From Sacculina carcini (lineage: Eukaryota; Arthropoda; Thecostraca; Sacculinidae), in assembly GCA_916048095.2 (NCBI GenBank), contig OU696570.1, forward strand, positions 9,539,816-9,603,815: a DNA stretch of 64,000 bases, read 5' to 3'. Of this stretch, positions 1 through 64,000 are shown in pieces. Position numbers and translations under genes: made by a program. A model generated the notes under the pieces. That model ran no database searches and was not told the DNA's origin. It was given only the letters and a program-made list of their open reading frames with translations. How positions within the stretch are numbered: the stretch's first letter is position 1; every line of letters begins with the position of its first letter.

Positions 1-1494
1 TTTCTGACATTTCCAACACGTAGAGTCAAAATATTAGTTCAACTATTAATGTACATTAAAAAAAAAAAACACACACACACACATATATATGACGAACGAT
101 GAACACACATCTTTTTACACTAACTTCCAACTGACCATCACGAGGAGACGATCAATGATTCGACTAATTCCTGATGCGTCTCGATGACGCCAGTGCACAC
201 CAGTGTAAAAAACTTGTTAAGTTTTACCTTTAGTGACATAATTTATTCAAGCTTCAAATACCGACATGCAAGTCATACCTCTTGTGAATATATCCAGTGG
301 CGGTGTTAGGTAGAGGTCTTTTGGTAAAGTATCGCCCTGGAATCAACTTGGTATAACAATATACTATTGTATGACAGCGAATATTTCCAAGTTGAAATTA
401 ATAAGTATTTGAGAAGGGCAGTGATATAAGAACGCCTAGTGTTTTAACCCTATGAACTTACCGACAAAAACCGAGCCTTACGCTTACATAAACAAATCTC
501 ACATTTGTATACACTAGACTGTGATTCAGACGTCAAAATCTGGCGTGTGTGACAGTACAGCTCTCTTTGTGCAAGGGTATCCACGATTCTGTTTTGTGTC
601 TATTCTGCTATCGACAATCAACTTTTTAAACTATGATCATACTTGTAGACTGTGAAGGATACCTGCATAAGGATGACCGTAAAGAAATTGGACGAGTAGT
701 GTTTATGATAATTGTCCTACATCCACTCCAAGTGAAAATTCAACACCGAGAGACAAGAACATTCTCTAGTTCTGACGCCGACACTTCACGATTTAAACTT
801 ACATAACGTGCTGGCAATATGCACGGCGCAACTACCTGATCCATAGCCGGGCATCCGACAACGTCTACGTCAACCTATTGTGTACAGGTATGAACACTAC
901 ATGGCACACGTTACTTGATCCAAAGCCTGGCGTCTAACGGTATCTACGCTGTCTCGACAATGTCTTTCGACTTTCCAAATCTACTCAACAACAATCTGAT
1001 TCATAGTGTCCACACTCAAATATTGAAAACATCTCGTTCGCCTATTTGTCTATGAACATACGCGCGACAAATATATGTGATGGCTACAAACTGTTTTTGT
1101 ACATTGACATGATTTAGTTCAAGTTTATGCAATGAATATATATATATTGCGTATATCATTGTAATAAGCTGAAAGTTTGCATGCAATGGTCAAACTCATA
1201 AAGTACTGAATAAAAAAGTGAGCTCATAATACAATATAATAAATTCGTTATACAAATACCACTTTTAAAAGATTTGAATATAATTGAAAATGCAGTTGAA
1301 ATAAAAAACTAAAATATATACACCAATTTAGAACTTTCACACCTACCTCTAACAACACCATGCATTTGATTTAGCAAACATAACAGCAGTGGTGCCATTC
1401 AAAAAGAACAAAATAGATCAGACCAAGAAAAAAACAAAACTACACGTCGACGCAATATGAGACAACCGCAGAGCGCAATAAAATAATTATTAGA

Positions 1495-1528
<34 letters not shown>

Positions 1529-2290
1529 AGTACAAAGATAACCAGGTAGAGATATAAAAACTGATTACAGTGCACAAAAATACCTGAGAACAAAAACAAG
1601 TAAAATATGAGTGTGCACTTTGAGCGGCTAAATTTTTAGCATAGGGTTTAAGACAATGTGGGATTAAAATATTTAGAGAACAAGTATGTGTACATATATG
1701 AAGTGAAAGCGAAGAAAGATGGAAATAGAAGGATATGAGATGGAAGTGAATTATAGAAACGTGGGACAACAAATGACCAGGGATTTTCACACACTTTTCT
1801 GAGATATTGCAGATGATGCGAAATACGGACGTAGGGATTGGAGACTTGATATATTAAACGTACGATATATTTAGACTGATATTCACCGGACATACTTCAC
1901 CTGTACATCAACCGGTATGACACCTCGCGATATCAATGTATCAAATCCACACGTGATGAAAACACTAACCAAAAAGTAATGTGCGAATGTTTATACCGAA
2001 AACTATGTTTGAAAATGGATATCGACAGACATTTAGCAACGAAACGTTCTAAATTTCTTCCATATACAAACGTCGATCAATTCCCATGTATAAGCTATGT
2101 GATGATGATGGAAATTTGATTACCGGGACATTTTACTATCAAGAACTTCAACGTGTTTGAATACAACATGCATATTGTGCATTGTCTTTGCGACCGATTT
2201 AGTCAAGCCGTTTTTTATACATATTTCAAGTATGATTGAAAATTATTATATTCTCGTCTCTGCCAAACATCGACTTGGCGATCCCGATAT
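1..2290. other. Unassigned AT-rich sequence, no gene seen
   Basis: No reading frame here has a recognisable domain, and the short open frames look like chance. Visible structure is limited to a short CA run near 68-85, a CA run at about 1496-1525, and a weak diverged duplication of about 50 bases (about 822-872 and 903-955). The frames at 1399-1893 are low-complexity or hydrophobic by composition only. I see no promoter, RNA gene or splice structure that I could defend. Confidence 0.5.
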
Positions 2291-3655
2291 AATGAGTATC
2301 GTGACATAAAATAGAAATAAAGGAAAAAATAAAAGTTGGGCATAGAATAAAGAATAAATATAATAAGAAAATAAGAATAAGAAATAAAAAAATAAAAGTT
2401 GGGTATAGAATAAAGAATAAATATAATAAGAAAGGTAGAATAAGAAATAAAACTAAAAGTTGGGTTGGGTCGGGTTAGGAATAGAATAAAGAAAAAAAAA
2501 GTTAGGTTAGGTATAGAATAAAGAATAAATATAATAAGAAAGGAAGAATAAGAAAGAAAAAAAGTTAGGTTGGGCATAGAATAAAGAATAAATATAATAA
2601 GAAAGGAAGAATAAGAAATAAAACTAAAAGTTGGGTTGGGTCGGGTTAGGAATAGAATAAAGAAAAAAAAAAGTTAGGTTAGGTATAGAATAAAGAATAA
2701 ATATAATAAGAAAGGAAGAATAAGAAAGAAAAAAAAAAAATTAGGTTGGGCATAGAATAAAGAATAAATATAATAAGAAAGGAAGAATAAGAAAAAAAAA
2801 AAATAAGTTGGGCATAGAATAAAGAATAAATATAATAAGAAAGGAAGAATAAGAAAAAAAAATAAGTTGGGCATAGAAAAAAGAATAAATATAATAAGAA
2901 AGGAAGAATAAGAAATAAAACTAAAAGTTGGGTTGGGTCGGGTTGGGTTAGGTTAGGTTAGGTTAGGTATACACAAAGAAGTTAGGTTAGGTATACACAA
3001 AGAAGTTAGGTTAGGTATACACAAAGAAGTTAGGTTAGGTATACACAAAAAAGTTAGGTTAGGTTAAAAAAAAACAGTTAGGTTAGGTTAGGTTAAAAAA
3101 AAAAGAAGTTAGGTTAGGTTAAAATACTAAAAAAGTTAGGTTAGGTATACAACAAAAAAAAAAGTTAGGTTAGGTTAGGTTAGTTTAGGTATACACAAAG
3201 AAGTTAGGTTAGGCATAGAATAAAGAATAAATATAATAAGAAAGGAAGAATAAGAAAGAAAAAAAAGTTAGGTTGGGCATAGAATAAAGAATAAATATAA
3301 TAAGAAAGGAAGAATAAGAAAGAAAAAAAGTTAGGTTAGGTTAAAAAAAGTTAGGTTAGGTTAAAAAACGTTAGGTTAGGTTAAAAAACTAAAAAAAGTT
3401 AGGTTAGGTTAAAAAAAAAAGTTAGGTTAGGTTAAAAAACTAAAAAAAGTTAGGTTAGGTTAAAAAAACTAAAAAAAGTTAGGTTAGGTCGGGTTGGGTT
3501 AGGTATCGAATAAGAAAATAAGTTAGGTTAGGTTAAAAAAAAAAAAAAAAATTGAAAAAAAAAAAAAATAAAAAAAAAAAATAAATAAATAAATAAATAA
3601 AAAGAAAAAAAAAGTTAGGTTAAAAAAGTTAGGTTAAAAAAGTTAGGTTAAGTGT
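2290..3655. repeat. Complex minisatellite with interspersed TTAGG pentamers
   Basis: A unit of roughly 60-100 bases (AGAATAAATATAATAAGAAA plus GAAGAATAAGAAA and a poly-A run) recurs many times between 2330 and 3330. Most units end in GTTAGGTTAGG or a GTTGGGTCGGG variant. From about 2940 the TTAGG pentamer dominates, separated by short A-runs or by a TATACACAAAGAA spacer. TTAGG is the telomere repeat of many arthropods, so this is a degenerate interstitial telomere-like array or a microsatellite seeded by it. Open frames across it are repeat artefacts. Confidence 0.85.
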
Positions 3656-3703
3656 GACGTCAGAGGGGGGTGACGTCAGAGGGGGGTGACGTCAGAGGGG
3701 GGA
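3653..3703. repeat. Triplicated 16-bp repeat containing TGACGTCA
   Basis: Three tandem copies of GTGACGTCAGAGGGGG follow the TTAGG array directly. Each holds the palindrome TGACGTCA (3655-3662, 3671-3678, 3687-3694), which is the consensus CRE/ATF binding site. Regulatory use is inference; the tandem arrangement is directly visible. Confidence 0.75.
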
Positions 3704-4605
3704 GGGGCAAGGGGGATAATGTAAACAAATGTGACAAAGTGGTTAGGCCTTCTACTCAAGCATCCTGGTCTTTTTGAGTGGGCTCACTTCCAGCGAGCGT
3801 GCCAACGACCGTCACTACAATGAAAAACGGCCTGATAGTCCGGTGCATCAATACACATGTCTGATGACGAAGACTGGGCCGGACCACAAAAGCGCACCAC
3901 TGCTGGCGAATGCACCGACACACCACCCAGTGATTCAATGCCGGGCATACCAAGAATCATTCCAAATCCTAGTGGTGGCTTAGGCACCACCAGTCCCAAT
4001 AATTCTGATTTGTGATTCTCATTTGTAACTACTTCAAGCTGACAAACACCGTCACACTTCATCCTCGCTATCCAGGTCTACCCATCCATTATGCTATCCA
4101 GGTCTAAATCATCTGCCCTCGAAACAGCGCGAATCATTTGGCGGAAGTTGTCTGGTAGGCCAGACACAAAGGCGCAACACAATGCATTGTTCATCACACC
4201 ACCAAACAATGTGGAAAATCGCCGCAAGTCAGCCAGATACACGTCGACTGATTCATTCACGCGCAATTTCCTGGCCACGAACGCATCATAGGCAGCATAC
4301 TTATCTATGCCAAATGCGCTGTACAGACGACTGCGCACCGCTTCACTATTTCCTCGGAGTTCAGATGGCATCTCCGACCAGACTGAGAAAGCACCAGTAG
4401 TCAGTCGGAGTGGCACCACTGACTCCACAGGAACACCACGCAATTGGCACATCATCTCTGTACGGAACCAGCATTCCAAGATGTCATTTGTTCCATCGTA
4501 TTCCGGAATTATTCTTACATCGAATGCCAACTGGAATTGCTGAGCAGAATCGACGAGTACTCTACTTTCAGCAAATTCGCTTCCCGAAGATTTGTTGTCC
4601 ATATT

Positions 4606-5076
4606 TGTAATTTCACATTGTTGATCCGAGGCGCCAGAGCGAGCGATGCGCGAGATGTTCGATAAATTGAACGTTTCCTTACATGCCATTCAACGTTTGT
4701 ACGTTTGAGTGTCTGCGTGCACGCGCAGCACTGGTCGCGTTGGCAGACGTCGTGTATGTGCGTGCGCAGTTATGTGTATGTGTGGGTGTGTATGTGTGCG
4801 TGTGTGTGTGCGCGTGCGTGTATACTGTACTGTCTTGGTGACGATGTAGCTGGGGGAGGTATGGGCAGTGTAAAGGGGGTTCGATGACGCATTGAGTCTC
4901 ATGGAGGAGTCGAGATCGAGCGTTCATGATGTGAGTGTGAACGTTGTGCGGAAGCGTTGAGTTACAGTGTACGGCGGTGTGCATAATGAGTGTTGCGTGT
5001 ATTTACTAGGTGTAATATTGTGCGATTGTGTTATATATATTTCATCGTCCATCATCTGTTCTGCAATACAACCACA
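4606..5076 (+). repeat. 5' LTR of the 4606-7305 element
   Basis: 471 bases beginning TGTAATTTCACATTG and ending ACCACA, very rich in TG/GT dinucleotides in its middle. It is matched by 6840-7305. The five bases ATATT before it are repeated after the 3' LTR. Confidence 0.9.
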
Positions 5077-5088
5077 AGCGATTTCGGC
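5077..5088 (+). promoter_or_regulatory. Putative primer-binding site (tRNA-Phe 5'-end complement, one mismatch)
   Basis: AGCGATTTCGGC abuts the LTR end with no spacer. It complements bases 1-12 of animal tRNA-Phe (GCCGAAATAGCT) at 11 of 12 positions. It lacks the TGG that normally pairs with the tRNA CCA end. Confidence 0.55.
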
Positions 5089-6839
5089 CATGTCGGTGCA
5101 CGGTGATGAACCAGGGACCAGCATGGACGTGCGTCTAATTCCGGAGTTCAGTGGATCGGACGCTCAGAATATCACAGAGTGGTTGTACAGATTGGAACTC
5201 GTATGTGAACTTCGAGGCGTGACTGACGTGGCAACCGTCATTGCTGTGCGTCTAGCCGGCGGTGCTTTTGCTGTGTACCAGCAGCTACCAATCTCTGACA
5301 GAAAATGCGTGCAGAAAGTGAAGTCGGCCCTGCAAGCGGCATTTGGAATTGATCCATACACAGCCTACGAGCGGTTTCATGCCCGCACTCTACACCCCAA
5401 CGAGACGCCCGATGTATACTTGGCTGATCTCAAGATATTGGCTTCAGTTTATGGTGGAGTACCTGACATGGCTCTCCGGTGTGCATTTGTTTCGGGTTTG
5501 CCTGCAGAGGTGCGCACAACGTTGCGTGCGAATTCTCGACTTGAGTCGCTGGATCTGCCACAGCTGACAGCTAGGGCTCGCATACTGCTCCAAGAGACCC
5601 AGCACAACGAAGTGTGTCTGGCCGCCAGGGGACCATCAGCAACTCATACAGCACAGCGAGAAATCAAGTGTTTCTGTTGCGGAGGCATTGGTCATATTGG
5701 TTAATGGAAACGACAGCGGAGAGGCGTCGTCAGCGCCGGACTCCTCTCCGAGACAAAACTAGCCAGAACGCTACCGACGGTGAATGTGACCATCGACGGT
5801 GTTGAGCGACGTGCGCTCGTCGACACGGGCTGCAGTCAAAGCATAGCACATGTGTCCTGCTGCAGCAAATGGGCGCGCAAAAAAGTGAGCGTCGTAACCA
5901 TGAGCGGTGAGATATTCTCGACCTTGGGTACGGGCACAGTGACACTCAGTGTTGGTGGTGATTTTGTGCCGAGCCATGAAGTTGTTGTCTCAGAGACAAG
6001 GCCACTGGGGTTTGATTTCATTTTGGGAATGAATGCAATTACGTCTTTGAAAGGCATGTGTATATCTGCCGACGGTCATATCACATTCAATCCATGTGCG
6101 TGCGATTCTGTGACACAGGGCACTCGGATGCCCACTCACACTGCGCTGGGTCTCACCGATGTTAAATGGCATGCTAATAATGAATTACGTGACGCACCGA
6201 TTTGTGCGGCTGGCATAGACAGAAGTCAACTGATTAAGGATACTCATCACGATTCTCGTCACCCAGGCGTAAGAAATACGCTGGTTTTTGCTCGCAAAGC
6301 CGACCCAGGTGTCACCCGTCGCGAGGTGAACGCAGTAGTGCGAAAGTGGGACGAGCGTAACTTTGTAGATTCCGCCCCAGTGAAGTGGAGGAATGGTCAC
6401 TTGAACGTTTAGGACGTGTGGGACAGGACAGGGCGTGTGAGACGCAGTCATTTGCCCGTGAGATGCCAAGACGTCGAACATTGTCCGTTTGTTCTAGGAG
6501 ACCTGGTGTGGGCAAAGCCACCAGATATTCGCTGTTACAGCAAGTATTTGCCCGGCGTCGTGACCAATCACGTGTTGTGATTTCATCGTGTTGTGTCCAA
6601 TCATTCGGTGGATGTTGACAGTGTGCCGCGACATGTTCGTGACCTGCGTAGGCGACATACTCAACCTGAAGTCGCTAAGCAACTGAGTTTAGACGATGAT
6701 GAGCTGATTGTGAGTTTTGGACGAGCCCCGAGGGCCAACGTGGCATCGCGCGACTTCGCACCCGAAGAATCGCCTCGGAGGTCTAATCGACGGCGTGTAG
6801 CCCCTCGGTGTTCTTGTTGCGATGAGCAACAGGGGGGAG

Positions 6840-7305
6840 TGTAATTTCACATTGTTGATCCGAGGCGTCAGAGCGCTCGATGCGCGAGATGTTCGATAAT
6901 TTGAACGTTTCCGTACATGCCATTCAACGTTTGTACGTCTATGTGTCTGTGTGCACGCGCAGCACTGGTCGCGTTGGCAGACGCCGTGTATGTGCGTGTG
7001 CAGTTATGTGTATGTGTGGGTGTGTATGTGTGTGTGTGCGTGCGCGTGCGTGTATACTGTACTGTCTTGGTGACGATGTAGCTGTGTGAAGTATGGGCAG
7101 GGTAAGGGGGGTTCGATGACGCATTGAGTCTCATGGAGGAGTCGAGATCGAGCGTTCATGATGTGAGTGTGAACGTTGCGCGGAAGCGTTGAGTTACAGT
7201 GTACGGCGGTGTGCATGAGTGTTGCGTGTATTTACTAGGTGTGATATTGTGCGATTGTGTTATATATATTTCATCGTCCATCATCTGTTCTGCAATACAA
7301 TTACA
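6840..7305 (+). repeat. 3' LTR of the 4606-7305 element
   Basis: 466 bases starting TGTAATTTCACATTG and ending TTACA, preceded by the purine tract AACAGGGGGGAG and followed by the target duplication ATATT (7306-7310). Confidence 0.9.
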
Positions 7306-7329
7306 ATATTCTCAATTGCCGAAAAAGCT

Positions 7330-7635
7330 TATAGTAGAGAAAACGAAGGTCGCAGTGAAACGCAACAACACCTGCACAAGTCAATCACTATATTCCACAC
7401 AACACAACACGTCCACACTCGATCACACCGTGTCCACCAGTCCACCCGTTCAACTCCCATCATCAGACACATACACACATACATACATACTTTCATACAA
7501 ACGTTCCCAGTAACTGGACAAACGCACACGCACACACGCGCACACACGCACACGCACACGTACTCGCCTCACACAAACATGCACTCAATGTGTGTACGTT
7601 CGTGTGTGCGCGCTAGTACCGGTTATATAACAGCA
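7330..7635 (-). repeat. Probable 5' LTR of the older minus-strand element
   Basis: Read on the minus strand this TG-rich stretch begins TGCTGTTATATAACC and ends next to AGCTTTTTCGGC (7329-7318), a one-mismatch form of the primer-site motif seen in its relatives. No partner LTR survives, so the outer limit rests only on the TG start and the junction with the hAT fragment beyond. Confidence 0.5.
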
Positions 7636-7689
7636 TAAGGCCATTTCATATACAAAAGGTATCTGAAAATACATAAATCGAATCTATCT

Positions 7690-8183
7690 TCCATAGAGCC
7701 TGTTTTAAAAATACATTGTTTTATTAAAAATACGTTGGCTTAAAAAAGTAGGTTACAAACCACTTGAACAACCAATTAATTTGTCTCGTTCTGCAGACAA
7801 CATGTTCTGAATTTGTACATTAATAATACGAATTTAAAACGATTTTTCAAAACATCATGGCTTCTTTGCATAAAAAATGGTTTCCATAAATAACACTTTA
7901 TCAATAAATGAATTTGTTCTGTTCTGCTGAGAAATTATTTAAAATATCCACATCATTAAAGCAATATTTCAAAAAACCTTTTTTTAAAGAATAAAACTTA
8001 AACCACCGAGCCAGGATGTACATGTAAAAAGGTACAAAGCATCAATTACAGTCATTTCTATATACTAAAATCCAACATCAGAGGACAATTGGGGCAGCAT
8101 CCTAAACAAACATAAAAAACTATAAAAACATGTTTTTTTGCACACAAAAACCGCAACAAAAAAGCGCAATTTCTTCATCTCTA
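7690..8183 (-). mobile_element. Truncated non-autonomous hAT fragment (family of 51110-52698)
   Basis: On the reverse strand this matches the left third of the element at 51110-52698: the GTTATGCTGA-type stretch, the ACTTAAACCACCGAG stretch and the CAATTGGGG region line up. It ends in the hAT terminus CATCTCTA (8176-8183). The other end is missing or diverged. It lies against the protease end of the Gypsy remnant at 8184, which suggests insertion into that element. Confidence 0.7.
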
Positions 8184-9250
8184 TGTACCGCTATCGACCA
8201 GGTAGCTTCGGCCCGTGAGGTCGACGACGTGCAGCAGGTGGCAATCGGAGTCGCAACCGGTCAGTGCCACTACTGCCGGCTGCCGAACGCGTTTCCCGGC
8301 ACGTCCGATTTGAACAAGCACAGACTGGTGCATTTTCGGGCTGCCGGTCCCCACTGGCGGTGATACCTGCACCAGCGGCTGATGTACGCCCTGGTTTCCG
8401 ACGCCGATTGTCCCTGCTAATGTGCGACCGACTCTCTGCGAACGACTGCTGGTTTGCGTCTGCGTCGCTGTATTGCTGAAACAGTCGCTGTCACTTCCTC
8501 GGCCGAGGTACCTTCTGTTCCTAGCGCAGTGCGCTGGAGGGACACTCCCGCGGCTCCTAGACTGGGCTCGTGGTGGCTGTCAGGGCGCACTGGTACCTCA
8601 ACCAGCGACATGGTCTTCAGCCACTCGCGAAACAGCAGCCGCAGCGCTTCAGGTATCCGAGCGAGGAAAAACTCCACAATGATGTCGTGTTTTGTATCAC
8701 TCGAGCACAACGCCTCAAAGTCACTGTACAGCTGTGAGGGCATGCGCGAGCCAAGTTCGCTCGGTATACTGATCAAACGTCTCAAACTCTCGGCCGACAA
8801 CTGTAAGCGTTGACTCAGCCGGCTGCACAGCTGCATGTAGCAATCAGTTGCTAGGGGTTTCGCTGTGGCAATGTCTTTGACGATCCATAACTGGCAGGCG
8901 GGCATTATGGCCAAAATCTTCCGCATCTTTGTTGATTGGGTCGTGATGCCGCCGTCTACCAAAAGATGTTCGCACATGGCCAGCCATGTGTCAATTTCCT
9001 ACTTGTCGAACATTGGTAGTTCCACTTTGATCCCTGAACAAGACTGCTATGCTGCATGACATGATCGTGGTGGTGCTTGCTTATCTTGCTGGAATGATTT
9101 TTCTTGCTCCATTACGAGCACTGAGATCGGGGTCACCACTGTATCGAACGCAAATTCTGTAGGAACACTAGCTGTGTATAATCGCCACCACTCTTGACAA
9201 GCGAATGGTGCGGCACTGATTGAGCTTACACACACGCACACATCGCAAGC
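8184..9250 (-). mobile_element. Gypsy gag-protease remnant
   Basis: Read leftward, a gag core (about 9090-8500) has the EIDTWLAMCEH and MPSQLYSDFEALC signatures of Ty3/Gypsy gag proteins, followed by a poorly conserved knuckle region and the start of an aspartic protease (YLVDSGT) at about 8190. The protease is cut off at the hAT fragment. No LTRs are recognised. It is an old fossil with several breaks and no pol beyond the protease start. Confidence 0.65.
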
Positions 9251-9344
9251 TCGCGCGCTAAACTATAGGTCGTTGACCCCACCGGTCACGCGCGGTCACA
9301 ATGCTCCTTGCGCCAGGCGCGTGGTGCCCACACCATATTTCAAA

Positions 9345-9594
9345 AAACATTGTTTTTCAAGAATAAAACTTAAACCACCGAGCTGGGATGCACTTTCAAA
9401 CATTATCCTGGGATATTTATCGATGAATATTTGTTTTTCTACTATTATTAAATTATTTTTGAGATATAACATGTAAATTGGTACAAAGCATCAATTAGAG
9501 TCATTTATACATACTGAAATCCTACATCAGAGGACAATTGGGGCTCATCCTAAAAAAACATAAAAAACTAAAAAAACGTTTTTTTGCATCTCTA
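9345..9594 (-). mobile_element. hAT terminal fragment (family of 51110-52698)
   Basis: About 250 bases match the left end of the 51110-52698 element in reverse, including AATAAAACTTAAACCACCGAG and the terminus GCATCTCTA (9586-9594). It is the third copy of the family here, and it flanks the Gypsy remnant on its other side. Confidence 0.7.
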
Positions 9595-9729
9595 TGTACA
9601 CGTCTCTTGCTTACACAAACATCATAGCCCACACACACATACACATTTATAGCACAGCAATACACCACAACCACTGCAAAAGTAAATTGTCATACTTGAG
9701 TGCTGGCTCAACAATACCCCACACAGCTG

Positions 9730-9853
9730 GGTATTCGATACTTGGCATGCAAACACTTTCGATACTTGGCATGCAAACACTTTCGACACTTGGCATGCAA
9801 ACACTTTCGATACTTGTCATGCAAACACTTACGATACTTGGCATGCACACAGC
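9730..9853. repeat. 24-bp minisatellite, five copies
   Basis: The unit CGATACTTGGCATGCAAACA plus CTTT recurs five times with one or two changes per copy. Because 24 is a multiple of three, the array stays open on the minus strand and would encode an eight-residue repeat (SVCMPSIE). I do not regard that frame (9647-10186) as a supported gene. Confidence 0.85.
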
Positions 9854-9859
9854 GTAATA

Positions 9860-10409
9860 TATTTTATTATTTAAGGCATTACAGTGGGCAAAAACCATGG
9901 ATATTTTGCACTTTATATATTCTTGTTTGTAAAAACAACTCACCATAATTACACGATCAATTATTTTGATGTGAATCTTGTAGTCTACGTAGCTGTGGAA
10001 AATATTCAGCATTTTACGTATTCGGAAGCGCCAGCTATTGAAAATATTATCGACCGCGTTGCCGCCATTTTTTTCCAAGTCGTTTCCGCGACTCAGGTCC
10101 ACCGAATTTGTCGCTCGTTCAACAGCTGGATGTGTAGCCTCTAGCAGTTGTTGCCGTGTGGAAATGGCACCGTTTGTACCGAGCAAACTATCTATATAAC
10201 CCTATGAAACAAATCAAATGCATTGGGAAACCCTAGATCCAATGAAAAACAATCATGTAACAAGAGTTGTCTAAGACATCAAATTGTAACATGTAACAAG
10301 AGTTGTCTTTGAATTATCAAATATATTAACGTTAATTGGGGATGAATAATTTAATCTTGAATGCTCCAAAAGAATATGCATTTAGTATCTCGCCAAGTTT
10401 GCATTCGAC
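9860..10409. other. Unassigned sequence
   Basis: Unique-looking AT-rich sequence with a small tandem echo (CATGTAACAAGAGTTGTCT twice, about 10254 and 10290). No domain or RNA gene is recognised. Confidence 0.4.
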
Positions 10410-10676
10410 CAGTAGCGGACCTTTGAAATTTGCCGTCTGGGGCAAATTGAAATTTTGGCGCACCCCGTTGGTTAATTAATTCAAATATCAAACATTTCTG
10501 TGGTTGTGTTAATAACGCGTTTATAGGATGTAATAAAAAATTAAAATATTAAACAATATACAAATTAATTTAAATTGCAATTAAGATTCCTCTACTTGCT
10601 CAGTTTAGGATCACTGATTTATCACTCCTCAAATGTCTGCGCCAGGCACTTCTGGCCTCCATTTGGTCCGCCACTG
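10410..10676. mobile_element. Short hAT-like MITE
   Basis: 267 bases with terminal inverted repeats CAGTAGCGGACC and GGTCCGCCACTG (one mismatch). Flanks CATTCGAC (10402-10409) and CTTTCAAC (10677-10684) match at six of eight positions, consistent with an aged 8-bp target duplication. There is no coding capacity. CAGTGGCGGACC is a typical hAT terminus. Confidence 0.7.
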
Positions 10677-11811
10677 CTTTCAACACTCAACGTTATTGCA
10701 TCTACAAAAACAGACTGAGAAAAGTATAAACGTGTCATCCGCGAATTGCATACAACCACGCAGATGGATGGTACGTGATTTTTGACACTCAGACCGAGTC
10801 TCCAGCAAAGCGGGTGAGCCAAAGCCCTACGGAGCGGGCGGGCAGATGCAGAACCAGAGATACGGCACATTCTCCACACAGCATGTCAACCAGAGCTACT
10901 TGGTACCGCCTTCTTCTCAAAACAGCTAGCAACTGTCTGTCACCAAGCAGTCCGCTACAGTGAAACTGTAACCAAGTGTCAAATAATAAGGGAGTTGTAA
11001 GTAGAGTTGTGGTCTAAAAAAGATGGTTTTCACAAACACGCGTTTTTGGAGAAAAAAACTCGAATACAAACACTTTTTATTGTTTTTTAAAAGTCGTGTA
11101 ATTAAATATGTGGGGCTATTTTTCGTTTCCAGGTAGTGGTCGCGTTCTCGATGCAGATAAATAGTAAATATTTGATTGTTGTATTTGTGTGCTCTTTTTC
11201 CTTTTCATTGCCAGTATGCGTATCGTGTTACTTGCGCGCGTGCGTGTGCGTGTGTGTTTGTGTGTGCGTAAGGCCAGTGTAGGTAAGCGTGTGTACGCAC
11301 AGTAAGTCTCGTGGTTAAATATGGTTGAGTGACCTGAGGCGAAGGGTGTGAGCGGTGTACTCTGAGTGATAGGGTGAGAATTGTTGCGTTGCGAGGATTG
11401 TAGAATCATTTGTATGCGTTGCTGAATATTTCCATCGTGCATATTCTAGTCACATTTACATCTATACTACAATTACTGTTTGTCGTCATAATTAATATAC
11501 CGATGGTCTCAGTTTCGGCTCTATGCGGCGAAGTATGACAATGGATGTCAAAACACAAATTTTATATATAGAATGTATTCATTTTGAAATATCAAATGTG
11601 GAATCACAAGTTAACCCGCGCAGGCTCATTAGTAGCCACTCAAGGTCAACAACCGTAACTGCAAATTCGCTGACGCATGCAATATATGATTAACTGGGTT
11701 ATATTGCTTATGATATTGTGATTACGTAACTTTGTCATCGTTGTTCATGTACAGCTGACCTCGTGATACCTTAGCGAGTACACTCATGATGGTTCTTTTA
11801 ACAACAAGAAC
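10677..11811. other. Unassigned sequence
   Basis: No coding region is recognised. A GT-rich patch (about 11235-11300) and poly-A/T patches near 11030-11100 resemble repeat debris, but I cannot assign a family. Confidence 0.4.
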
Positions 11812-12963
11812 AACAACAACGTGTATTTGCTATAGCGCCGGTAAAACACAAGCGCCAAAAACGGAAAACGGAAAACATCAATTGAGGTAAAACGATCAAA
11901 CATCAATCATATATTGTGGTTAACCGACAATTATTAAGAATAAGGGAGAAATCAGCAGATAAAAGAACGTGAAGTCACAAAAAAAACAAAATGAGTAAAT
12001 AGCAAGCACAAGCACAAATAGCACAGATCCAAAAATCAAGTGGTATGTTCGAACAATAAAATCGACAGAGAATTATTACAGAGAACATTCACAATATAAA
12101 AAATAAAGCAGCAAGGAAGGAAAAGAAGCAGTAACTGTGCTCAAGACAGGGAAAAATAAGACAACGAGGAGAATTGAAACAATCATGGAACGGAGAAATA
12201 GTTTAAACAATATCACAGAGAGGCGAAAGGAGAGAGAGAGAGTTAGAGACGGGATCAAATGAAATGTCAAAAAGGTACAGGCGAAACGGACGGCGGAATG
12301 ACCAAAATGTAGAGGCGCGGTATGAGAGGTAAGATAATTATACAAGAGAGGGGCGTAAAAGAAGAACGATTTAGAGGACCAGGAAGATTCGTTAGATGCA
12401 CGAGGACAAGCGAGAGGGAGAGGGCGACGAGAAGAGTGTGAGTCAGTGGGAGACAAAAGATTAGCAAGATAAGAAGGTTGGTGAGGATCATGCAGAAGCT
12501 TGTAAATGAGACAGCAAAGGCGAAAATGAATTCGCGGGATGATAGGAAGCCAGTAGAGTTGAAAAAGTAGGTTAGACGTGTGGCGAGAAAAGGTAGGATG
12601 AAAGACAAATCGACAAGATTGGTTGATCACACGCTGAAGGATTAAGAGATGAGAACGAGGAGCACTAAAGTAAAGCGAGTTGCAGTAGTCTAACCTGGGG
12701 AAAATCGGAGTATGAACAAGAGTGATGGCGGAATTTTTATCAAGACAAGGACGTATAGGGTAGAGAGAGCGCAGAATAAGACAACAAGTGCGAGTGACAG
12801 AAACGATATTGTCAAAGCAGGAGAGCGAAGAGACAAAGATAGAGCCGAGGTTGCGAACAGCAGTTGAAATAGGAAATGGGAGAGGAGGAGGTGAAATACG
12901 GGGTGGATTGAGGACGATGAACTCAGACTTAGAAGTATTCAAGTACAGCTGCCGAGAGGCGGC

Positions 12964-13467
12964 CTATGAGGAAATTTCAGAAAGTATATCAGAGAGAAAG
13001 GAGGAAGTATCAGGAGTGACAGGAATGAGGAATTGGATGTCATCGGCATAGATTTTGAAAGTAATGGAATGTTTTCGAAGAACAGGACAAAGAGAAGGCA
13101 TATAAAGATTAAATAATAGTGGGCCAAGGACGGAACCTTGGGGAACACCAGATCGAAGAGGAAAGTGAGCAGAGGTAGAGGAATTGAAGTCAACTGAGTA
13201 ACTACGATCAGTGAGGTAAGATTTCAGAAGAGATAGGGCGGAAGAAGATAGACCCAAACAGGAAGGATCACGAATAATAATTGGGTGACTAACAAGATCA
13301 AAAGCCGAGGACAGATCAAGTAATACCAAGAGGACAGATTGACGGTAGGAGAAGTGTGAAAAGCTGTCATTACACAAGGAAATAAGTACAGATTCAGTAG
13401 AGTGAGCAGAGCGGAAACCAGATTGACACGGGTCAAGGAATTTAAAGATGTAAGGAGAGAGTTGCAA
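12964..13467 (-). pseudogene. Reverse-transcriptase core of the L2-like LINE
   Basis: A 167-codon open stretch holds the catalytic RT blocks: the LDLSSAFD aspartate, SGVPQGSVLGPLLF and the YADD box. The homologous block at 34.05-35.46 kb is still part of a long open frame. The upstream (13224-14366) and downstream (12076-12942) parts of the same protein are in other frames, so this is a fragment of a broken ORF2. Confidence 0.8.
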
Positions 13468-14362
13468 TGAAGTAGCGGTTTCAAGGAGTTTGGAGGGAAG
13501 AATGAGGAGATATATAGGACGGTAATTGGTGAGAGCAGTGGGATCAAGAGTAGGCTTTTTATAATGGGTCGAAAAATAGCATGTTTGTCTGGCAAGAAAA
13601 CACCATGTAGAAAAGAAGAGTTGATAAGGTGGAGAAGGTAAGGCACAAGAGAAGGAAGATACTCAGAAATAGCTCGAAAATTAATTGAGCCCGAAGGAGA
13701 GTGGGACATCTTGATTGAGGACAAAAGGTGGAGAATGTCAGGGAGAGAGACAAAAGAAAATGAATGAAAATTTTCGGAAGTGCGAGTATGACAGAGGGAG
13801 GATCGGAAAGGAGGGATATTCTTCAGAACAGAATCAATTTTTGCAGAGAAAAAAGACGCAAACTGAGAGGCTGTAAGATCACACGAGGTAGAAGGAGATC
13901 GAAGACCGCAGATAGAAGTGAGAGAGGACCAAAGAGATTTAGAAGAACGGGAAAGGGAAGCAAGTTTGGATTTGTACAAATCTTGTTTGGCAATATGTAA
14001 TGCAGAAACATACGACGACTGGGCAGAGCAAAGTAGTTCCCAATCCTGTGAAGACCGAGTTCTACTCCAGACAGTTTCGGCACGCCACTGAGTATGTTTA
14101 AGAGAATGAAGATTAGAGGAGAACCAAGGGGGAGAAGAAGTGAGAGGTATAGACCGAGTGACCAAAGGAAACATAAAATCATTTATACCAGAGAGAACAT
14201 CTGAAATGGCTGGAAAAATATCGCAGAGAGGGAGCCAGTAGGAGCGGTCGAGAGGAGGTAAGGAAGATAAAAGTGAAATAAATTTAGCAGGATCAAGCTG
14301 TTTGTAATTGCGATATGAGAATGGTTGAGGACAAGCAGCACGGGAGAAAGTAAGTGAAGAAA

Positions 14363-14828
14363 TCAAGAGGCAATAGTCAGAAATATTTGGATCAGAGGAG
14401 AAACATCAGGAAGAGGACGGTCTGAGGAGATAGCGGGAGCGGGAGAGAGAAATAGGTCAAGAGAGTGACCAGATATGTGAGTAGGAGAAGAATTCAAAAT
14501 TGATAGACCAAGTGCCTGTAGAATAGAAATGAAGTTCTGACAGTAAGGATTATTAGATGGGGAGTCAACCCAGAAATTGAGATCCCCTACGACGATGAAG
14601 TTGCTGGAGAAACGCGAGGAGACAGCATCAATGAAGTAAGGAAATTGGTTAAGGAAAAGAGGAGAGGAGCCAGGGTGATTATGACGGTAGACTATCAAAA
14701 AACAAAATTCAGAGAAAGAAGGAACAGCAAGGGAAAGTGCAAGGAATTCAAATGAGGAGCAGTCCGGAATCAGGTCAATTACAGGATAAACAGAGAACAA
14801 ACAAACACCTCTTTCCCATTCACTAGGG
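14363..14828 (-). pseudogene. Endonuclease domain fragment of the L2-like LINE
   Basis: APE-type endonuclease motifs are visible: VVGDLNFWVD (metal-binding GDxN box) and an SPTHISG...LDLFL block. The domain starts beyond the hAT insertion: the frame resumes at about 15226 with a compatible stretch (RHKTNVRNSYTNHNV), so the endonuclease was whole before the hAT landed. Confidence 0.7.
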
Positions 14829-15225
14829 CAGTGTTTCTCAACGTGGGCCCTTAGGGGTCCACTTAGAGGCAAAGATATTCTTTTGACGGGCCATAAGACC
14901 AAATTTAAACCATGGGGCCATCATATTTTATCAGGGGTCACGAATTTTTTTAACTTCATTCCATTAAAATGTACGAGGTTGTGCATTTCAGTCCTGTGAT
15001 CCGCCGATATATGTGTGCTTACTACGCAAAGTCGTGGCATTGTTTCGGTGTTCAGTGGAAATATTCAACGACGTACATGAGCTCTGGAGAAGTCAAGACG
15101 CGACTATCCATGTGTGTATGGGGCCACAAGGACTTCTGGGAAGGCCACGGACTGTTTCTGGGGGGTCATAAGGCCTCGCATGGTGTTGAAGGGGGTCATG
15201 GCAAGAGAAAGTTTGAGAAACACTG
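14829..15225. mobile_element. 397-bp non-autonomous hAT element with perfect 8-bp duplication
   Basis: The terminal inverted repeats CAGTGTTTCTCAA and TTGAGAAACACTG are perfect over 13 bases. CACTAGGG precedes (14821-14828) and follows (15226-15233) it exactly. The interior is rich in GGGG(T/C)C blocks (GGGGTCCACTTAG, GGGGCCATC, GGGGTCATGG), as in Charlie-type hATs. There is no transposase. It is inserted in the endonuclease region of the L2-like LINE. Confidence 0.92.
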
Positions 15226-15418
15226 CACTAGGGGATACATTGTGATTGGTGTAACTGTTTCGTACATTTGTTTTGTGTCTAGATCTAGTCATTCGTGAAC
15301 GTGAATATAGTTTTGTTCCAAATGTCTGTTTCATTATGGTCCGATCGGTGATCTGAATCAGATATTGGATACGAACATTGAAACATGTCGGTGTCACTGA
15401 AATGTGAAGCCGCCGCTT

Positions 15419-16227
15419 CAGTGGCGCCGCCAAGGGGGGGGGGGTTGTCTGGGGGGGCTGTTTCTCCCCAAAAATATGCCAATCCCCTAAGCTCCCCAAA
15501 AATCATAAGCATGGACATTAAAACTTCTTACCACTGTAAATTTGTCTTCTTACACATTTGTCTTTCAGTAATGAAGTATTTTTCTTGTAATGGCGTTTGA
15601 CTGTGTGTCAATGTGCCATAATATGTTCTATCCTAAGGTATTGTTGTTTCACCGCCCTTGTTTCCATTGTACACACGCTTCTCACAAGCGATTTATTGCA
15701 CAGCGATGAATGACAGTGACGAAAAATACAGAACAAGAGAATGAAGATGAACGCGATCAACACAAAACGCAGTAACCAATACACCCGATTGTACACAACC
15801 CTACTCAACACACACCTACACGACCACACACACCTGCACAACCGCACACTATCCGCTCCACACACCAACTCCCTACTCTTACACAACCGGCCTTTGACCT
15901 TCGCCAAGGTCAACACCAACACACCTAAACACACGACAGACCAGCCGCGAGCACACACGCACACACACACTTGCACACCAAACCCATGCGCTCACAGACA
16001 AGTGGTTCCCAATTCCATCACAGGTATTCACATCGTTTTATTCAATATAATGTCCTTCAATTATGGTTCAAGTTCGAGGACTGAATCAGTGTGCCCAGTC
16101 ACTTATTATAATAGTATGTAGTCAGCGTTCTAGTGTAGCTCTTCATATTTCGCCAAGCCCCCACAACTTGTTCCTTAGCCCCCCCCCCCTCAGCACCCCC
16201 ATCGGAAAAATCCTGGCGCCGCCACTG
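15419..16227. mobile_element. 809-bp hAT-like non-autonomous element
   Basis: Its ends are CAGTGGCGCCGCC and GGCGCCGCCACTG, with G-runs inside the left end and C-runs inside the right end, so the complement extends past 20 bases with mismatches. Flanks CGCCGCTT and CGCCGGAT match at five of eight positions, a weak duplication. The interior has a CA-rich part (about 15780-15990) and no transposase. Confidence 0.65.
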
Positions 16228-16508
16228 CGCCGGATGCAGAAAAGTGAAGCGAGGTGACGATATGCGAACGTGCATTGCGCTAATGCAGCTTCACCAGCGC
16301 AATGTGGACTAACACCCGGAGCGTCAGCCACCGCCAAAACTTAGTCGCCCATCTATGTTACAAGGCGTCGGTGAGGACAACCGGGCTCCTCTCACATGGC
16401 GCTGGAGTATGTTTCGCGACTGCACCGAGCTGACGCCTAGCCAACTGAGCGCATCTGTTGACCTCCTACTCTCCGGAACTCGAAGCGGCTCTCTTGAGAG
16501 ATGACGCT

Positions 16509-16826
16509 GAGTAGTAATACATGTACCGCCAAGTAGCGCGACCTAGCGGCGAAAAAAGTAACTAAAGCTTCCGTTCAATATAGATGGCGCTGCTGACCTA
16601 GCGAGAGTGTTGACTGCTTAATTATAGATGGCGTCACATAAACGACATAATTTTATTGAAAATTAATTATTTCTTTAAATAAATTATATATATAGATGGC
16701 GCTGCTAACTGCTGATAGCGCTGCTAACAAAAGTGTGTGGACTAATTATAGAAGGCGCTGTGTGATATTTTTTGTCAGTTTATTTTCCGCGCCATATTTG
16801 TCTCGGAATTACACACCATATTTGCC
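16509..16826 (+). repeat. Repeat with recurrent TAGATGGCGCTG motif, inverted copy at 63120-63425
   Basis: About 318 bases match the reverse strand of 63120-63425, from the GAGTAGTAATACATGTACCG side to GTCTCGGAATTACACACC. Inside, TAGATGGCGCTG or close variants appear at least four times. It leads straight into the transcript-like region at 16.83-17.87 kb. Class unknown. Confidence 0.75.
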
Positions 16827-17064
16827 TCAAAGTATATTTTTCTCTGCGCCATTTTTCCCTCAAATTATATTGTTTCGCCATTTTGTCACATGTCTCCCAC
16901 AAGATCATACATTGAAACTACGCACATTGCTCTTAAGCTCCGACACTGCCCTCTACAGTCTGATGCAATCGGGTTCATGTTTTGGTGACGTGCACCTCGA
17001 TCATGTTCATTCGTGTTGCCAGTGTCCTAGAGTGAAGTCTTTGTGCGTCAAGTGTGTGCTGACC

Positions 17065-17460
17065 ATGGATTTGCTTGAGTGTTTGGAAGCTGCTACCCAA
17101 GACAGTGTGCAAGACCCACGCAAGAGAATTGTTGGCATGAGGCCATCTCCGCAAGAGACCCGCATAATGCCTCTGATTTGTTATAATTGTGACTTTGTCG
17201 AAGCCCAGCAGTGGCCCAAGGTCAAAGATTCTCGCTTGGAGCACAAGTTCTGGATCATTATTGGATCAGGCGTATTGGAAAATATTCGGAGAGACCTGAA
17301 ACGACTGAAAAAACAACTGGAAACGTGTATGGACTACGCTAAATACTACGACCCTTATTGGAAAATACGAAGATCGAGTGTGAAAATCTTCTGCCACGAC
17401 CGTCGAGTTCATGTGGTGCTCGACAATCCTACAGATCGATCGTACGATCAGCAATCGTAA
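17065..17460 (+). CDS. Unrecognised 131-residue protein frame
   Basis: I do not recognise this protein. The ATG at 17065 sits in a good context (GACCATGG). The product would be soluble and charged: an acidic start (MDLLECLEAATQD), a CYNC pair near residue 40, and a lysine/arginine-rich helical stretch (NIRRDLKRLKKQLETC) followed by DYAKYYDPYWKIRRSS. No membrane segment or signal peptide is seen. A second frame (17462-17737) begins right after its stop, and an AATAAA signal lies at 17851, so the region looks like a transcription unit or a processed copy of one. Balanced base composition contrasts with the AT-rich repeats beside it. It could be a host gene, a retrocopy or an unrecognised element gene. 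Confidence 0.4.
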   Translation: MDLLECLEAATQDSVQDPRKRIVGMRPSPQETRIMPLICYNCDFVEAQQWPKVKDSRLEHKFWIIIGSGVLENIRRDLKRLKKQLETCMDYAKYYDPYWKIRRSSVKIFCHDRRVHVVLDNPTDRSYDQQS

Positions 17461-17461
17461 G

Positions 17462-17737
17462 ATGCGAATGGATGTGGTGTCAAGAATCATGACAGCACTA
17501 GACATTCGTGTTGAGATGGTGGTGCTCTCGAAAATCGACGAGACTCTGGTCAACCGATTTCCTAAACAAGTCTCCAATCGACTCAACACTTTGACTACCA
17601 TTCTGCTAGGAAAATATGAAGCAAGAAAACAGTTTCTCGTTGCTACCGAACGATACGAAGAGATGGAGATGAAGAATACGGAAGCGCTCCTTATCGTTTA
17701 CACACAAGGAGAGCCTGTTTTCAAGAGAAGTGTTTAG
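17462..17737 (+). CDS. Unrecognised 91-residue frame downstream
   Basis: It starts at an ATG one base after the stop of the preceding frame, in another frame. The product (MRMDVVSRIMTALDIRVEMV...) is predicted mostly helical with alternating hydrophobic and charged residues and ends GEPVFKRSV. A polyadenylation-like AATAAA follows at 17851. The upstream sequence stays open back to 17411. I cannot say whether the two frames are separate proteins, exons or parts of one decayed gene. Confidence 0.35.
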   Translation: MRMDVVSRIMTALDIRVEMVVLSKIDETLVNRFPKQVSNRLNTLTTILLGKYEARKQFLVATERYEEMEMKNTEALLIVYTQGEPVFKRSV

Positions 17738-17850
17738 TGTGCGATTACCGTGCAATATCTGCGTTGATATATTTGCATCCATGTTTGATTTTAACCAGGA
17801 TTTGCGTTGCATGTTTACACATTTGCTACATTGTTCAAGTGTTTTTATGA

Positions 17851-17856
17851 CAATAA
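17851..17856 (+). terminator. Polyadenylation-like signal
   Basis: AATAAA within GACAATAAATTGTATT lies about 115 bases past the end of the second frame and is followed by a T-rich stretch. It is consistent with a mature 3' end for a 16.8-17.9 kb transcript. Confidence 0.4.
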
Positions 17857-17884
17857 ATTGTATTACATTTTTTCGTTTTATATT

Positions 17885-19535
17885 ATACTAGCATTTAAAC
17901 CCGCCCGTTGTGCGGAACTATTCATAAAATTAAATTCATATTTAATTAGTAAACATATTACAAATTAAAACAACATATTTCAAATAGATTATAGTAAATC
18001 CATAGAAATCCTAATCAATTTAAAAGTCTAAATTTAATTATTTTGTATTGTTATTTTGACAAAATACTATCCCTGAACCTGCCTCATATTTAAACCTGCC
18101 CGTCGTGTGGAATAATTCAGAACTCGAACACGATCCGCTCTGGACCTTGAAGTCAAATCCGTTAGTTTTGTATATGAACTCGTTTTACACGGTGAAATTA
18201 CACGTTCTATTGTCTATAGTTGATGCCCCCGGGACATTATTATCTCATAAACATGATCCATCGCTTCGTTCACGTTTGAAGCCCCTGATCAATACCATTG
18301 AGCCCGCGCAGTTAGGTCACCTCGTATTCAAGCATAAACGCACACAGACAGACAGATAATTTCTTTTATATTTATATATAATTTCTTTTATATGTATATA
18401 TAATTTCTTTTATATGTATATATAATTTATTTTATATTTATATATATATATATATATATAGATTTGAACCCGCCCGTCGTGCGGAACAATTAATAAAGTA
18501 AAATTCATATTCAATCCATAAAATAAACTGAATACGAATAAAAAAGCAAAAAATTTAACCTGTATATACGTTCACCAATAAAAACTCAAAACCTGCCCGT
18601 CGTGCGGAATAATTCAGAACACAAACACATAACAGACAATGGAAATTCTAGCATATAAACCGGCGCGTCGTGCGGAACAATTCATACCATTAAATCTGTA
18701 TTCAATTTATAAGCGAAAATAAATATGAATTAATAAAGAAAAGAGTAAACCCATGAAAAGTCTAAATTTCTATATTTTTATATTATTTTGACAAAATAGC
18801 TTGCCTAAGCCGCCTCATATTTAAACCTACCCGTCGTGCTGAATAATTCAGAACTCTGAAACAAAACAATGAAAAATGACTAATTTTTTTAGCATAATGT
18901 TTTCAAAATATATTTATAACTCAACATCACCATCTAGCATTAAAACCCGCCCTTTGTGCAGAGCAATAAATAAAGTAAAATGAATATCGAATTAATATAA
19001 TATGATTAGAAATTAAAAAAGAAAAAGTAAACCCATAAAAAGTATTGACCAATAGAAAAGTCTAAATGTGAATGTTTTTATTTTAGATGTGGCAAAATAT
19101 TTTCCCTCGAACTGCCTCGTATTTAAATCCGCCCGTCGTGCGAAACTATAAATAGGATATAATGAATCAAAAAGCAAAAAGCTTATCCAATAGAAAAATA
19201 TATATTTGTAAATTCTTGTTTTAATTATTGACGAAGTTTTTTTCCTCAACACTGCTCAAGTTCACACCCATCCTTCGTGTGTAGTAATTCATAAGTGTAA
19301 CACTATCAAAACAATGAAACCTTCTGTCATCTCTATAATTCCAGATTTATGCGTCCGCTAAAACAGCATATTCATATAGTTGGCATTGCATGATATTACA
19401 ACCCATATCCTTATGCAACTTACGCTTATGCAACTTGAAATTACACCAATTAAATTATACAGTAAAATTCAGTAGTTAACTTTGTTCCCAGTAGTATTTT
19501 ACCCGCCCGTCGGGCGGAACAATTCATGTGTAAAT
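17885..19535. repeat. Array of dispersed units headed by GCCCGTCGTGCGGAA
   Basis: About ten copies of a header close to TTTAAACCCGCCCGTCGTGCGGAA (given in variants; the core is CCCGTCGTGCGG) occur near 17892, 18094, 18469, 18596, 18660, 18827, 18945, 19128, 19265 and 19500. Each is followed by AATTCATAAA-like and AT-rich sequence. Headers of two kinds alternate: one followed by AACAATTCATAAA and one by AATAATTCAGAAC. A TATATA microsatellite (about 18360-18460) and a CAGACAGACAGATAATTTC end lie inside. The family is unassigned. Confidence 0.75.
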
Positions 19536-19679
19536 ATTGAGGACAATAAAGCCTTTCTATTCAGTATAGTGTAGCATTAATTAAACTGTACCCAATAAAA
19601 CCACACCATTCATGCTTGGAGCTAATATGATGCATTCTTAATTGTGATTGGGCTTCAGTGAAATTAATCGGTGTATATT

Positions 19680-21330
19680 CCTGTGTAATCGCAAGTGCGT
19701 ATAATAGCTGTCAAATTGGTAATATGTGCTTTTGACTTTACACCGCCGTAACTTCCTTCAGATACACTTTGGAAAATTAAAAATTATACCGTATTGTAGA
19801 AAACAAGATTTCTAGCACGATGGTATAATTTATTTTATGTGCAACAAATAGAGACTGAGAAATAGTAGAAAAATGAATTAATTTTACTCGCCCGGTGTTC
19901 AAGTGTAATTGTGGATGTATTTGAGAATTTTGCCAATTTTAAACGTTTTTTGTTTCATTTGTGGATATAAATTATAGCTTATCTTGTAGAACACAAAATT
20001 CTCTACAGAGTAGTATATTCCTGTGTAATCGCAAGTGCGTAAATTGTGATTGGACTTCAGTGAAATTAAATCAGTGTATATTCATGTGTAATCGCAAGTG
20101 CGCATAATAGCTGTCAAATTGGCAACATGACATTTTGACTTTACACCGCCGTAACTTCCTTCAGATACACTTTGGAATATTACAAATTATACCGTATTGT
20201 AGAAAACAAGATTTCTAGCACGATGGTATAATTAATTTTTTTATATAACAAATAGTTACTGAGAAATAGTAGAAAAATGAATTAATTTTAGTCGCCCGGT
20301 GTTCAAGTGTTATTTAGGATGTATTTGAGAATTTTGCCAATTTTAAACGTTTTTTGTTTCATTTGTGGATATAAATTATAGCTTATCTTGTAGAACACAA
20401 GATTATCTACACAGTAGTATATTCCCGTGTAATCGCAAGTGCGCATAATAGCTGTCAAATTGGCAATATGTCCTTTTGACTTTACACCGCCGTAACTTCC
20501 TTCAGATATACTTTGGAAAATTACAAATTATACCGTATTGTAGAAAACAACATTTCTAGCACGATGGTATAATTTATTCTTATGTATAACTAATAGTTAC
20601 TGAGAAATAGTAGAAAAATGAATTAATTTTAGTCACCCGGTGTTCAAGTGTAATTTTGGATGTATTTGAGAATTTTGCCAATTTTACACGTTTTTTGTAT
20701 AGTTTGTGGGTATAAATTATAACGTTTCTTGTAGATCACAAAAGTATCTACACAATAGTATAACTTTTATAGCTGTACCATTGCTGGTTTATAAGGAATA
20801 GATAGCGGAATATTGACCAAAATATTCACGTTTTTGTGTGCTAATTTTGCTTTTTTGACTTTGTCATTTACACTTCACACCGCCGTAACTTTTTTTAATA
20901 CACTTTGGAAATTAAAAATTATACCGTGTTGTAAAAAACCAAATTCTCAGCATGATGGTATTATTTATTTAGATGTGTGATAATTAGTTTTTGAGAAATA
21001 GAGAAAAAAGTATAGAAAATCGGACGCGTGGAGTTTAAATAAAATTTTGAATGTAGATTGATTTTTTTTCCATTTTACATGTTTCATATTTAATTTTTGG
21101 GTGTAAATTATAATTCGTTGAGTAGAACAGAAAATTTTCTGCACAGTGGTATAATTTGTATAGTTGTACCATTGCTGGTTTAGGAGGAGTAGTCTTCAGA
21201 AAATTGACCAAACTTTCCCATTTTTCAGGGTTCATTTTGTCTTTTCACCACTATAACTTTTTTTAATTCCATTTTTGAAATTTAAAGTTTAATGTAAAGT
21301 GTAGACAAGAAAATTTCCAACGTGATGGTA
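19680..21330. repeat. Satellite-like tandem array, monomer about 350-400 bp
   Basis: The landmark ACACCGCCGTAACTT occurs at about 19741, 20142, 20486 and 20877, with a diverged form near 21246, giving spacings of about 344-401. Each monomer carries TAATCGCAAGTGCG, AAATTATACCGTATTGTAGA, CACGATGGTATAATTTATT, GCCCGGTGTTCAAGTG and TTTGCCAATTTTAAACG. The last monomers are more diverged. It is followed by a CAGACACACAGACACAC end and TTTTATATATATAGAT, which resembles the junction inside the preceding array. Confidence 0.85.
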
Positions 21331-21334
21331 TAAG

Positions 21335-21470
21335 TTGTTAGCGGGTAGGCCAAATGGTGGCCAAATAATAGCTGATAGAAAATGGACCAAGGAGGGTTGG
21401 ACAGACACACAGACACACAGACACACACACACACACACAGAGGATCTCTTTTATATATATAGATACATGA
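21335..21470. repeat. ACAGACAC microsatellite end with TTTTATATATATAGAT
   Basis: GGTTGGACAGACACACAGAC is followed by a CA run and TCTCTTTTATATATATAGAT. A similar CACACAGACAGACAGATAAT plus TTTTATAT pattern occurs at about 18335-18400, so this looks like the common 3' border of the repeat family above. Confidence 0.55.
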
Positions 21471-22045
21471 AACCAGATGATAAAATACATACAGCTAACT
21501 ACCCCGAGGCCTTCGACGTTACCCTGCGCAGAGAGGGATCATTGGCGCACGCACGGACCTAGCAGTACTCCGCACGGACTCAACTCAGTTACACTCTAGG
21601 TCACGCATTGACGTGTGCGTTGCACAAGCGTATTTCGTGCATAGTTCAGTCTGAGAGAATACAGGCATTAGTAATGCGTAGACGACCGGCACTGGCCACG
21701 ACCTTCCCTCAGTCACAAAATATTGTCTCAGCATAACCCTAACATAACCCTTATACAAAACCCACATACAGACCAAACAATCTCAACTATGCATACAAAG
21801 TATACAATAATCCTATATACAAACCAACACACACAAGAAAACTCAAATTAGCGGCTAGATACAACCAGATCGCACGACAACTCAACGCGCACTTGCAGAA
21901 CAAGTACCTTCAAGTTCATGCATCGGTTGCATCAGATCAGATGAAAGGTTGAGGGTTAGCCTTTTCAACTTTCCTTTCCCCTCTTCGCTCATATTTGTAT
22001 CACTTAATATCAATATTGTTCGTCCTGTTCGTCCGTTCCGTGTTT

Positions 22046-22991
22046 CTATTCTGTTTTTATTCCATTCTCCCTTTTCTTCCTCCTTTTCCAAAAACCATAC
22101 AACCCCTCTTTCACCTTTTCCATTTCTTCCTTGTTTTCAAACATAAACAATGCTCTTCCTATGGCTTCTTCAGCTGTCTCTCCCTGTCCGCTCAACGCCC
22201 CTACCTTTTCCCTCAGATCGGCATATCCCTCACATTTCAACATAAAATGCTCTAAATTTTCATTTTCATTTTCGCACATCGGGCATTTGTTTTCTTCTGT
22301 CCACACCCTATTGTTTAGTTGCATACAATTTGTTCGAGCCCTAAAAAAATTATGATGCCGGTTTATTATCATACATGTAGTCTACCTTTCCTATTTCGTC
22401 TCTGTATTTCCTATATATTCCCAAGGTTGACTTTTCCAACATACCTTCCTTCCATTTCCTCGTATCCCATGCCTTCACCATCCTATTCACTTCCGGTCTT
22501 GTTGCATTTTCTAATGTTTTCCAGGTTATTCCGGTGTCTTCCATAATTTTCCCCACATGTCTACTCCATACGTCTTCCCTGTCTTCTTTTCCATTCCTCA
22601 TCAGCTTCTCAACTAGATCATTTCTTCCTCCTTTCAGCGTGCTGTTTATATAGCTGAACTTGTTCCTTGCCATCCTTGCTTCAAACGATGCTGCGCCTAT
22701 TTCTCCCCTCAAACCTTCCTGTGCTGTATATCGGCTGCCTCCCAAAATCACTCTGTACACACTATTTTCTATGCTTTGCAGTTTTTGTATTTCATTCCTG
22801 TTAAATTCCACTACACTTGTTCCATACAGCAGGGACGGTAATGCTATAGCTTTCCAATAAGTCTTGCCTATCATTACTTTATTGCAGCTCCTCATAATTA
22901 CACTGTATGTCAAATTCGCCATCTTCCTCGCCTTTGTTATAATCTGTTCTCTGTACTCCTGAAAACAATCTTTCTTATTACAAACTGTCAC
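22046..22991 (-). pseudogene. C-terminal part of the LINE ORF2 with CCHC knuckle
   Basis: Two open stretches in different frames (22991-22350 and 22372-22046) cover the post-RT thumb region (LPSLLYGTSVVEFNR, LQSIENSVYRVILGG) and a knuckle CPMCENENENLEHFMLKC, which has C-X2-C-X8-H-X4-C spacing. Such knuckles occur at the C-terminus of several LINE clades. The frame change near 22360 is a break in this copy. Confidence 0.75.
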
Positions 22992-24145
22992 CCCAAGTAT
23001 TTGATGCTATTGGTCACCTGTATACCTTCTATTTCTTTCATATCCTCCCTTGTGTTGAAAACGATGAACCAACTTTTTCCTTTGTTTATTTCCAATCCGA
23101 ATTCCGCACTTACTTTGATCAGATTCCTAATATTTAAGCTTGCTTGTTCTTTATTTGTTGACATCTGTAATCCATCATCTGCGAAAAATATTGTATTAAT
23201 GTTTACCTCTTTATCCTCGTATCCACATCCATTGTTTTCGAGTACGCTTAAAATCATGTACGTCACCAGTTTGAATAATGTTGTTGAGCATATGCACCCT
23301 TGATTTATGCCGTTCCTCACTTCTACCTCTATATCCTCTCTTTTCCCCGTTCCTATCAATCTTCTGTCATTCTCGTATATTCGTTTCACGCATTCTATTA
23401 TTTTACTGTTAATTTTATATTTCATCATTGCCTCTAATAATTTTTCCCCCTTCACACTGTCATATGCCTTTTTAAAGTCTATTGACGCTACATATAACTC
23501 TTTTCGCCTTTGGTATGACTTCCTTATGCAATATTGCAGTACAAATATATTATCTTCTATTCTTTTGCCCTTTGTGAATCCCGTCTGCTCGTCCTTCTCA
23601 GCCTCATTCCTTCTCATGTGGTTATTTATCCTCTCACTAATAATTCGCATGAATATCTTATAAGAAACATCTGTTAATGTTATTGGTCTTAAATCTTTCG
23701 CTTGCGGCCTGCTTACTTTCGGTACCATAATCGTTTTTGACACTTTCCATTCGTCCGGAATTTCTCCCTTTTCCATTATTTGGTTCAGACTATCCCTTAG
23801 AGCTACCATGCATGAATCCTTCTCCAGAAAAATCTTATACAACTCCGGCTTTAATCTATTGGGCCACGCAGCTTTCCCCTTCTTTATACTCTTCAAACTA
23901 TCTTTTATTTCCTCTATTGATATTTCGTCCCCATTCATTTTCTTACATTCCAAATCCATTCTCCCGCACATATCCAGATGCTCTCTAAGCACTCCGGGTA
24001 ATCTGTCTCCCTCATTCGTTGTTATTACCCTTGTTCCTTCCTCTCCCAGCTTCATTTCATATTCCAGTCGTCTCTCTTCGTTCCACACCTTTTCTAATCT
24101 AGTATTGTCTCTCTGGTTCTTTTCTAATCTAGTATTGTCTCTCAC
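22988..24145 (-). pseudogene. Reverse-transcriptase domain of the LINE ORF2
   Basis: A 385-codon open stretch covers the full RT palm and fingers: LRPITLTDVSYKIF, DEQTGFTKGKRIEDNI, ASIDFKKAYDS (first catalytic aspartate), GINQGCICSTTLF and FFADD (second and third aspartates). Near its start DNTRLEK is duplicated (a 30-bp tandem repeat at about 24090-24150), which is odd for this linker. It is preceded by a frame change from the endonuclease part, so the copy is not functional. Confidence 0.85.
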
Positions 24146-24276
24146 CTTTTCTAATCTCTATTGTCTCTCTGTCTCTCTCCAGAACTCCTCAATCTCTATT
24201 ATTGTGTCCTCCTGACTCAGCCTCACTCCCTCTTTGAATACTCGTACTTCCTCATTCCTTTTCGTACCCTGTCTTC

Positions 24277-25019
24277 TCAGCTTATTAATATTCTCCCATA
24301 ATTTTTTACGCTGATTTCCCCACTTCTTATTTCATTGGTAATCTTTTCCTCGTGCCGTGAAATCTCCTCTTTGATTTGGTATTGCACTATTCTCTTCTGT
24401 TTCTGATATTCTTCGTCTAACCTTTGTTTTGTCTTTTCGTCTCCAGCATTCCTCCGTCTCCTGTTTATCCATTTTCTTAGTTTTATTGCCTTCTTTATGT
24501 CCTCATTCATCCAAACTGGCTCCATCGTGTCCCCTCTCACCCTCTTCTTGTATGTCCGTTTCAGCACTTTGTCGGCTGATTCTATCATTGCTCTTTCTAG
24601 TCTGGTTATGTCCGTTTCTTTAACCCTCTGACATTTTTCCCAAACTTCGTCCACGTACACTTTCAATGATGCCTCGTCCCTTCGGTAGTACTCAATCGTC
24701 TCAACTTTTGTGCATCTCCCTTCTGCCTCCTTCCCTGTGAGCACCACCTCTAAAAGTTTATGATCGGAAAAGTATAATATTTCTCTTTTATCATCTATTA
24801 TCATTCTGTTGAACCTTTCGTACAGCTTTATGTTTGCCAATGCAAAATCTATGACACTTCTTGATCCTCTCCCTTGCCACGTGTACACCCCTTGACATCT
24901 TGTATCCCCATTCAACAAGGTAAGATTGTATTTGTCTATCCACTCGTTAATGATAGCCCCTCCTTTATCCTCATTTTGCTCCCCTATAGAGCCAATGTGC
25001 CCGTTAAAATTTCCTATTA
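24277..25019 (-). pseudogene. Endonuclease (distal half) and linker of the LINE ORF2
   Basis: It resumes directly after the Gypsy insertion with LLIIGNFNGHIG (metal-binding GxFN box), then TWQGRGSRSVIDFALAN and YFSDHKLLEV (catalytic SDH box), completing an APE-type endonuclease. A lysine/arginine-rich linker leads to the RT. The first half of the domain is at 29627-30112. Confidence 0.8.
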
Positions 25020-25024
25020 TTAGT

Positions 25025-25277
25025 TGTAGCGAAGCTGTAGTTACATATTCCCCCAAGAGATGTTGTGGTGTGTACTTTTGGGATATGTTGGCTATCGCGA
25101 TGACGATCAAGGTCATCAGTCATCGTTGGGACTTGATAGTGTGCGTTGGTGTTGTGAGGTGGTAAATTAAGTGAGTTAATTACAGTGTTCGTGTTGTGTT
25201 ATAATAAAGATGTGCGTTGTGATCGAGTGAGTAATTCATGCGTGATCAGTGGAATTATTAACGCGACCGACACTACA
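25025..25277 (+). repeat. 5' LTR of the Mag-like element
   Basis: TGTAGCGAAGCTGTAG to GACACTACA, with an AATAAA signal (in GTTATAATAAAGATG). Its copy at 29369-29621 differs at about four bases. Confidence 0.93.
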
Positions 25278-28200
25278 TTTGGCGACGAGAATTCTGTTGA
25301 CATCAGACCCAAAAAAATGACGTTGCGAAAATGAACATCGAGGGATTGTCGGCACCAGCACCCTTCCTGCCTCGTCCAGGTAACCCAGTGATCACGTGGG
25401 GTGACTGGAGGTACGCCTTCTAAAATTACCTGTTGGCGATGGGGAGTGCAAAGTTCGACTCGCAGCGAAAAAAAGCACTTTTGTTCCATTGCGTTGGAGC
25501 TGAGGCACAGCGCATCTACCGCTCGCTACCACCTACACCAAAACTAGCCGGTGAGAACGATTACGACCACACAATGCGTGTCATTCAAGCGTTTTTCGTT
25601 CCGAAACCAAATGTGATTGCTGAGCGATTCCGATTTCGCCAGCGAAGGCAACATCAGGATGAAGCTACCGCCGCATATGTCGCCGCTCTCAGATCATGCG
25701 CCACTCATTGCAAGTTCGGTGATCTCGAAGACGAATTTATTCGTGACCAAGTGGTCGAGGCCACAAACCAGCCGAAGTTAAGGGAAAAATTCCTACAAGA
25801 CCCAGATCTCACGTTGCAGAAACTGCTGATACAGGCGGAGGCCGTCGAACGCTCGCAAGAAGACGTCAAAGTCATGGCATCAGCTGAACATGCTGCTGCA
25901 TCACCAACCGCACAGGTGAACCGCGTCATGCAACATCCTCAGCACACAAAAAGAGGCGGAGGAGGGACGAACAAGTCTAAATGCAGTCGATGTGGACGCA
26001 TTCACTCACCAGGCACCAGAGAATGTCCAGCTAGAGACAGTAAGTGCAACCATTGCGCAAAAATCGGACATTGGTCTAATGTGTGCAGGTCGAGGAAACC
26101 TGATCATCGATCTAAGGAGGTGAAAGCAGTAGAAATACTATCATGCAGCGCTGAAAAATTCAACAAAAAGAAACTGATGTGCGACATATAACTGTCAACA
26201 AACGGTAAATCAGCTAGTGTACCTATGATGGTAGACACAGGAGCATCGGTGACTCTGATCAGTTTATATGCAGCAAGACGATGTTTCAAAGGAACACCTG
26301 TACAGAAGAGTGAGTCAAAATTGTTCGGAGTATCGGGAAATTCACTTCCGGTGATGGGTACCATCAAGGTCAAGGCCGAACTTCAAGGTCGATCCGCAAT
26401 GAGTGACATCTTCATCATCAAATCGTTATCATCTGATGCATTGATGGGACTTGACCTTATGCACGCGCTGGGTGTCAAAATTGACTTAGCAGCAGGAAAC
26501 ATATTCTCAGTTCAAGAAGGTGGGGACGCGGACAAATTCCTGCCGCCTATAGAGGGATTTCAACACCGAATAGTGCTACGTGCAGATGCTGTTCCGGTCC
26601 GTCGTCCGTTACGCAGACTACCACTCTCGGTTCGTGAAGAGGTGACAGCCGAGTTAGCGGAGCTACAGAGAGCCGGAGTGATCGAGCCCGTTGACACAGC
26701 CGAGTGGATCAGCCATCTGGTCGTCGCCAGACGGAAAAATGGACGAATCAGATTGTGTGTTGACTTAAGAAGTCTCAACCAGCAAATCGTTCCCGATGCT
26801 CATCCTCTTCCGACTATAACTGAACTACAGACCAAACTGCAAGGATCAGTCTTCTCAAAGATTGACCTACAGTCCGCCTATCACCAGCTGATGTTGGAAC
26901 CATCATCGAAACATCTGACGGCGTTCATCACGCCAGACGGTCTCTATCAATTCAAGAGAGTACCGTTTGGTCTTTCATCGGCGGGATCAGCATTCCAAAA
27001 ATTGCTGGATCGTGTCTTTCGAGGTATACCTGGTGTACAACACTACCTAGATGACATCGTGTGCTCGGGACGCATACAGGCAGAACACGACGAACGTCTT
27101 CAGCGCGTGTTATCTGCACTTCGTCAGGTGAAAGTCACCATAAACGACGCAAAGTCCAAATTTTCAGTGCGTGAAATCGATTATTCTGGGTTCCAGATCA
27201 GTGCCAATGGCATAACTCCTCTTCAAAGTCATGTGGAAGCCATTCAACAAGCTCCACCACCACATAATGCTGCTGAACTGAGAAGCTTTCTTGGGTTATG
27301 TGGGTTGTTGTCACACTTTGTGCCAAACTACGCCACCATCACAGGTCCTCTGTTCGCGATGCTCAAAAGAGACGTCGTTTTTGACTGGAACGAGGCAGCC
27401 AACCAGAGTTTCCAGACGGTGAAGAAAGTCATCTGTTCTGACAGAGTGCTGCACAAATTCGATCCTTCGAGATCAACGTTCGTCACAAGCGACGCGAGTG
27501 ATAAAGGAGCAGGCGCGCTCTTATCACAGATGGACGACCGAGGCCAAGAATACGCAATATCATTCTGGAGTCAGCGATTTTCAGCCGCTGAAAGTAAATA
27601 CTCCGTCACAGAGAAAGAGACTTTAGCCGCTGTGCGAGCGGTAGAGCACTGGAGATTGTTTCTGTGGGGTCGCCACTTCACTCTGCGGACGGACCATGCC
27701 GCTCTCAAATCCGTGCTGTCGTCGAAATCGAGCGGTCGCGCAGGAGCACGTGTGTCACGCTGGCAAGCACGACTAATGGTGTTTTCGTTCACAATCCAGC
27801 ACGTTCCAGGGGCCAAGTTGCCCTGTGCTGACGCACTATCGCGGTTGCCGGTCGGAGAACCAGACGAGAACGACGATCCACAAGAAATCATCGCCACGGC
27901 GGTAGCTGGTGAGACCAACATCAGTTTGGATGAGGTGAAAGAGGCCACACGTGAAGACACTCAGCTATGTGCATTACGTGAAGCGATCGAACGTGGATTC
28001 CCGACCAGCGCAAAACAATATGAAGCTGCAATACAGCCATTCTTCTACTTGCGTCACGAATTTAGCGTTGTTGACGGACTCGTGCTACGAGAAGGGTACC
28101 AGGTCATTGTACCGGAGCGACTTCGGGAGCAATGTGTTCAGGCAGCGCATGAGGGTCATTCAGGAATTGTAAAGACCAAACAAATAATACGAAGTGTTGC

Positions 28201-29368
28201 TTGGTTTCCTGGAATCGATCATGCAGTGGAGAAGTTTGTTCAAGAGTGTCCAACCTGTCAGACTTCCGACAGGGTCTTGTGTGGTAAAGCTCGAATAGCT
28301 CCACTGCAGGAAGTGCCGCTACCCGAAAAGGCGGGTAAAAGTGAAAAGGCAGGAAAAAGTGGGTATTGACGTGGTAGGCCCAATCAACGCAGCTCCGCAG
28401 ATGAACCGCTACGCAATAACTATGGTTGACTACAGAACAAAGTGGGCAGAGGTTGCGTTGACGTCTACCGTAACATCCACCATCGTGATTGATTTCATCA
28501 AGAAAATCGCCGCTAGAGAAGGTTTCCCTGATGTGATAGTTTCCGACAATGGAACACCATTCGTGAGCACGGAATTCGAGGACTATCTCACCCGACGTGC
28601 TATCAAACATCACAAATCAGCAGTATACTGGCCCAGAGGAAATTCAGTCGTTGAAAGATTCAACCGCACGCTGAAGCAGTGGTTGCTGAATTGGGACAAG
28701 TCCATCAGTCTCAGTGATCATGTGAGGCAACGGCACGCCCTCTACCGCTCAGCACCACACAGTGCTACGGGATCTTCCCCATCAGAGCTGCTGCACGGTA
28801 GGACTATGAAGCTCAACCTTCCAGTGGTCGAAGAAAAACCACCACGAGTTACGCCGGAGGAGGTTAACCGTATGCAATCCAAGAGAAACAAAACGGCTTA
28901 CGACTCAAGATTCGGCGTTAAACCGTCACAGATCACCGAAGGGCAATGTGTCTACGTCAAGAAGCCGGGTCATGTTGTCAAGGGTTCCAGTCGCTTCATA
29001 GGTCCTCTGAACGTCAGACGGATAGTCGGAAAGTGGACGTTCAAGTTGTCCGGCGGGAGTGTTCGTAACGCCGCCCATCTGGCACCAGCCGGCGCGTCGT
29101 GCACTGACCGAGAAGATACAGCTGATCGATCGGCTAGGCGACAGACATATGACGACGGGGCCCTGCCGATGAACGGCGGAGGTGTTACAGAACTCGAGAA
29201 TCAATTGATCGGAGATCAGTCGGCGGATGCCAACGTGGACGAGAGAGGAGACGTCGATACCTCTTCGCATAGAGAGAAACCACTCGATCGCGGGTTAGTG
29301 CAGCTGCAGCCATCTCGTGGAGGACGTTGTCGTTGGCTACCCCGACGACTTGATTAACGCGAGGAGGA

Positions 29369-29621
29369 TGTAGCGAAGCTGTAGTTACATATTCCTCCAA
29401 GAGATGTCGTGGTGTGTACCTTTGGGATATGTTGGCTATCGCGATGACGATCAAGGTCATCAGTCATCGTTGGGACTTGATAGTGTGCGTTGGTGTTGTG
29501 AGGTGGTAAATTAAGTGAGTTAATTACAGTGTTCGTGTTGTGTTATAATAAAGATGTGCGTTGTGATCGAGTGAGTAATTCATGCGTGATCATTGGAATT
29601 ATTAACGCGACCGACACTACA
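29369..29621 (+). repeat. 3' LTR of the Mag-like element
   Basis: It is preceded by the purine tract GCGAGGAGGA and followed by TTAGT, the same five bases that precede the 5' LTR. Confidence 0.93.
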
Positions 29622-29626
29622 TTAGT

Positions 29627-30112
29627 AAAGCATTTTCATTATTTCTTCCTATTTCTTCCTCTATTTCCTTTTTATTGTCCTCCCGCTGACTCTCGTCCGT
29701 GTTTGCGCATGGAAAATATACGGCAACAATCAGAAAGCTAAATCCCCCGAATGCACATTTACCGTAAATTATATCCCTTTCTTGTGTTTCTATTTGTTCC
29801 ACTGAAATTTCCCCATCTTTTCTCCATAATATCATTAGTCCTCCCCTTTTTTTCTCCGTTTTCTCTCATACTACCTATCCTTTTGATGTCTTCCGAAATT
29901 TTTATTTGATCCCTTTTCAATTGTGTTTCAGTTAGGCACATTATTGTGTACTTATCTATTACCTGTTCCACCTCTCCTATCTTTACATTTGTTAACCCTT
30001 GAATATTTACACATTTGATGTTTACTTCGTTCTTCCTCTGGTTGTTGTCTCTGTCTCTACTCCGCCTTACCGAAAATCCTTCCTCATCAACTGCCCTTTC
30101 TTTATAAACCAT
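29627..30112 (-). pseudogene. Endonuclease (first half) of the LINE ORF2
   Basis: The likely ORF2 ATG at 30112 lies inside the end of ORF1 (stop at 30067), a 46-base overlap. The stretch contains IKCVNIQGLTNVKIGEVEQV and CLTETQLK, the asparagine and glutamate boxes of APE-type endonucleases. Two frames cover it (29759-30112 and 29627-29835), so there is a break. The domain continues at 25019 beyond the Gypsy element. Confidence 0.7.
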
Positions 30113-31080
30113 CCTTGTTCATTATTTTCCCTCTTTTCCCTCAGCTTCTCTCTCACTTCTTTCTCAGCTTGTCTTTCCTTGTAAGTCATATCTGGTGACA
30201 CAAACACCTTTCTGTACTCCTCATTTGCGTCTTTCAGTAGTTTTGCTCGCTTTATTATCTCCCATTTGATTCCCGCATTTCTCATCTTCACTAACAGTGT
30301 CCTGGGTTTTCCTCCGCGCTCCTCATTTCTTCCCAGTCTCACTACATCCTCTATCTCGTCCACATCCACATTAAGTTCTTCCTTGAATATCTTCATACAT
30401 GCCATCCGATCCTGTTCCTTCTGCCTTTCCCCTTCTGTTTCCTTAGTCTCTTGCAAGTTGTAGAGGACTAGATTATTCCTTCTTTTCGCCTTTTCGTCTC
30501 TCTCTTCCATTATTTCCACTACTCTAGTTGTTATTTCGTCTCGCATTTCCTCCTCTCGTTTTTTCCATTTTTCTTCTATCCCCATTACCATTGCTTGTAC
30601 ATCTTTCAGCTGTCTTTTTATTTCTTCCAATTCGCCTCCATTCTCCTCTATTTCCTTGTCATATCCTTGCCGCCTTTCACTGATCTTCCCTTCCCTATCG
30701 TCTTCATATTTTTCGATCCTTCTCATCACCCCCTCATTTTGTTCCTTCACTTTTTTCAGCTCAACCTTCATTTCCTCGTTGTCTCTTTTCACCTTTCTTG
30801 CTTCTTTCATATCCTTTTTAATGGTCTCCTTGCATTTTGAACAGAACCAGGCTTGCTCGCTCTTTCTCAGTTCCTCATATACATGTTTTCCCATCTTTTC
30901 ACACTCCGTGTGAATCCATAATTCGCATAAATCGCACACCACCGCCCGCTCATTGTCCTTCACTTTCTTCTCACACTTCCCACATTTCTCCCCTCTTCTT
31001 TCCTCTTCACAACTCCTGCATACCTCCTCCCCGTTCAACTTCCCAAAAAATCCACACTCTTCGCATTCTTTCGTTCTCAA
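30067..31080 (-). CDS. LINE ORF1 protein: zinc finger, coiled coil, RRM-like core
   Basis: 337 codons, intact. Residues 1-80 hold two cysteine clusters, the second a PHD-type finger (VVCDLCELWIHTECE...WFCSKC). Residues about 90-190 are a highly charged coiled coil (E/K/R-rich heptads). Residues about 195-300 include RRNNLVLYNLQET and a VVRLGRN block, like the RNA-recognition core of CR1/Jockey-group ORF1 proteins. The expected role is RNA binding and assembly of the LINE ribonucleoprotein. Its stop overlaps the start of ORF2. This intact ORF1 beside a broken ORF2 suggests modest age or chance survival. Confidence 0.8.
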   Translation of the reverse strand: MRTKECEECGFFGKLNGEEVCRSCEEERRGEKCGKCEKKVKDNERAVVCDLCELWIHTECEKMGKHVYEELRKSEQAWFCSKCKETIKKDMKEARKVKRDNEEMKVELKKVKEQNEGVMRRIEKYEDDREGKISERRQGYDKEIEENGGELEEIKRQLKDVQAMVMGIEEKWKKREEEMRDEITTRVVEIMEERDEKAKRRNNLVLYNLQETKETEGERQKEQDRMACMKIFKEELNVDVDEIEDVVRLGRNEERGGKPRTLLVKMRNAGIKWEIIKRAKLLKDANEEYRKVFVSPDMTYKERQAEKEVREKLREKRENNEQGWFIKKGQLMRKDFR

Positions 31081-31624
31081 TGCCCGCCCTTTCTCAATCG
31101 CCCCCTTCTTTTACCCGATCTCCCTTTTCTAATATAATCTAATTGACTCCTTTCAACTCTAATCAAAATTTTGGACACCAACAAACAAACGAGTCTCGCA
31201 AAACCCTTATAACCTAGAACAGAACACGAACAGAACGAACAGCGACTTGATCTTGATCTTGTTATTTATATTTATTCATGCATCATCTGTGAATTGCTCG
31301 CCCGCCATGTGGCGGCGTAAAAGCCTTCGCGTACGCTTCAAGTATCAAAGTAATATTGAACGTATTTGATTAGGAAAATTAATTTTCATCCTACAATATG
31401 TCAATTGGCAAACAATTTTGTTTTTTTAAATTCATTTTACGTGACTTTTAAAAATACGTTTGAACTTCTGGGCATATGTCTGAAGATGGAACTGAATTTT
31501 GCCCGCCCACAACCACTCAGCTGTCTGCACGATTAGCCCCGCCTCCCTCATATGCAGCCACAATCTGATGCAATCCCTCGCCAATGCCACCTAGACTACT
31601 AGTATCTAGGTGGCGTTGCCCTCG

Positions 31625-31754
<130 letters not shown>

Positions 31755-31841
31755 GAAGCCTGCATTGAAAAAATATCCAATTTATAATAGAACAAACATA
31801 AAAAACACAAATTCAAAATGTGTATTGAAGCTGGCACAGAA

Positions 31842-32042
31842 TCAGCACAATCGTAAAACTTTCTTCAGATTGAAAACGAATACTTCAGTTCTGTTGTGAT
31901 ATTCAATTTCGATATGTGCGCTGCAACAATCCGGCACATCCACACTGGCATCTAAAGCATCTTGCAGACATTCCTCAAAAGTGCAGAATGATCGTGGACC
32001 ATAAGCCATAACAGGACCTTGGATGGGAACACCATCTCCCAC
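31842..32042 (-). CDS. Possible small protein or terminal exon, unrecognised
   Basis: A minus-strand frame starting MGDGVPIQGPVMAYGPRS, with a cysteine-containing middle (CTFEECLQDALDASVDVPDCC), an acidic, alternating stretch (SAHIEIEYHNRTEVFVF) and a stop at 31842. The composition is more protein-like than its AT-rich surroundings, and the CA microsatellite would fall in a 3' untranslated region. I do not recognise it. It could be the last exon of a host or element gene. No partner exon was found. Confidence 0.3.
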   Translation of the reverse strand: MGDGVPIQGPVMAYGPRSFCTFEECLQDALDASVDVPDCCSAHIEIEYHNRTEVFVFNLKKVLRLC

Positions 32043-32206
32043 AAATTTCCAAAATTATTCGTTTCCTCGACCATTCTCAAGCATGACTATGAAACAATAA
32101 CAACAAAATATGATTAGAACCAATGAAAGGAAATATCTACATTCGAAATTACTCAACATCCATTCATATATATACTCTCATACTATATACAGACATTTCA
32201 TACAAG

Positions 32207-32735
32207 TAGATTACTTCAATTTTGACGATCATTTATATGAGCGCTTTATCAAGAAATATGTGCATGAATAACCACCAAACACTAATAGAAAACTTAGATA
32301 ACAATATAAAGCAATATCAACTATATAAATAAAGTAATATCAGCTTGGAAAAATATCAACAACAAAACAACATCAACAACAACAAAAAGACGAACCAAAA
32401 CAAACGAAATTTTGCACTCACCTCGCTGTCGATGTCTGTGCTCACACAAAAAACAAGTTGATCTAATACAATTAGTAAAACAGTACCATATATAAATTTA
32501 GGAAGTTGTGAACACCTCAATCACCAATAATCAGACGAACTCAAAACATTCATAATTCATTTATTCACTTAATTCACTTTATTTTGCTCTCGAGTAGCTG
32601 TGGTTAGGCGCAGAACTCTCGCGGTTCGAATCCTGGTCTGGGTTTTGTTTATCAACACCCTCGCTTGAGCATACCAGGAGTAGTATACTGTTACTAGATA
32701 TACTGTAGATTAGCTCACAGTGGGCCGCGATAGGT
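32207..32735 (+). repeat. About 0.5-kb repeat carrying a tRNA-like SINE (copy A)
   Basis: It matches the reverse strand of 46370-46876 along its length, from GTAGATTACTTCAATTTTGAC to CAGTGGGCCGCGA. The first 380 bases are AT-rich, with TGTGAGCACAGACATCGACAG-type sequence (read on the other strand). The last 145 bases are the SINE. The right border is set by the foldback that follows. Confidence 0.8.
32592..32735 (+). mobile_element. tRNA-derived SINE, copy A
   Basis: TAGCTGTGGTTAGGCGC resembles a polymerase III A box, and GGTTCGAATCC is a perfect B box about 20 bases on. A GGTCTGGG stretch replaces the tRNA acceptor. The body shared with copy B is CACCCTCGCTTGAGCATACC...ACTGTAGATT and ACAGTGGG. 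A-to-B spacing is shorter than in a real tRNA gene, and no acceptor stem closes, so it is not a tRNA gene. Confidence 0.65.
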
Positions 32736-32736
32736 G

Positions 32737-33038
32737 TTAGGTGGGTTATGTCAGGCAAGACTTGGTTAGTTTAGGCTCTGTATACCTGTAATGAGGTTCG
32801 GATATAACATGCCTAAATATGTATTATATGTTGGTTAGGTTAGGTTAGGGGTTAGGTTAGGTTAGGTTAACTATAACCTAACATTAACCAAGGTAACCTG
32901 ACTCATAACCTAACCTAACCTTACCCCTAACCTAACCTAACCAACATATAATACATATTTAGTTATGTTATATCCGAACCTCATTACAGGTATACAGAGC
33001 CTAAGCTAACCAAGTCTTGCCTGACATAACCCACCTAA
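32737..33038. repeat. Long foldback repeat with TTAGG-rich inner arms
   Basis: Arms of about 132 bases (32737-32869 and 32907-33038) are inverted copies at about 95% identity, separated by a loop of about 37 bases. Outer arm: TTAGGTGGGTTATGTCAGGC. Inner arm: GTTAGGTTAGG tracts. It directly follows the SINE body. It could be a foldback transposon or a hairpin generated within the TTAGG tract; no target duplication is seen. Confidence 0.85.
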
Positions 33039-33371
33039 CCCAACCAAACATTATCTAACCTAACCTAACAAAGCTAACCTACCCTTCCATGAACTTCACA
33101 TAGCTGATAAAAATTGTCAAAGATAGTCACTCACATAACTCAGTCTCTAGATATGCCACTGTCAGATTCACTCACGGCCTGTAGCATCGTGGCTAACTGT
33201 CGGTGTTCATCGCATCGCAGTAAGCGTTGGATCAGTTGGTACGTTGGTGTAAATGGTCGTAGCCCCAGCACTTAGACTGCTAGATGTTTGGTCCATGTGT
33301 GTGTGTTCTCACCGAGTTGTTCTCACCGAGTTGAATTTACGGGAGATGAGCATGGCTCGAGCTGTCCCGTC
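33039..33371. other. Unassigned sequence
   Basis: TTAGG-complement tracts persist to about 33085. A short direct duplication (TTCTCACCGAGTTG twice, about 33307-33335) is present. No gene is recognised. Confidence 0.4.
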
Positions 33372-33812
33372 TCAATTGCCACATTTGTCCAACAACGACT
33401 TAAAGGAACTAATGGTTGAGGCCGCCACAACATCATTGCTCAAAGAATTCCATTTGGTAATGCACCTAAACGGGAAGTCATATTTACTCAAGTCGCTGCG
33501 GCATCTGGTTTTCTTTAGTTTCCTGTTGTGTCCTCGTCTTCCTTCTTTTTGTTTGTATTCCGAAATGTCAAATCCTGTGTCATACTCATTTAAATACTTG
33601 AAAACGGCAATTAAATCTCCTCTCTCCCTCCGTTCCTGCAGTGTCTTCAAGCCAAGTCTTTTTAGTCTGTCTTCATATGGTAATTTCTCTAGTTCCGGAA
33701 TCATTTTCGAAAATATTTTTTGAACCTTCTCTAATTTTGCTATATCTTTCTTTTTGTATGGCGTCCACACAGGTTCAGCATACTCCAACTTGGGTCTTAT
33801 TATAGCAACCAT
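33372..33812 (-). pseudogene. CR1 ORF2 C-terminal part
   Basis: 146 codons ending at a natural stop after ISSFKSLLDKCGN. The RRERGDLIAVFKYLN and ITKWNSLSNDVV blocks are diagnostic of CR1-family ORF2 C-termini. It is separated from its RT by the L2-like insertion. Confidence 0.85.
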
Positions 33813-33839
33813 AACTTTTTGTAGTGTTTCGCAGTCTAA

Positions 33840-35462
33840 ATAATTAAATACAACAACAACAATGTATTTTTATAGCGCTCACACAGAAACAAGCGCGAAA
33901 GAGACAACAACAACAACAACAACAGTACACGACATCAAGATGTGAGAAAAGAAGTAGAAAATTCACAGAAAGGAAATTTTTTTTCCAATAATAATGGAGA
34001 TAAATAAAATGAAAATAAGTAAAAACATAAGTAATTGTAAATTAGAGTCATAGGGAAGCGTAAGGTGTAAGAGTGCGAGAAGTGGGATCAAAAGATTTAG
34101 CAAAAAGATATTTACGAAGTGAGGAGGAAAACCTACTAAAGGATGAAGAGGAAGTGATTGAGGAGGGAAGATCATTGTAGACCCGAGGCGCATAGAAAGA
34201 AAAGGATTTTGCGGACCAAGGTGACTCGTTGATAGCGCGAGGACAGGATAAAGGACGATGAACACGAGAATTAAAGTCATTAGAAGAAACTAGAAGATCA
34301 GAAAGATAGGACGGGGAAGAGCTATTGTGCAGAATTTTATATATGAGACAACACAGCCGAAAATGAATCCTAGGAATGATGGGAAGCCAGTGGAATTGGA
34401 ACAAGAATTGAGAGGTATGGCGGCAAGGTGTAGGATGGAGCACAAAACGACAGGATTGATTAATAATTTTTTGAAGGATTTTCAGGGATTTGTTGGTAAG
34501 AATGTAGTGGAGTGAGCTGCAATAATCAAGACGAGAGAGAACAAGAGACTGTATTAATTTAATAGAAGAAGGCTGGTCTAAACAGGATCGAATAGGGTAT
34601 AGACTGCGTAAAATCAAACGACAGGTGCGCGAAATAGAGACAACATTGTTTGAAAAGGACAAGTTGGAATCGAAGATAGCACCCAAGTTTCGAACAGAGG
34701 AAGATACAGCGATTGGGAGTAATGGAGGAGAAATGCGCGGAGGGTGAAGGATAAGAAATTCAGACTTAGAAGTGTTGAGAATGAGGCGACGAGAGGTGGT
34801 CCAGGACGTAATATCAGAGAGAATATCATTGAGAAGAGTGGCATGAGAGAAAGGACAAGGAATTAGGAGTTGTATATCATCGGCATAAATATGGAAAGGA
34901 ATGTTTTTTTTACAAAGGACAGGACAGAGAGAAGACATGTAAAGATTGAAAAGAGTAGGACCCAAGATAGAACCTTGAGGGACACCAGAAATAAGAGAAG
35001 CAGATTTTGAAACAGTTGAATTGAAGTTTACTGAAAAAGTGCGACCAGAGAGATAGGATTTGAGGAGAGACAATGCTGACGAGGATAGACCCAGAGAAGA
35101 AAGATCATTGATGAGAATGGCATGATTGACAAGATCGAAGGCTAGAGACATATCGAGAAGAACAAGGAGAACTGATTGACGATAGGAAAATTTAGATAAG
35201 ATTTCATGAGTAACTGAAATAAGGACGGATTCCGTAGAGTGACAGGAGCGAAACCCAGATTGGAAAGGATGAAGGACCTGGGAAATAAGGGGAGACAACT
35301 GGGAAAAAATAGCTGATTCAAGGAGTTTTGAAGGAAAGCTGAGAAGAGATATAGGACGGTAATTAGCGCATTCAGACGGATTTAATGTAGGTTTTTTAAG
35401 GATAGGATGGACGATGGCATGTTTATCAGATAGGAATTGGCCATGAAGAAATACTGTTCTAA
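33840..35462 (-). mobile_element. 5'-truncated L2-like LINE inserted in the CR1 LINE
   Basis: It begins in the RT region at about 35462 and ends in an untranslated tail with ACAACAACAACAATG and TATAGCGC motifs (33845-33920), the same tail as the copy at 11.8 kb. Its reading frame is uninterrupted for about 470 codons to the natural end (34048). RT blocks: LDMSLAFD, SGVPQGSILGPTLF, YADDIQ. 5' truncation is typical of LINE insertion. It is younger than the 11.8-15.4 kb copy by reading-frame integrity. Confidence 0.85.
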
Positions 35463-36231
35463 TTTGCGCTATTGTTTGATACGCCATACTTACTAATTTG
35501 CCTATATGTCGTCCACATGATAAATTATTCTGAAAAATTATACCCAGGTCCTTTTCTTCATCCACCTCTTCTATTAAATGTCCTCCTATGTTATACTCGT
35601 AGCTCGGGCGATATTTACTCTTTCCGAGTTTCATGTCATGGCATTTCATATGATTGAATTCCATGTTCCAGTCTATACTCCATTGATGAATTTGGTCTAG
35701 GTCCTTTTGCAGCAGTTTGCAGTCTTCCTTGGATCTCACGTTCTTCATCAATTTTGCATCGTCAGCGAATAGACTCATATAATTCTCTACACCTTCAAAT
35801 ATATCATTTATATAAATCAAAAACATGGTTGGGCCCAATACCGACCCCTGTGGCACACCGCTACTAACTTTTCCCCATGCTGATCTTACGCCTCTCACAC
35901 TCGTGCACATCGTCCTGTCAGTCAGATAGTCCTCCATCCACTCGTGCAACCTTCCCTCAATACCTCCAACATACTTCACTTTCCATAGCAACCTAGTTCT
36001 TGGTACTTTGTCGAAGGCTTTTTTCATGTCTAGGTAGATACAATCCACCCATCCATCCCTTTCTTGCAGGTTGTCAGTGACTTTTGTGTAAAAGTAAAAC
36101 AAGTTCGTTTGACACGACAGTTTTCTTCTGAAGCCATACTGTTTTTCAGACACAATTTTGTGTTTTTCCAGATAGTCCACCCATTCCTTACTTATATTGC
36201 CCTCACATATCTTGCAGAGTACACATGTCAA
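34048..36231 (-). CDS. Chimeric open frame: CR1 RT fused to L2-like RT
   Basis: 727 codons remain open across the insertion boundary. Codons 1-about 255 are CR1 RT (LDMKKAFDKVPR, FADDAK, ending AYQTIAQIRT). The remainder is L2-like ORF2 from FLHGQFLSDKHAI through YADDIQ and RLDYCSSLHY to the C-terminus. So two RT palms of different LINE clades sit in one frame. The in-frame join is probably a one-in-three chance. No promoter evidence is seen, and expression is not implied. Both palms keep their catalytic aspartates. Confidence 0.75.
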   Translation of the reverse strand: MTCVLCKICEGNISKEWVDYLEKHKIVSEKQYGFRRKLSCQTNLFYFYTKVTDNLQERDGWVDCIYLDMKKAFDKVPRTRLLWKVKYVGGIEGRLHEWMEDYLTDRTMCTSVRGVRSAWGKVSSGVPQGSVLGPTMFLIYINDIFEGVENYMSLFADDAKLMKNVRSKEDCKLLQKDLDQIHQWSIDWNMEFNHMKCHDMKLGKSKYRPSYEYNIGGHLIEEVDEEKDLGIIFQNNLSCGRHIGKLVSMAYQTIAQIRTVFLHGQFLSDKHAIVHPILKKPTLNPSECANYRPISLLSFPSKLLESAIFSQLSPLISQVLHPFQSGFRSCHSTESVLISVTHEILSKFSYRQSVLLVLLDMSLAFDLVNHAILINDLSSLGLSSSALSLLKSYLSGRTFSVNFNSTVSKSASLISGVPQGSILGPTLFNLYMSSLCPVLCKKNIPFHIYADDIQLLIPCPFSHATLLNDILSDITSWTTSRRLILNTSKSEFLILHPPRISPPLLPIAVSSSVRNLGAIFDSNLSFSNNVVSISRTCRLILRSLYPIRSCLDQPSSIKLIQSLVLSRLDYCSSLHYILTNKSLKILQKIINQSCRFVLHPTPCRHTSQFLFQFHWLPIIPRIHFRLCCLIYKILHNSSSPSYLSDLLVSSNDFNSRVHRPLSCPRAINESPWSAKSFSFYAPRVYNDLPSSITSSSSFSRFSSSLRKYLFAKSFDPTSRTLTPYASL

Positions 36232-36281
36232 TGATATGGGTCTATAGTTCCTTGGATCATTCTTTGCACCACTTTTGAATG

Positions 36282-36335
36282 TTTGTGTGTGCGTGTGTGT
36301 TTGTGCGTGTGTGCGTGTGTGTGTGTGTGTTTTGT
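36282..36335. repeat. TG microsatellite
   Basis: An imperfect TG/TGCG run lying between the CR1 5' truncation point and the exon-like fragments. Confidence 0.85.
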
Positions 36336-36375
36336 ATGTATGTATGCAGATTGGGGTGACACTTTTGCTGTGCAG

Positions 36376-36460
36376 GTTAATATGTGCGACGGGGAGACAT
36401 CGGCTCCATCGCTACTGACTGAGGCAGATCTTATCACGTTAATGGACAAAAATGGAATTG
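36376..36460 (+). pseudogene. Exon fragment resembling DNA topoisomerase III alpha
   Basis: A pyrimidine-rich acceptor (CTTTTGCTGTGCAG) precedes an 85-base exon-like block encoding VNMCDGETSAPSLLTEADLI and then TLMDKNGIG, and a GTATGC donor follows. In animal topoisomerase III alpha the same region reads DGETSPPKLLTEADLIALMEKHGIG (recalled from the family), near the active-site domain. The enzyme relaxes single-stranded crossings together with a RecQ helicase. Only this exon is present. The next coding block is only 23 bases away and belongs to another family, so this is a displaced or captured exon, not an active gene. Confidence 0.65.
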
Positions 36461-36483
36461 GTATGCTACATACACACATGTAG

Positions 36484-36617
36484 ATCAACATGAACAAATC
36501 TCTGGAGGCATACCGTGGCCAGAACGGATCCTATCCGCAGACAGTGTTTGTGTACAGTGACGGCGTCGGCGAAGGTCAGGTGCGGTATGTCAAAGACACC
36601 GAGGTCGACGCTCAAGG
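36484..36617 (+). pseudogene. Exon fragment resembling a Piwi-clade Argonaute
   Basis: After an AG acceptor, the block encodes INMNKSLEAYRGQNG and then PQTVFVYSDGVGEGQVRYVK. This matches the PIWI-domain segment (A-Y-x-x-x-N-G-x-x-P-x-x-I-x-x-Y-R-D-G-V-G-E-G-Q) that carries one RNase H-like catalytic aspartate. The usual arginine before DGV is serine here. Piwi proteins bind piRNAs and silence transposons. No other Piwi exon follows, and homology fades after about 36617. It sits 23 bases from the topoisomerase-like exon in the same orientation. Confidence 0.6.
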
Positions 36618-36839
36618 CTACACTGTCCACCAAGTGTCCCGATGCCTCGCTGTCTCAGCCGTTTCTCACACGGCTTTCGTGTTCACTATTTCTTCTTAAT
36701 TGGATTTACGTCACTTGTGAATAGTTTGTACGCCTCACAGTTGACGACTTCTTGGTTCCAAGTAGCTTGGAGCCAAGAAGAAACAAACACTACGGTAACC
36801 GAAGACACACTGACGTATACTTATAAACCCATGTAACGG
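36618..36839 (+). other. Sequence between exon fragments and repeat, with a small hairpin
   Basis: Contains CTTCTTGGTTCCAAG, a four-base loop and CTTGGAGCCAAGAAG (about 36747-36780), an imperfect 15-bp stem. No CTRR end follows it as a Helitron 3' end would need. No coding similarity is recognised. Confidence 0.5.
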
Positions 36840-37242
36840 AACATCTTGAGTGGTAAAGATGCAAGTTCAGCGCCACGTGCAACAGCGCCACGCACCACTT
36901 CGGGGGAACCCGCCAGAAGCATACGCGTAGTGTCCTCTGCCCTGGTGACATTGTATGTCATTGGAAGAGGGGCACTCGACCTCCGCATCTGCAAGCTCTG
37001 TGCAAGGACATGGACCCATTTGGAACAAAGTCTATTTGAGATAAAATTCTCATACTCTCTCTTTACCGTCCTAACCCAATCCTGTGCAAGCGTGCGTGTG
37101 TGTAATTGTCATGTGTCGCAATAAAAAGTCGGATAACATGCTGACAAAAGATAAAAAACAAGCTAGCATGCGTGCAGTGGCATGTATCTTCGCCACAGTA
37201 TGAATAATTTGAAATGCAGTGTTGAAATAAATATGTCATGAT
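36840..37242 (+). repeat. Repeat shared with 45057-45461 (copy 1, left of hAT)
   Basis: Starts ACATCTTGAGTGGTAAAGATG and runs through AACAGCGCCACGCACCACTT, CTGCAAGCTCTGTGCAAGGA and CTAGCATGCGTGCAGTGG. It resumes after the hAT element at 38488-38533. Class unknown. Its second copy is unbroken at the hAT site. Confidence 0.85.
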
Positions 37243-38479
37243 TAGGGCTGCCAAAAGTTAATAAAGTTACTTTTTCACCTAAAGGTCACTTTTTCATAAG
37301 CTACCTAAAACTGCATGAAAAAGTTGTGTACGATAATTATTAAAAAAGTTATTAGGTTACCAAAAGTTACTTTTTCATCGTTAGGTTACTTTTTCGCTTT
37401 TAAGGTTACTTTTTTATCGTCCGGTTACCTTTTGTTATTTTTCTTGTTATTAGGTAAGTTAACCACGAAGTTTGGTGACTTTTTGCAGATAAGAGGCACA
37501 AATACGGTATATATGAGGATAAAATAGAAAAAGAGATGGAATATTAGGTCTGAAGATCAAGAAATGTCAGCATTTCTACTGTTAGGATTTAGCAATTGAT
37601 ATTCATCTTAATATCCGTGCTACTCGATATTTATACGTTTTTGGGTACGCAGGAAAGTGCAATTCCATTTTAGTAAATGTCCACGAACCGGAGGGTGTCG
37701 TGAGATGTTTGGAGCATGGTATAGTACGATGTGTGAGCTCTCTATACCAGATACTGCACTGTAGCACTTGACAGTACGTATTTACTTTAACAGGAATTTG
37801 CAAGTGATTTTCAGGGCGTGAGATAGCGCCATTATCCCACGTTTGACATATGGGAGGACGGGGGGCATTCACACATGCAGTGTTTACGCTACTGTAGTAC
37901 GTGTTATTTGATAAAAAGTTACATTGAAAAAATATATAGAACATTATTGCGACCATTACTAAAAATATTTACATTTGCAATTAGTGTATTTCGCATTTGT
38001 ATGAGCTTTCCACTTAAATTATATATTTAAATTATAAATTATATTTGATAGTTATGCTCCCTTTTTCGATGTTAGCTAAATTATGTTAAGTCACTTTTGG
38101 TTGTTGTAAAAATGGTACCAGATCGGAGAGGGTGGAAAAGTAGTACCAACTCGGAAAGAGGATAGAAAAGAAGGACTAGTGTATTTTCTTCCTTCAGAAC
38201 TGCAAACAGAAATTGACTTTTTTTGAAGGAGGTTATTTTTAGGTTACCTTTTTATTGGTTATTAGGTTACTTTATACGTTCACAAACAAACAACAAACAA
38301 ACCGTGTATTTCACATAGCGCACTAATCAGCAAAGGCGGGATAAACATGTGATAAAACGATACAAAAGTGATAATAACTTTAAAACTCAGGTTGTTTTTA
38401 GGTTACTTTTTTAGGTTACTTTTTCTCGAAAATAAAGTTACTTTTTTCTGATTTTTAGGTTACTTTTTTGACAGCCCTA
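37243..38479. mobile_element. 1237-bp non-autonomous hAT element, copy 1
   Basis: The ends TAGGGCTGCCAAAAGTTA and TTTTTTGACAGCCCTA are inverted, flanked by perfect GTCATGAT duplications (37235-37242 and 38480-38487). The subterminal regions at both ends are packed with GGTTACTTTTT motifs. The interior (about 37560-38200) has no transposase. It is highly similar to 59584-60826. Confidence 0.93.
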
Positions 38480-39479
38480 GTCATGATGATATGCATTGAA
38501 ATATATGCTATGATTGAAATCAAAGAACAGTTTTTTTACTGTATTGTTTAATCGCATCCATTAAGATGGATGCAATTTTGCTTTCATTTATTATTTTCAC
38601 ATGTCATTTCGTCATTTGAGGAGCACAAGCTCTAACGATTCTTTTGTCTCGCAAATTACGATGCATAGTAAACACCAGTCTTTTCCAAAACAAACATATT
38701 TAATATAGCACACAATGTACCGCTAGATGCGCGACAGGCAAAATACGACTGGGGTAAGTGGAAAAATTGTTCGTGACCGCCAACTTGATTTTGTTTCATT
38801 TTGTCGCATAAAACACGCAGTATCGTAGTATTACGCAGTATTTGTTTATTTTGTCGCAGTACTATTTGTTCAGTTCAGTTGGAATGTCCAAACCGAGACC
38901 AGAAACTAAGTTACAACTTATTCAGTTGCTATGTAAATGAGAGACATCACATAGAATGAAACAATGTATTTCCTAACGGATAAAGCTGAACTATTCAACA
39001 ATGGTTATATTCTGATTTACGTTACAAAAAAAGTTCCTTGACAAATAATCATACACATACATACATTGAAAACCACTATACTTGGATTGAAAACCACACG
39101 TGAAAAAATGAATTGAATGCATCAACCAATATACATGACCAAACAAACATAGCACCCCAACAAGTGAAAATAAACTGCAAAACGACACTAGTGCCAAAAA
39201 CATCATTTGCAAACATGTAAACATCAGATACAATGTACATAACAAACCAAGCAATCATACGTATCTACATATGTATAGCGCCAATCGAAGAACACAAGCG
39301 ACATACAACGACAAATTCATCAAACATACACAATAAACAGCGCGCTTAACCAAACCAAAAATGAGTATTCACCAACGGCGGTACTAAAAACAAATTCAAA
39401 ACATAAAATATAATTAATCTGACCAAGTACAAGCACGACATTAGCTAAAACATTGTACGCAAAATATTGTGCATGAAAT
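38480..39479. other. Unassigned sequence with the tail of the 36840 repeat
   Basis: 38488-38533 continues the repeat. About 200 bases then follow that copy 2 lacks, starting with an imperfect inverted pair (GCATCCATTAAGATGGATGC, about 38553-38572). CAGGCAAAATACGACTGGGG (38738) is again shared with copy 2. From 38765 to 39479 nothing is recognised. Confidence 0.45.
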
Positions 39480-39484
39480 GACCA

Positions 39485-39806
39485 TGTGGCGTTGTTGTCG
39501 AGTGGCGTGCGGTGTGACGTCATAGCGGTTCACTTGAGCCGAGTGGTGCGAGGTATGACGTCGCACGTTACTACGCGCTGATTGGCCGCGACTTGAGCCT
39601 AGTGCCGGAGGCGTGTATCAGCTGGCGTGTGTGAAGCTGGCTTTGCGAGCGGTCGAGCGTCATTCGGTTGGTGGCCTGTGCGTTATAAGCATCGTTGCCG
39701 TGTTTCGAGATTTTTTCTGCTCGAGTGGACGAATTCTCGTCGTGTGCGCGGGTTACCTGAGCGAAGGTGAGAGGGCTTTGCCCCGTTGTTTCTTTGCTTG
39801 ATCACA
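39485..39806 (+). repeat. 5' LTR of the 39485-44389 element
   Basis: TGTGGCGTTGTTGTCG to GATCACA. It contains TGACGTCA (39515-39522), a CRE-type site, conserved in the 3' LTR. GC content is higher than the surroundings. Confidence 0.93.
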
Positions 39807-39818
39807 AGCTATTTCGGC
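39807..39818 (+). promoter_or_regulatory. Putative primer-binding site, perfect tRNA-Phe 5'-end complement
   Basis: AGCTATTTCGGC directly abuts the LTR CA end and is the exact complement of GCCGAAATAGCT, bases 1-12 of animal tRNA-Phe(GAA). Complementarity stops at the LTR border, as expected if the primer end defines that border. Confidence 0.65.
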
Positions 39819-42800
39819 TATATGGCTGAGGCCGTTGGCGGGGGCAAACATGAGTTTGTCGAAGGGGGTTCCGTTAGCGAATCCGATGACTTCGGTCAGG
39901 AGGGTCAGAGACCCGAGCAGCCACGCTGAAAAGCTGGTGCAGCCACGCTGGTGAAAGCCACGCTGGTCGCCGAGTTTGGCGTGCCTCGCCAAGAGGCGTG
40001 GAGGCGTTTCTCGACTCGTCAGTTTCGATCTGGCGAGTCAGTGGACGCCTTTGTGGACGACCTAGAGCGTCTAGGTCGCCGTGTAGGGTTAACACCCGAG
40101 AGCTTGGCGTTTCGCGTCAAGTTTTATGAGGGCCTACCCGACTCAATCTGTGTGGGCTATGGCGAAAGAGGGGGCGTATACCTCCGAGTTCGACAGCGTG
40201 CTGTCGGCGGTGCGCGCCAGAATTGGTGCGCGTAGGGCTGCTGCAGCCAGAAACCGCCCATCTGGGGTGTTGGCTGCATCTAGGCAGCGAGTCAGCTACG
40301 CTCAAGTAGCGAGCAGCTCGAGGGACCGCTCTCCTGTTACTCAAGCGTCGGACGAGCGAGACGGCTCTGTGTCTCGGTGGGCGGGCCGTCCGGAGCGCTC
40401 TTCTGCGCGCTCTTCTGCACGCTCTTCTGCGCGCCGGACGCTCCGCTGCTACCGATGTGGCGGTAGCAGACCATCTGGTCCGCGAGTGCCCGGGAGCGCA
40501 ATGCTACCGGTGTGGCAAGCACGGGCATTTCGCTCGTGATTGCGAGGAGCCGGCGTCGACGTCGACGTCACGCCGCTCGCGAGCTCGGACGAGCTCGCAT
40601 TTTCATGCGGAGGGCGCAGCACGGGGCAGCGTCCTCCGACATGGAAGTCGACCGCAATTAAGCGGCGGCCCCTGTAAAGGGGCGACGGTGAGTCCCTGCT
40701 CTGCGCGTGGACTCATCAGCGGAGCACATTTGATGCGTCGGGCCCGCCGGGCGATTCGAGGGACGGCCGGTGTATTGACTTCGCGTCGTATGCCGGTCGT
40801 TGAAGCTGTTCTCAACGGTTGTTGCTCCCGGTGTCTGGTTGACACCGGAAGTGAGTGCACAATTGTTAGTGCACGGGTGGTGGCGGGTTCACTTCCCCGT
40901 CGGGGACGACCGTTGATTACAGCGGATGGTAGGACTTCTCATGAGACGAAGTCCTGTGACGTAGTAATAGGGCTGCAGGGACACTGTTTGAGAGTTTCCG
41001 GGCTCGTAGTTAAGGGATTAGAAAACCTTGGGGTGGAGTGCCTCCTGGGCAACGATGTTATTGACCATATGGGAGGCGTGACAGTGAAGAGGGGTGTTGA
41101 CTCTAAATACACCGTTGAGTGGGGGAAACCTTACCCGAGGGGTGCTGTCGTGCACCGGCGCGTAAGTGTGTGTGTCTAATAAATCGACGAAGTGTGTAAG
41201 GTTTATGTTGGCAGGTTCCACGGATAGTCCGCAGCCGCTGGAAGTTGTCGACAAGGACTTCGTAGCGGCATTCGCTGAGGGTCGATGGACGGTGAGCTGG
41301 CGGTGGTGTGACAAAGAGCCGGACCAGCTACAGAACAGCGTGGCGGAGTACAGATGTACGAGAGCTCCCGGAGTGAGCGAGAGGTACAAAGCCGAGATCC
41401 GGAGCTGGATCGAGAAAGGCTGGTTGATCCCATGGCACGGCCCAGTAAAGAGGATCATCCCGCTGTTGGCCGTCGTACAGCCGACGAAAGACAAACTTCG
41501 TCCTGTTATGGATTACCGTGAGCTGAACGGCTTTGTCGAGTGTCACACAGGAGATGACGGTGTGTCAGTGTGTGCTGACAAGATCAGAGAGTGGAGGCAA
41601 TGGCAGGGGGAGATCAAGGTAGTTGATCTCAAGTCGGCGTACCTGCAGATTCACGTGAGCCGAGATCTGTGGAAATATCAGGTCGTGAGGTATAATGGTG
41701 TGTATTATGCGTTGACGCGGCTGGGCTTCGGCCTGTCATGTGCACCAAGAATAATGACGCTGATTCTGCGAAAGGTCCTGTCATTGGACGAGAAGGTGCG
41801 AAAGGCGACAGATCATTATGTCGACGATATCATCGTGAGGACGTCAGATGTGAGCGTGCAGCAGCTTCGGGAGCATCTGCAAAGGTATGGCTTTTAGACT
41901 AAGGAGCCGGAGGGCCTAGATGGGGGTCGATTATTGGGAATTGCTCTGAAGAAGGGACCGGATGGGTGGTTGAATATGTCGAGAGGGACATATCTTCGTG
42001 ACGCTGCACCCGAATTGACAGGGCTGACCAAGCGTGGGTTGTTCTCCGTATGTGGTCGCTTAGTCGGTCATTACCCCGTTGCCGGGTGGTTACGCCCCCA
42101 TTGTAGTTTTTTAAACGGTTGGGGTGTGGCGGGTCGTGGGATAACCCGGTGGAGAATGTTGTGTGTGTGCTTGTGTCTGAGCTGTTGCAGCGTGTTCAGA
42201 AGGCGGACCCGGTAAAGGGTCGATGGGACGTGAACGCAGCTGGAAACGTCACTGTATGGACTGATGCGAGCACGCTGGCGCTTGGCGTGGTGGTCGAGGT
42301 GGACGGCTGTATCGTTGAGGATGCTACTTGGCTCCGTAAGAAGACCGACGTCCTAGACATCAATGTGTCCGAACTGGAGGCAGTCGGTCGTGGCATTGAT
42401 ATGGCGATTCCGTGGGGGTTCAAGACGTTTACCGTCGCGACAGACTCGAGGACAGTGCTTAGTTGGATGGACAGCACTGTCGAGGGGCGCAACCGTGTCC
42501 GCACTAAAGGTTCTGCCGAGATGCTGATGAAGCGCCGACTGGCGGTGATTAAGGAGACGATCCCCGAGCATGGCCTGACAGTTTCTCTCCGGTTCGTCAC
42601 GACTGTGGAGAATAAAGCTGATCAGATGACCAGGGTGGCCAAGAAGTGGCTTGTTCATCGTGACGCTGGTGAGGAGGAGGTGGCAATATCAGCAGCCATT
42701 GCTACGAAGAAGAGCATCAAGGACACCGTTTGGGCGGCTCATCTGCCCCATCATTTAGATGTCGAGAGGACGTTGTACCTGGGTCAACAATTGCGGAGTG

Positions 42801-44067
42801 ATTTGACGAGAGCCCATGTGAAGGCGGAGTTAGCTGGATGCGAGGCTTGTCAACGTATTGATCCAGCGGTGAGAGAGGAGAACCTCGTAGGTCAGGGTAG
42901 TCTGGCCGTGGACAGGGACTGGTATCGAGTGGCAGCGGACGTCACTCATTACGATGCCGGCGTTTACCTGTCGATGGTGGATTGTGGTCCATCACGTCTT
43001 GCCGTATGGCGCAGATTGCCGAATGAGACGGCGTTGTGCATTATAGCTCAGCTGCGGCAGATTTTGATTGAGCGTGGGCCGTTTGAGGAGCTGTTACTGG
43101 ACAACTCGACGGCGTTCCGGTCGGCGGCGATGGAGCAGTTCGCCGACGAGTGGTGCATTTCTTTGCGATTCCGAGCCGCATACGCCCCGGGCGGTAACGG
43201 GATCGTGGAGCGAAATTACCGTACGATCAAAAGGATCGCAGCGAGGGGTCATATTTCCCCGGAGGAGGCGACGTTCTGGTACAACGTTACGCCGCGCAAA
43301 GAAACTCAGGTGAGCACTATTCCCTCGAGATGTATTTTCAGATACGAGTGGCGTCTTCCATTTGAGACCGGCCGCAGGGACGCTGATGACCAGACAGCAG
43401 CGTTTGCCGTTGGTGTCGAGGTGTGGGTGAAACCGCCGATCCCGTCATGTACAACGCCGTGGACCCTCGGGAAGGTGACCAGGGTCGTCTCACAGCACGT
43501 TGTGTGCGTAGATGGCATGCCGCGCCATGTGCGCGACCTGCACAAGCGTCGCTGTGCCGGCCATAGTGGAGCCATAGACGAGACCGGCACTCATGGCGAC
43601 GTGGAACCGACCAGCGGCGGTTGGGATGTGGATGCGACCGGCAATCGCGGAGATGTGGAGCCACCCAGTGGAGCCACCCGGCGTAGCTTGGACCTGAGCG
43701 GTGATGGCGGACGAGACGAGGCGGCCGTTAGTCCCGGCGGTGACAGAACACCTGACAGCCTGCCACCTGAGCGACTGGCTATTGGCGAGGGCGTGGATGC
43801 GGAACGTGTGTCTGTCGAGCAGGAACCTGGAGAGCCCTCAGAGGACGTGAGTGTACATATTGCTCGAGAGAATGTCGGAGAGGGCGTCGCGGCTGAGAGA
43901 GTCGAGGATGAGGCTGCAGTCGAGCAGCCGAGGCGGTCAACGAGGAGACGTCGACAGCCGGCATGGTTAAACGGTATGTGTACGTGTGTCTATCCGATGA
44001 TGAAGTTTAACCGTGCGTGTTTGCAAGCGTGTTTGTTGTGAGCTTTCAGGTGAAAAGCTGGGGGAGA

Positions 44068-44389
44068 TGTGGCGTTGTTGTCGGGTGGCGTGCGGTGTGA
44101 CGTCATAGCGGTTCACTTGAGCCGAGTGGTGCGAGGTATGACGTCGCACGTTACTGCGCGCTGATTGGCCGCGACTTGAGCCTAGTGCCGGAGGCGTGTA
44201 TCAGCTGGCGTGTGTGAAGCTGGCTTTGCGAGCGGTCGAGCGTCATTCGGTTGGGGGCCTGTGCGTTATAAGCATCGTTGCCGTGTTTCGAGATTTTTTC
44301 TGCTCGAGTGGACGAATTCTCGTCGTGTGCGCGGGTTACCTGCGCGAAGGTGAGAGGGTTTTGCCCCCTTGTTTCTATGCTTGATCACA
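44068..44389 (+). repeat. 3' LTR of the 39485-44389 element
   Basis: Matches the 5' LTR at about 98%. It keeps the TGACGTCA site (44098-44105), is preceded by a purine tract and followed by GACCA. Confidence 0.93.
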
Positions 44390-44394
44390 GACCA

Positions 44395-44764
44395 CACATG
44401 TGCTTGTAGTTTTCGTCACATACCAGTCATGTACGTCTACAAAACATTTTTATGCACACTGTTGAAGTGTGAATAGGAACATTTTCAGTTTCTCAGCACA
44501 CAGGAAAACACCAAACAAAAAAAGCGGAAATGAAACATTCAAATTATTGCGAGAACATTATATCAATTTGAACAGTTTTCGACAAATCCAAATGGCCTTG
44601 TCGAGAAGTCTTCCTGCATGTTATTTTTCGATGCAACCATTCTGTTTATTTTTCACCTTCTACTGTTCTTATGTTGAATTGTTTGTCTTTACAGAAATTC
44701 GTCGACGTAACAGATCTACTCATATGAGGTGTTTCTAGCATCTGCTTGAATTTTTCAAGATATA
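44395..44764. other. Unassigned sequence
   Basis: AT-rich sequence with no recognised coding or repeat content. It may include decayed flank of the Polinton fragment that follows. Confidence 0.4.
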
Positions 44765-45060
44765 TCAGTTTGGATGTAGCATAGTTTTATGTTCTCCCAT
44801 CCGGTAATATTAATTCATATGCATAGTTCTTTGCACTCAAGCACACAATTCTTTTATGTATGTTCCTGAGGGATAGCTTTTTATTTTGTTAGTCATTTGG
44901 CCCAAGTTATGCGGCTGAATTGGAAGGTGATCTTTTTTCCGCCGGAATATGACGCTGTCAGTGTCGGTATATATCAAATCATAGCTTGTTATTTTGGCAA
45001 GAAAGTTGTACAGTACAATCCGAGCCTGCGCCGTGACAAAGGCAGCTATTATTATAAACA
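44765..45060 (-). mobile_element. Polinton/Maverick fragment: protein-primed DNA polymerase B palm
   Basis: A minus-strand stretch encodes IIAAFVTAQARIVLYNF, the YTDTDS metal-binding box of family B polymerases (in YDLIYTDTDSVIF), and a downstream KNYAYELILPDG segment, all typical of protein-primed polymerase B of Polintons. No capsid, integrase, protease or terminal repeat is seen nearby. It is a short, old, broken piece, bounded on the right by the 45057 repeat. Confidence 0.75.
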
Positions 45061-45512
45061 TTTTGAGTGGTAAAGATGCAAGTTCAGCGCCACGTGCAAC
45101 AGCGCCACGCACCACTTCTGGGAACCCACCAGAAGCATACGCACAGTATCCTCTGCCCTGGTGACATTGTGTGTCATTGGAGAGTCACTCGTCCTCTGCA
45201 TCTGCAAGCTCTGTGCAAGGACATGGACCCATTTGGAACAAAGTCTATTTGAGATAAAATTCTCATACTCTATCTTTGCCGTCCTAACCTGATCCTCTGC
45301 AAGCGTGCGTATGTGTAATTGTCATGTGTCGCAATAAACAGTCGGTTAACATGTTTACAATAGATAAAAACAAGCTAGCATGCGTGCAGTGGCATGTATC
45401 TTCGCCACAGTATGAATAATTTGAAATGCAGTGTTGAAATATATATGTCATGACGATATGCATTGAAATATATGCTATGATTGAAATCAATCAACAGGTT
45501 TTTTACTGTATT
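45057..45512 (+). repeat. Repeat copy 2, uninterrupted at the hAT site
   Basis: Matches 36840-37242 plus 38488-38533. Where copy 1 has the hAT element, this copy reads ATATATGTCATGACGATATG with no insertion (45444-45463), serving as a paralogous empty site. A further shared piece (GGCAAAATACGACTGGGGCA) lies at about 45542. Confidence 0.85.
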
Positions 45513-45755
45513 GTTAATTTTATATTTCGTACGGTTGAACAGGCAAAATACGACTGGGGCAAGTGGAAAAATGGGGTCGACTGCGCAAATTGGGTAAAAT
45601 ATAAAAATGTAGCGCAGAAAAGAAAGCATGTAGCAATATGAGTCTGGAATATATAACAAAATGCACCAAAGAGAAATAACTGAATCAAAAAGAATTCAAT
45701 ATATGATTTCGTAGACTAAGTGGACTGGTTCAACGCAGGGGACAGATTAGAGGAG

Positions 45756-46230
45756 TGTAATAGGTATTCGTATTGTGTATGTACAGTGTGATGAAATCGT
45801 GTAACCGCGTAGGTGTGTTTGTATGTCTGTATGTATGTGTATGTTCAACTGCGCGAATGGTGTGCCTGCTCTATTCCATGAATGCGAGTTACCGTGTATG
45901 TGCGTGTATATGTCTGCGTGTGCGTATGCGTGTTCATGTGACTTGGCTTGTCACGTGACTCGAGTACTGTGTGCTGATTGGTCGGTGTACTTTGACATTG
46001 TGACGTGTGACGCCTGTGCGTGTGGCTGAAGCGAGCTACAAGCAGTCTGGTTTTGAGCGTTGTGAGTGTTGGTGGTGTTCGTGTGTTGGTGGTGTATTTG
46101 TAATTGTGGTTGGTGCTAGGCCACAAAGTGTTTATTGTTTATTATAAGTTTTGTTTTCAAGAGTGCATTTCAGTGCTATCATTTCATTGTCGTCATCATC
46201 TTCATTGAATACATCTCTATTTACTCTACA
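45756..46230 (+). repeat. Solo LTR
   Basis: 475 bases beginning TGTAATAGGTATTCG and ending TTTACTCTACA, flanked by AGGAG on both sides (45751-45755 and 46231-46235). GT-rich composition and length resemble the LTRs of the 4606-7305 element, but the sequence differs. Orientation is inferred from composition only. It is the product of LTR-LTR recombination; no internal part remains. Confidence 0.75.
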
Positions 46231-46369
46231 AGGAGTAAGATGACAACGAGAAGAACTCTATTGAACCAGAAGTAGTGAGCGTAGATGACAAAATAGTTCA
46301 GTTGAGTTCAATGTATTTGTTATATTGTTGTTTGTTTTTATTGTCGTTTTAAGCGCGCACCAGCCCGAC

Positions 46370-46876
46370 TATATGTCGCGCCCCACTGTAAGCCAATCTA
46401 CAGTGGTGACTCCTGGTATGCTCAAGCGAGGGTGTTGATGAACAAAACCCAGACCAGGATTCGAACTGCGAGAGTTCTGCGCCTAACCACAGCTGCTCGA
46501 GAGCAAAATTTGAATTAGATAATGAATTATCAATGTTTTGAGTTCGTCTGATTATTGGTGATTGAGGTGTTCACAACTTCCTAAATTTATATATGGTACT
46601 GTTTTACTAATTGCATTAGATCAACTTGTTTTTTGTGTGAGCACAGACATCGACAGCGAGGTGAGTGCAAAATTTCGTTTGTTTTGGTTCGTTTTTTTGT
46701 TGTTGTTGATGTTGTTTTGTTGTTGATATTTTTCCAAGCTGATATTACTTTATTTATATAGTTGATATTGCTTTATATTGTTATCTGAGTTTTCTATTAG
46801 TGTTTGGTAATTATTCATGCATATATTTCTTGATAAAGCGCTCATATAAATGATCGTCAAAATTGAAGTAATCTAC
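46370..46876 (-). repeat. Repeat with tRNA-like SINE (copy B, inverted to copy A)
   Basis: Reverse complement of 32207-32735. The SINE part occupies 46503-46370 on the minus strand, with B box AGTTCGAATCC (one change from copy A) and the A-box region AGCTGTGGTTAGGCGC. The repeat breaks off at 46876, exactly where the 3' end of the CR1-like LINE begins, so the LINE may have inserted here. Confidence 0.8.
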
Positions 46877-47290
46877 TTTTTTTTAAGAAAGTTTATTTCA
46901 CACTTGAAACAGAACATGAAGAACATCACACAAAAAAACAGTTGCAAAAATGATATTTTTCAGGGTGTAAGGAAGAATCCTGTCTCAAACACTGAATAAA
47001 TATATAATAATTCTAAATCATGCAGCTAGAAACAATTGTGAAGTAAAGAAAAGAAAAAGTCATCGATTAAATTTTTGATCAACCAAAACAAAAGTAGATC
47101 ATTACAGATCAAATTAATATAAATTGATAACAAAAAATAATAAAAATAAGGAGATGATGAGCCGAGGAAATAAACCGAGCCAAGTACACGTGATATTGTC
47201 ACAATTAACTATCAGCATTGTTGCTATCAGCCATCATTACCATCATCATTGTCAACATTGTCACCATCAACCAGATCACTGAGTCACTAA

Positions 47291-47636
47291 TCAGTAATTT
47301 TCCATAATCAGCTTGTTGGTAACCTGTTTGAGTTTACGTTTAGAAAGAGGAACATTCACGAGAGACGGAATATTTTTGGCAACTAACTGATTCCAGTACT
47401 TGGGTGTCTTGATAAACATGCAATGTTCTTCATAATTGTTATTTACTCTTAGCTCCTCAAAATGATGTTTTTCTCTTAGGTTTCTTGTATTGAGTTTCAA
47501 AATAAAATTGTGAGAAATACATGGGGGAAGTGAATTGGTTAAAAAACTATGCATTAAAACCATACAGTTTGATTTGACGAGATCACGAAATTTTTGTACC
47601 TTATATTTTTTAAAAATTGGGCTTGTATGTGAACCA
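47291..47636 (-). pseudogene. LINE-B ORF2 C-terminus
   Basis: Contains KYKVQKFRDLVKSNCMV, LMHSFLTNSLPPCI and NTRNLREKHHFEELRV followed by KTPKYWNQL, the usual end of CR1/Rex-type ORF2 proteins, and stops at 47291. A 3' tail of about 410 bases follows to 46877. It connects to 53669-54187 on the other side of the LTR element, where the TATGG target duplication lies between the halves. Confidence 0.8.
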
Positions 47637-47641
47637 TATGG

Positions 47642-47909
47642 TGCTAGAGTTGATTAAAGAGTCATCGAGCTACTGTGGTAAAGAGCGCGTGTGCATCGCT
47701 GTGCGATACCGCGTTTCAAGTAACGGCGTCCCCATGAGACAACGTTAGGTGCGATGTCCTTGTCAAGGCCAAAGGCGAGCAGTGTTTGTTCGGTGATCGG
47801 CGGTGATCGTGCGTGCGCTGTCTGTGCGTTGTGATTTGTGTGACATAGTCTGTGTGTGTTACTTGTGTTGTTATTTGTGTGTGTTTATATATATATAGTC
47901 TGTCTTACA
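47642..47909 (+). repeat. 5' LTR of the 47642-53663 element
   Basis: TGCTAGAGTTGATTAAAG to GTCTGTCTTACA. Partner at 53407-53663. Confidence 0.92.
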
Positions 47910-47921
47910 AGCTATTTCGGC
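47910..47921 (+). promoter_or_regulatory. Putative primer-binding site, perfect tRNA-Phe 5'-end complement
   Basis: AGCTATTTCGGC starts at the base after the LTR CA end, identical to the site at 39807-39818 although the two LTRs are unrelated in sequence. Confidence 0.65.
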
Positions 47922-50900
47922 CCATTACGATGGATGAGCTGAAGTTGACAGATTTTGTTGAGAGATACGACGGTAGTGGAGATCTCGACACGTGGGTGGA
48001 GAAACTCAGGTACGCTTGTTCACTGAAGGGCATATATGACGTGGCTAAAGTCATCCAGATATTTTTGTACGGTCGGGCGTTCAATGTGTATAGACAGTTA
48101 TCTGAGAGTGACAAAAAGATAGAGTTGGTCGTTATTGCCTCCCTGCGTCAGTCTTTTGGCTTGACTCCTTGTGCCGCTTTCTCAATGTTCAAGGAGCGAC
48201 AGTGGAAGATTGCTGAGGAGACCTTGGACGAATATATGTCTGATTTGCGTTCGTTGGCTAAATGTGTGGTGGGTGAGAAGAGCGAAAGCTCCCGCTGGGT
48301 TGCTTGTCAATTTCTTTTCGGTTTGCCAACTACAACGGAGAACACGGTGAGAGCCATGCACGGAGCTTCACTTGAGCTTGACAATTACTGAGTTGTGCTA
48401 AGCAGGTGGCTGCTGGCGAAGCAGGTGATACAGATGTTACACACAATGTGCATGCCTATTCCGCCTCCAGTTCAAGGATATTGATATGCTTTGAGTGCCA
48501 ACAAGAGGGTCACATTGCCAGAAATTTCCCAATTCGTAGAAAACGACAGCAAGTGTGCCTCAACTGTGGCGCGTCCGGTCACACTGCAAAGAACTGTCGC
48601 AAGTCGGAAAACTTGCAAGGGGGGCCGGCTCAATCTTCAGCGTAAGAACCTGTCGACCCCCCGATAATTCCAGGTTGTTGATAAAGGTGTGGTGTGATGA
48701 TGTGAAACGACCTATGTCCGTTCTCGTCGACACTGGCAGTACGAACTCCATTGTCATGACGAAATCAATCTTGCGTATGGTACCAGAGCAAAAATGTACT
48801 TTGAACCTGCAGTTGTTGAGTGGTGTAAGCGTTACCGCCAGTAAGAGCTTTATTCTCAAAAATGTTCGATTTTCTTCTGATGGTTGTGTCAAAATCAAAT
48901 CGCTGCGCGTTTGGTTGTGCGATTCTAACTATCGTCCACCGTTTGACATTATTTTCGGTATGGATGCAATATTGGCAGCCGGTGGAATGAATGTTTCGCC
49001 AGATGGCAAAGTGTCGTTTGGTGTGTCAAGTACGGGTGCACCGTGGGGATCTTGTCAGCAAAAGATTCCTTCACTTGATGCTGCAAAACCTCAAGCTGCT
49101 GTGCTGCAGTCGACGCCAAACCACACAGGGACCTCCACATTGGAGATAGTGGATTGTGATTTCAAGGCATTCTTTGACGGGAGGAAGTGGATTGTGAACT
49201 GGTTCTGGGAGAATGAAGTACCCGATAGAAAAATCAATGGTGCGAACTATGCTATTAAGCCGACAGAAAAATCTGCTTTTGAAGCCGAGGTTAATTCGTG
49301 GATCGAGGAAGGTGTACTCATTCCCTACGACGAGAAAATGCATGGTGTCATTGGAGCGAAATTGCCCTTGTTTACAGTCAAACAGGAGAAGAAGGACAAA
49401 ATCAGGCCCGTGCTGGATTATAGGCGATTGAACTGTTATATTCGGAGTGCTCCTGGTATGGATTCGGCAGTGTGTGATGAAAAGCTCCGTAAGTGGAGAC
49501 GCATGGGCAGTGATGTGCCGATAATCGATTTGAAAAAAGCCTATCTCCAGATACATATGGCAACCGAACTACAAAGATATCAAGTGGTGGAATTTATGGG
49601 GAAGCAGTATACCATGACCAGGCTGGGTTTTGGACTATCAATCGGTCCCAAAGTCATGACGGAAATACTGAAAAAAAGTTTTTCTCAAAGCCGATTTTGA
49701 CACCAGTGGAGTTGACTTTTACATCGACGATGTGATAGTGGATAAATATCGTGTAAGACCAGAACAAGTTGTTCAGCATCTGCAAAAATATGGTTTGATC
49801 ACAATAAGTCCTTGCGATCTGAACGGTGCCAGAGTACTCGGACTCAAAGTGGAAACCAAGCCATCTGGAGTGCAGTGGCAACGAGATGGTGATGTTCCCG
49901 TTGTGCCAGATGTTTTGACAAAAAGGTCTGTTTTCATTGTGCGGCAAGTGGATCAGCCACTTTCCTATAGCCGGTTGGCTTCGAGTCGTATGTGGACTAA
50001 TCAAGCGGCGTGCGTCTGAAGGCTTAGAAAACAAGTCGAATGCGCATTGGGATGCAGAAGTAGATGAACATACTGCAATAATTATTAAATCAATCGCCGC
50101 CGACGAACATCGAGATCCGGTACGTGGTTTTTGGTGTGTTGAGGATCGCCGACCCAGGATATGGGTCGATGCCAGTAACATCGCCACTGGCGTTGTTCTT
50201 ACAGTGGATGGAAAACCAGTGGAAGATGGTTGCTGGCTGAGGAAGCCGAACGACTCTTCGCATATTAACGTGGCTGAGTTAGACGCGGCGGTTAAAGGAA
50301 TAAATTTGTGCTTGAAGTGGAGATTCCGAGAAGCTGAGTTGATAACCGATTCGTCTGTCGTTCATGGTTGGCTGTCCAGCGTGGTTCATAATACACATCG
50401 GATTCGAACACACGGCATGTCCGAAATGCTGATCCGCAGACGACTGGATGTAATCCGTGAATTGCTGGCATCGTTTTCACTGGAACTACATGTGAGACAA
50501 GTAGACAGCAAAGAAAACATCGCCGACGCGATGACACGTCCACTCCGTTTCCTGCCGTTACTGTCTTCTGGTTCAACAAGTGGATGTTACGCTCTAACCA
50601 GGGATGAGCGCGAGGTCATACAAGGCATCCACGATAGCAGTGGGCACATGGGTGTACAGCGTACAAAGGAACTCGTTTCAAATGTGTTTCCATCTGTGAG
50701 CTCTATTGAGGTGGACGAGGCGATACGTCATTGCGAATCATGTCGTCGGATAGATCCGGTAAATCGCACAAAGAATCATCATGGCTCACTCAGTGTTCCC
50801 GCCGTATGGAGAAGACTTGCAATAGATATTACGTACTACAACCATGCCGCATACTTGTCCATCATCGACTGCTGTTCTAGGTTTACTATCTGGAGGAAAT

Positions 50901-51109
50901 TGAGCAATGAAAATGCTTCGTCGGTGGTTGCCGCTCTGGAGAGTGTATTCGTTGATTTTGGTCCACCCTGTAGCGTTTTATCCGATAATGCGCCGGTATT
51001 TCTCAGTACTGAGTTCTCCAGCCTTCTGCACGAGTGGGAGGTTTATCATGAAAAGTCGTGTGCATATCGTCATCAAGGAAATGGCATATGTGAACGTGTT
51101 CATCGCACT

Positions 51110-52698
51110 TAGTGATGCAAAAAAACGTTTTTTTGGTTGCGGTTTTTTTTGCAAAAAAAACATGTTTTTTTTAGGTTTTTTTTTGTTTTTTTGTTTTTTT
51201 TAGAATTAGCCCCAATTGTCATCGGGTGTTAGACTTTAGTACATAGGAATGAGTTCAATTGATGTTTTGTACATCTTTACGTGTCTTATTTCAAAGAAAA
51301 TTTGATAATAGTATAAAAAACAAGAATATTTATCAATAAATACCTCAGGAGACTGTTTGAAAGTGCATCCGGATCCGGTGGTTAAGTTTTTTTTCATTGA
51401 GAAAACCCATGTTTTTAAAGATATGTTTTAATTATGTGGATATTTGAAATAATTTGTCAGCATAACAAAACAAATTCATTGAATAATCATGTTTTTTTTA
51501 AAAGAAACCATGTTTTTTATGAAAAAATGCAATGATGTTTTTCAAACTGGTTTTAAATTGGTTTTATTAATGTACAGGTCCAGAAAATGTTGGCAGCAAA
51601 ACAAGACAAGCTAATTGGTTGGTCAAGTGTTTTATTTGACAAACGTTCATTTAAACTAACGCTTTTTTAATGAAACAATGTTTTCTAAAACAGTATCTAT
51701 GTAAGATAGATTTGATTGATGTACGTTCAAGTACCATTTGTATAGCAAGTAGCCTGCTGGTACGTATAAGCGGCTGGTTGAACCACTTAATTTATACTGT
51801 TCTTTTAAACCATGTTTTTTTTTCAAAATATATTTTTTGGAAAAACTGTTTTCGTAGATGTAGAGAATGCGAAAAAATTGGCGGCAGATCAAGGAAAGTT
51901 TAACCAAATTAACTGTTTTTTATTAGTAACCTGTTTTTAGAACTGGTTTTATGGATGATGGTTTCTTTGATGTAGTTATTTGAGTTCAAATACTTTTTTG
52001 TACATCAAATATATTGCCTCAGTTGTTTTTTTTCCTACACGAAAATATTGTCCGTTTTTCTGGTCCGTTGCCACTGCGACCCGCTTTTATTCGTAGTCTC
52101 ATTAGGGACACTAAGTTTGTGTGCATATTCGTAGTATTTGTGTAAATATTTGCAGTGTTTGTACTCTTATATTTGCAAATAATTGATCTGCTGATTGAAA
52201 TGATGAAACTTATTATAACCAACGTAGTTAAATTCTGGCAGTAAAAAGTTAATGTGTAAAAAATAAAAATAAATTATGCCACCTGTTGTTTTTTTTAAAA
52301 CAGTTTCAGATTTTAGCATAAAAAACGGTTCTCAAACCCTGCTTTCTTACACAATGATTAACTCAATAATTGAATGCAAAACTGTACTGTACATAGAAGT
52401 GCCGCACAGTACCGTGCAAACAATGCTATTAGGTCTTTCAGACACATTATAACAATTATATTGTGCATATTTAATGATAATTCAATTTGATAGGGACACT
52501 AATAGCATGAATAACCCATGTGTTGATAAAAATTATTCATTTAACATCCCAAATATATCATTTCCATAATTTGAATTCTTTGCATGACTCTTCAAAAAAA
52601 ACAAAAAGAACGTGTTTTTTTTGGTCGCGGTTTTTTTGGCAAAAAAAAACGGTTTTTTTTTTTTAAAAACCGACGGTTTTTTTTAGGTCGCATCTCTA
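51110..52698. mobile_element. 1589-bp non-autonomous hAT element with T-rich homopolymer ends
   Basis: The ends TAGTGATGC and GCATCTCTA are inverted repeats with one mismatch, and the 8-bp duplication ATCGCACT is perfect (51102-51109 and 52699-52706). The first and last 100 bases are runs of T interrupted by GG/CG (GTTTTTTTGG, GGTCGCGGTTTTTTTGG). The interior is AT-rich with repeated CATGTTTTTT and GAACTGGTTTTA motifs and no transposase frame. It is inserted in the integrase region of the surrounding LTR element. Two fragments lie at 7.7-9.6 kb. Confidence 0.92.
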
Positions 52699-53406
52699 AT
52701 CGCACTATCAAACGAATGGCGTCCAGAACTGGATGCACAATCGGTAAAGCAATTTTTTACTACAACGCGACGACAAGTCAATCTACCAGTGAGAGGCCAT
52801 TTGCAAGTGTTTTCAGAGCCGCACCGCAACTACCGAGAATACGTCGAAGTCGTGTTCTGACATCTACCAAGTTACGTCAAACTTGGACGAATTCGTGCCG
52901 TCGTGATGGAGTTTCATGCATGTACAAACCTGGTGACATGGTATTTCTACGCCCACCGGATGGTCGCTGCACTACAAAATGGACAGGACCGCATCGAGTG
53001 GAAAGTGCGAATAGATGGACAGTAAATATTGGTGATGGTGTGAACAGACATGTGTCGCATGTTCGTCCAGTGGGACGTTCGTCAGCCGCACGGATCAGCC
53101 GCGCGATCGTGTCTTCTGTTCCCGTACAACATTCCAATGGATCCAGTGCTGACAGCGAAGATACGGCACGGAATGTAGTTTCACTACAGGACTCAAACGT
53201 TCGTGATGAAGTCCCTGCTACTGGGCGGTACAATTTTCGTGAGCGGGCCAACTTGAGGCGACCTGCTCGTTATCGGTCGTAGTGTACGATTATATTCCTG
53301 CGTGTATTCTTCATTTGATCATTTGCTCAGTTGATGTTTATGTTACAACGTGTTTTTGGGAGGTTTTCCAAGTTTGTGGTGATATTCCTTTGCTGACTCG
53401 GGGGAG

Positions 53407-53663
53407 TGTTAGAGTTGATTAAAGAGTCAGCAAGCTACTGTGGTAAAGAGCGCGTGTGCATCGCTGTGCGATACCGCGTTTCAAGTAACGGCGTCCCCAT
53501 GAGACAACGTTAGGTGCGATGTCCTTGTCAAGGCCAAAGGCCAGCAGTGTTTGTTCGGTGATCGGCGGTGATCGTGCGTGCGCTGTCTGTGCGTTGTGAT
53601 TTGTGTGACATAGTCTGTGTGTGTTACTATTTGTGTGTGTTTACATATATAGTCTGTCTTACA
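53407..53663 (+). repeat. 3' LTR of the 47642-53663 element
   Basis: TGTTAGAGTTGATTAAAG to GTCTGTCTTACA, preceded by GACTCGGGGGAG and followed by TATGG. Confidence 0.92.
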
Positions 53664-53668
53664 TATGG

Positions 53669-54187
53669 AGCCATGTAGATAATCCTCATAATTCTCTTTT
53701 GCGCAACAATTAAGGGATTGTAATGGGTAGTATACCCCAATGCCCAATTTAAATTACAATATGATAAGAAAGGTTGAATTAAGGCATTGTATAATAAAAG
53801 CGCGTGTTCAGAGGTTAAACATTTACGAGCCTTCCAAATAATTCCAATGTGCCTATTAATTATTGAAGTTGTATACTTGATATGAGCACGGAATTTGAGG
53901 TCATTATCTAAAATCACCCCCAGAGATTTCACCACTGGCGAGTGATCAATTCGATCATTGTCAATTAATAAGTTTAAATCACTCAGCTCATTTTGGGTGA
54001 AATTATATATTTGATATTTCGTATTAGAAGTGTTTAACCGTAGTCTATTTGCTTTGAACCAATCTGATATGTTACTTAAAATATTGTTGGCTTTACTCGT
54101 CAATTCATTCTGTGTAGAGGCTGAGATAAAAACAGCAGTGTCGTCAGCAAACATAAAAAATTGCGATGAAGTGCTACATTTAAAAAG
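53669..54187 (-). pseudogene. LINE-B RT palm (FADD box) and thumb
   Basis: Open from FFMFADDTAVFIS (catalytic FADD box) through SDWFKANRLRLNTSNTK and LGVILDNDLKFRAHI to KRIMRIIYMAP, typical CR1-like thumb motifs. The upstream continuation is at 58951 beyond the LTR element. The junction bases are the GTCAT duplication. Confidence 0.85.
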
Positions 54188-54192
54188 GTCAT

Positions 54193-54400
54193 TGTGGTAT
54201 ATTTATCGTTCGAACGATAAATATACATTGTGGTATATTTATCGTTCTTGTGTGCGCGTATGAATGACGCGTGTGATGCGAATTGTGTCTGTCTGTTATT
54301 GTCTGGTCATTTCACGCGTGGCTGTATTTTGTCTTGTTAAGCGTTATTATACGATTACTCATGTACGATTACTCTGGATTCTTATTATATAAACGTCTCA
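54193..54400 (+). repeat. 5' LTR with a palindromic outer end
   Basis: A 172-base LTR (54229-54400) is preceded by 36 extra bases that begin with the same TGTGGTATATTTATCGTTC and then turn back as GAACGATAAATATACA, making a perfect hairpin at the outer edge. The target duplication lies outside the extra bases, so they were present at insertion. TATATAAAC lies near the inner end. Confidence 0.9.
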
Positions 54401-54401
54401 A

Positions 54402-54418
54402 TTAACAAGACAAAATAC
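54402..54418 (+). promoter_or_regulatory. Putative self-priming primer-binding site
   Basis: TTAACAAGACAAAATAC starts one base past the LTR. Its exact reverse complement, GTATTTTGTCTTGTTAA, lies inside the LTR at 54324-54340 and again in the 3' LTR. There is no TGG start matching a tRNA CCA end. In Tf1 and sushi-type elements, the start of the element's own RNA anneals to such a site and primes reverse transcription. Confidence 0.65.
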
Positions 54419-56077
54419 CTTGAGAACAATGGAGAAGTATTTGAGATCTGAACGCCTATCAGTCGAACCGAACTCGAATGATTCAACTCAACAGTGGTTA
54501 CACTGGAAGAACACGTTTGATAATTTCATAGATGCTATAAATGCCGATGAAAATCAAAAACTACCGTTGCTTGTGAATTTGGTCAGTCCAGAAGTATATC
54601 GTTTTATCGCCGAATGCTCTAGTTATTCGTCCGCGATTTCCTCGCTTCAGTCGTTGTACGTGAAACGGAAAAATGTAGTATTTTCAAGGCATCAGTTGGC
54701 CGCCCGAAGACAAAGTGGAAATGAAAGCGTTGACCAGTACATCCAAATATTGAAGGAGTTGTCAAAAGACTGTGGTTTTTTAGCAGTTGATGGTGTCACA
54801 TATCGTAGTGAGTATATTCGTGACGCTTTCATTAGAGGCTTACATTCTGATGATATCAGGCAGCGTCTTCTAGAGAAGATTGATCTTGATTTGGAGACTG
54901 CTATTGATCTTGCTAGGTCACTGGAGTTGGCTAGAGTCAATTGCACCCAACTGCAGTCTATGCCTTTATCAGCCGCGGTCATTCCAGTGGCTCGTAATGA
55001 CCAAATCACAGAAACTGAGCATCAGGACGAAGCCGATCAGATTGTTGCAGCAGTCAGGAGAATGGACCGGACACCACCGGGTCGTTCTAATCAATCATGT
55101 TGGTTTTGCGGCGGAGAGCGGCATAATCGGCAGCATTGTCCAGCTCGCAATGCAGTCTGTCGCAAGTGTCAAAAGAGTGGACATTTTGCCAGGGTGTGTC
55201 GTGGAACAAATTCGAAGGTGAACGCGGCGGCGGCAGCGACTAACACGTTAGCGGCGACCACACATGTAGCTGCGGTGCCTGCTGACCTAAAGAAGTCTAC
55301 AATCTATGTTTTACTGGATGAACGACACCTGTTGGACGCGTTATTGGACACGGGAAGTTCGGTGAGTTACATATCTGAAGCTGTTGTATCTCGGTTGAAT
55401 CTCAGGACGCGCTGTTGTGAAGAGAGGGTATCGATGGCTTCCAGCTCGATGGTTTCACAAATAAACAGAATGTGTACGGCAAACCTTCACGTTCGCGGAA
55501 AAACGTACAAATATTTGAAGTTGTTGGTGATGCCTCAGCTTTGTTCTGACGTTATTCTTGGGCATGACTTTCTCAGTAAACATCAATCTGCTGAAATTAA
55601 GTTTGGAGGAGATTTGCCTCCGCTTGTGTGCGGTTTGGCAGCGGTGAAAACAAAGTGTGCACCGCCGCTGTTCAGTAACATGGACGAGAACACTCATTCA
55701 ATCGCCACTAAGTCGCGTAGGTACACTCCGGATGAGAAGAATTTCATCAAGCAGGAAACGCATCGCTTACTGAAGGAAGGAGTGATAGAACCGTCGGTGT
55801 CGCCATGGCGAGCACAGGTCGTGGTCGTTGAAAGTGATCAAAGGAAGAAGAGAATGGTAGTGGATTATTCGCAGACGGTCAATAGATTCACTCGTCCCGA
55901 TGCATATCCTCTACCTAATATTGAAGAAACTGTAGAATCTATAGCACAACATCGATTCTTTAGTACTGTTGATCTGAAAAATGCATACTATCAGGTACCT
56001 ATTGATGAGAATGATAAGCCCTTCACTGCGTTCCAGTCTGGTAATCAACTGTACCAGTTTCGTAGAATTCCATTCGG

Positions 56078-56558
56078 GATTTTTTTTTTAAGAAGAAAGT
56101 TTATTTCACACTCGAACCAGAACAAGAAGAACATCACAAAAAAAACAGTTGCAAAAATGATATTTTCAGGGTGTAAGGAAGAATCCTGTCTCAACCACTG
56201 AATTAATTTATAATAATTCTAAATCATGCAACTAGGAACAATTGTGAAGTAAAGAAAAGAAAAAGTCGTCGTTTCAATTTTTGGTCAACCAAAACAAAAG
56301 TAGATCAATACAGATCAAATTAATAAAAATTAATAACAAAAAATAATAAAAATAAGGAGATGATGAGCCGAGGAAATGAACCGAGCCAAGTACACGTGAT
56401 ATTTTCACAATCAACTATCAACATTGGTGCTATCAGCTATCATTACCATCAACATTGTCAACATTGTCACCATCAACCAGATCACTGAGTCACTAATCAG
56501 TAATTGTCCATAATCAGCTTGTTCGTAACTTGTTTGAGTTTACGTTTAGAAGGAGGAA
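56078..56558 (-). mobile_element. 5'-truncated LINE-B 3' end inserted in the Gypsy element
   Basis: 481 bases match the 3' tail of LINE-B (46877-47360) at roughly 90% or better, from the TTTTTTTTTAAGAA end to GAGTTTACGTTTAGA. The flanks CATTCGG (56071-56077) and CATTTGG (56559-56565) look like a target duplication with one change. Only the tail and the last few codons are present. The same LINE family is therefore both host to and invader of this Gypsy element. Confidence 0.88.
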
Positions 56559-58685
56559 CATTTGGTGCGTGCACGCAACAAATGGTGTTGCGTGCTTTCA
56601 GAGGTTTATTGATGATTTTATTCGTGATTATGATCTTCATGCGACATATGCTTATTTAGATGATATTACAATTTGTGGAAGTAACCAGAAAGAGCATGAT
56701 GTCAACTTTCAAAGGTTCATGAAGGCGGCTCAGAATGTCGGTCTCACATTCAATCATTCCAAATGTCAGTCAGCTGTGACGGAGGTTAAAATTTTGGGAT
56801 ACCTCGTATCTGATGGAATTATTCGACCTGACCCTTCAAGACTGCAACCACTAAGGGAGATGCCTTTACAAACAACTAGGAAACAATTGTTGCGCACTAT
56901 AGGACTATTCTCGTATTACTCCAAATGGGTTCCCTGTTTTGCAGACAAGATAAAACCATTAATCCATTCAGAGTTACCGTTGGATGAATCAGCTGTATTA
57001 GCTTTTGAAGAGCTCAAGAACAGCATTGCGAACGCTGCTTTACGCGCAATTGAACCAGATGTGCCGTTCGTTGTTGAAACGGACGCTTCTGATAGAGCCT
57101 TGGCCGCTACCTTGAGTCAAAACGATCGTCCGGTTGCATTCTTCTCCAGAACATTATCGAAATCTGAAACTCATTGGTCTTCCGTTGAGAAAGAAGCGTT
57201 AGCCATAGTTGAAGCTGTTAAGCGGTGGCGTCATTATCTTTGCGGTAGGCGGTTCTCGTTGATCACCGATCAACAGGCTGTAGCATTTATGTTCAACCAG
57301 ACTCTAAGTTCCCGGATTAAGAACTTCAAGATTTTTCGTTGGCGCCTGGAGCTGTCAAACTACAACTTTGATATTGTGTATCGACCTGGACGAGAAAACG
57401 TTTCAGCAGATGCTCTTTCACGTAAGTACTGTTTGGCCGTTACCAAGTCAGATCTCGTGAAAATTCATAACGATCTTTGTCACCCAGGTATTACCAGGCT
57501 TTATCATTTTCTCAAGAGTAAGAATGTTCCTTGCTCAATCGAAGATGTAAAGGAAGTGAGCAGATGTTGCCCTACTTGTGCTAAATATAAGCGCAGGTTT
57601 TATCATTCGGCTAATGAGTATCATGTGATTAAGGCTACTCAGCCGTTTGAAAGATTGAGTCTAGATTTCAAGGGACCAGTACCATCGTATAACAAGAACA
57701 GGTTCTTTTTGACTATTGTTGATGAGTATTCGCGATTCCCTTTCATTTATCCTTGTGCTGATACCAGTTCTAGGTCTGTCATCGCTTGCTTAACGCTTTT
57801 ATTTTCTATATTTGGACTACCAGGATTTATCCATTCTGATAGAGGATCAGCTTTTATGTCATACGAGTTGAAAGAGTTTTTATCATCTCGGGGAGTAGCC
57901 ACCAGTCGCTCAACAGCTTTCCATCCACAAGGACATTCACATGGTCAATGTGAGAAATATAATGATACGATCTGGAAAGCGCTTGTACTTGCAACTCAAT
58001 CGAAGGGGCTGAGCGTAGCTAACTGGCAAGATGTCATGTATGACGCGCTGCATTCAATAAGATCGTTATTGTGTGTCGCAACAAACTGCACTCCCCATGA
58101 GAGAATGTTTTCGTTCAATCGACGATCTAGCACGGGGATTTCGATTCCTTCGTGGTTGACTGACTCCAAACGGGCATATCTGAGAAATCATAATAGACAT
58201 TCTAAATATGATGATTCTGTCGAAGAAGTTGAATTACTTGAAGCTAACGACAAGTATGCTCATGTGAGATTTTCCAGCGGACGAGAAACGACTGTGTCTA
58301 CGAGAGATTTGGCTCCATGTCCGAACGACTGTTCCAGTGAAAAAGGTGGTCCATGTGAGCGGAGATTGTCGGAACACAGCTTTGTGACGGAGAATGACAA
58401 CAATATTCACAGAAGTCAGAGCAATGGTTCCAGAATACAAACAGAAGCCGATCCAGAAGATCCAGTGATTCCTCCGTCTCACTCAAATGTTGATTTAGCC
58501 GTCGATAACAGCGCTCCATCCCAAGAAATACAGTTGAGACGTTCAAGTCGGTTGAGGAGACCTCCAGCTCGTTTCCGTGATGAATGATCGGTGGCATTTG
58601 TCCTGTTCGGACACATCCTGAAGTGGTGCTCTAGAGTCACACTGTTTGATGTTTCTTTGTGTGTTTGTACGTGCTGTTCTGTGAG

Positions 58686-58773
58686 AAGTCAGCCGGGGTG
58701 ATTATGGTATATTTATCGTTCTTGTGTGCGCGTATGAATGACGCGTGTGATGCGAAAAGTCAGCCGGGGTGAT
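58686..58773 (+). repeat. 71-bp direct duplication spanning the purine tract and LTR start
   Basis: AAGTCAGCCGGGGTGATT plus the first 50 or so bases of the LTR occur twice (from 58686 and from 58757), so the 3' LTR is preceded by a partial extra copy of its own start. Confidence 0.85.
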
Positions 58774-58945
58774 TGTGGTATATTTATCGTTCTTGTGTGC
58801 GCGTATGAATGACGCGTGTGATGCGAATTGTGTCTGTCTGTTATTGTCTGGTCATTTCACGCGTGGCTGTATTTTGTCTTGTTAAGCGTTATTATACGAT
58901 TACTCATGTACGATTACTCTGGATTCTTATTATATAAACGTCTCA
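58774..58945 (+). repeat. 3' LTR of the 54193-58945 element
   Basis: 172 bases identical to 54229-54400, from TGTGGTATATTTATCG to AAACGTCTCA, followed by GTCAT. Confidence 0.93.
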
Positions 58946-58950
58946 GTCAT

Positions 58951-59583
58951 TAACATAGATTAAAAACAGTAATGGTCCCAAAATTGAACCCGGAGGTACT
59001 CCCATTTTGACTTCTTTTGTACTTGAACAACAGCCATTAAAATCAAGAAATTGCGGGCGATTTGACAGGAATGCCTTGAGAAGCTTTATTGTTGAATCGG
59101 CCAAGTTTTAGAAGCGGAGTTTGTCCAGCAGGATAGCGTGATCTACACAATCAAAAGCTTTTTTATGTCAAGGAAAATCGTAAGCGCGATTGAGTTAGAA
59201 CCACGTGCTTTGTTAATTAGTTGAGTTAAAAGACCGATTGGCATGTATGTAGATCGTTGTTTTCTAAAACCAAATTGAAAGTCAAATAGGAGATCATTGG
59301 TAGTAAAAAAATCCATGAGCTGATTATATAAAATTCTCTCTAGTACTTTAGACATAGGCGTTGAAATTGATATAGGTCTGTAATTAATAAAGTTTTGCTT
59401 GTTACCTTGTTTGAAAATTGGAATAACACGCGCAATTTTGAAAGAACTCGGAAAACATGATTGTGTGATACATAAGTTAATCATGTGTGTAATTTCGGTG
59501 AGGAATGACGAGGCAATAAGTTTTAGAATTTTACCTGTGAGACCGTCATGTGCACTTTTTCCACTCTTCAGTTGAGTTATTAT
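58951..59583 (-). pseudogene. LINE-B RT fingers and palm start
   Basis: From SGKSAHDGLTGKILKLIASS through IPIFKQGNKQNFINYRPIS and FQFGFRKQRST to IALTIFLDIKK, with a PPGSILGPL-like block near 58980 in another frame. This is the standard order of RT blocks 0-4. It joins 60827 on the far side of the hAT and 54187 on the far side of the Gypsy element. Frame changes between 58951 and 59143 show decay. Confidence 0.8.
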
Positions 59584-60826
59584 TAGGGCTGTCAAACGTT
59601 AATAAGGTTACTTTTTCACCTAAAGGTCACTTTTTCATAAGCTACCTAAAACTGCATGAAAAAGTTGTGTACGATAATTATTAAAAAAGTTATTAGGTTA
59701 CCAAAAGTTACTTTTTCATCGTTAGGTTACTTTTTTGCTTTTAAGGTTACTTTTTTATCGTCAGGTTACCTTTTGTTATTTTTCTTGTTATTAGGTAAGT
59801 TTACCACGAAGTTTGGTGACTTTTTGCAGATAAGAGGCACAAAAACGGTATATATGAAGATAAAATAGGAAAAGAGATGGAATATTAGGTCTGAAGATCA
59901 AGAAATGTCAACACTTCTGCTGATAGGATTTAGCAATTGATATTCATCTTAATATCCGTGCTACTCGATATTTATACGTTTTTGAGTACGCAGGATAGTG
60001 TAATTCCATTTTAGGAAATGTCCACGAACCGGAGGGTGTCGTGAGATGTTTGGAGCGTGGTATAGTACAATGTACGATGTGTGAGCTCTCTATACCAGAT
60101 ACTGCACTGTAGCACTTGACAGTACGTATTTACTTGAACAGGAATTGCACGTGATTTTCAGGGCGTGAGATAGCGCCATTATCCCACGTTTGACATATGG
60201 GAGGACGGGGGGCAATCACACATGCAGTGTTTACGCTCACACTAATATACAAACTGTAGTACGTGCTATTAGATAAAAAGTTCCATTGAAAAATATAAAG
60301 AACATTATTGCGACCATTACTAAAAATATTTTCATTTGCAATTAGTGTATTTCGCATTTGTATGAGCTTTCCACTTGAAATTATATTTTGATGGTTATGC
60401 TCCTTTTTTCGATGTTAGCTAAATTATGTTAAGTTACTTTTGGTTGTTTTTTGTAAAAATGGTACCAGATCGGAGAGGGTGGAAAAGTAGTACCAACTCG
60501 GAAAGATGATAAAAAAGAAGGACTGGTGTATTTTCTTCCTTCAGAACTGCAAACAGAAATTGACCTTTTTTGAAGGGGGTTATTTTTAGGTTACCTTTTT
60601 ATTGGTTATTAGGTTAATTTATATGTTCACAAACAAACAACAAACAAACCGTGTATTTCACATAGCGCACTAATCAGCAAAGGTGTGATAAACATGTGAT
60701 AAAACGATACAAAAGTGATAATAACTATAAAACTCAGGTTATTTTTAGGTTACTTTTTTAGGTTACTTTTTCTCGAAAATAAAGTTACTTTTTTCTGATT
60801 TTTAGGTTACTTTTTTGACAGCCCTA
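59584..60826. mobile_element. 1243-bp non-autonomous hAT element, copy 2
   Basis: Ends TAGGGCTGTCAAACG and TTTTTTGACAGCCCTA, with duplications GTTATTAT at 59576-59583 and 60827-60834. It is highly similar to 37243-38479 throughout, with small indels. It lies between the endonuclease-linker and RT of LINE-B. Confidence 0.93.
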
Positions 60827-62307
60827 GTTATTATGGAGTGTACGACAAGATTTGGAATAGTTTGAAACACGAATTTGTTGCTTTCACACGACTTTAAATG
60901 ATCGGGAAACATCCTATGGTGTACGTTGGTAAGCGGCATATTTCTTGCTATATTAAGATTAACGTTAGTAAAATACATGTTGAATTCTTCAGCAATGTCT
61001 GTTGGGGTTTCATGTAAAACATCATTGTGTAAAAAACAGGACGGTAAAATCTCCTTTCGTTTTTTCACGTTAGTTATGGTTAGTAATGTGTTCCACATCA
61101 TTCGTTTATTGCATTGATGACGGTTTAGTTGCTCAAGGTAGTATTTCTGTTTTGCCAATTGTATTTCGCTTTTTAATCTATTGCGAATTTTTTTAAATAT
61201 TTGAAAGTCTTCTTTTTTACCTTTCTTGACGTATTTGAGATGTAATTTGTTTTTTAGATTGATGTCTGCTAAGAGTTTTTTGTCAATCCACGGCTGTTGA
61301 GGCTGTTTCCTCAGGTTCTTTTTTGTATTTGATAATTTGTCGATTTGAGTTACACATGTTTGTAGTAGGAAGTTGGCACATTCTTCGGCTTCTGATATCT
61401 CATAGAACTTGTCCATCTCAACTCTGACTTGTTGTATTAATTTGTCAGCATGTTTAAAATTGAATAATCTTCTATTTTGATGCGATGTTGTGGGTGAAAC
61501 AGTATTGTACATCACAGTGCAAAAAGTTGGCAGGTGATCACTGATATCACGTGTTATTATGCCACTGGAAGAGACTAGAGACGCGTTGTTGATGAATATG
61601 TTGTCGATCAGAGTGGAGCATATCTGTGTTATACGAGTCGGCTTATTGATTGTTGGGTAGAATCCTTTAGAAGCCATGATATCAATAAAATCTGTTTGCG
61701 AATTATCCAAGATATCAATGTTAAAATCACCGCCAATAACTACTACTTCATCATTAAACAATGTGTCAAAATGTGATGTGTCTAAAAAATTCATAAAAAG
61801 GGAAGACTGATAAGAGGGAGACCTGTAGACGGAGATAAAAACTATATTTCTCTTATTTGGGTTAAACAGCTCAATAGAAACTGCCTGAAATGCAATCTCT
61901 GTGCCACTTGAATACTTGTCACTGACCATGTAATTATATTTTTTGCTCACATAAATAGCAGATTCTTTACCCCTCGTTCTTTCTTTTTCCGGCGAAGCGG
62001 TCACTAAATCATAATCATCAATCTGGAAAAATTTAGATGAACAGTCATCAATCCAATTATCTGATAATAGGATAATATCAAACATTATTGAACTGGAGAG
62101 TAAGTATTTCAGTTTTTCAAAGTTTTGCTTCAGCGATCTTATATTGACTTGCAATATGGCCAACTCCAATGAGTTCTTCACAATGGTGGAAGGAATCTTG
62201 TATGTGCATTGTTCATATATCTTTTTTTCACCGAGACCCAAATGTTGTGTGAAAAAATTACTTTCGGTCTCCAGTTCTATCCCCAGCTCATCATCCAAAT
62301 AATTCAT
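60827..62307 (-). pseudogene. LINE-B ORF2 start: APE-type endonuclease and linker
   Basis: A long open stretch from an ATG at 62307. Motifs: LQVNIRSLKQNFEKL (N box), GGDFNIDIL (metal box), LIDNIFINN and ISDHLPTFCTV (catalytic SDH). A basic linker (KKNLRKQPQQPWIDKKL, then KSEIQLAKQKYYLEQLNRH) leads to the RT-approach segment HSIIT. This is the typical layout of CR1-like ORF2. The glutamate-box position reads LLSDNWI where SETW is usual, a likely decayed catalytic site. The frame is cut by the hAT at 60826. Confidence 0.85.
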
Positions 62308-62309
62308 AC

Positions 62310-62700
62310 TAATGATAAAAAAAAAGCAAACAATAATCCCAGGAATAAATATAGAAAACTAGACGGATGAATTACAATGAAAAAAAAATCAGTCTATAGA
62401 GAAAAATAAAAAACACAAAATGAAAATTGCACGTATAGTTAGAACAAAAACAAGAGTTGCGATGTGGGTGCACAAACATTCCACCGGTCAGCGGCGAATA
62501 GGTGAGTGAAGCGAAAAAAAGAACACATTTTAAAGTATATACAGACAATTGGCATACAATACGTAAACAACAATACAACTAGGTTAAGATTACAGGACGT
62601 AAACAAACGCACGACAATACGACGTCAAGGCAACTGTGTACACTCACTGTGTGGCAGGTGTGACCTGTGTGAGGTGAGGTATATTGGTTGTAGCTAGTTG
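62310..62700. other. Region between LINE-B ORF1 and ORF2
   Basis: AT-rich to 62450, then mixed. No frame is recognised. It may be the inter-ORF spacer of LINE-B. Confidence 0.4.
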
Positions 62701-62702
62701 AA

Positions 62703-63100
62703 CTACCGTCTGTTTGACTGACTGAATCTGGTGTTGGGTCGGTTCACTTTGTTTGTCGTGGTTGTAACATTGCGGCTGACATTTTTCCACTCAGCCGTGC
62801 GTTCTGCCTGACACAACTGAATAGAATCTGTTTCTTCGGTCATTGCTCCGGCTGGTCCAGTGTGGCGAAGGACATCATCCATTGATAATACCGTAATAGC
62901 ACGGGCGTATTCAGTTACTCGAATTTTCACCAATCCAATGTCAGTCCATACCGCGTGAATTTTTCCAGCTCTTCTCATTTGCCTCAAGTCATACATCAGC
63001 TTGCTGTTTTTTCTCTTCAAATGATCGTTAACAAAAATGGGCCCAGAGCTATTTCCAGCGGCGTCCGCAGCCGCCTTCAAAACTGTCCGGGCCCTGTAAA
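62703..63100 (-). pseudogene. LINE ORF1 C-terminal fragment
   Basis: About 130 codons: RKRNEFYRARTVLKAAADAA, GPIFVNDHLKRKNSKLMYDL, RRAGKIHAVWTDIGLVKIRV. This matches the small C-terminal domain of CR1/Jockey-group ORF1 proteins, in which a conserved IFVNExL...LLYxAR...GKI-x-x-x-W-x-x-xGxIxVR pattern recurs (family knowledge). It lies upstream of LINE-B ORF2 on the same strand, so it is probably the same element. Its N-terminal part is missing where the 63120 repeat begins. Confidence 0.6.
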
Positions 63101-63119
63101 ACTCATTTCGCTTTCTGAG

Positions 63120-63425
63120 TTTTTGGTGTGTAATTCCGAGACAAATATGTCGCGGAAAATAAATTGACAAGAAATATCACACAGCGCCATCTATAATTAG
63201 TCCACACACTTTTGTTAGCAGCGCTATCAACAGTTAGCAGTGCCATCTATATAAATTTTTTTTTTTAAATAATCAATTTTCAATAAAAATTATGTCGTTT
63301 ATGTGGCGCCATCTATAATTAGTAAGTCAACAACTGTAGCTAGGTTAGCAGCGCCATCTATATTGAACGGAGGCTTTAGTTAATTTTCGCCGCTAGGTGG
63401 CGGTACATGTATTACTACTCGCTGA
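63120..63425 (-). repeat. Repeat with CGCCATCTATA motifs, inverted copy of 16509-16826
   Basis: Reverse complement of the 16.5-kb repeat, with AGCGCCATCTATA or near variants at four places and a T-run (63260-63275) in the middle. It borders the ORF1 fragment. Confidence 0.75.
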
Positions 63426-64000
63426 CATTGGTGCCAAAAGTGATAGTGGATTTTTGGCAGCCATACATCGACTGGCGAGCGTTCATGTTGCGTTCAGTGC
63501 AAGCCGAATGTCGCTGCTCAAGTGCGAACCAAGTGCCAATGAACATGGACCGTTCCCTGCAGCGTGGCATCGTGTACAGGCAGCACTACACGCAACTACA
63601 GTAATGAAATTGTAAAGCTTGTGCTCATCAGAGGACTTGCCGACTGGTAAATGCGAAAGGAGTCCTAGAAACACCGTCGATTGACGAAAAAGCCTTAGTG
63701 AAATAGCGGCCCTGATTGACGGCGAAGAAACCGTGGCAGGGGTCATGAACAATCACAAATTAAGTTTAGCAGCCAACAACTACCGACGGTCACTCCGCAC
63801 AAAATATCCGAGAAAGAACGAGCCATAATCGGACAACCTGACGTAACAGTTACAGTGCGCAGCCAGAAAAATTACGTCTTGCATTGGAAATATTCGGATG
63901 AAACTAAGATCATTTGAAAAATGTATCAAGTGTTGGCGCAAGAAGCGTCCAAGCAGAGAGGGGAAAACGTAGGGTCGTGCCGACGTCATGGAAACCACGT
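63426..64000. other. Unassigned sequence to the window end
   Basis: Balanced base composition and short open frames on both strands, but no domain I recognise. It may be part of a larger feature beyond the window. Confidence 0.4.

What the first reader, a model, noticed from the sequence alone, without database searches (positions are those of the whole stretch)
39801..47925. LTR-element family with a primer site complementary to the 5' end of tRNA-Phe
Seen: four elements with unrelated LTR sequences place AGCTATTTCGGC (39807-39818 and 47910-47921 exactly; 5077-5088 and minus 7329-7318 with one change) directly at the LTR end. Known: animal tRNA-Phe(GAA) begins GCCGAAATAGCT, the exact complement of this 12-mer, whereas ordinary primer sites complement the 3' CCA end and begin TGG. 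Known: copia uses a cleaved tRNA-iMet fragment. Inference: these elements may be primed by a short 5' fragment of tRNA-Phe ending near base 12, since pairing stops exactly at the LTR border. Conservation across diverged LTRs argues for function.
Basis: partly seen in the sequence, partly recalled or inferred. Interest (0 to 1): 0.88.

Follow-up and report, generated by a model that had tools for sequence, protein, structure and literature searches.

The report
Retrotransposons primed by tRNA 5' ends
Many families of jumping elements in this animal genome carry, at the spot where copying of their RNA into DNA begins, an exact 12-letter complement of the front end of a transfer RNA (phenylalanine in most, isoleucine in others), which points to a way of starting reverse transcription that differs from the three described ones.

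Summary
AGCTATTTCGGC sits at the first base after the 5' LTR in three window elements (two exact, one with one change; TG...CA LTRs, 5-bp target duplications); a fourth, older element has one change. The 264-Mb genome holds 2021 exact copies, 5 for the reversed control.

PBS-blind tests agree: 97 of 100 listed and 71 of 71 copies of two families keep the 12-mer. Of 40 relatives sampled by gag, 36 carry it with at most one change; the other 4, from two families, carry AGCTAACCGGCC, the exact complement of the first 12 nt of tRNA-Ile(AAU), a gene found in the same genome. The Ile form has 391 matches (control 19); 98 of 100 listed are not tRNA genes and form 14 flank clusters. So the site covaries with tRNA 5' ends in one register, nt 12 to 1.

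Self-priming is contradicted and 3'-CCA priming argued against. Two loci carry captured tRNA-Phe, one at the PBS position.

Best reading: a 12-nt tRNA 5' fragment, cut after base 12, is the primer; a Tf1-like RNase H cut is inferred. No tRNA-Phe gene was found in the held sequence; no RNA and no other species were examined.

The parts
39485..39806 (+). 5' LTR of element A (TGTGGC...ATCACA)
   Evidence: 97.8% identical to the 3' LTR; TSD GACCA on both sides
39807..39818 (+). PBS AGCTATTTCGGC, complement of tRNA-Phe nt 1-12
39822..39929 (+). putative gag start of element A (ATG 3 nt after the PBS); this frame meets a stop at 39927
   Evidence: read; family anchor
40310..41176 (+). piece of element A with CCHC zinc knuckle
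   Evidence: zf-CCHC 29.3 bits, cut-off 20.8
41166..41897 (+). RT piece of element A (YVDD)
   Evidence: Pfam RVT_1 29.5 bits, cut-off 29.6
42107..44038 (+). RNase H and integrase piece of element A
   Evidence: RNase_H E 8e-4 and rve E 7e-5, both below curated cut-offs
44048..44067 (+). polypurine tract region of element A, ends GCTGGGGGAGA
44068..44389 (+). 3' LTR of element A; ends ACA at the TSD, with no PBS copy
47642..47909 (+). 5' LTR of element B (TGCTAG...CTTACA)
   Evidence: 94% identical to the 3' LTR; TSD TATGG
47910..47921 (+). PBS AGCTATTTCGGC of element B
47930..48391 (+). gag piece of element B, ATG 8 nt after the PBS
48540..49697 (+). RT piece of element B (DTG protease-like motif seen by eye only); RT 45% identical to element A
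   Evidence: RVT_1 E 9e-4, below cut-off
49919..51109 (+). RNase H-integrase piece of element B; similarity to element A's integrase resumes near 52701
   Evidence: rve, Integrase_H2C2, DUF7047 above cut-offs; RVT_3 E 6e-4, below cut-off
53407..53663 (+). 3' LTR of element B
4606..5076 (+). 5' LTR of element C
   Evidence: 94.5% identical to the 3' LTR; TSD ATATT
5077..5088 (+). PBS AGCGATTTCGGC of element C (one change); close relatives L265-L268 and L270 have the exact 12-mer
5090..5704 (+). gag piece of element C, ATG 1 nt after the PBS
5705..6412 (+). aspartic protease piece of element C; RT was not found in this element, only an integrase-end match at 6461-6655
   Evidence: gag-asp_proteas 30.8 bits, cut-off 28.2
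6840..7305 (+). 3' LTR of element C
7318..7329 (-). PBS-like AGCTTTTTCGGC (one change) of older element D
4090..4527 (-). gag of element D, separated from its PBS by insertion of element C
   Evidence: 48% identical to gag of element C
25280..25296 (+). contrast in the window: conventional TGG-type PBS TGGCGACGAGAATTCTG of another LTR element (25025-29623)

Best explanation
These are gag-PR-RT-RH-IN LTR retrotransposons that start minus-strand DNA synthesis from the 5' end of a host tRNA. SHOWN: the 12 bases directly after the 5' LTR are the exact complement of tRNA nucleotides 12 to 1, for tRNA-Phe in most families sampled and for tRNA-Ile(AAU) in others; the match starts at the LTR border and ends at the tRNA's first nucleotide. 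INFERRED: the tRNA 5' arm (acceptor strand, U8-A9, first three D-stem bases) opens and anneals to the PBS as a 12-bp RNA duplex; the tRNA is cut between nt 12 and 13; the new 3'-OH is extended into U5; the primer's natural 5' end sets the 12-nt length of the PBS. INFERRED, less certain: the cut is made by the element's own RT/RNase H, as Tf1 cuts its own mRNA between bases 11 and 12.
For: (1) 2021 exact copies against 5 control. (2) With the 12 positions left free, 97 of 100 listed (111 in all) and 71 of 71 family members keep the 12-mer. (3) PBS-blind gag sample of 40 (of 150 listed): 26 exact Phe-type, 10 with one change, 4 exact Ile-type; shuffled stretches reach two mismatches in 11 of 800 and never fewer. 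(4) The Ile 12-mer is the start of a tRNA-Ile(aat) gene in this genome; 391 genomic matches against 19 control; of 100 listed, 2 continue as tRNA-Ile and 98 do not; the 98 fall in 14 flank clusters and 93 have ACA directly before the site. (5) Pairing stops at both ends: 0 of 10 representatives pair at tRNA nt 13-15; information content falls from 2.0 to 0.5 bit at the base after the 12-mer (14 families). (6) 3' LTRs end ACA at the TSD without a PBS copy in 3 of 3 elements, so synthesis starts at the base next to the PBS. (7) tRNA-Phe nt 38-72 stands at the PBS position in L006, joined through TTTCGGC; tRNA-Phe nt 38-67 abuts a 5' LTR-like repeat in L007. (8) 12-bp duplexes -18.7 (Phe) and -23.1 (Ile) kcal/mol; cross pairs -10.9 and -11.9.
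Against: No RNA evidence. No tRNA-Phe gene in the held sequence (15 of 15 GCCGAAATAGCTC sites are not tRNA genes); missing, withheld or divergent cannot be told apart. One family is AGCTATTTCGTC in 5 of 5 copies sampled (L272-L276), a mismatch at tRNA-Phe C2 with no better tRNA known to me. The RNase H domains score below Pfam cut-offs. A 12-nt tRNA 5' fragment is shorter than usual tRFs (16-35 nt, abstract start of PMC7515703). L006 and L007 were found with tRNA-Phe queries, so they do not by themselves show specificity for tRNA-Phe. For the Ile type only 5' flanks were seen; no LTR pair was checked. Copies within a family are not independent, some lie in duplicated blocks of contig C35. One genome only.
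Confidence: 0.82

Rival explanations
1. Same 12-nt PBS, but the primer is a tRNA 5' fragment already made by host nucleases (a very short 5' tRF), not cut by the element's enzyme.
For: Fragment priming is known for copia half-tRNA (PMC5371799 passage). Drosophila 5' tRNA-Phe fragments exist, at about 35 nt (PMC7038984 passage).
Against: The fragments I saw described are longer than 12 nt. L006 and L007 show the tRNA 3' part inside element DNA, which fits an intact or locally cut tRNA.
Confidence: 0.3
2. Tf1/sushi-like self-priming: the PBS pairs with the 5' end of the element's own RNA.
For: PBS of 11-12 nt without TGG next to the LTR, as described for Tf1 and Tj1 (PMC7175516 section 20 part 1; PMC4600332 passages; the absence of a spacer in Tf1 is recalled).
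Against: In 25 elements the longest stretch in the LTR (or in up to 450 nt upstream) complementary to the own PBS is 4-6 nt, no more than in shuffles. The 12-mer and its Ile variant match tRNA 5' ends exactly instead.
Confidence: 0.02
3. The 12-mer only captures the tRNA by its 5' end, and synthesis starts from the tRNA 3'-CCA end annealed nearby.
For: Several families have ATGG shortly after the PBS; element C holds a 12-nt match to the tRNA-Phe T arm 20 nt after the PBS, with one or more mismatches in L265-L271.
Against: A start downstream would put the PBS into the 3' LTR; in 3 of 3 window elements the 3' LTR ends ACA at the TSD. Of 47 other elements tested only L218 has a match of 9 nt or more to tRNA-Phe nt 13-76 downstream (10 nt).
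Confidence: 0.05
4. The 12-mer is another conserved signal (packaging, translation, promoter) that happens to resemble tRNA-Phe.
For: It lies just before the gag ATG in several families.
Against: Covariation to the tRNA-Ile 5' end in the same register; an arbitrary 12-mer would equal one of about 60 tRNA 5' ends with probability near 4e-6 (arithmetic). In the three elements with mapped borders no TGG-type site stands at the border.
Confidence: 0.02

Closest known systems
Tf1/Tf2/Tj1 self-primed Ty3/gypsy elements (fission yeasts)
   Same: short PBS next to the LTR (11 nt in Tf1, 12 here), primer taken from the 5' terminus of an RNA, in Tf1 by a cut at the end of the duplex (PMC7175516)
   Different: Tf1 uses the 5' end of its own mRNA; here the matching RNA is a host tRNA and the LTR has no complement of the PBS
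Half-tRNA primed elements (copia, Ty5; plant Osser, Bryco, Bianca)
   Same: a tRNA fragment, not the 3'-CCA end, is the primer (PMC5371799, PMC6317226 passages)
   Different: described half-tRNAs are cut in the anticodon stem; here the pairing part is nt 1-12 and the cut would lie in the D stem
FunCo1 copia elements of fungi
   Same: an 11-nt PBS at an internal tRNA region rather than the 3' end (tRNA-Lys; PMC5445492 passage)
   Different: internal region, not the 5' terminus; copia group
Conventional Ty3/gypsy-type elements (e.g. window 25025-29623)
   Same: LTRs, gag and pol genes, short TSD
   Different: TGG-type PBS, 2 nt after ...CTACA
Dictyostelid Skipper elements (unconventional priming)
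   Same: most lack the TGG PBS (PMC5006619 passages)
   Different: polypyrimidine stretch with no identified primer

Membership tests
LTR retrotransposon, Ty3/gypsy-like | LTR pair, TG...CA, short TSD, PPT | tested here: met
   3 of 3 elements, 5-bp TSDs; LTR pairs of Ile-type elements not tested
LTR retrotransposon, Ty3/gypsy-like | domain order gag(CCHC)-PR-RT-RH-IN | tested here: met
   pieced together from elements A (CCHC, RT, RH, IN), B (gag, RT, RH, IN) and C (gag, PR); RVT_1, RNase H and, in A, rve score just below Pfam cut-offs
LTR retrotransposon, Ty3/gypsy-like | RT tree placement among Ty3/gypsy rather than BEL/Pao | not tested
   no reference tree was built; solved-structure hits below E 0.01 are retroviral-type RTs
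Conventional tRNA 3'-end priming | PBS begins TGG, complement of CCA | tested here: not met
   0 of 3 elements with mapped borders and 0 of 40 gag-sampled relatives
Tf1/sushi self-priming | PBS complementary to the 5' part of the own LTR transcript | tested here: not met
   longest complement 4-6 nt in 25 elements
Tf1/sushi self-priming | RNase H cut of an RNA duplex frees the primer | not testable with these tools
   precedent only (PMC7175516)
Half-tRNA priming (copia/Ty5) | PBS complementary to the anticodon-stem region of a tRNA | tested here: not met
   pairs with nt 1-12; 0 of 10 representatives pair at nt 13-15
tRNA 5'-terminal dodecamer priming (proposed) | PBS equals the complement of nt 1-12 of a tRNA of the same genome | tested here: met
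   Ile: gene found. Phe: gene not found in the held sequence; arthropod tRNA-Phe start from PMC6542536
tRNA 5'-terminal dodecamer priming (proposed) | the primer is a tRNA fragment ending at nt 12 | not testable with these tools
   needs RNA or strong-stop DNA

The most novel reading that the evidence does not exclude
A fourth primer class for LTR retroelements: the reverse transcriptase's RNase H cuts an intact host tRNA in trans after nt 12, turning the Tf1-type cleavage from the element's own mRNA end to tRNA 5' ends, with a choice of tRNA (Phe, Ile) and an exactly 12-nt PBS set by the tRNA's first base. It could be a trait of a whole animal clade of elements, since related RTs occur in sea spiders, shrimps and sea slugs, whose PBS I could not see.
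Probability: 0.45. Interest if true: 0.88.

Novelty: new variant of a known kind. Interest (0 to 1): 0.84.

Why it matters
A survey of plant elements lists three primer types as described so far: complete mature tRNA, half-tRNA cut in the anticodon stem, and self-primer (PMC6317226, passage). A 5'-terminal tRNA dodecamer fits none of them. It would bridge half-tRNA priming and Tf1 self-priming, explain elements that a search for TGG would score as lacking a PBS, and offer a simple assay of whether RT-RNase H can cut an RNA-RNA duplex in trans. I found no such site in print (searches; open-access papers only).

Tried and rejected
Self-priming was tested and rejected. Extra pairing to tRNA-Phe nt 13-76 around the PBS: in 23 elements the longest downstream matches are 12 and 10 nt, against at most 8-9 for tRNA-Ile, -Cys and -Lys (upstream matches do not exceed the controls). 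The 12 is element C (window 5108-5119), the 10 is L218, the only one of 47 elements with 9 nt or more (element C not among these 47). L265-L271 carry one or more mismatches there, so I treat it as family-specific or chance. The random control (6 of 2000) includes stretches over the site itself. In one search my tRNA-Ile control started one base early and lacked its discriminator base; this affects only that negative control.

Other species: the 15-mer ACA+PBS gave 33 viral-contig stretches and a truncated 116 prokaryotic ones (about 480 expected by chance in 257 Gb); I did not inspect them. An RT query against viral contigs found no relative.

Other tRNA 5' 12-mers of tRNA genes that I held (Ala, Arg, Cys, Lys, Met, Thr, Val) were scanned in 345 kb of held own-genome sequence, which is biased to the Phe type by how it was fetched. 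The hits printed (at most three per tRNA; 12 Cys hits not printed) lie in tRNA genes. After ACA, 12-mers starting AGCTA were Phe type 72, AGCTATTTCGTC 5, Ile type 4, one other 2, the rest 1 each. The tRNA family search scored only 63 of 15013 candidates, so it is no census of tRNA genes. RNase H by solved-structure sequence search gave nothing meaningful.

Literature seen as passages only: PMC7038984, PMC6542536, PMC3286476, PMC7472051, PMC3601003, PMC3587641, PMC4600332, PMC5371799, PMC6317226, PMC5445492, PMC5006619, PMC7515703. PMC7175516: passages and part 1 of 2 of section 20. Tf1 primary papers were seen only as references.

Recalled, from no call: the full animal tRNA-Phe sequence; blocking modifications at nt 37 and 58; tRNA numbering; zero spacer in Tf1.
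Full report
OBSERVATION. A mere count would not impress: 6 matches with up to two mismatches, 3.7 expected. What matters is the place. Three elements have LTR pairs and 5-bp target duplications, which fix their borders to the base: C 4606-5076/6840-7305 (ATATT), A 39485-39806/44068-44389 (GACCA), B 47642-47909/53407-53663 (TATGG). In each the 12-mer (one change in C) begins at the first base after ...ACA. The fourth site, minus 7329-7318, belongs to an older element whose gag lies at 4527-4090 (minus), separated from its PBS by insertion of element C. Its LTR was not confirmed by a second copy.

HOW COMMON. The genome (264 Mb, 43 contigs) holds 1005+1016 exact 12-mers; the reversed control has 2+3. 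I fetched flanks of 45 of these sites, all on contig C1. With 4 window sites they form 20 LTR clusters and 18 leader clusters, 14 families when merged by either (looser settings on 48 sites gave 16 and 13). Among one representative of each of the 14 families the information content is 1.6-2.0 bits over the preceding ACA and the 12-mer and falls to 0.5 bit at the next base. Eleven of the 14 were fetched because they hold the 12-mer, so the inside is conditioned; the fall after it is not. That next base would lie beyond the tRNA's first nucleotide.

PBS-BLIND TESTS. In two families I left the 12 positions free between ACA and the gag start. Family A: 97 of 100 listed (111 in all) have the exact 12-mer, three have one change (some of these copies lie in duplicated blocks of contig C35). 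Family B: 71 of 71. Then I searched with the gag protein of element C alone: 150 matches scored of 2346 candidates. 26 have the exact Phe-type 12-mer and 10 have it with one change, 5 of these being one family with AGCTATTTCGTC in 5 of 5. Shuffled stretches reach two mismatches in 11 of 800 and never fewer. The 40 form 10 groups by a crude comparison, two pairs of which look alike.

COVARIATION. The remaining 4 of 40 (L301-L303, one family; L304, another) have AGCTAACCGGCC at the same place after ...TACA. Its complement, GGCCGGTTAGCT, is the start of tRNA-Ile(AAU). One search shows 391 matches to this 12-mer (with one restriction on a distant base; tRNA genes included) against 19 in the control. 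Of 100 listed, two continue as tRNA-Ile and 98 do not; in 93 of the 98, ACA stands directly before the site, and the 98 flanks fall into 14 clusters. For this type I saw 5' flanks only, no LTR pairs. I fetched one of the two gene sites: ARAGORN calls tRNA-Ile(aat) and it begins exactly GGCCGGTTAGCT. An arbitrary 12-mer would equal the 5' end of one of about 60 tRNAs with a probability near 4e-6 (arithmetic). The two PBS types have the same register, nt 12 to nt 1, and 0 of 10 representatives pair at nt 13-15. This is the strongest evidence that the site reads tRNA 5' ends.

THE tRNA-Phe GENE. No tRNA-Phe gene was found in the held sequence: a 73-nt query found only two partial matches (this search skips very common words), patterns for its 5' half and anticodon region found none (tRNA-Cys genes appeared instead), and 15 of 15 sites of GCCGAAATAGCTC are not tRNA genes. 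A T-arm pattern found 20 sites: L006, L007 and 18 others that differ by two or three letters. Missing, withheld or divergent cannot be told apart. That arthropod tRNA-Phe starts GCCGAAATAGCTC is read from a Drosophila northern probe in PMC6542536 (passage).

tRNA-Phe IN ELEMENT DNA. L006 and L007 hold tRNA-Phe from nt 38 to 72 and from 38 to 67. In L006 the piece stands where related elements have the PBS and is joined to the leader through TTTCGGC, seven letters that the PBS and the tRNA 3' acceptor strand share; the locus also carries an inverted leader copy. In L007 the piece abuts an LTR-like repeat (1530-1756, 99% identical to 2163-2387 on the reverse strand) that is followed by an exact PBS at 1757. 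Both pieces start at nt 38, next to position 37, which is heavily modified in tRNA-Phe (recalled), as expected if reverse transcriptase copied a mature tRNA and stopped. L006 also has T for A at 58, a methylated position (recalled). This suggests that mature tRNA-Phe is present in the reverse-transcription complex. Both loci were found with tRNA-Phe queries, so captures of other tRNAs were not tested.

MECHANISM. The 3' LTRs end ACA at the target duplication, without a copy of the PBS (3 of 3). Synthesis therefore starts at the base next to the PBS, so the primer's 3' end pairs with PBS base 1, tRNA nt 12. That argues against priming from the 3'-CCA end. Self-priming is contradicted: the longest upstream stretch complementary to the own PBS is 4-6 nt in 25 elements, as in shuffles. 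The duplexes are stable and specific (-18.7 and -23.1 kcal/mol; crossed pairs -10.9 and -11.9). The inferred step is a cut of the tRNA between nt 12 and 13. [quoted passage not shown] a listed reference title speaks of RNase H cleaving an RNA duplex). The same kind of cut on a tRNA would give exactly this arrangement, and a primer ending at tRNA nt 1 explains the 12-nt PBS. A host-made fragment remains possible.

CLASSIFICATION. CCHC knuckle, aspartic protease, RT, RNase H and integrase are present in that order when elements A, B and C are taken together; RVT_1, RNase H and, in element A, rve score below Pfam cut-offs. RTs of A and B are 45% identical; gags of B and C 36%. A, B and C are interrupted or incomplete. 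Relatives of the RT occur among named proteins of Nymphon striatum, Palaemon carinicauda, Plakobranchus ocellatus and Elysia marginata. No tree was built and the host species was not identified.

KNOWN KINDS. PMC6317226 (passage) lists three primer types described before: complete mature tRNA, half-tRNA cut in the anticodon stem, self-primer. A 5'-terminal 12-nt tRNA fragment is none of these, though it shares the fragment idea with copia and the 5'-terminal short duplex with Tf1. I therefore call it a new variant of a known kind. My ten literature searches found no description of it in the open-access library.

LIMITS. One genome; no RNA data; sampling of families partly hand-picked; the genome-wide Phe-type count does not by itself prove that each copy abuts an LTR. 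The AGCTATTTCGTC family is unexplained.

Noticed in passing
L272-L276 (own genome): One family has AGCTATTTCGTC in 5 of 5 copies sampled, a mismatch to tRNA-Phe C2; possibly another tRNA isodecoder or tolerance at the primer 5' end.
   Followed up: partly
window 5108-5119: GAACCAGGGACC, a 12-nt complement of tRNA-Phe nt 45-56, 20 nt after the PBS of element C; L265-L271 carry mismatches there; not seen in the other elements tested.
   Followed up: partly
L006 (reverse strand 1501-1535) and L007 (reverse strand 1501-1530): tRNA-Phe nt 38 onwards captured in element DNA, both starting at nt 38.
   Followed up: yes
window 54227-58955: LTR element whose 5' LTR ends TTAACA and is followed by AGACAAAATACC, neither TGG nor a tRNA 5' complement that I know; its primer is unknown.
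   Followed up: no
window 25025-29623: LTR element with a conventional TGG-type PBS, 2 nt after ...CTACA, in the same window.
   Followed up: partly
window 2296-3590: Array rich in GTTAGGTTAGGT units (TTAGG-like) in diverged longer repeats.
   Followed up: no
window 32736-33039; 32204-32681 with 46409-46878: 134-nt hairpin arms, 97% complementary, with 36-nt loop, beside a long inverted repeat copy 14 kb away.
   Followed up: no
whole genome (G000): No tRNA-Phe gene found in the held sequence, although genes of several other tRNAs were found.
   Followed up: partly
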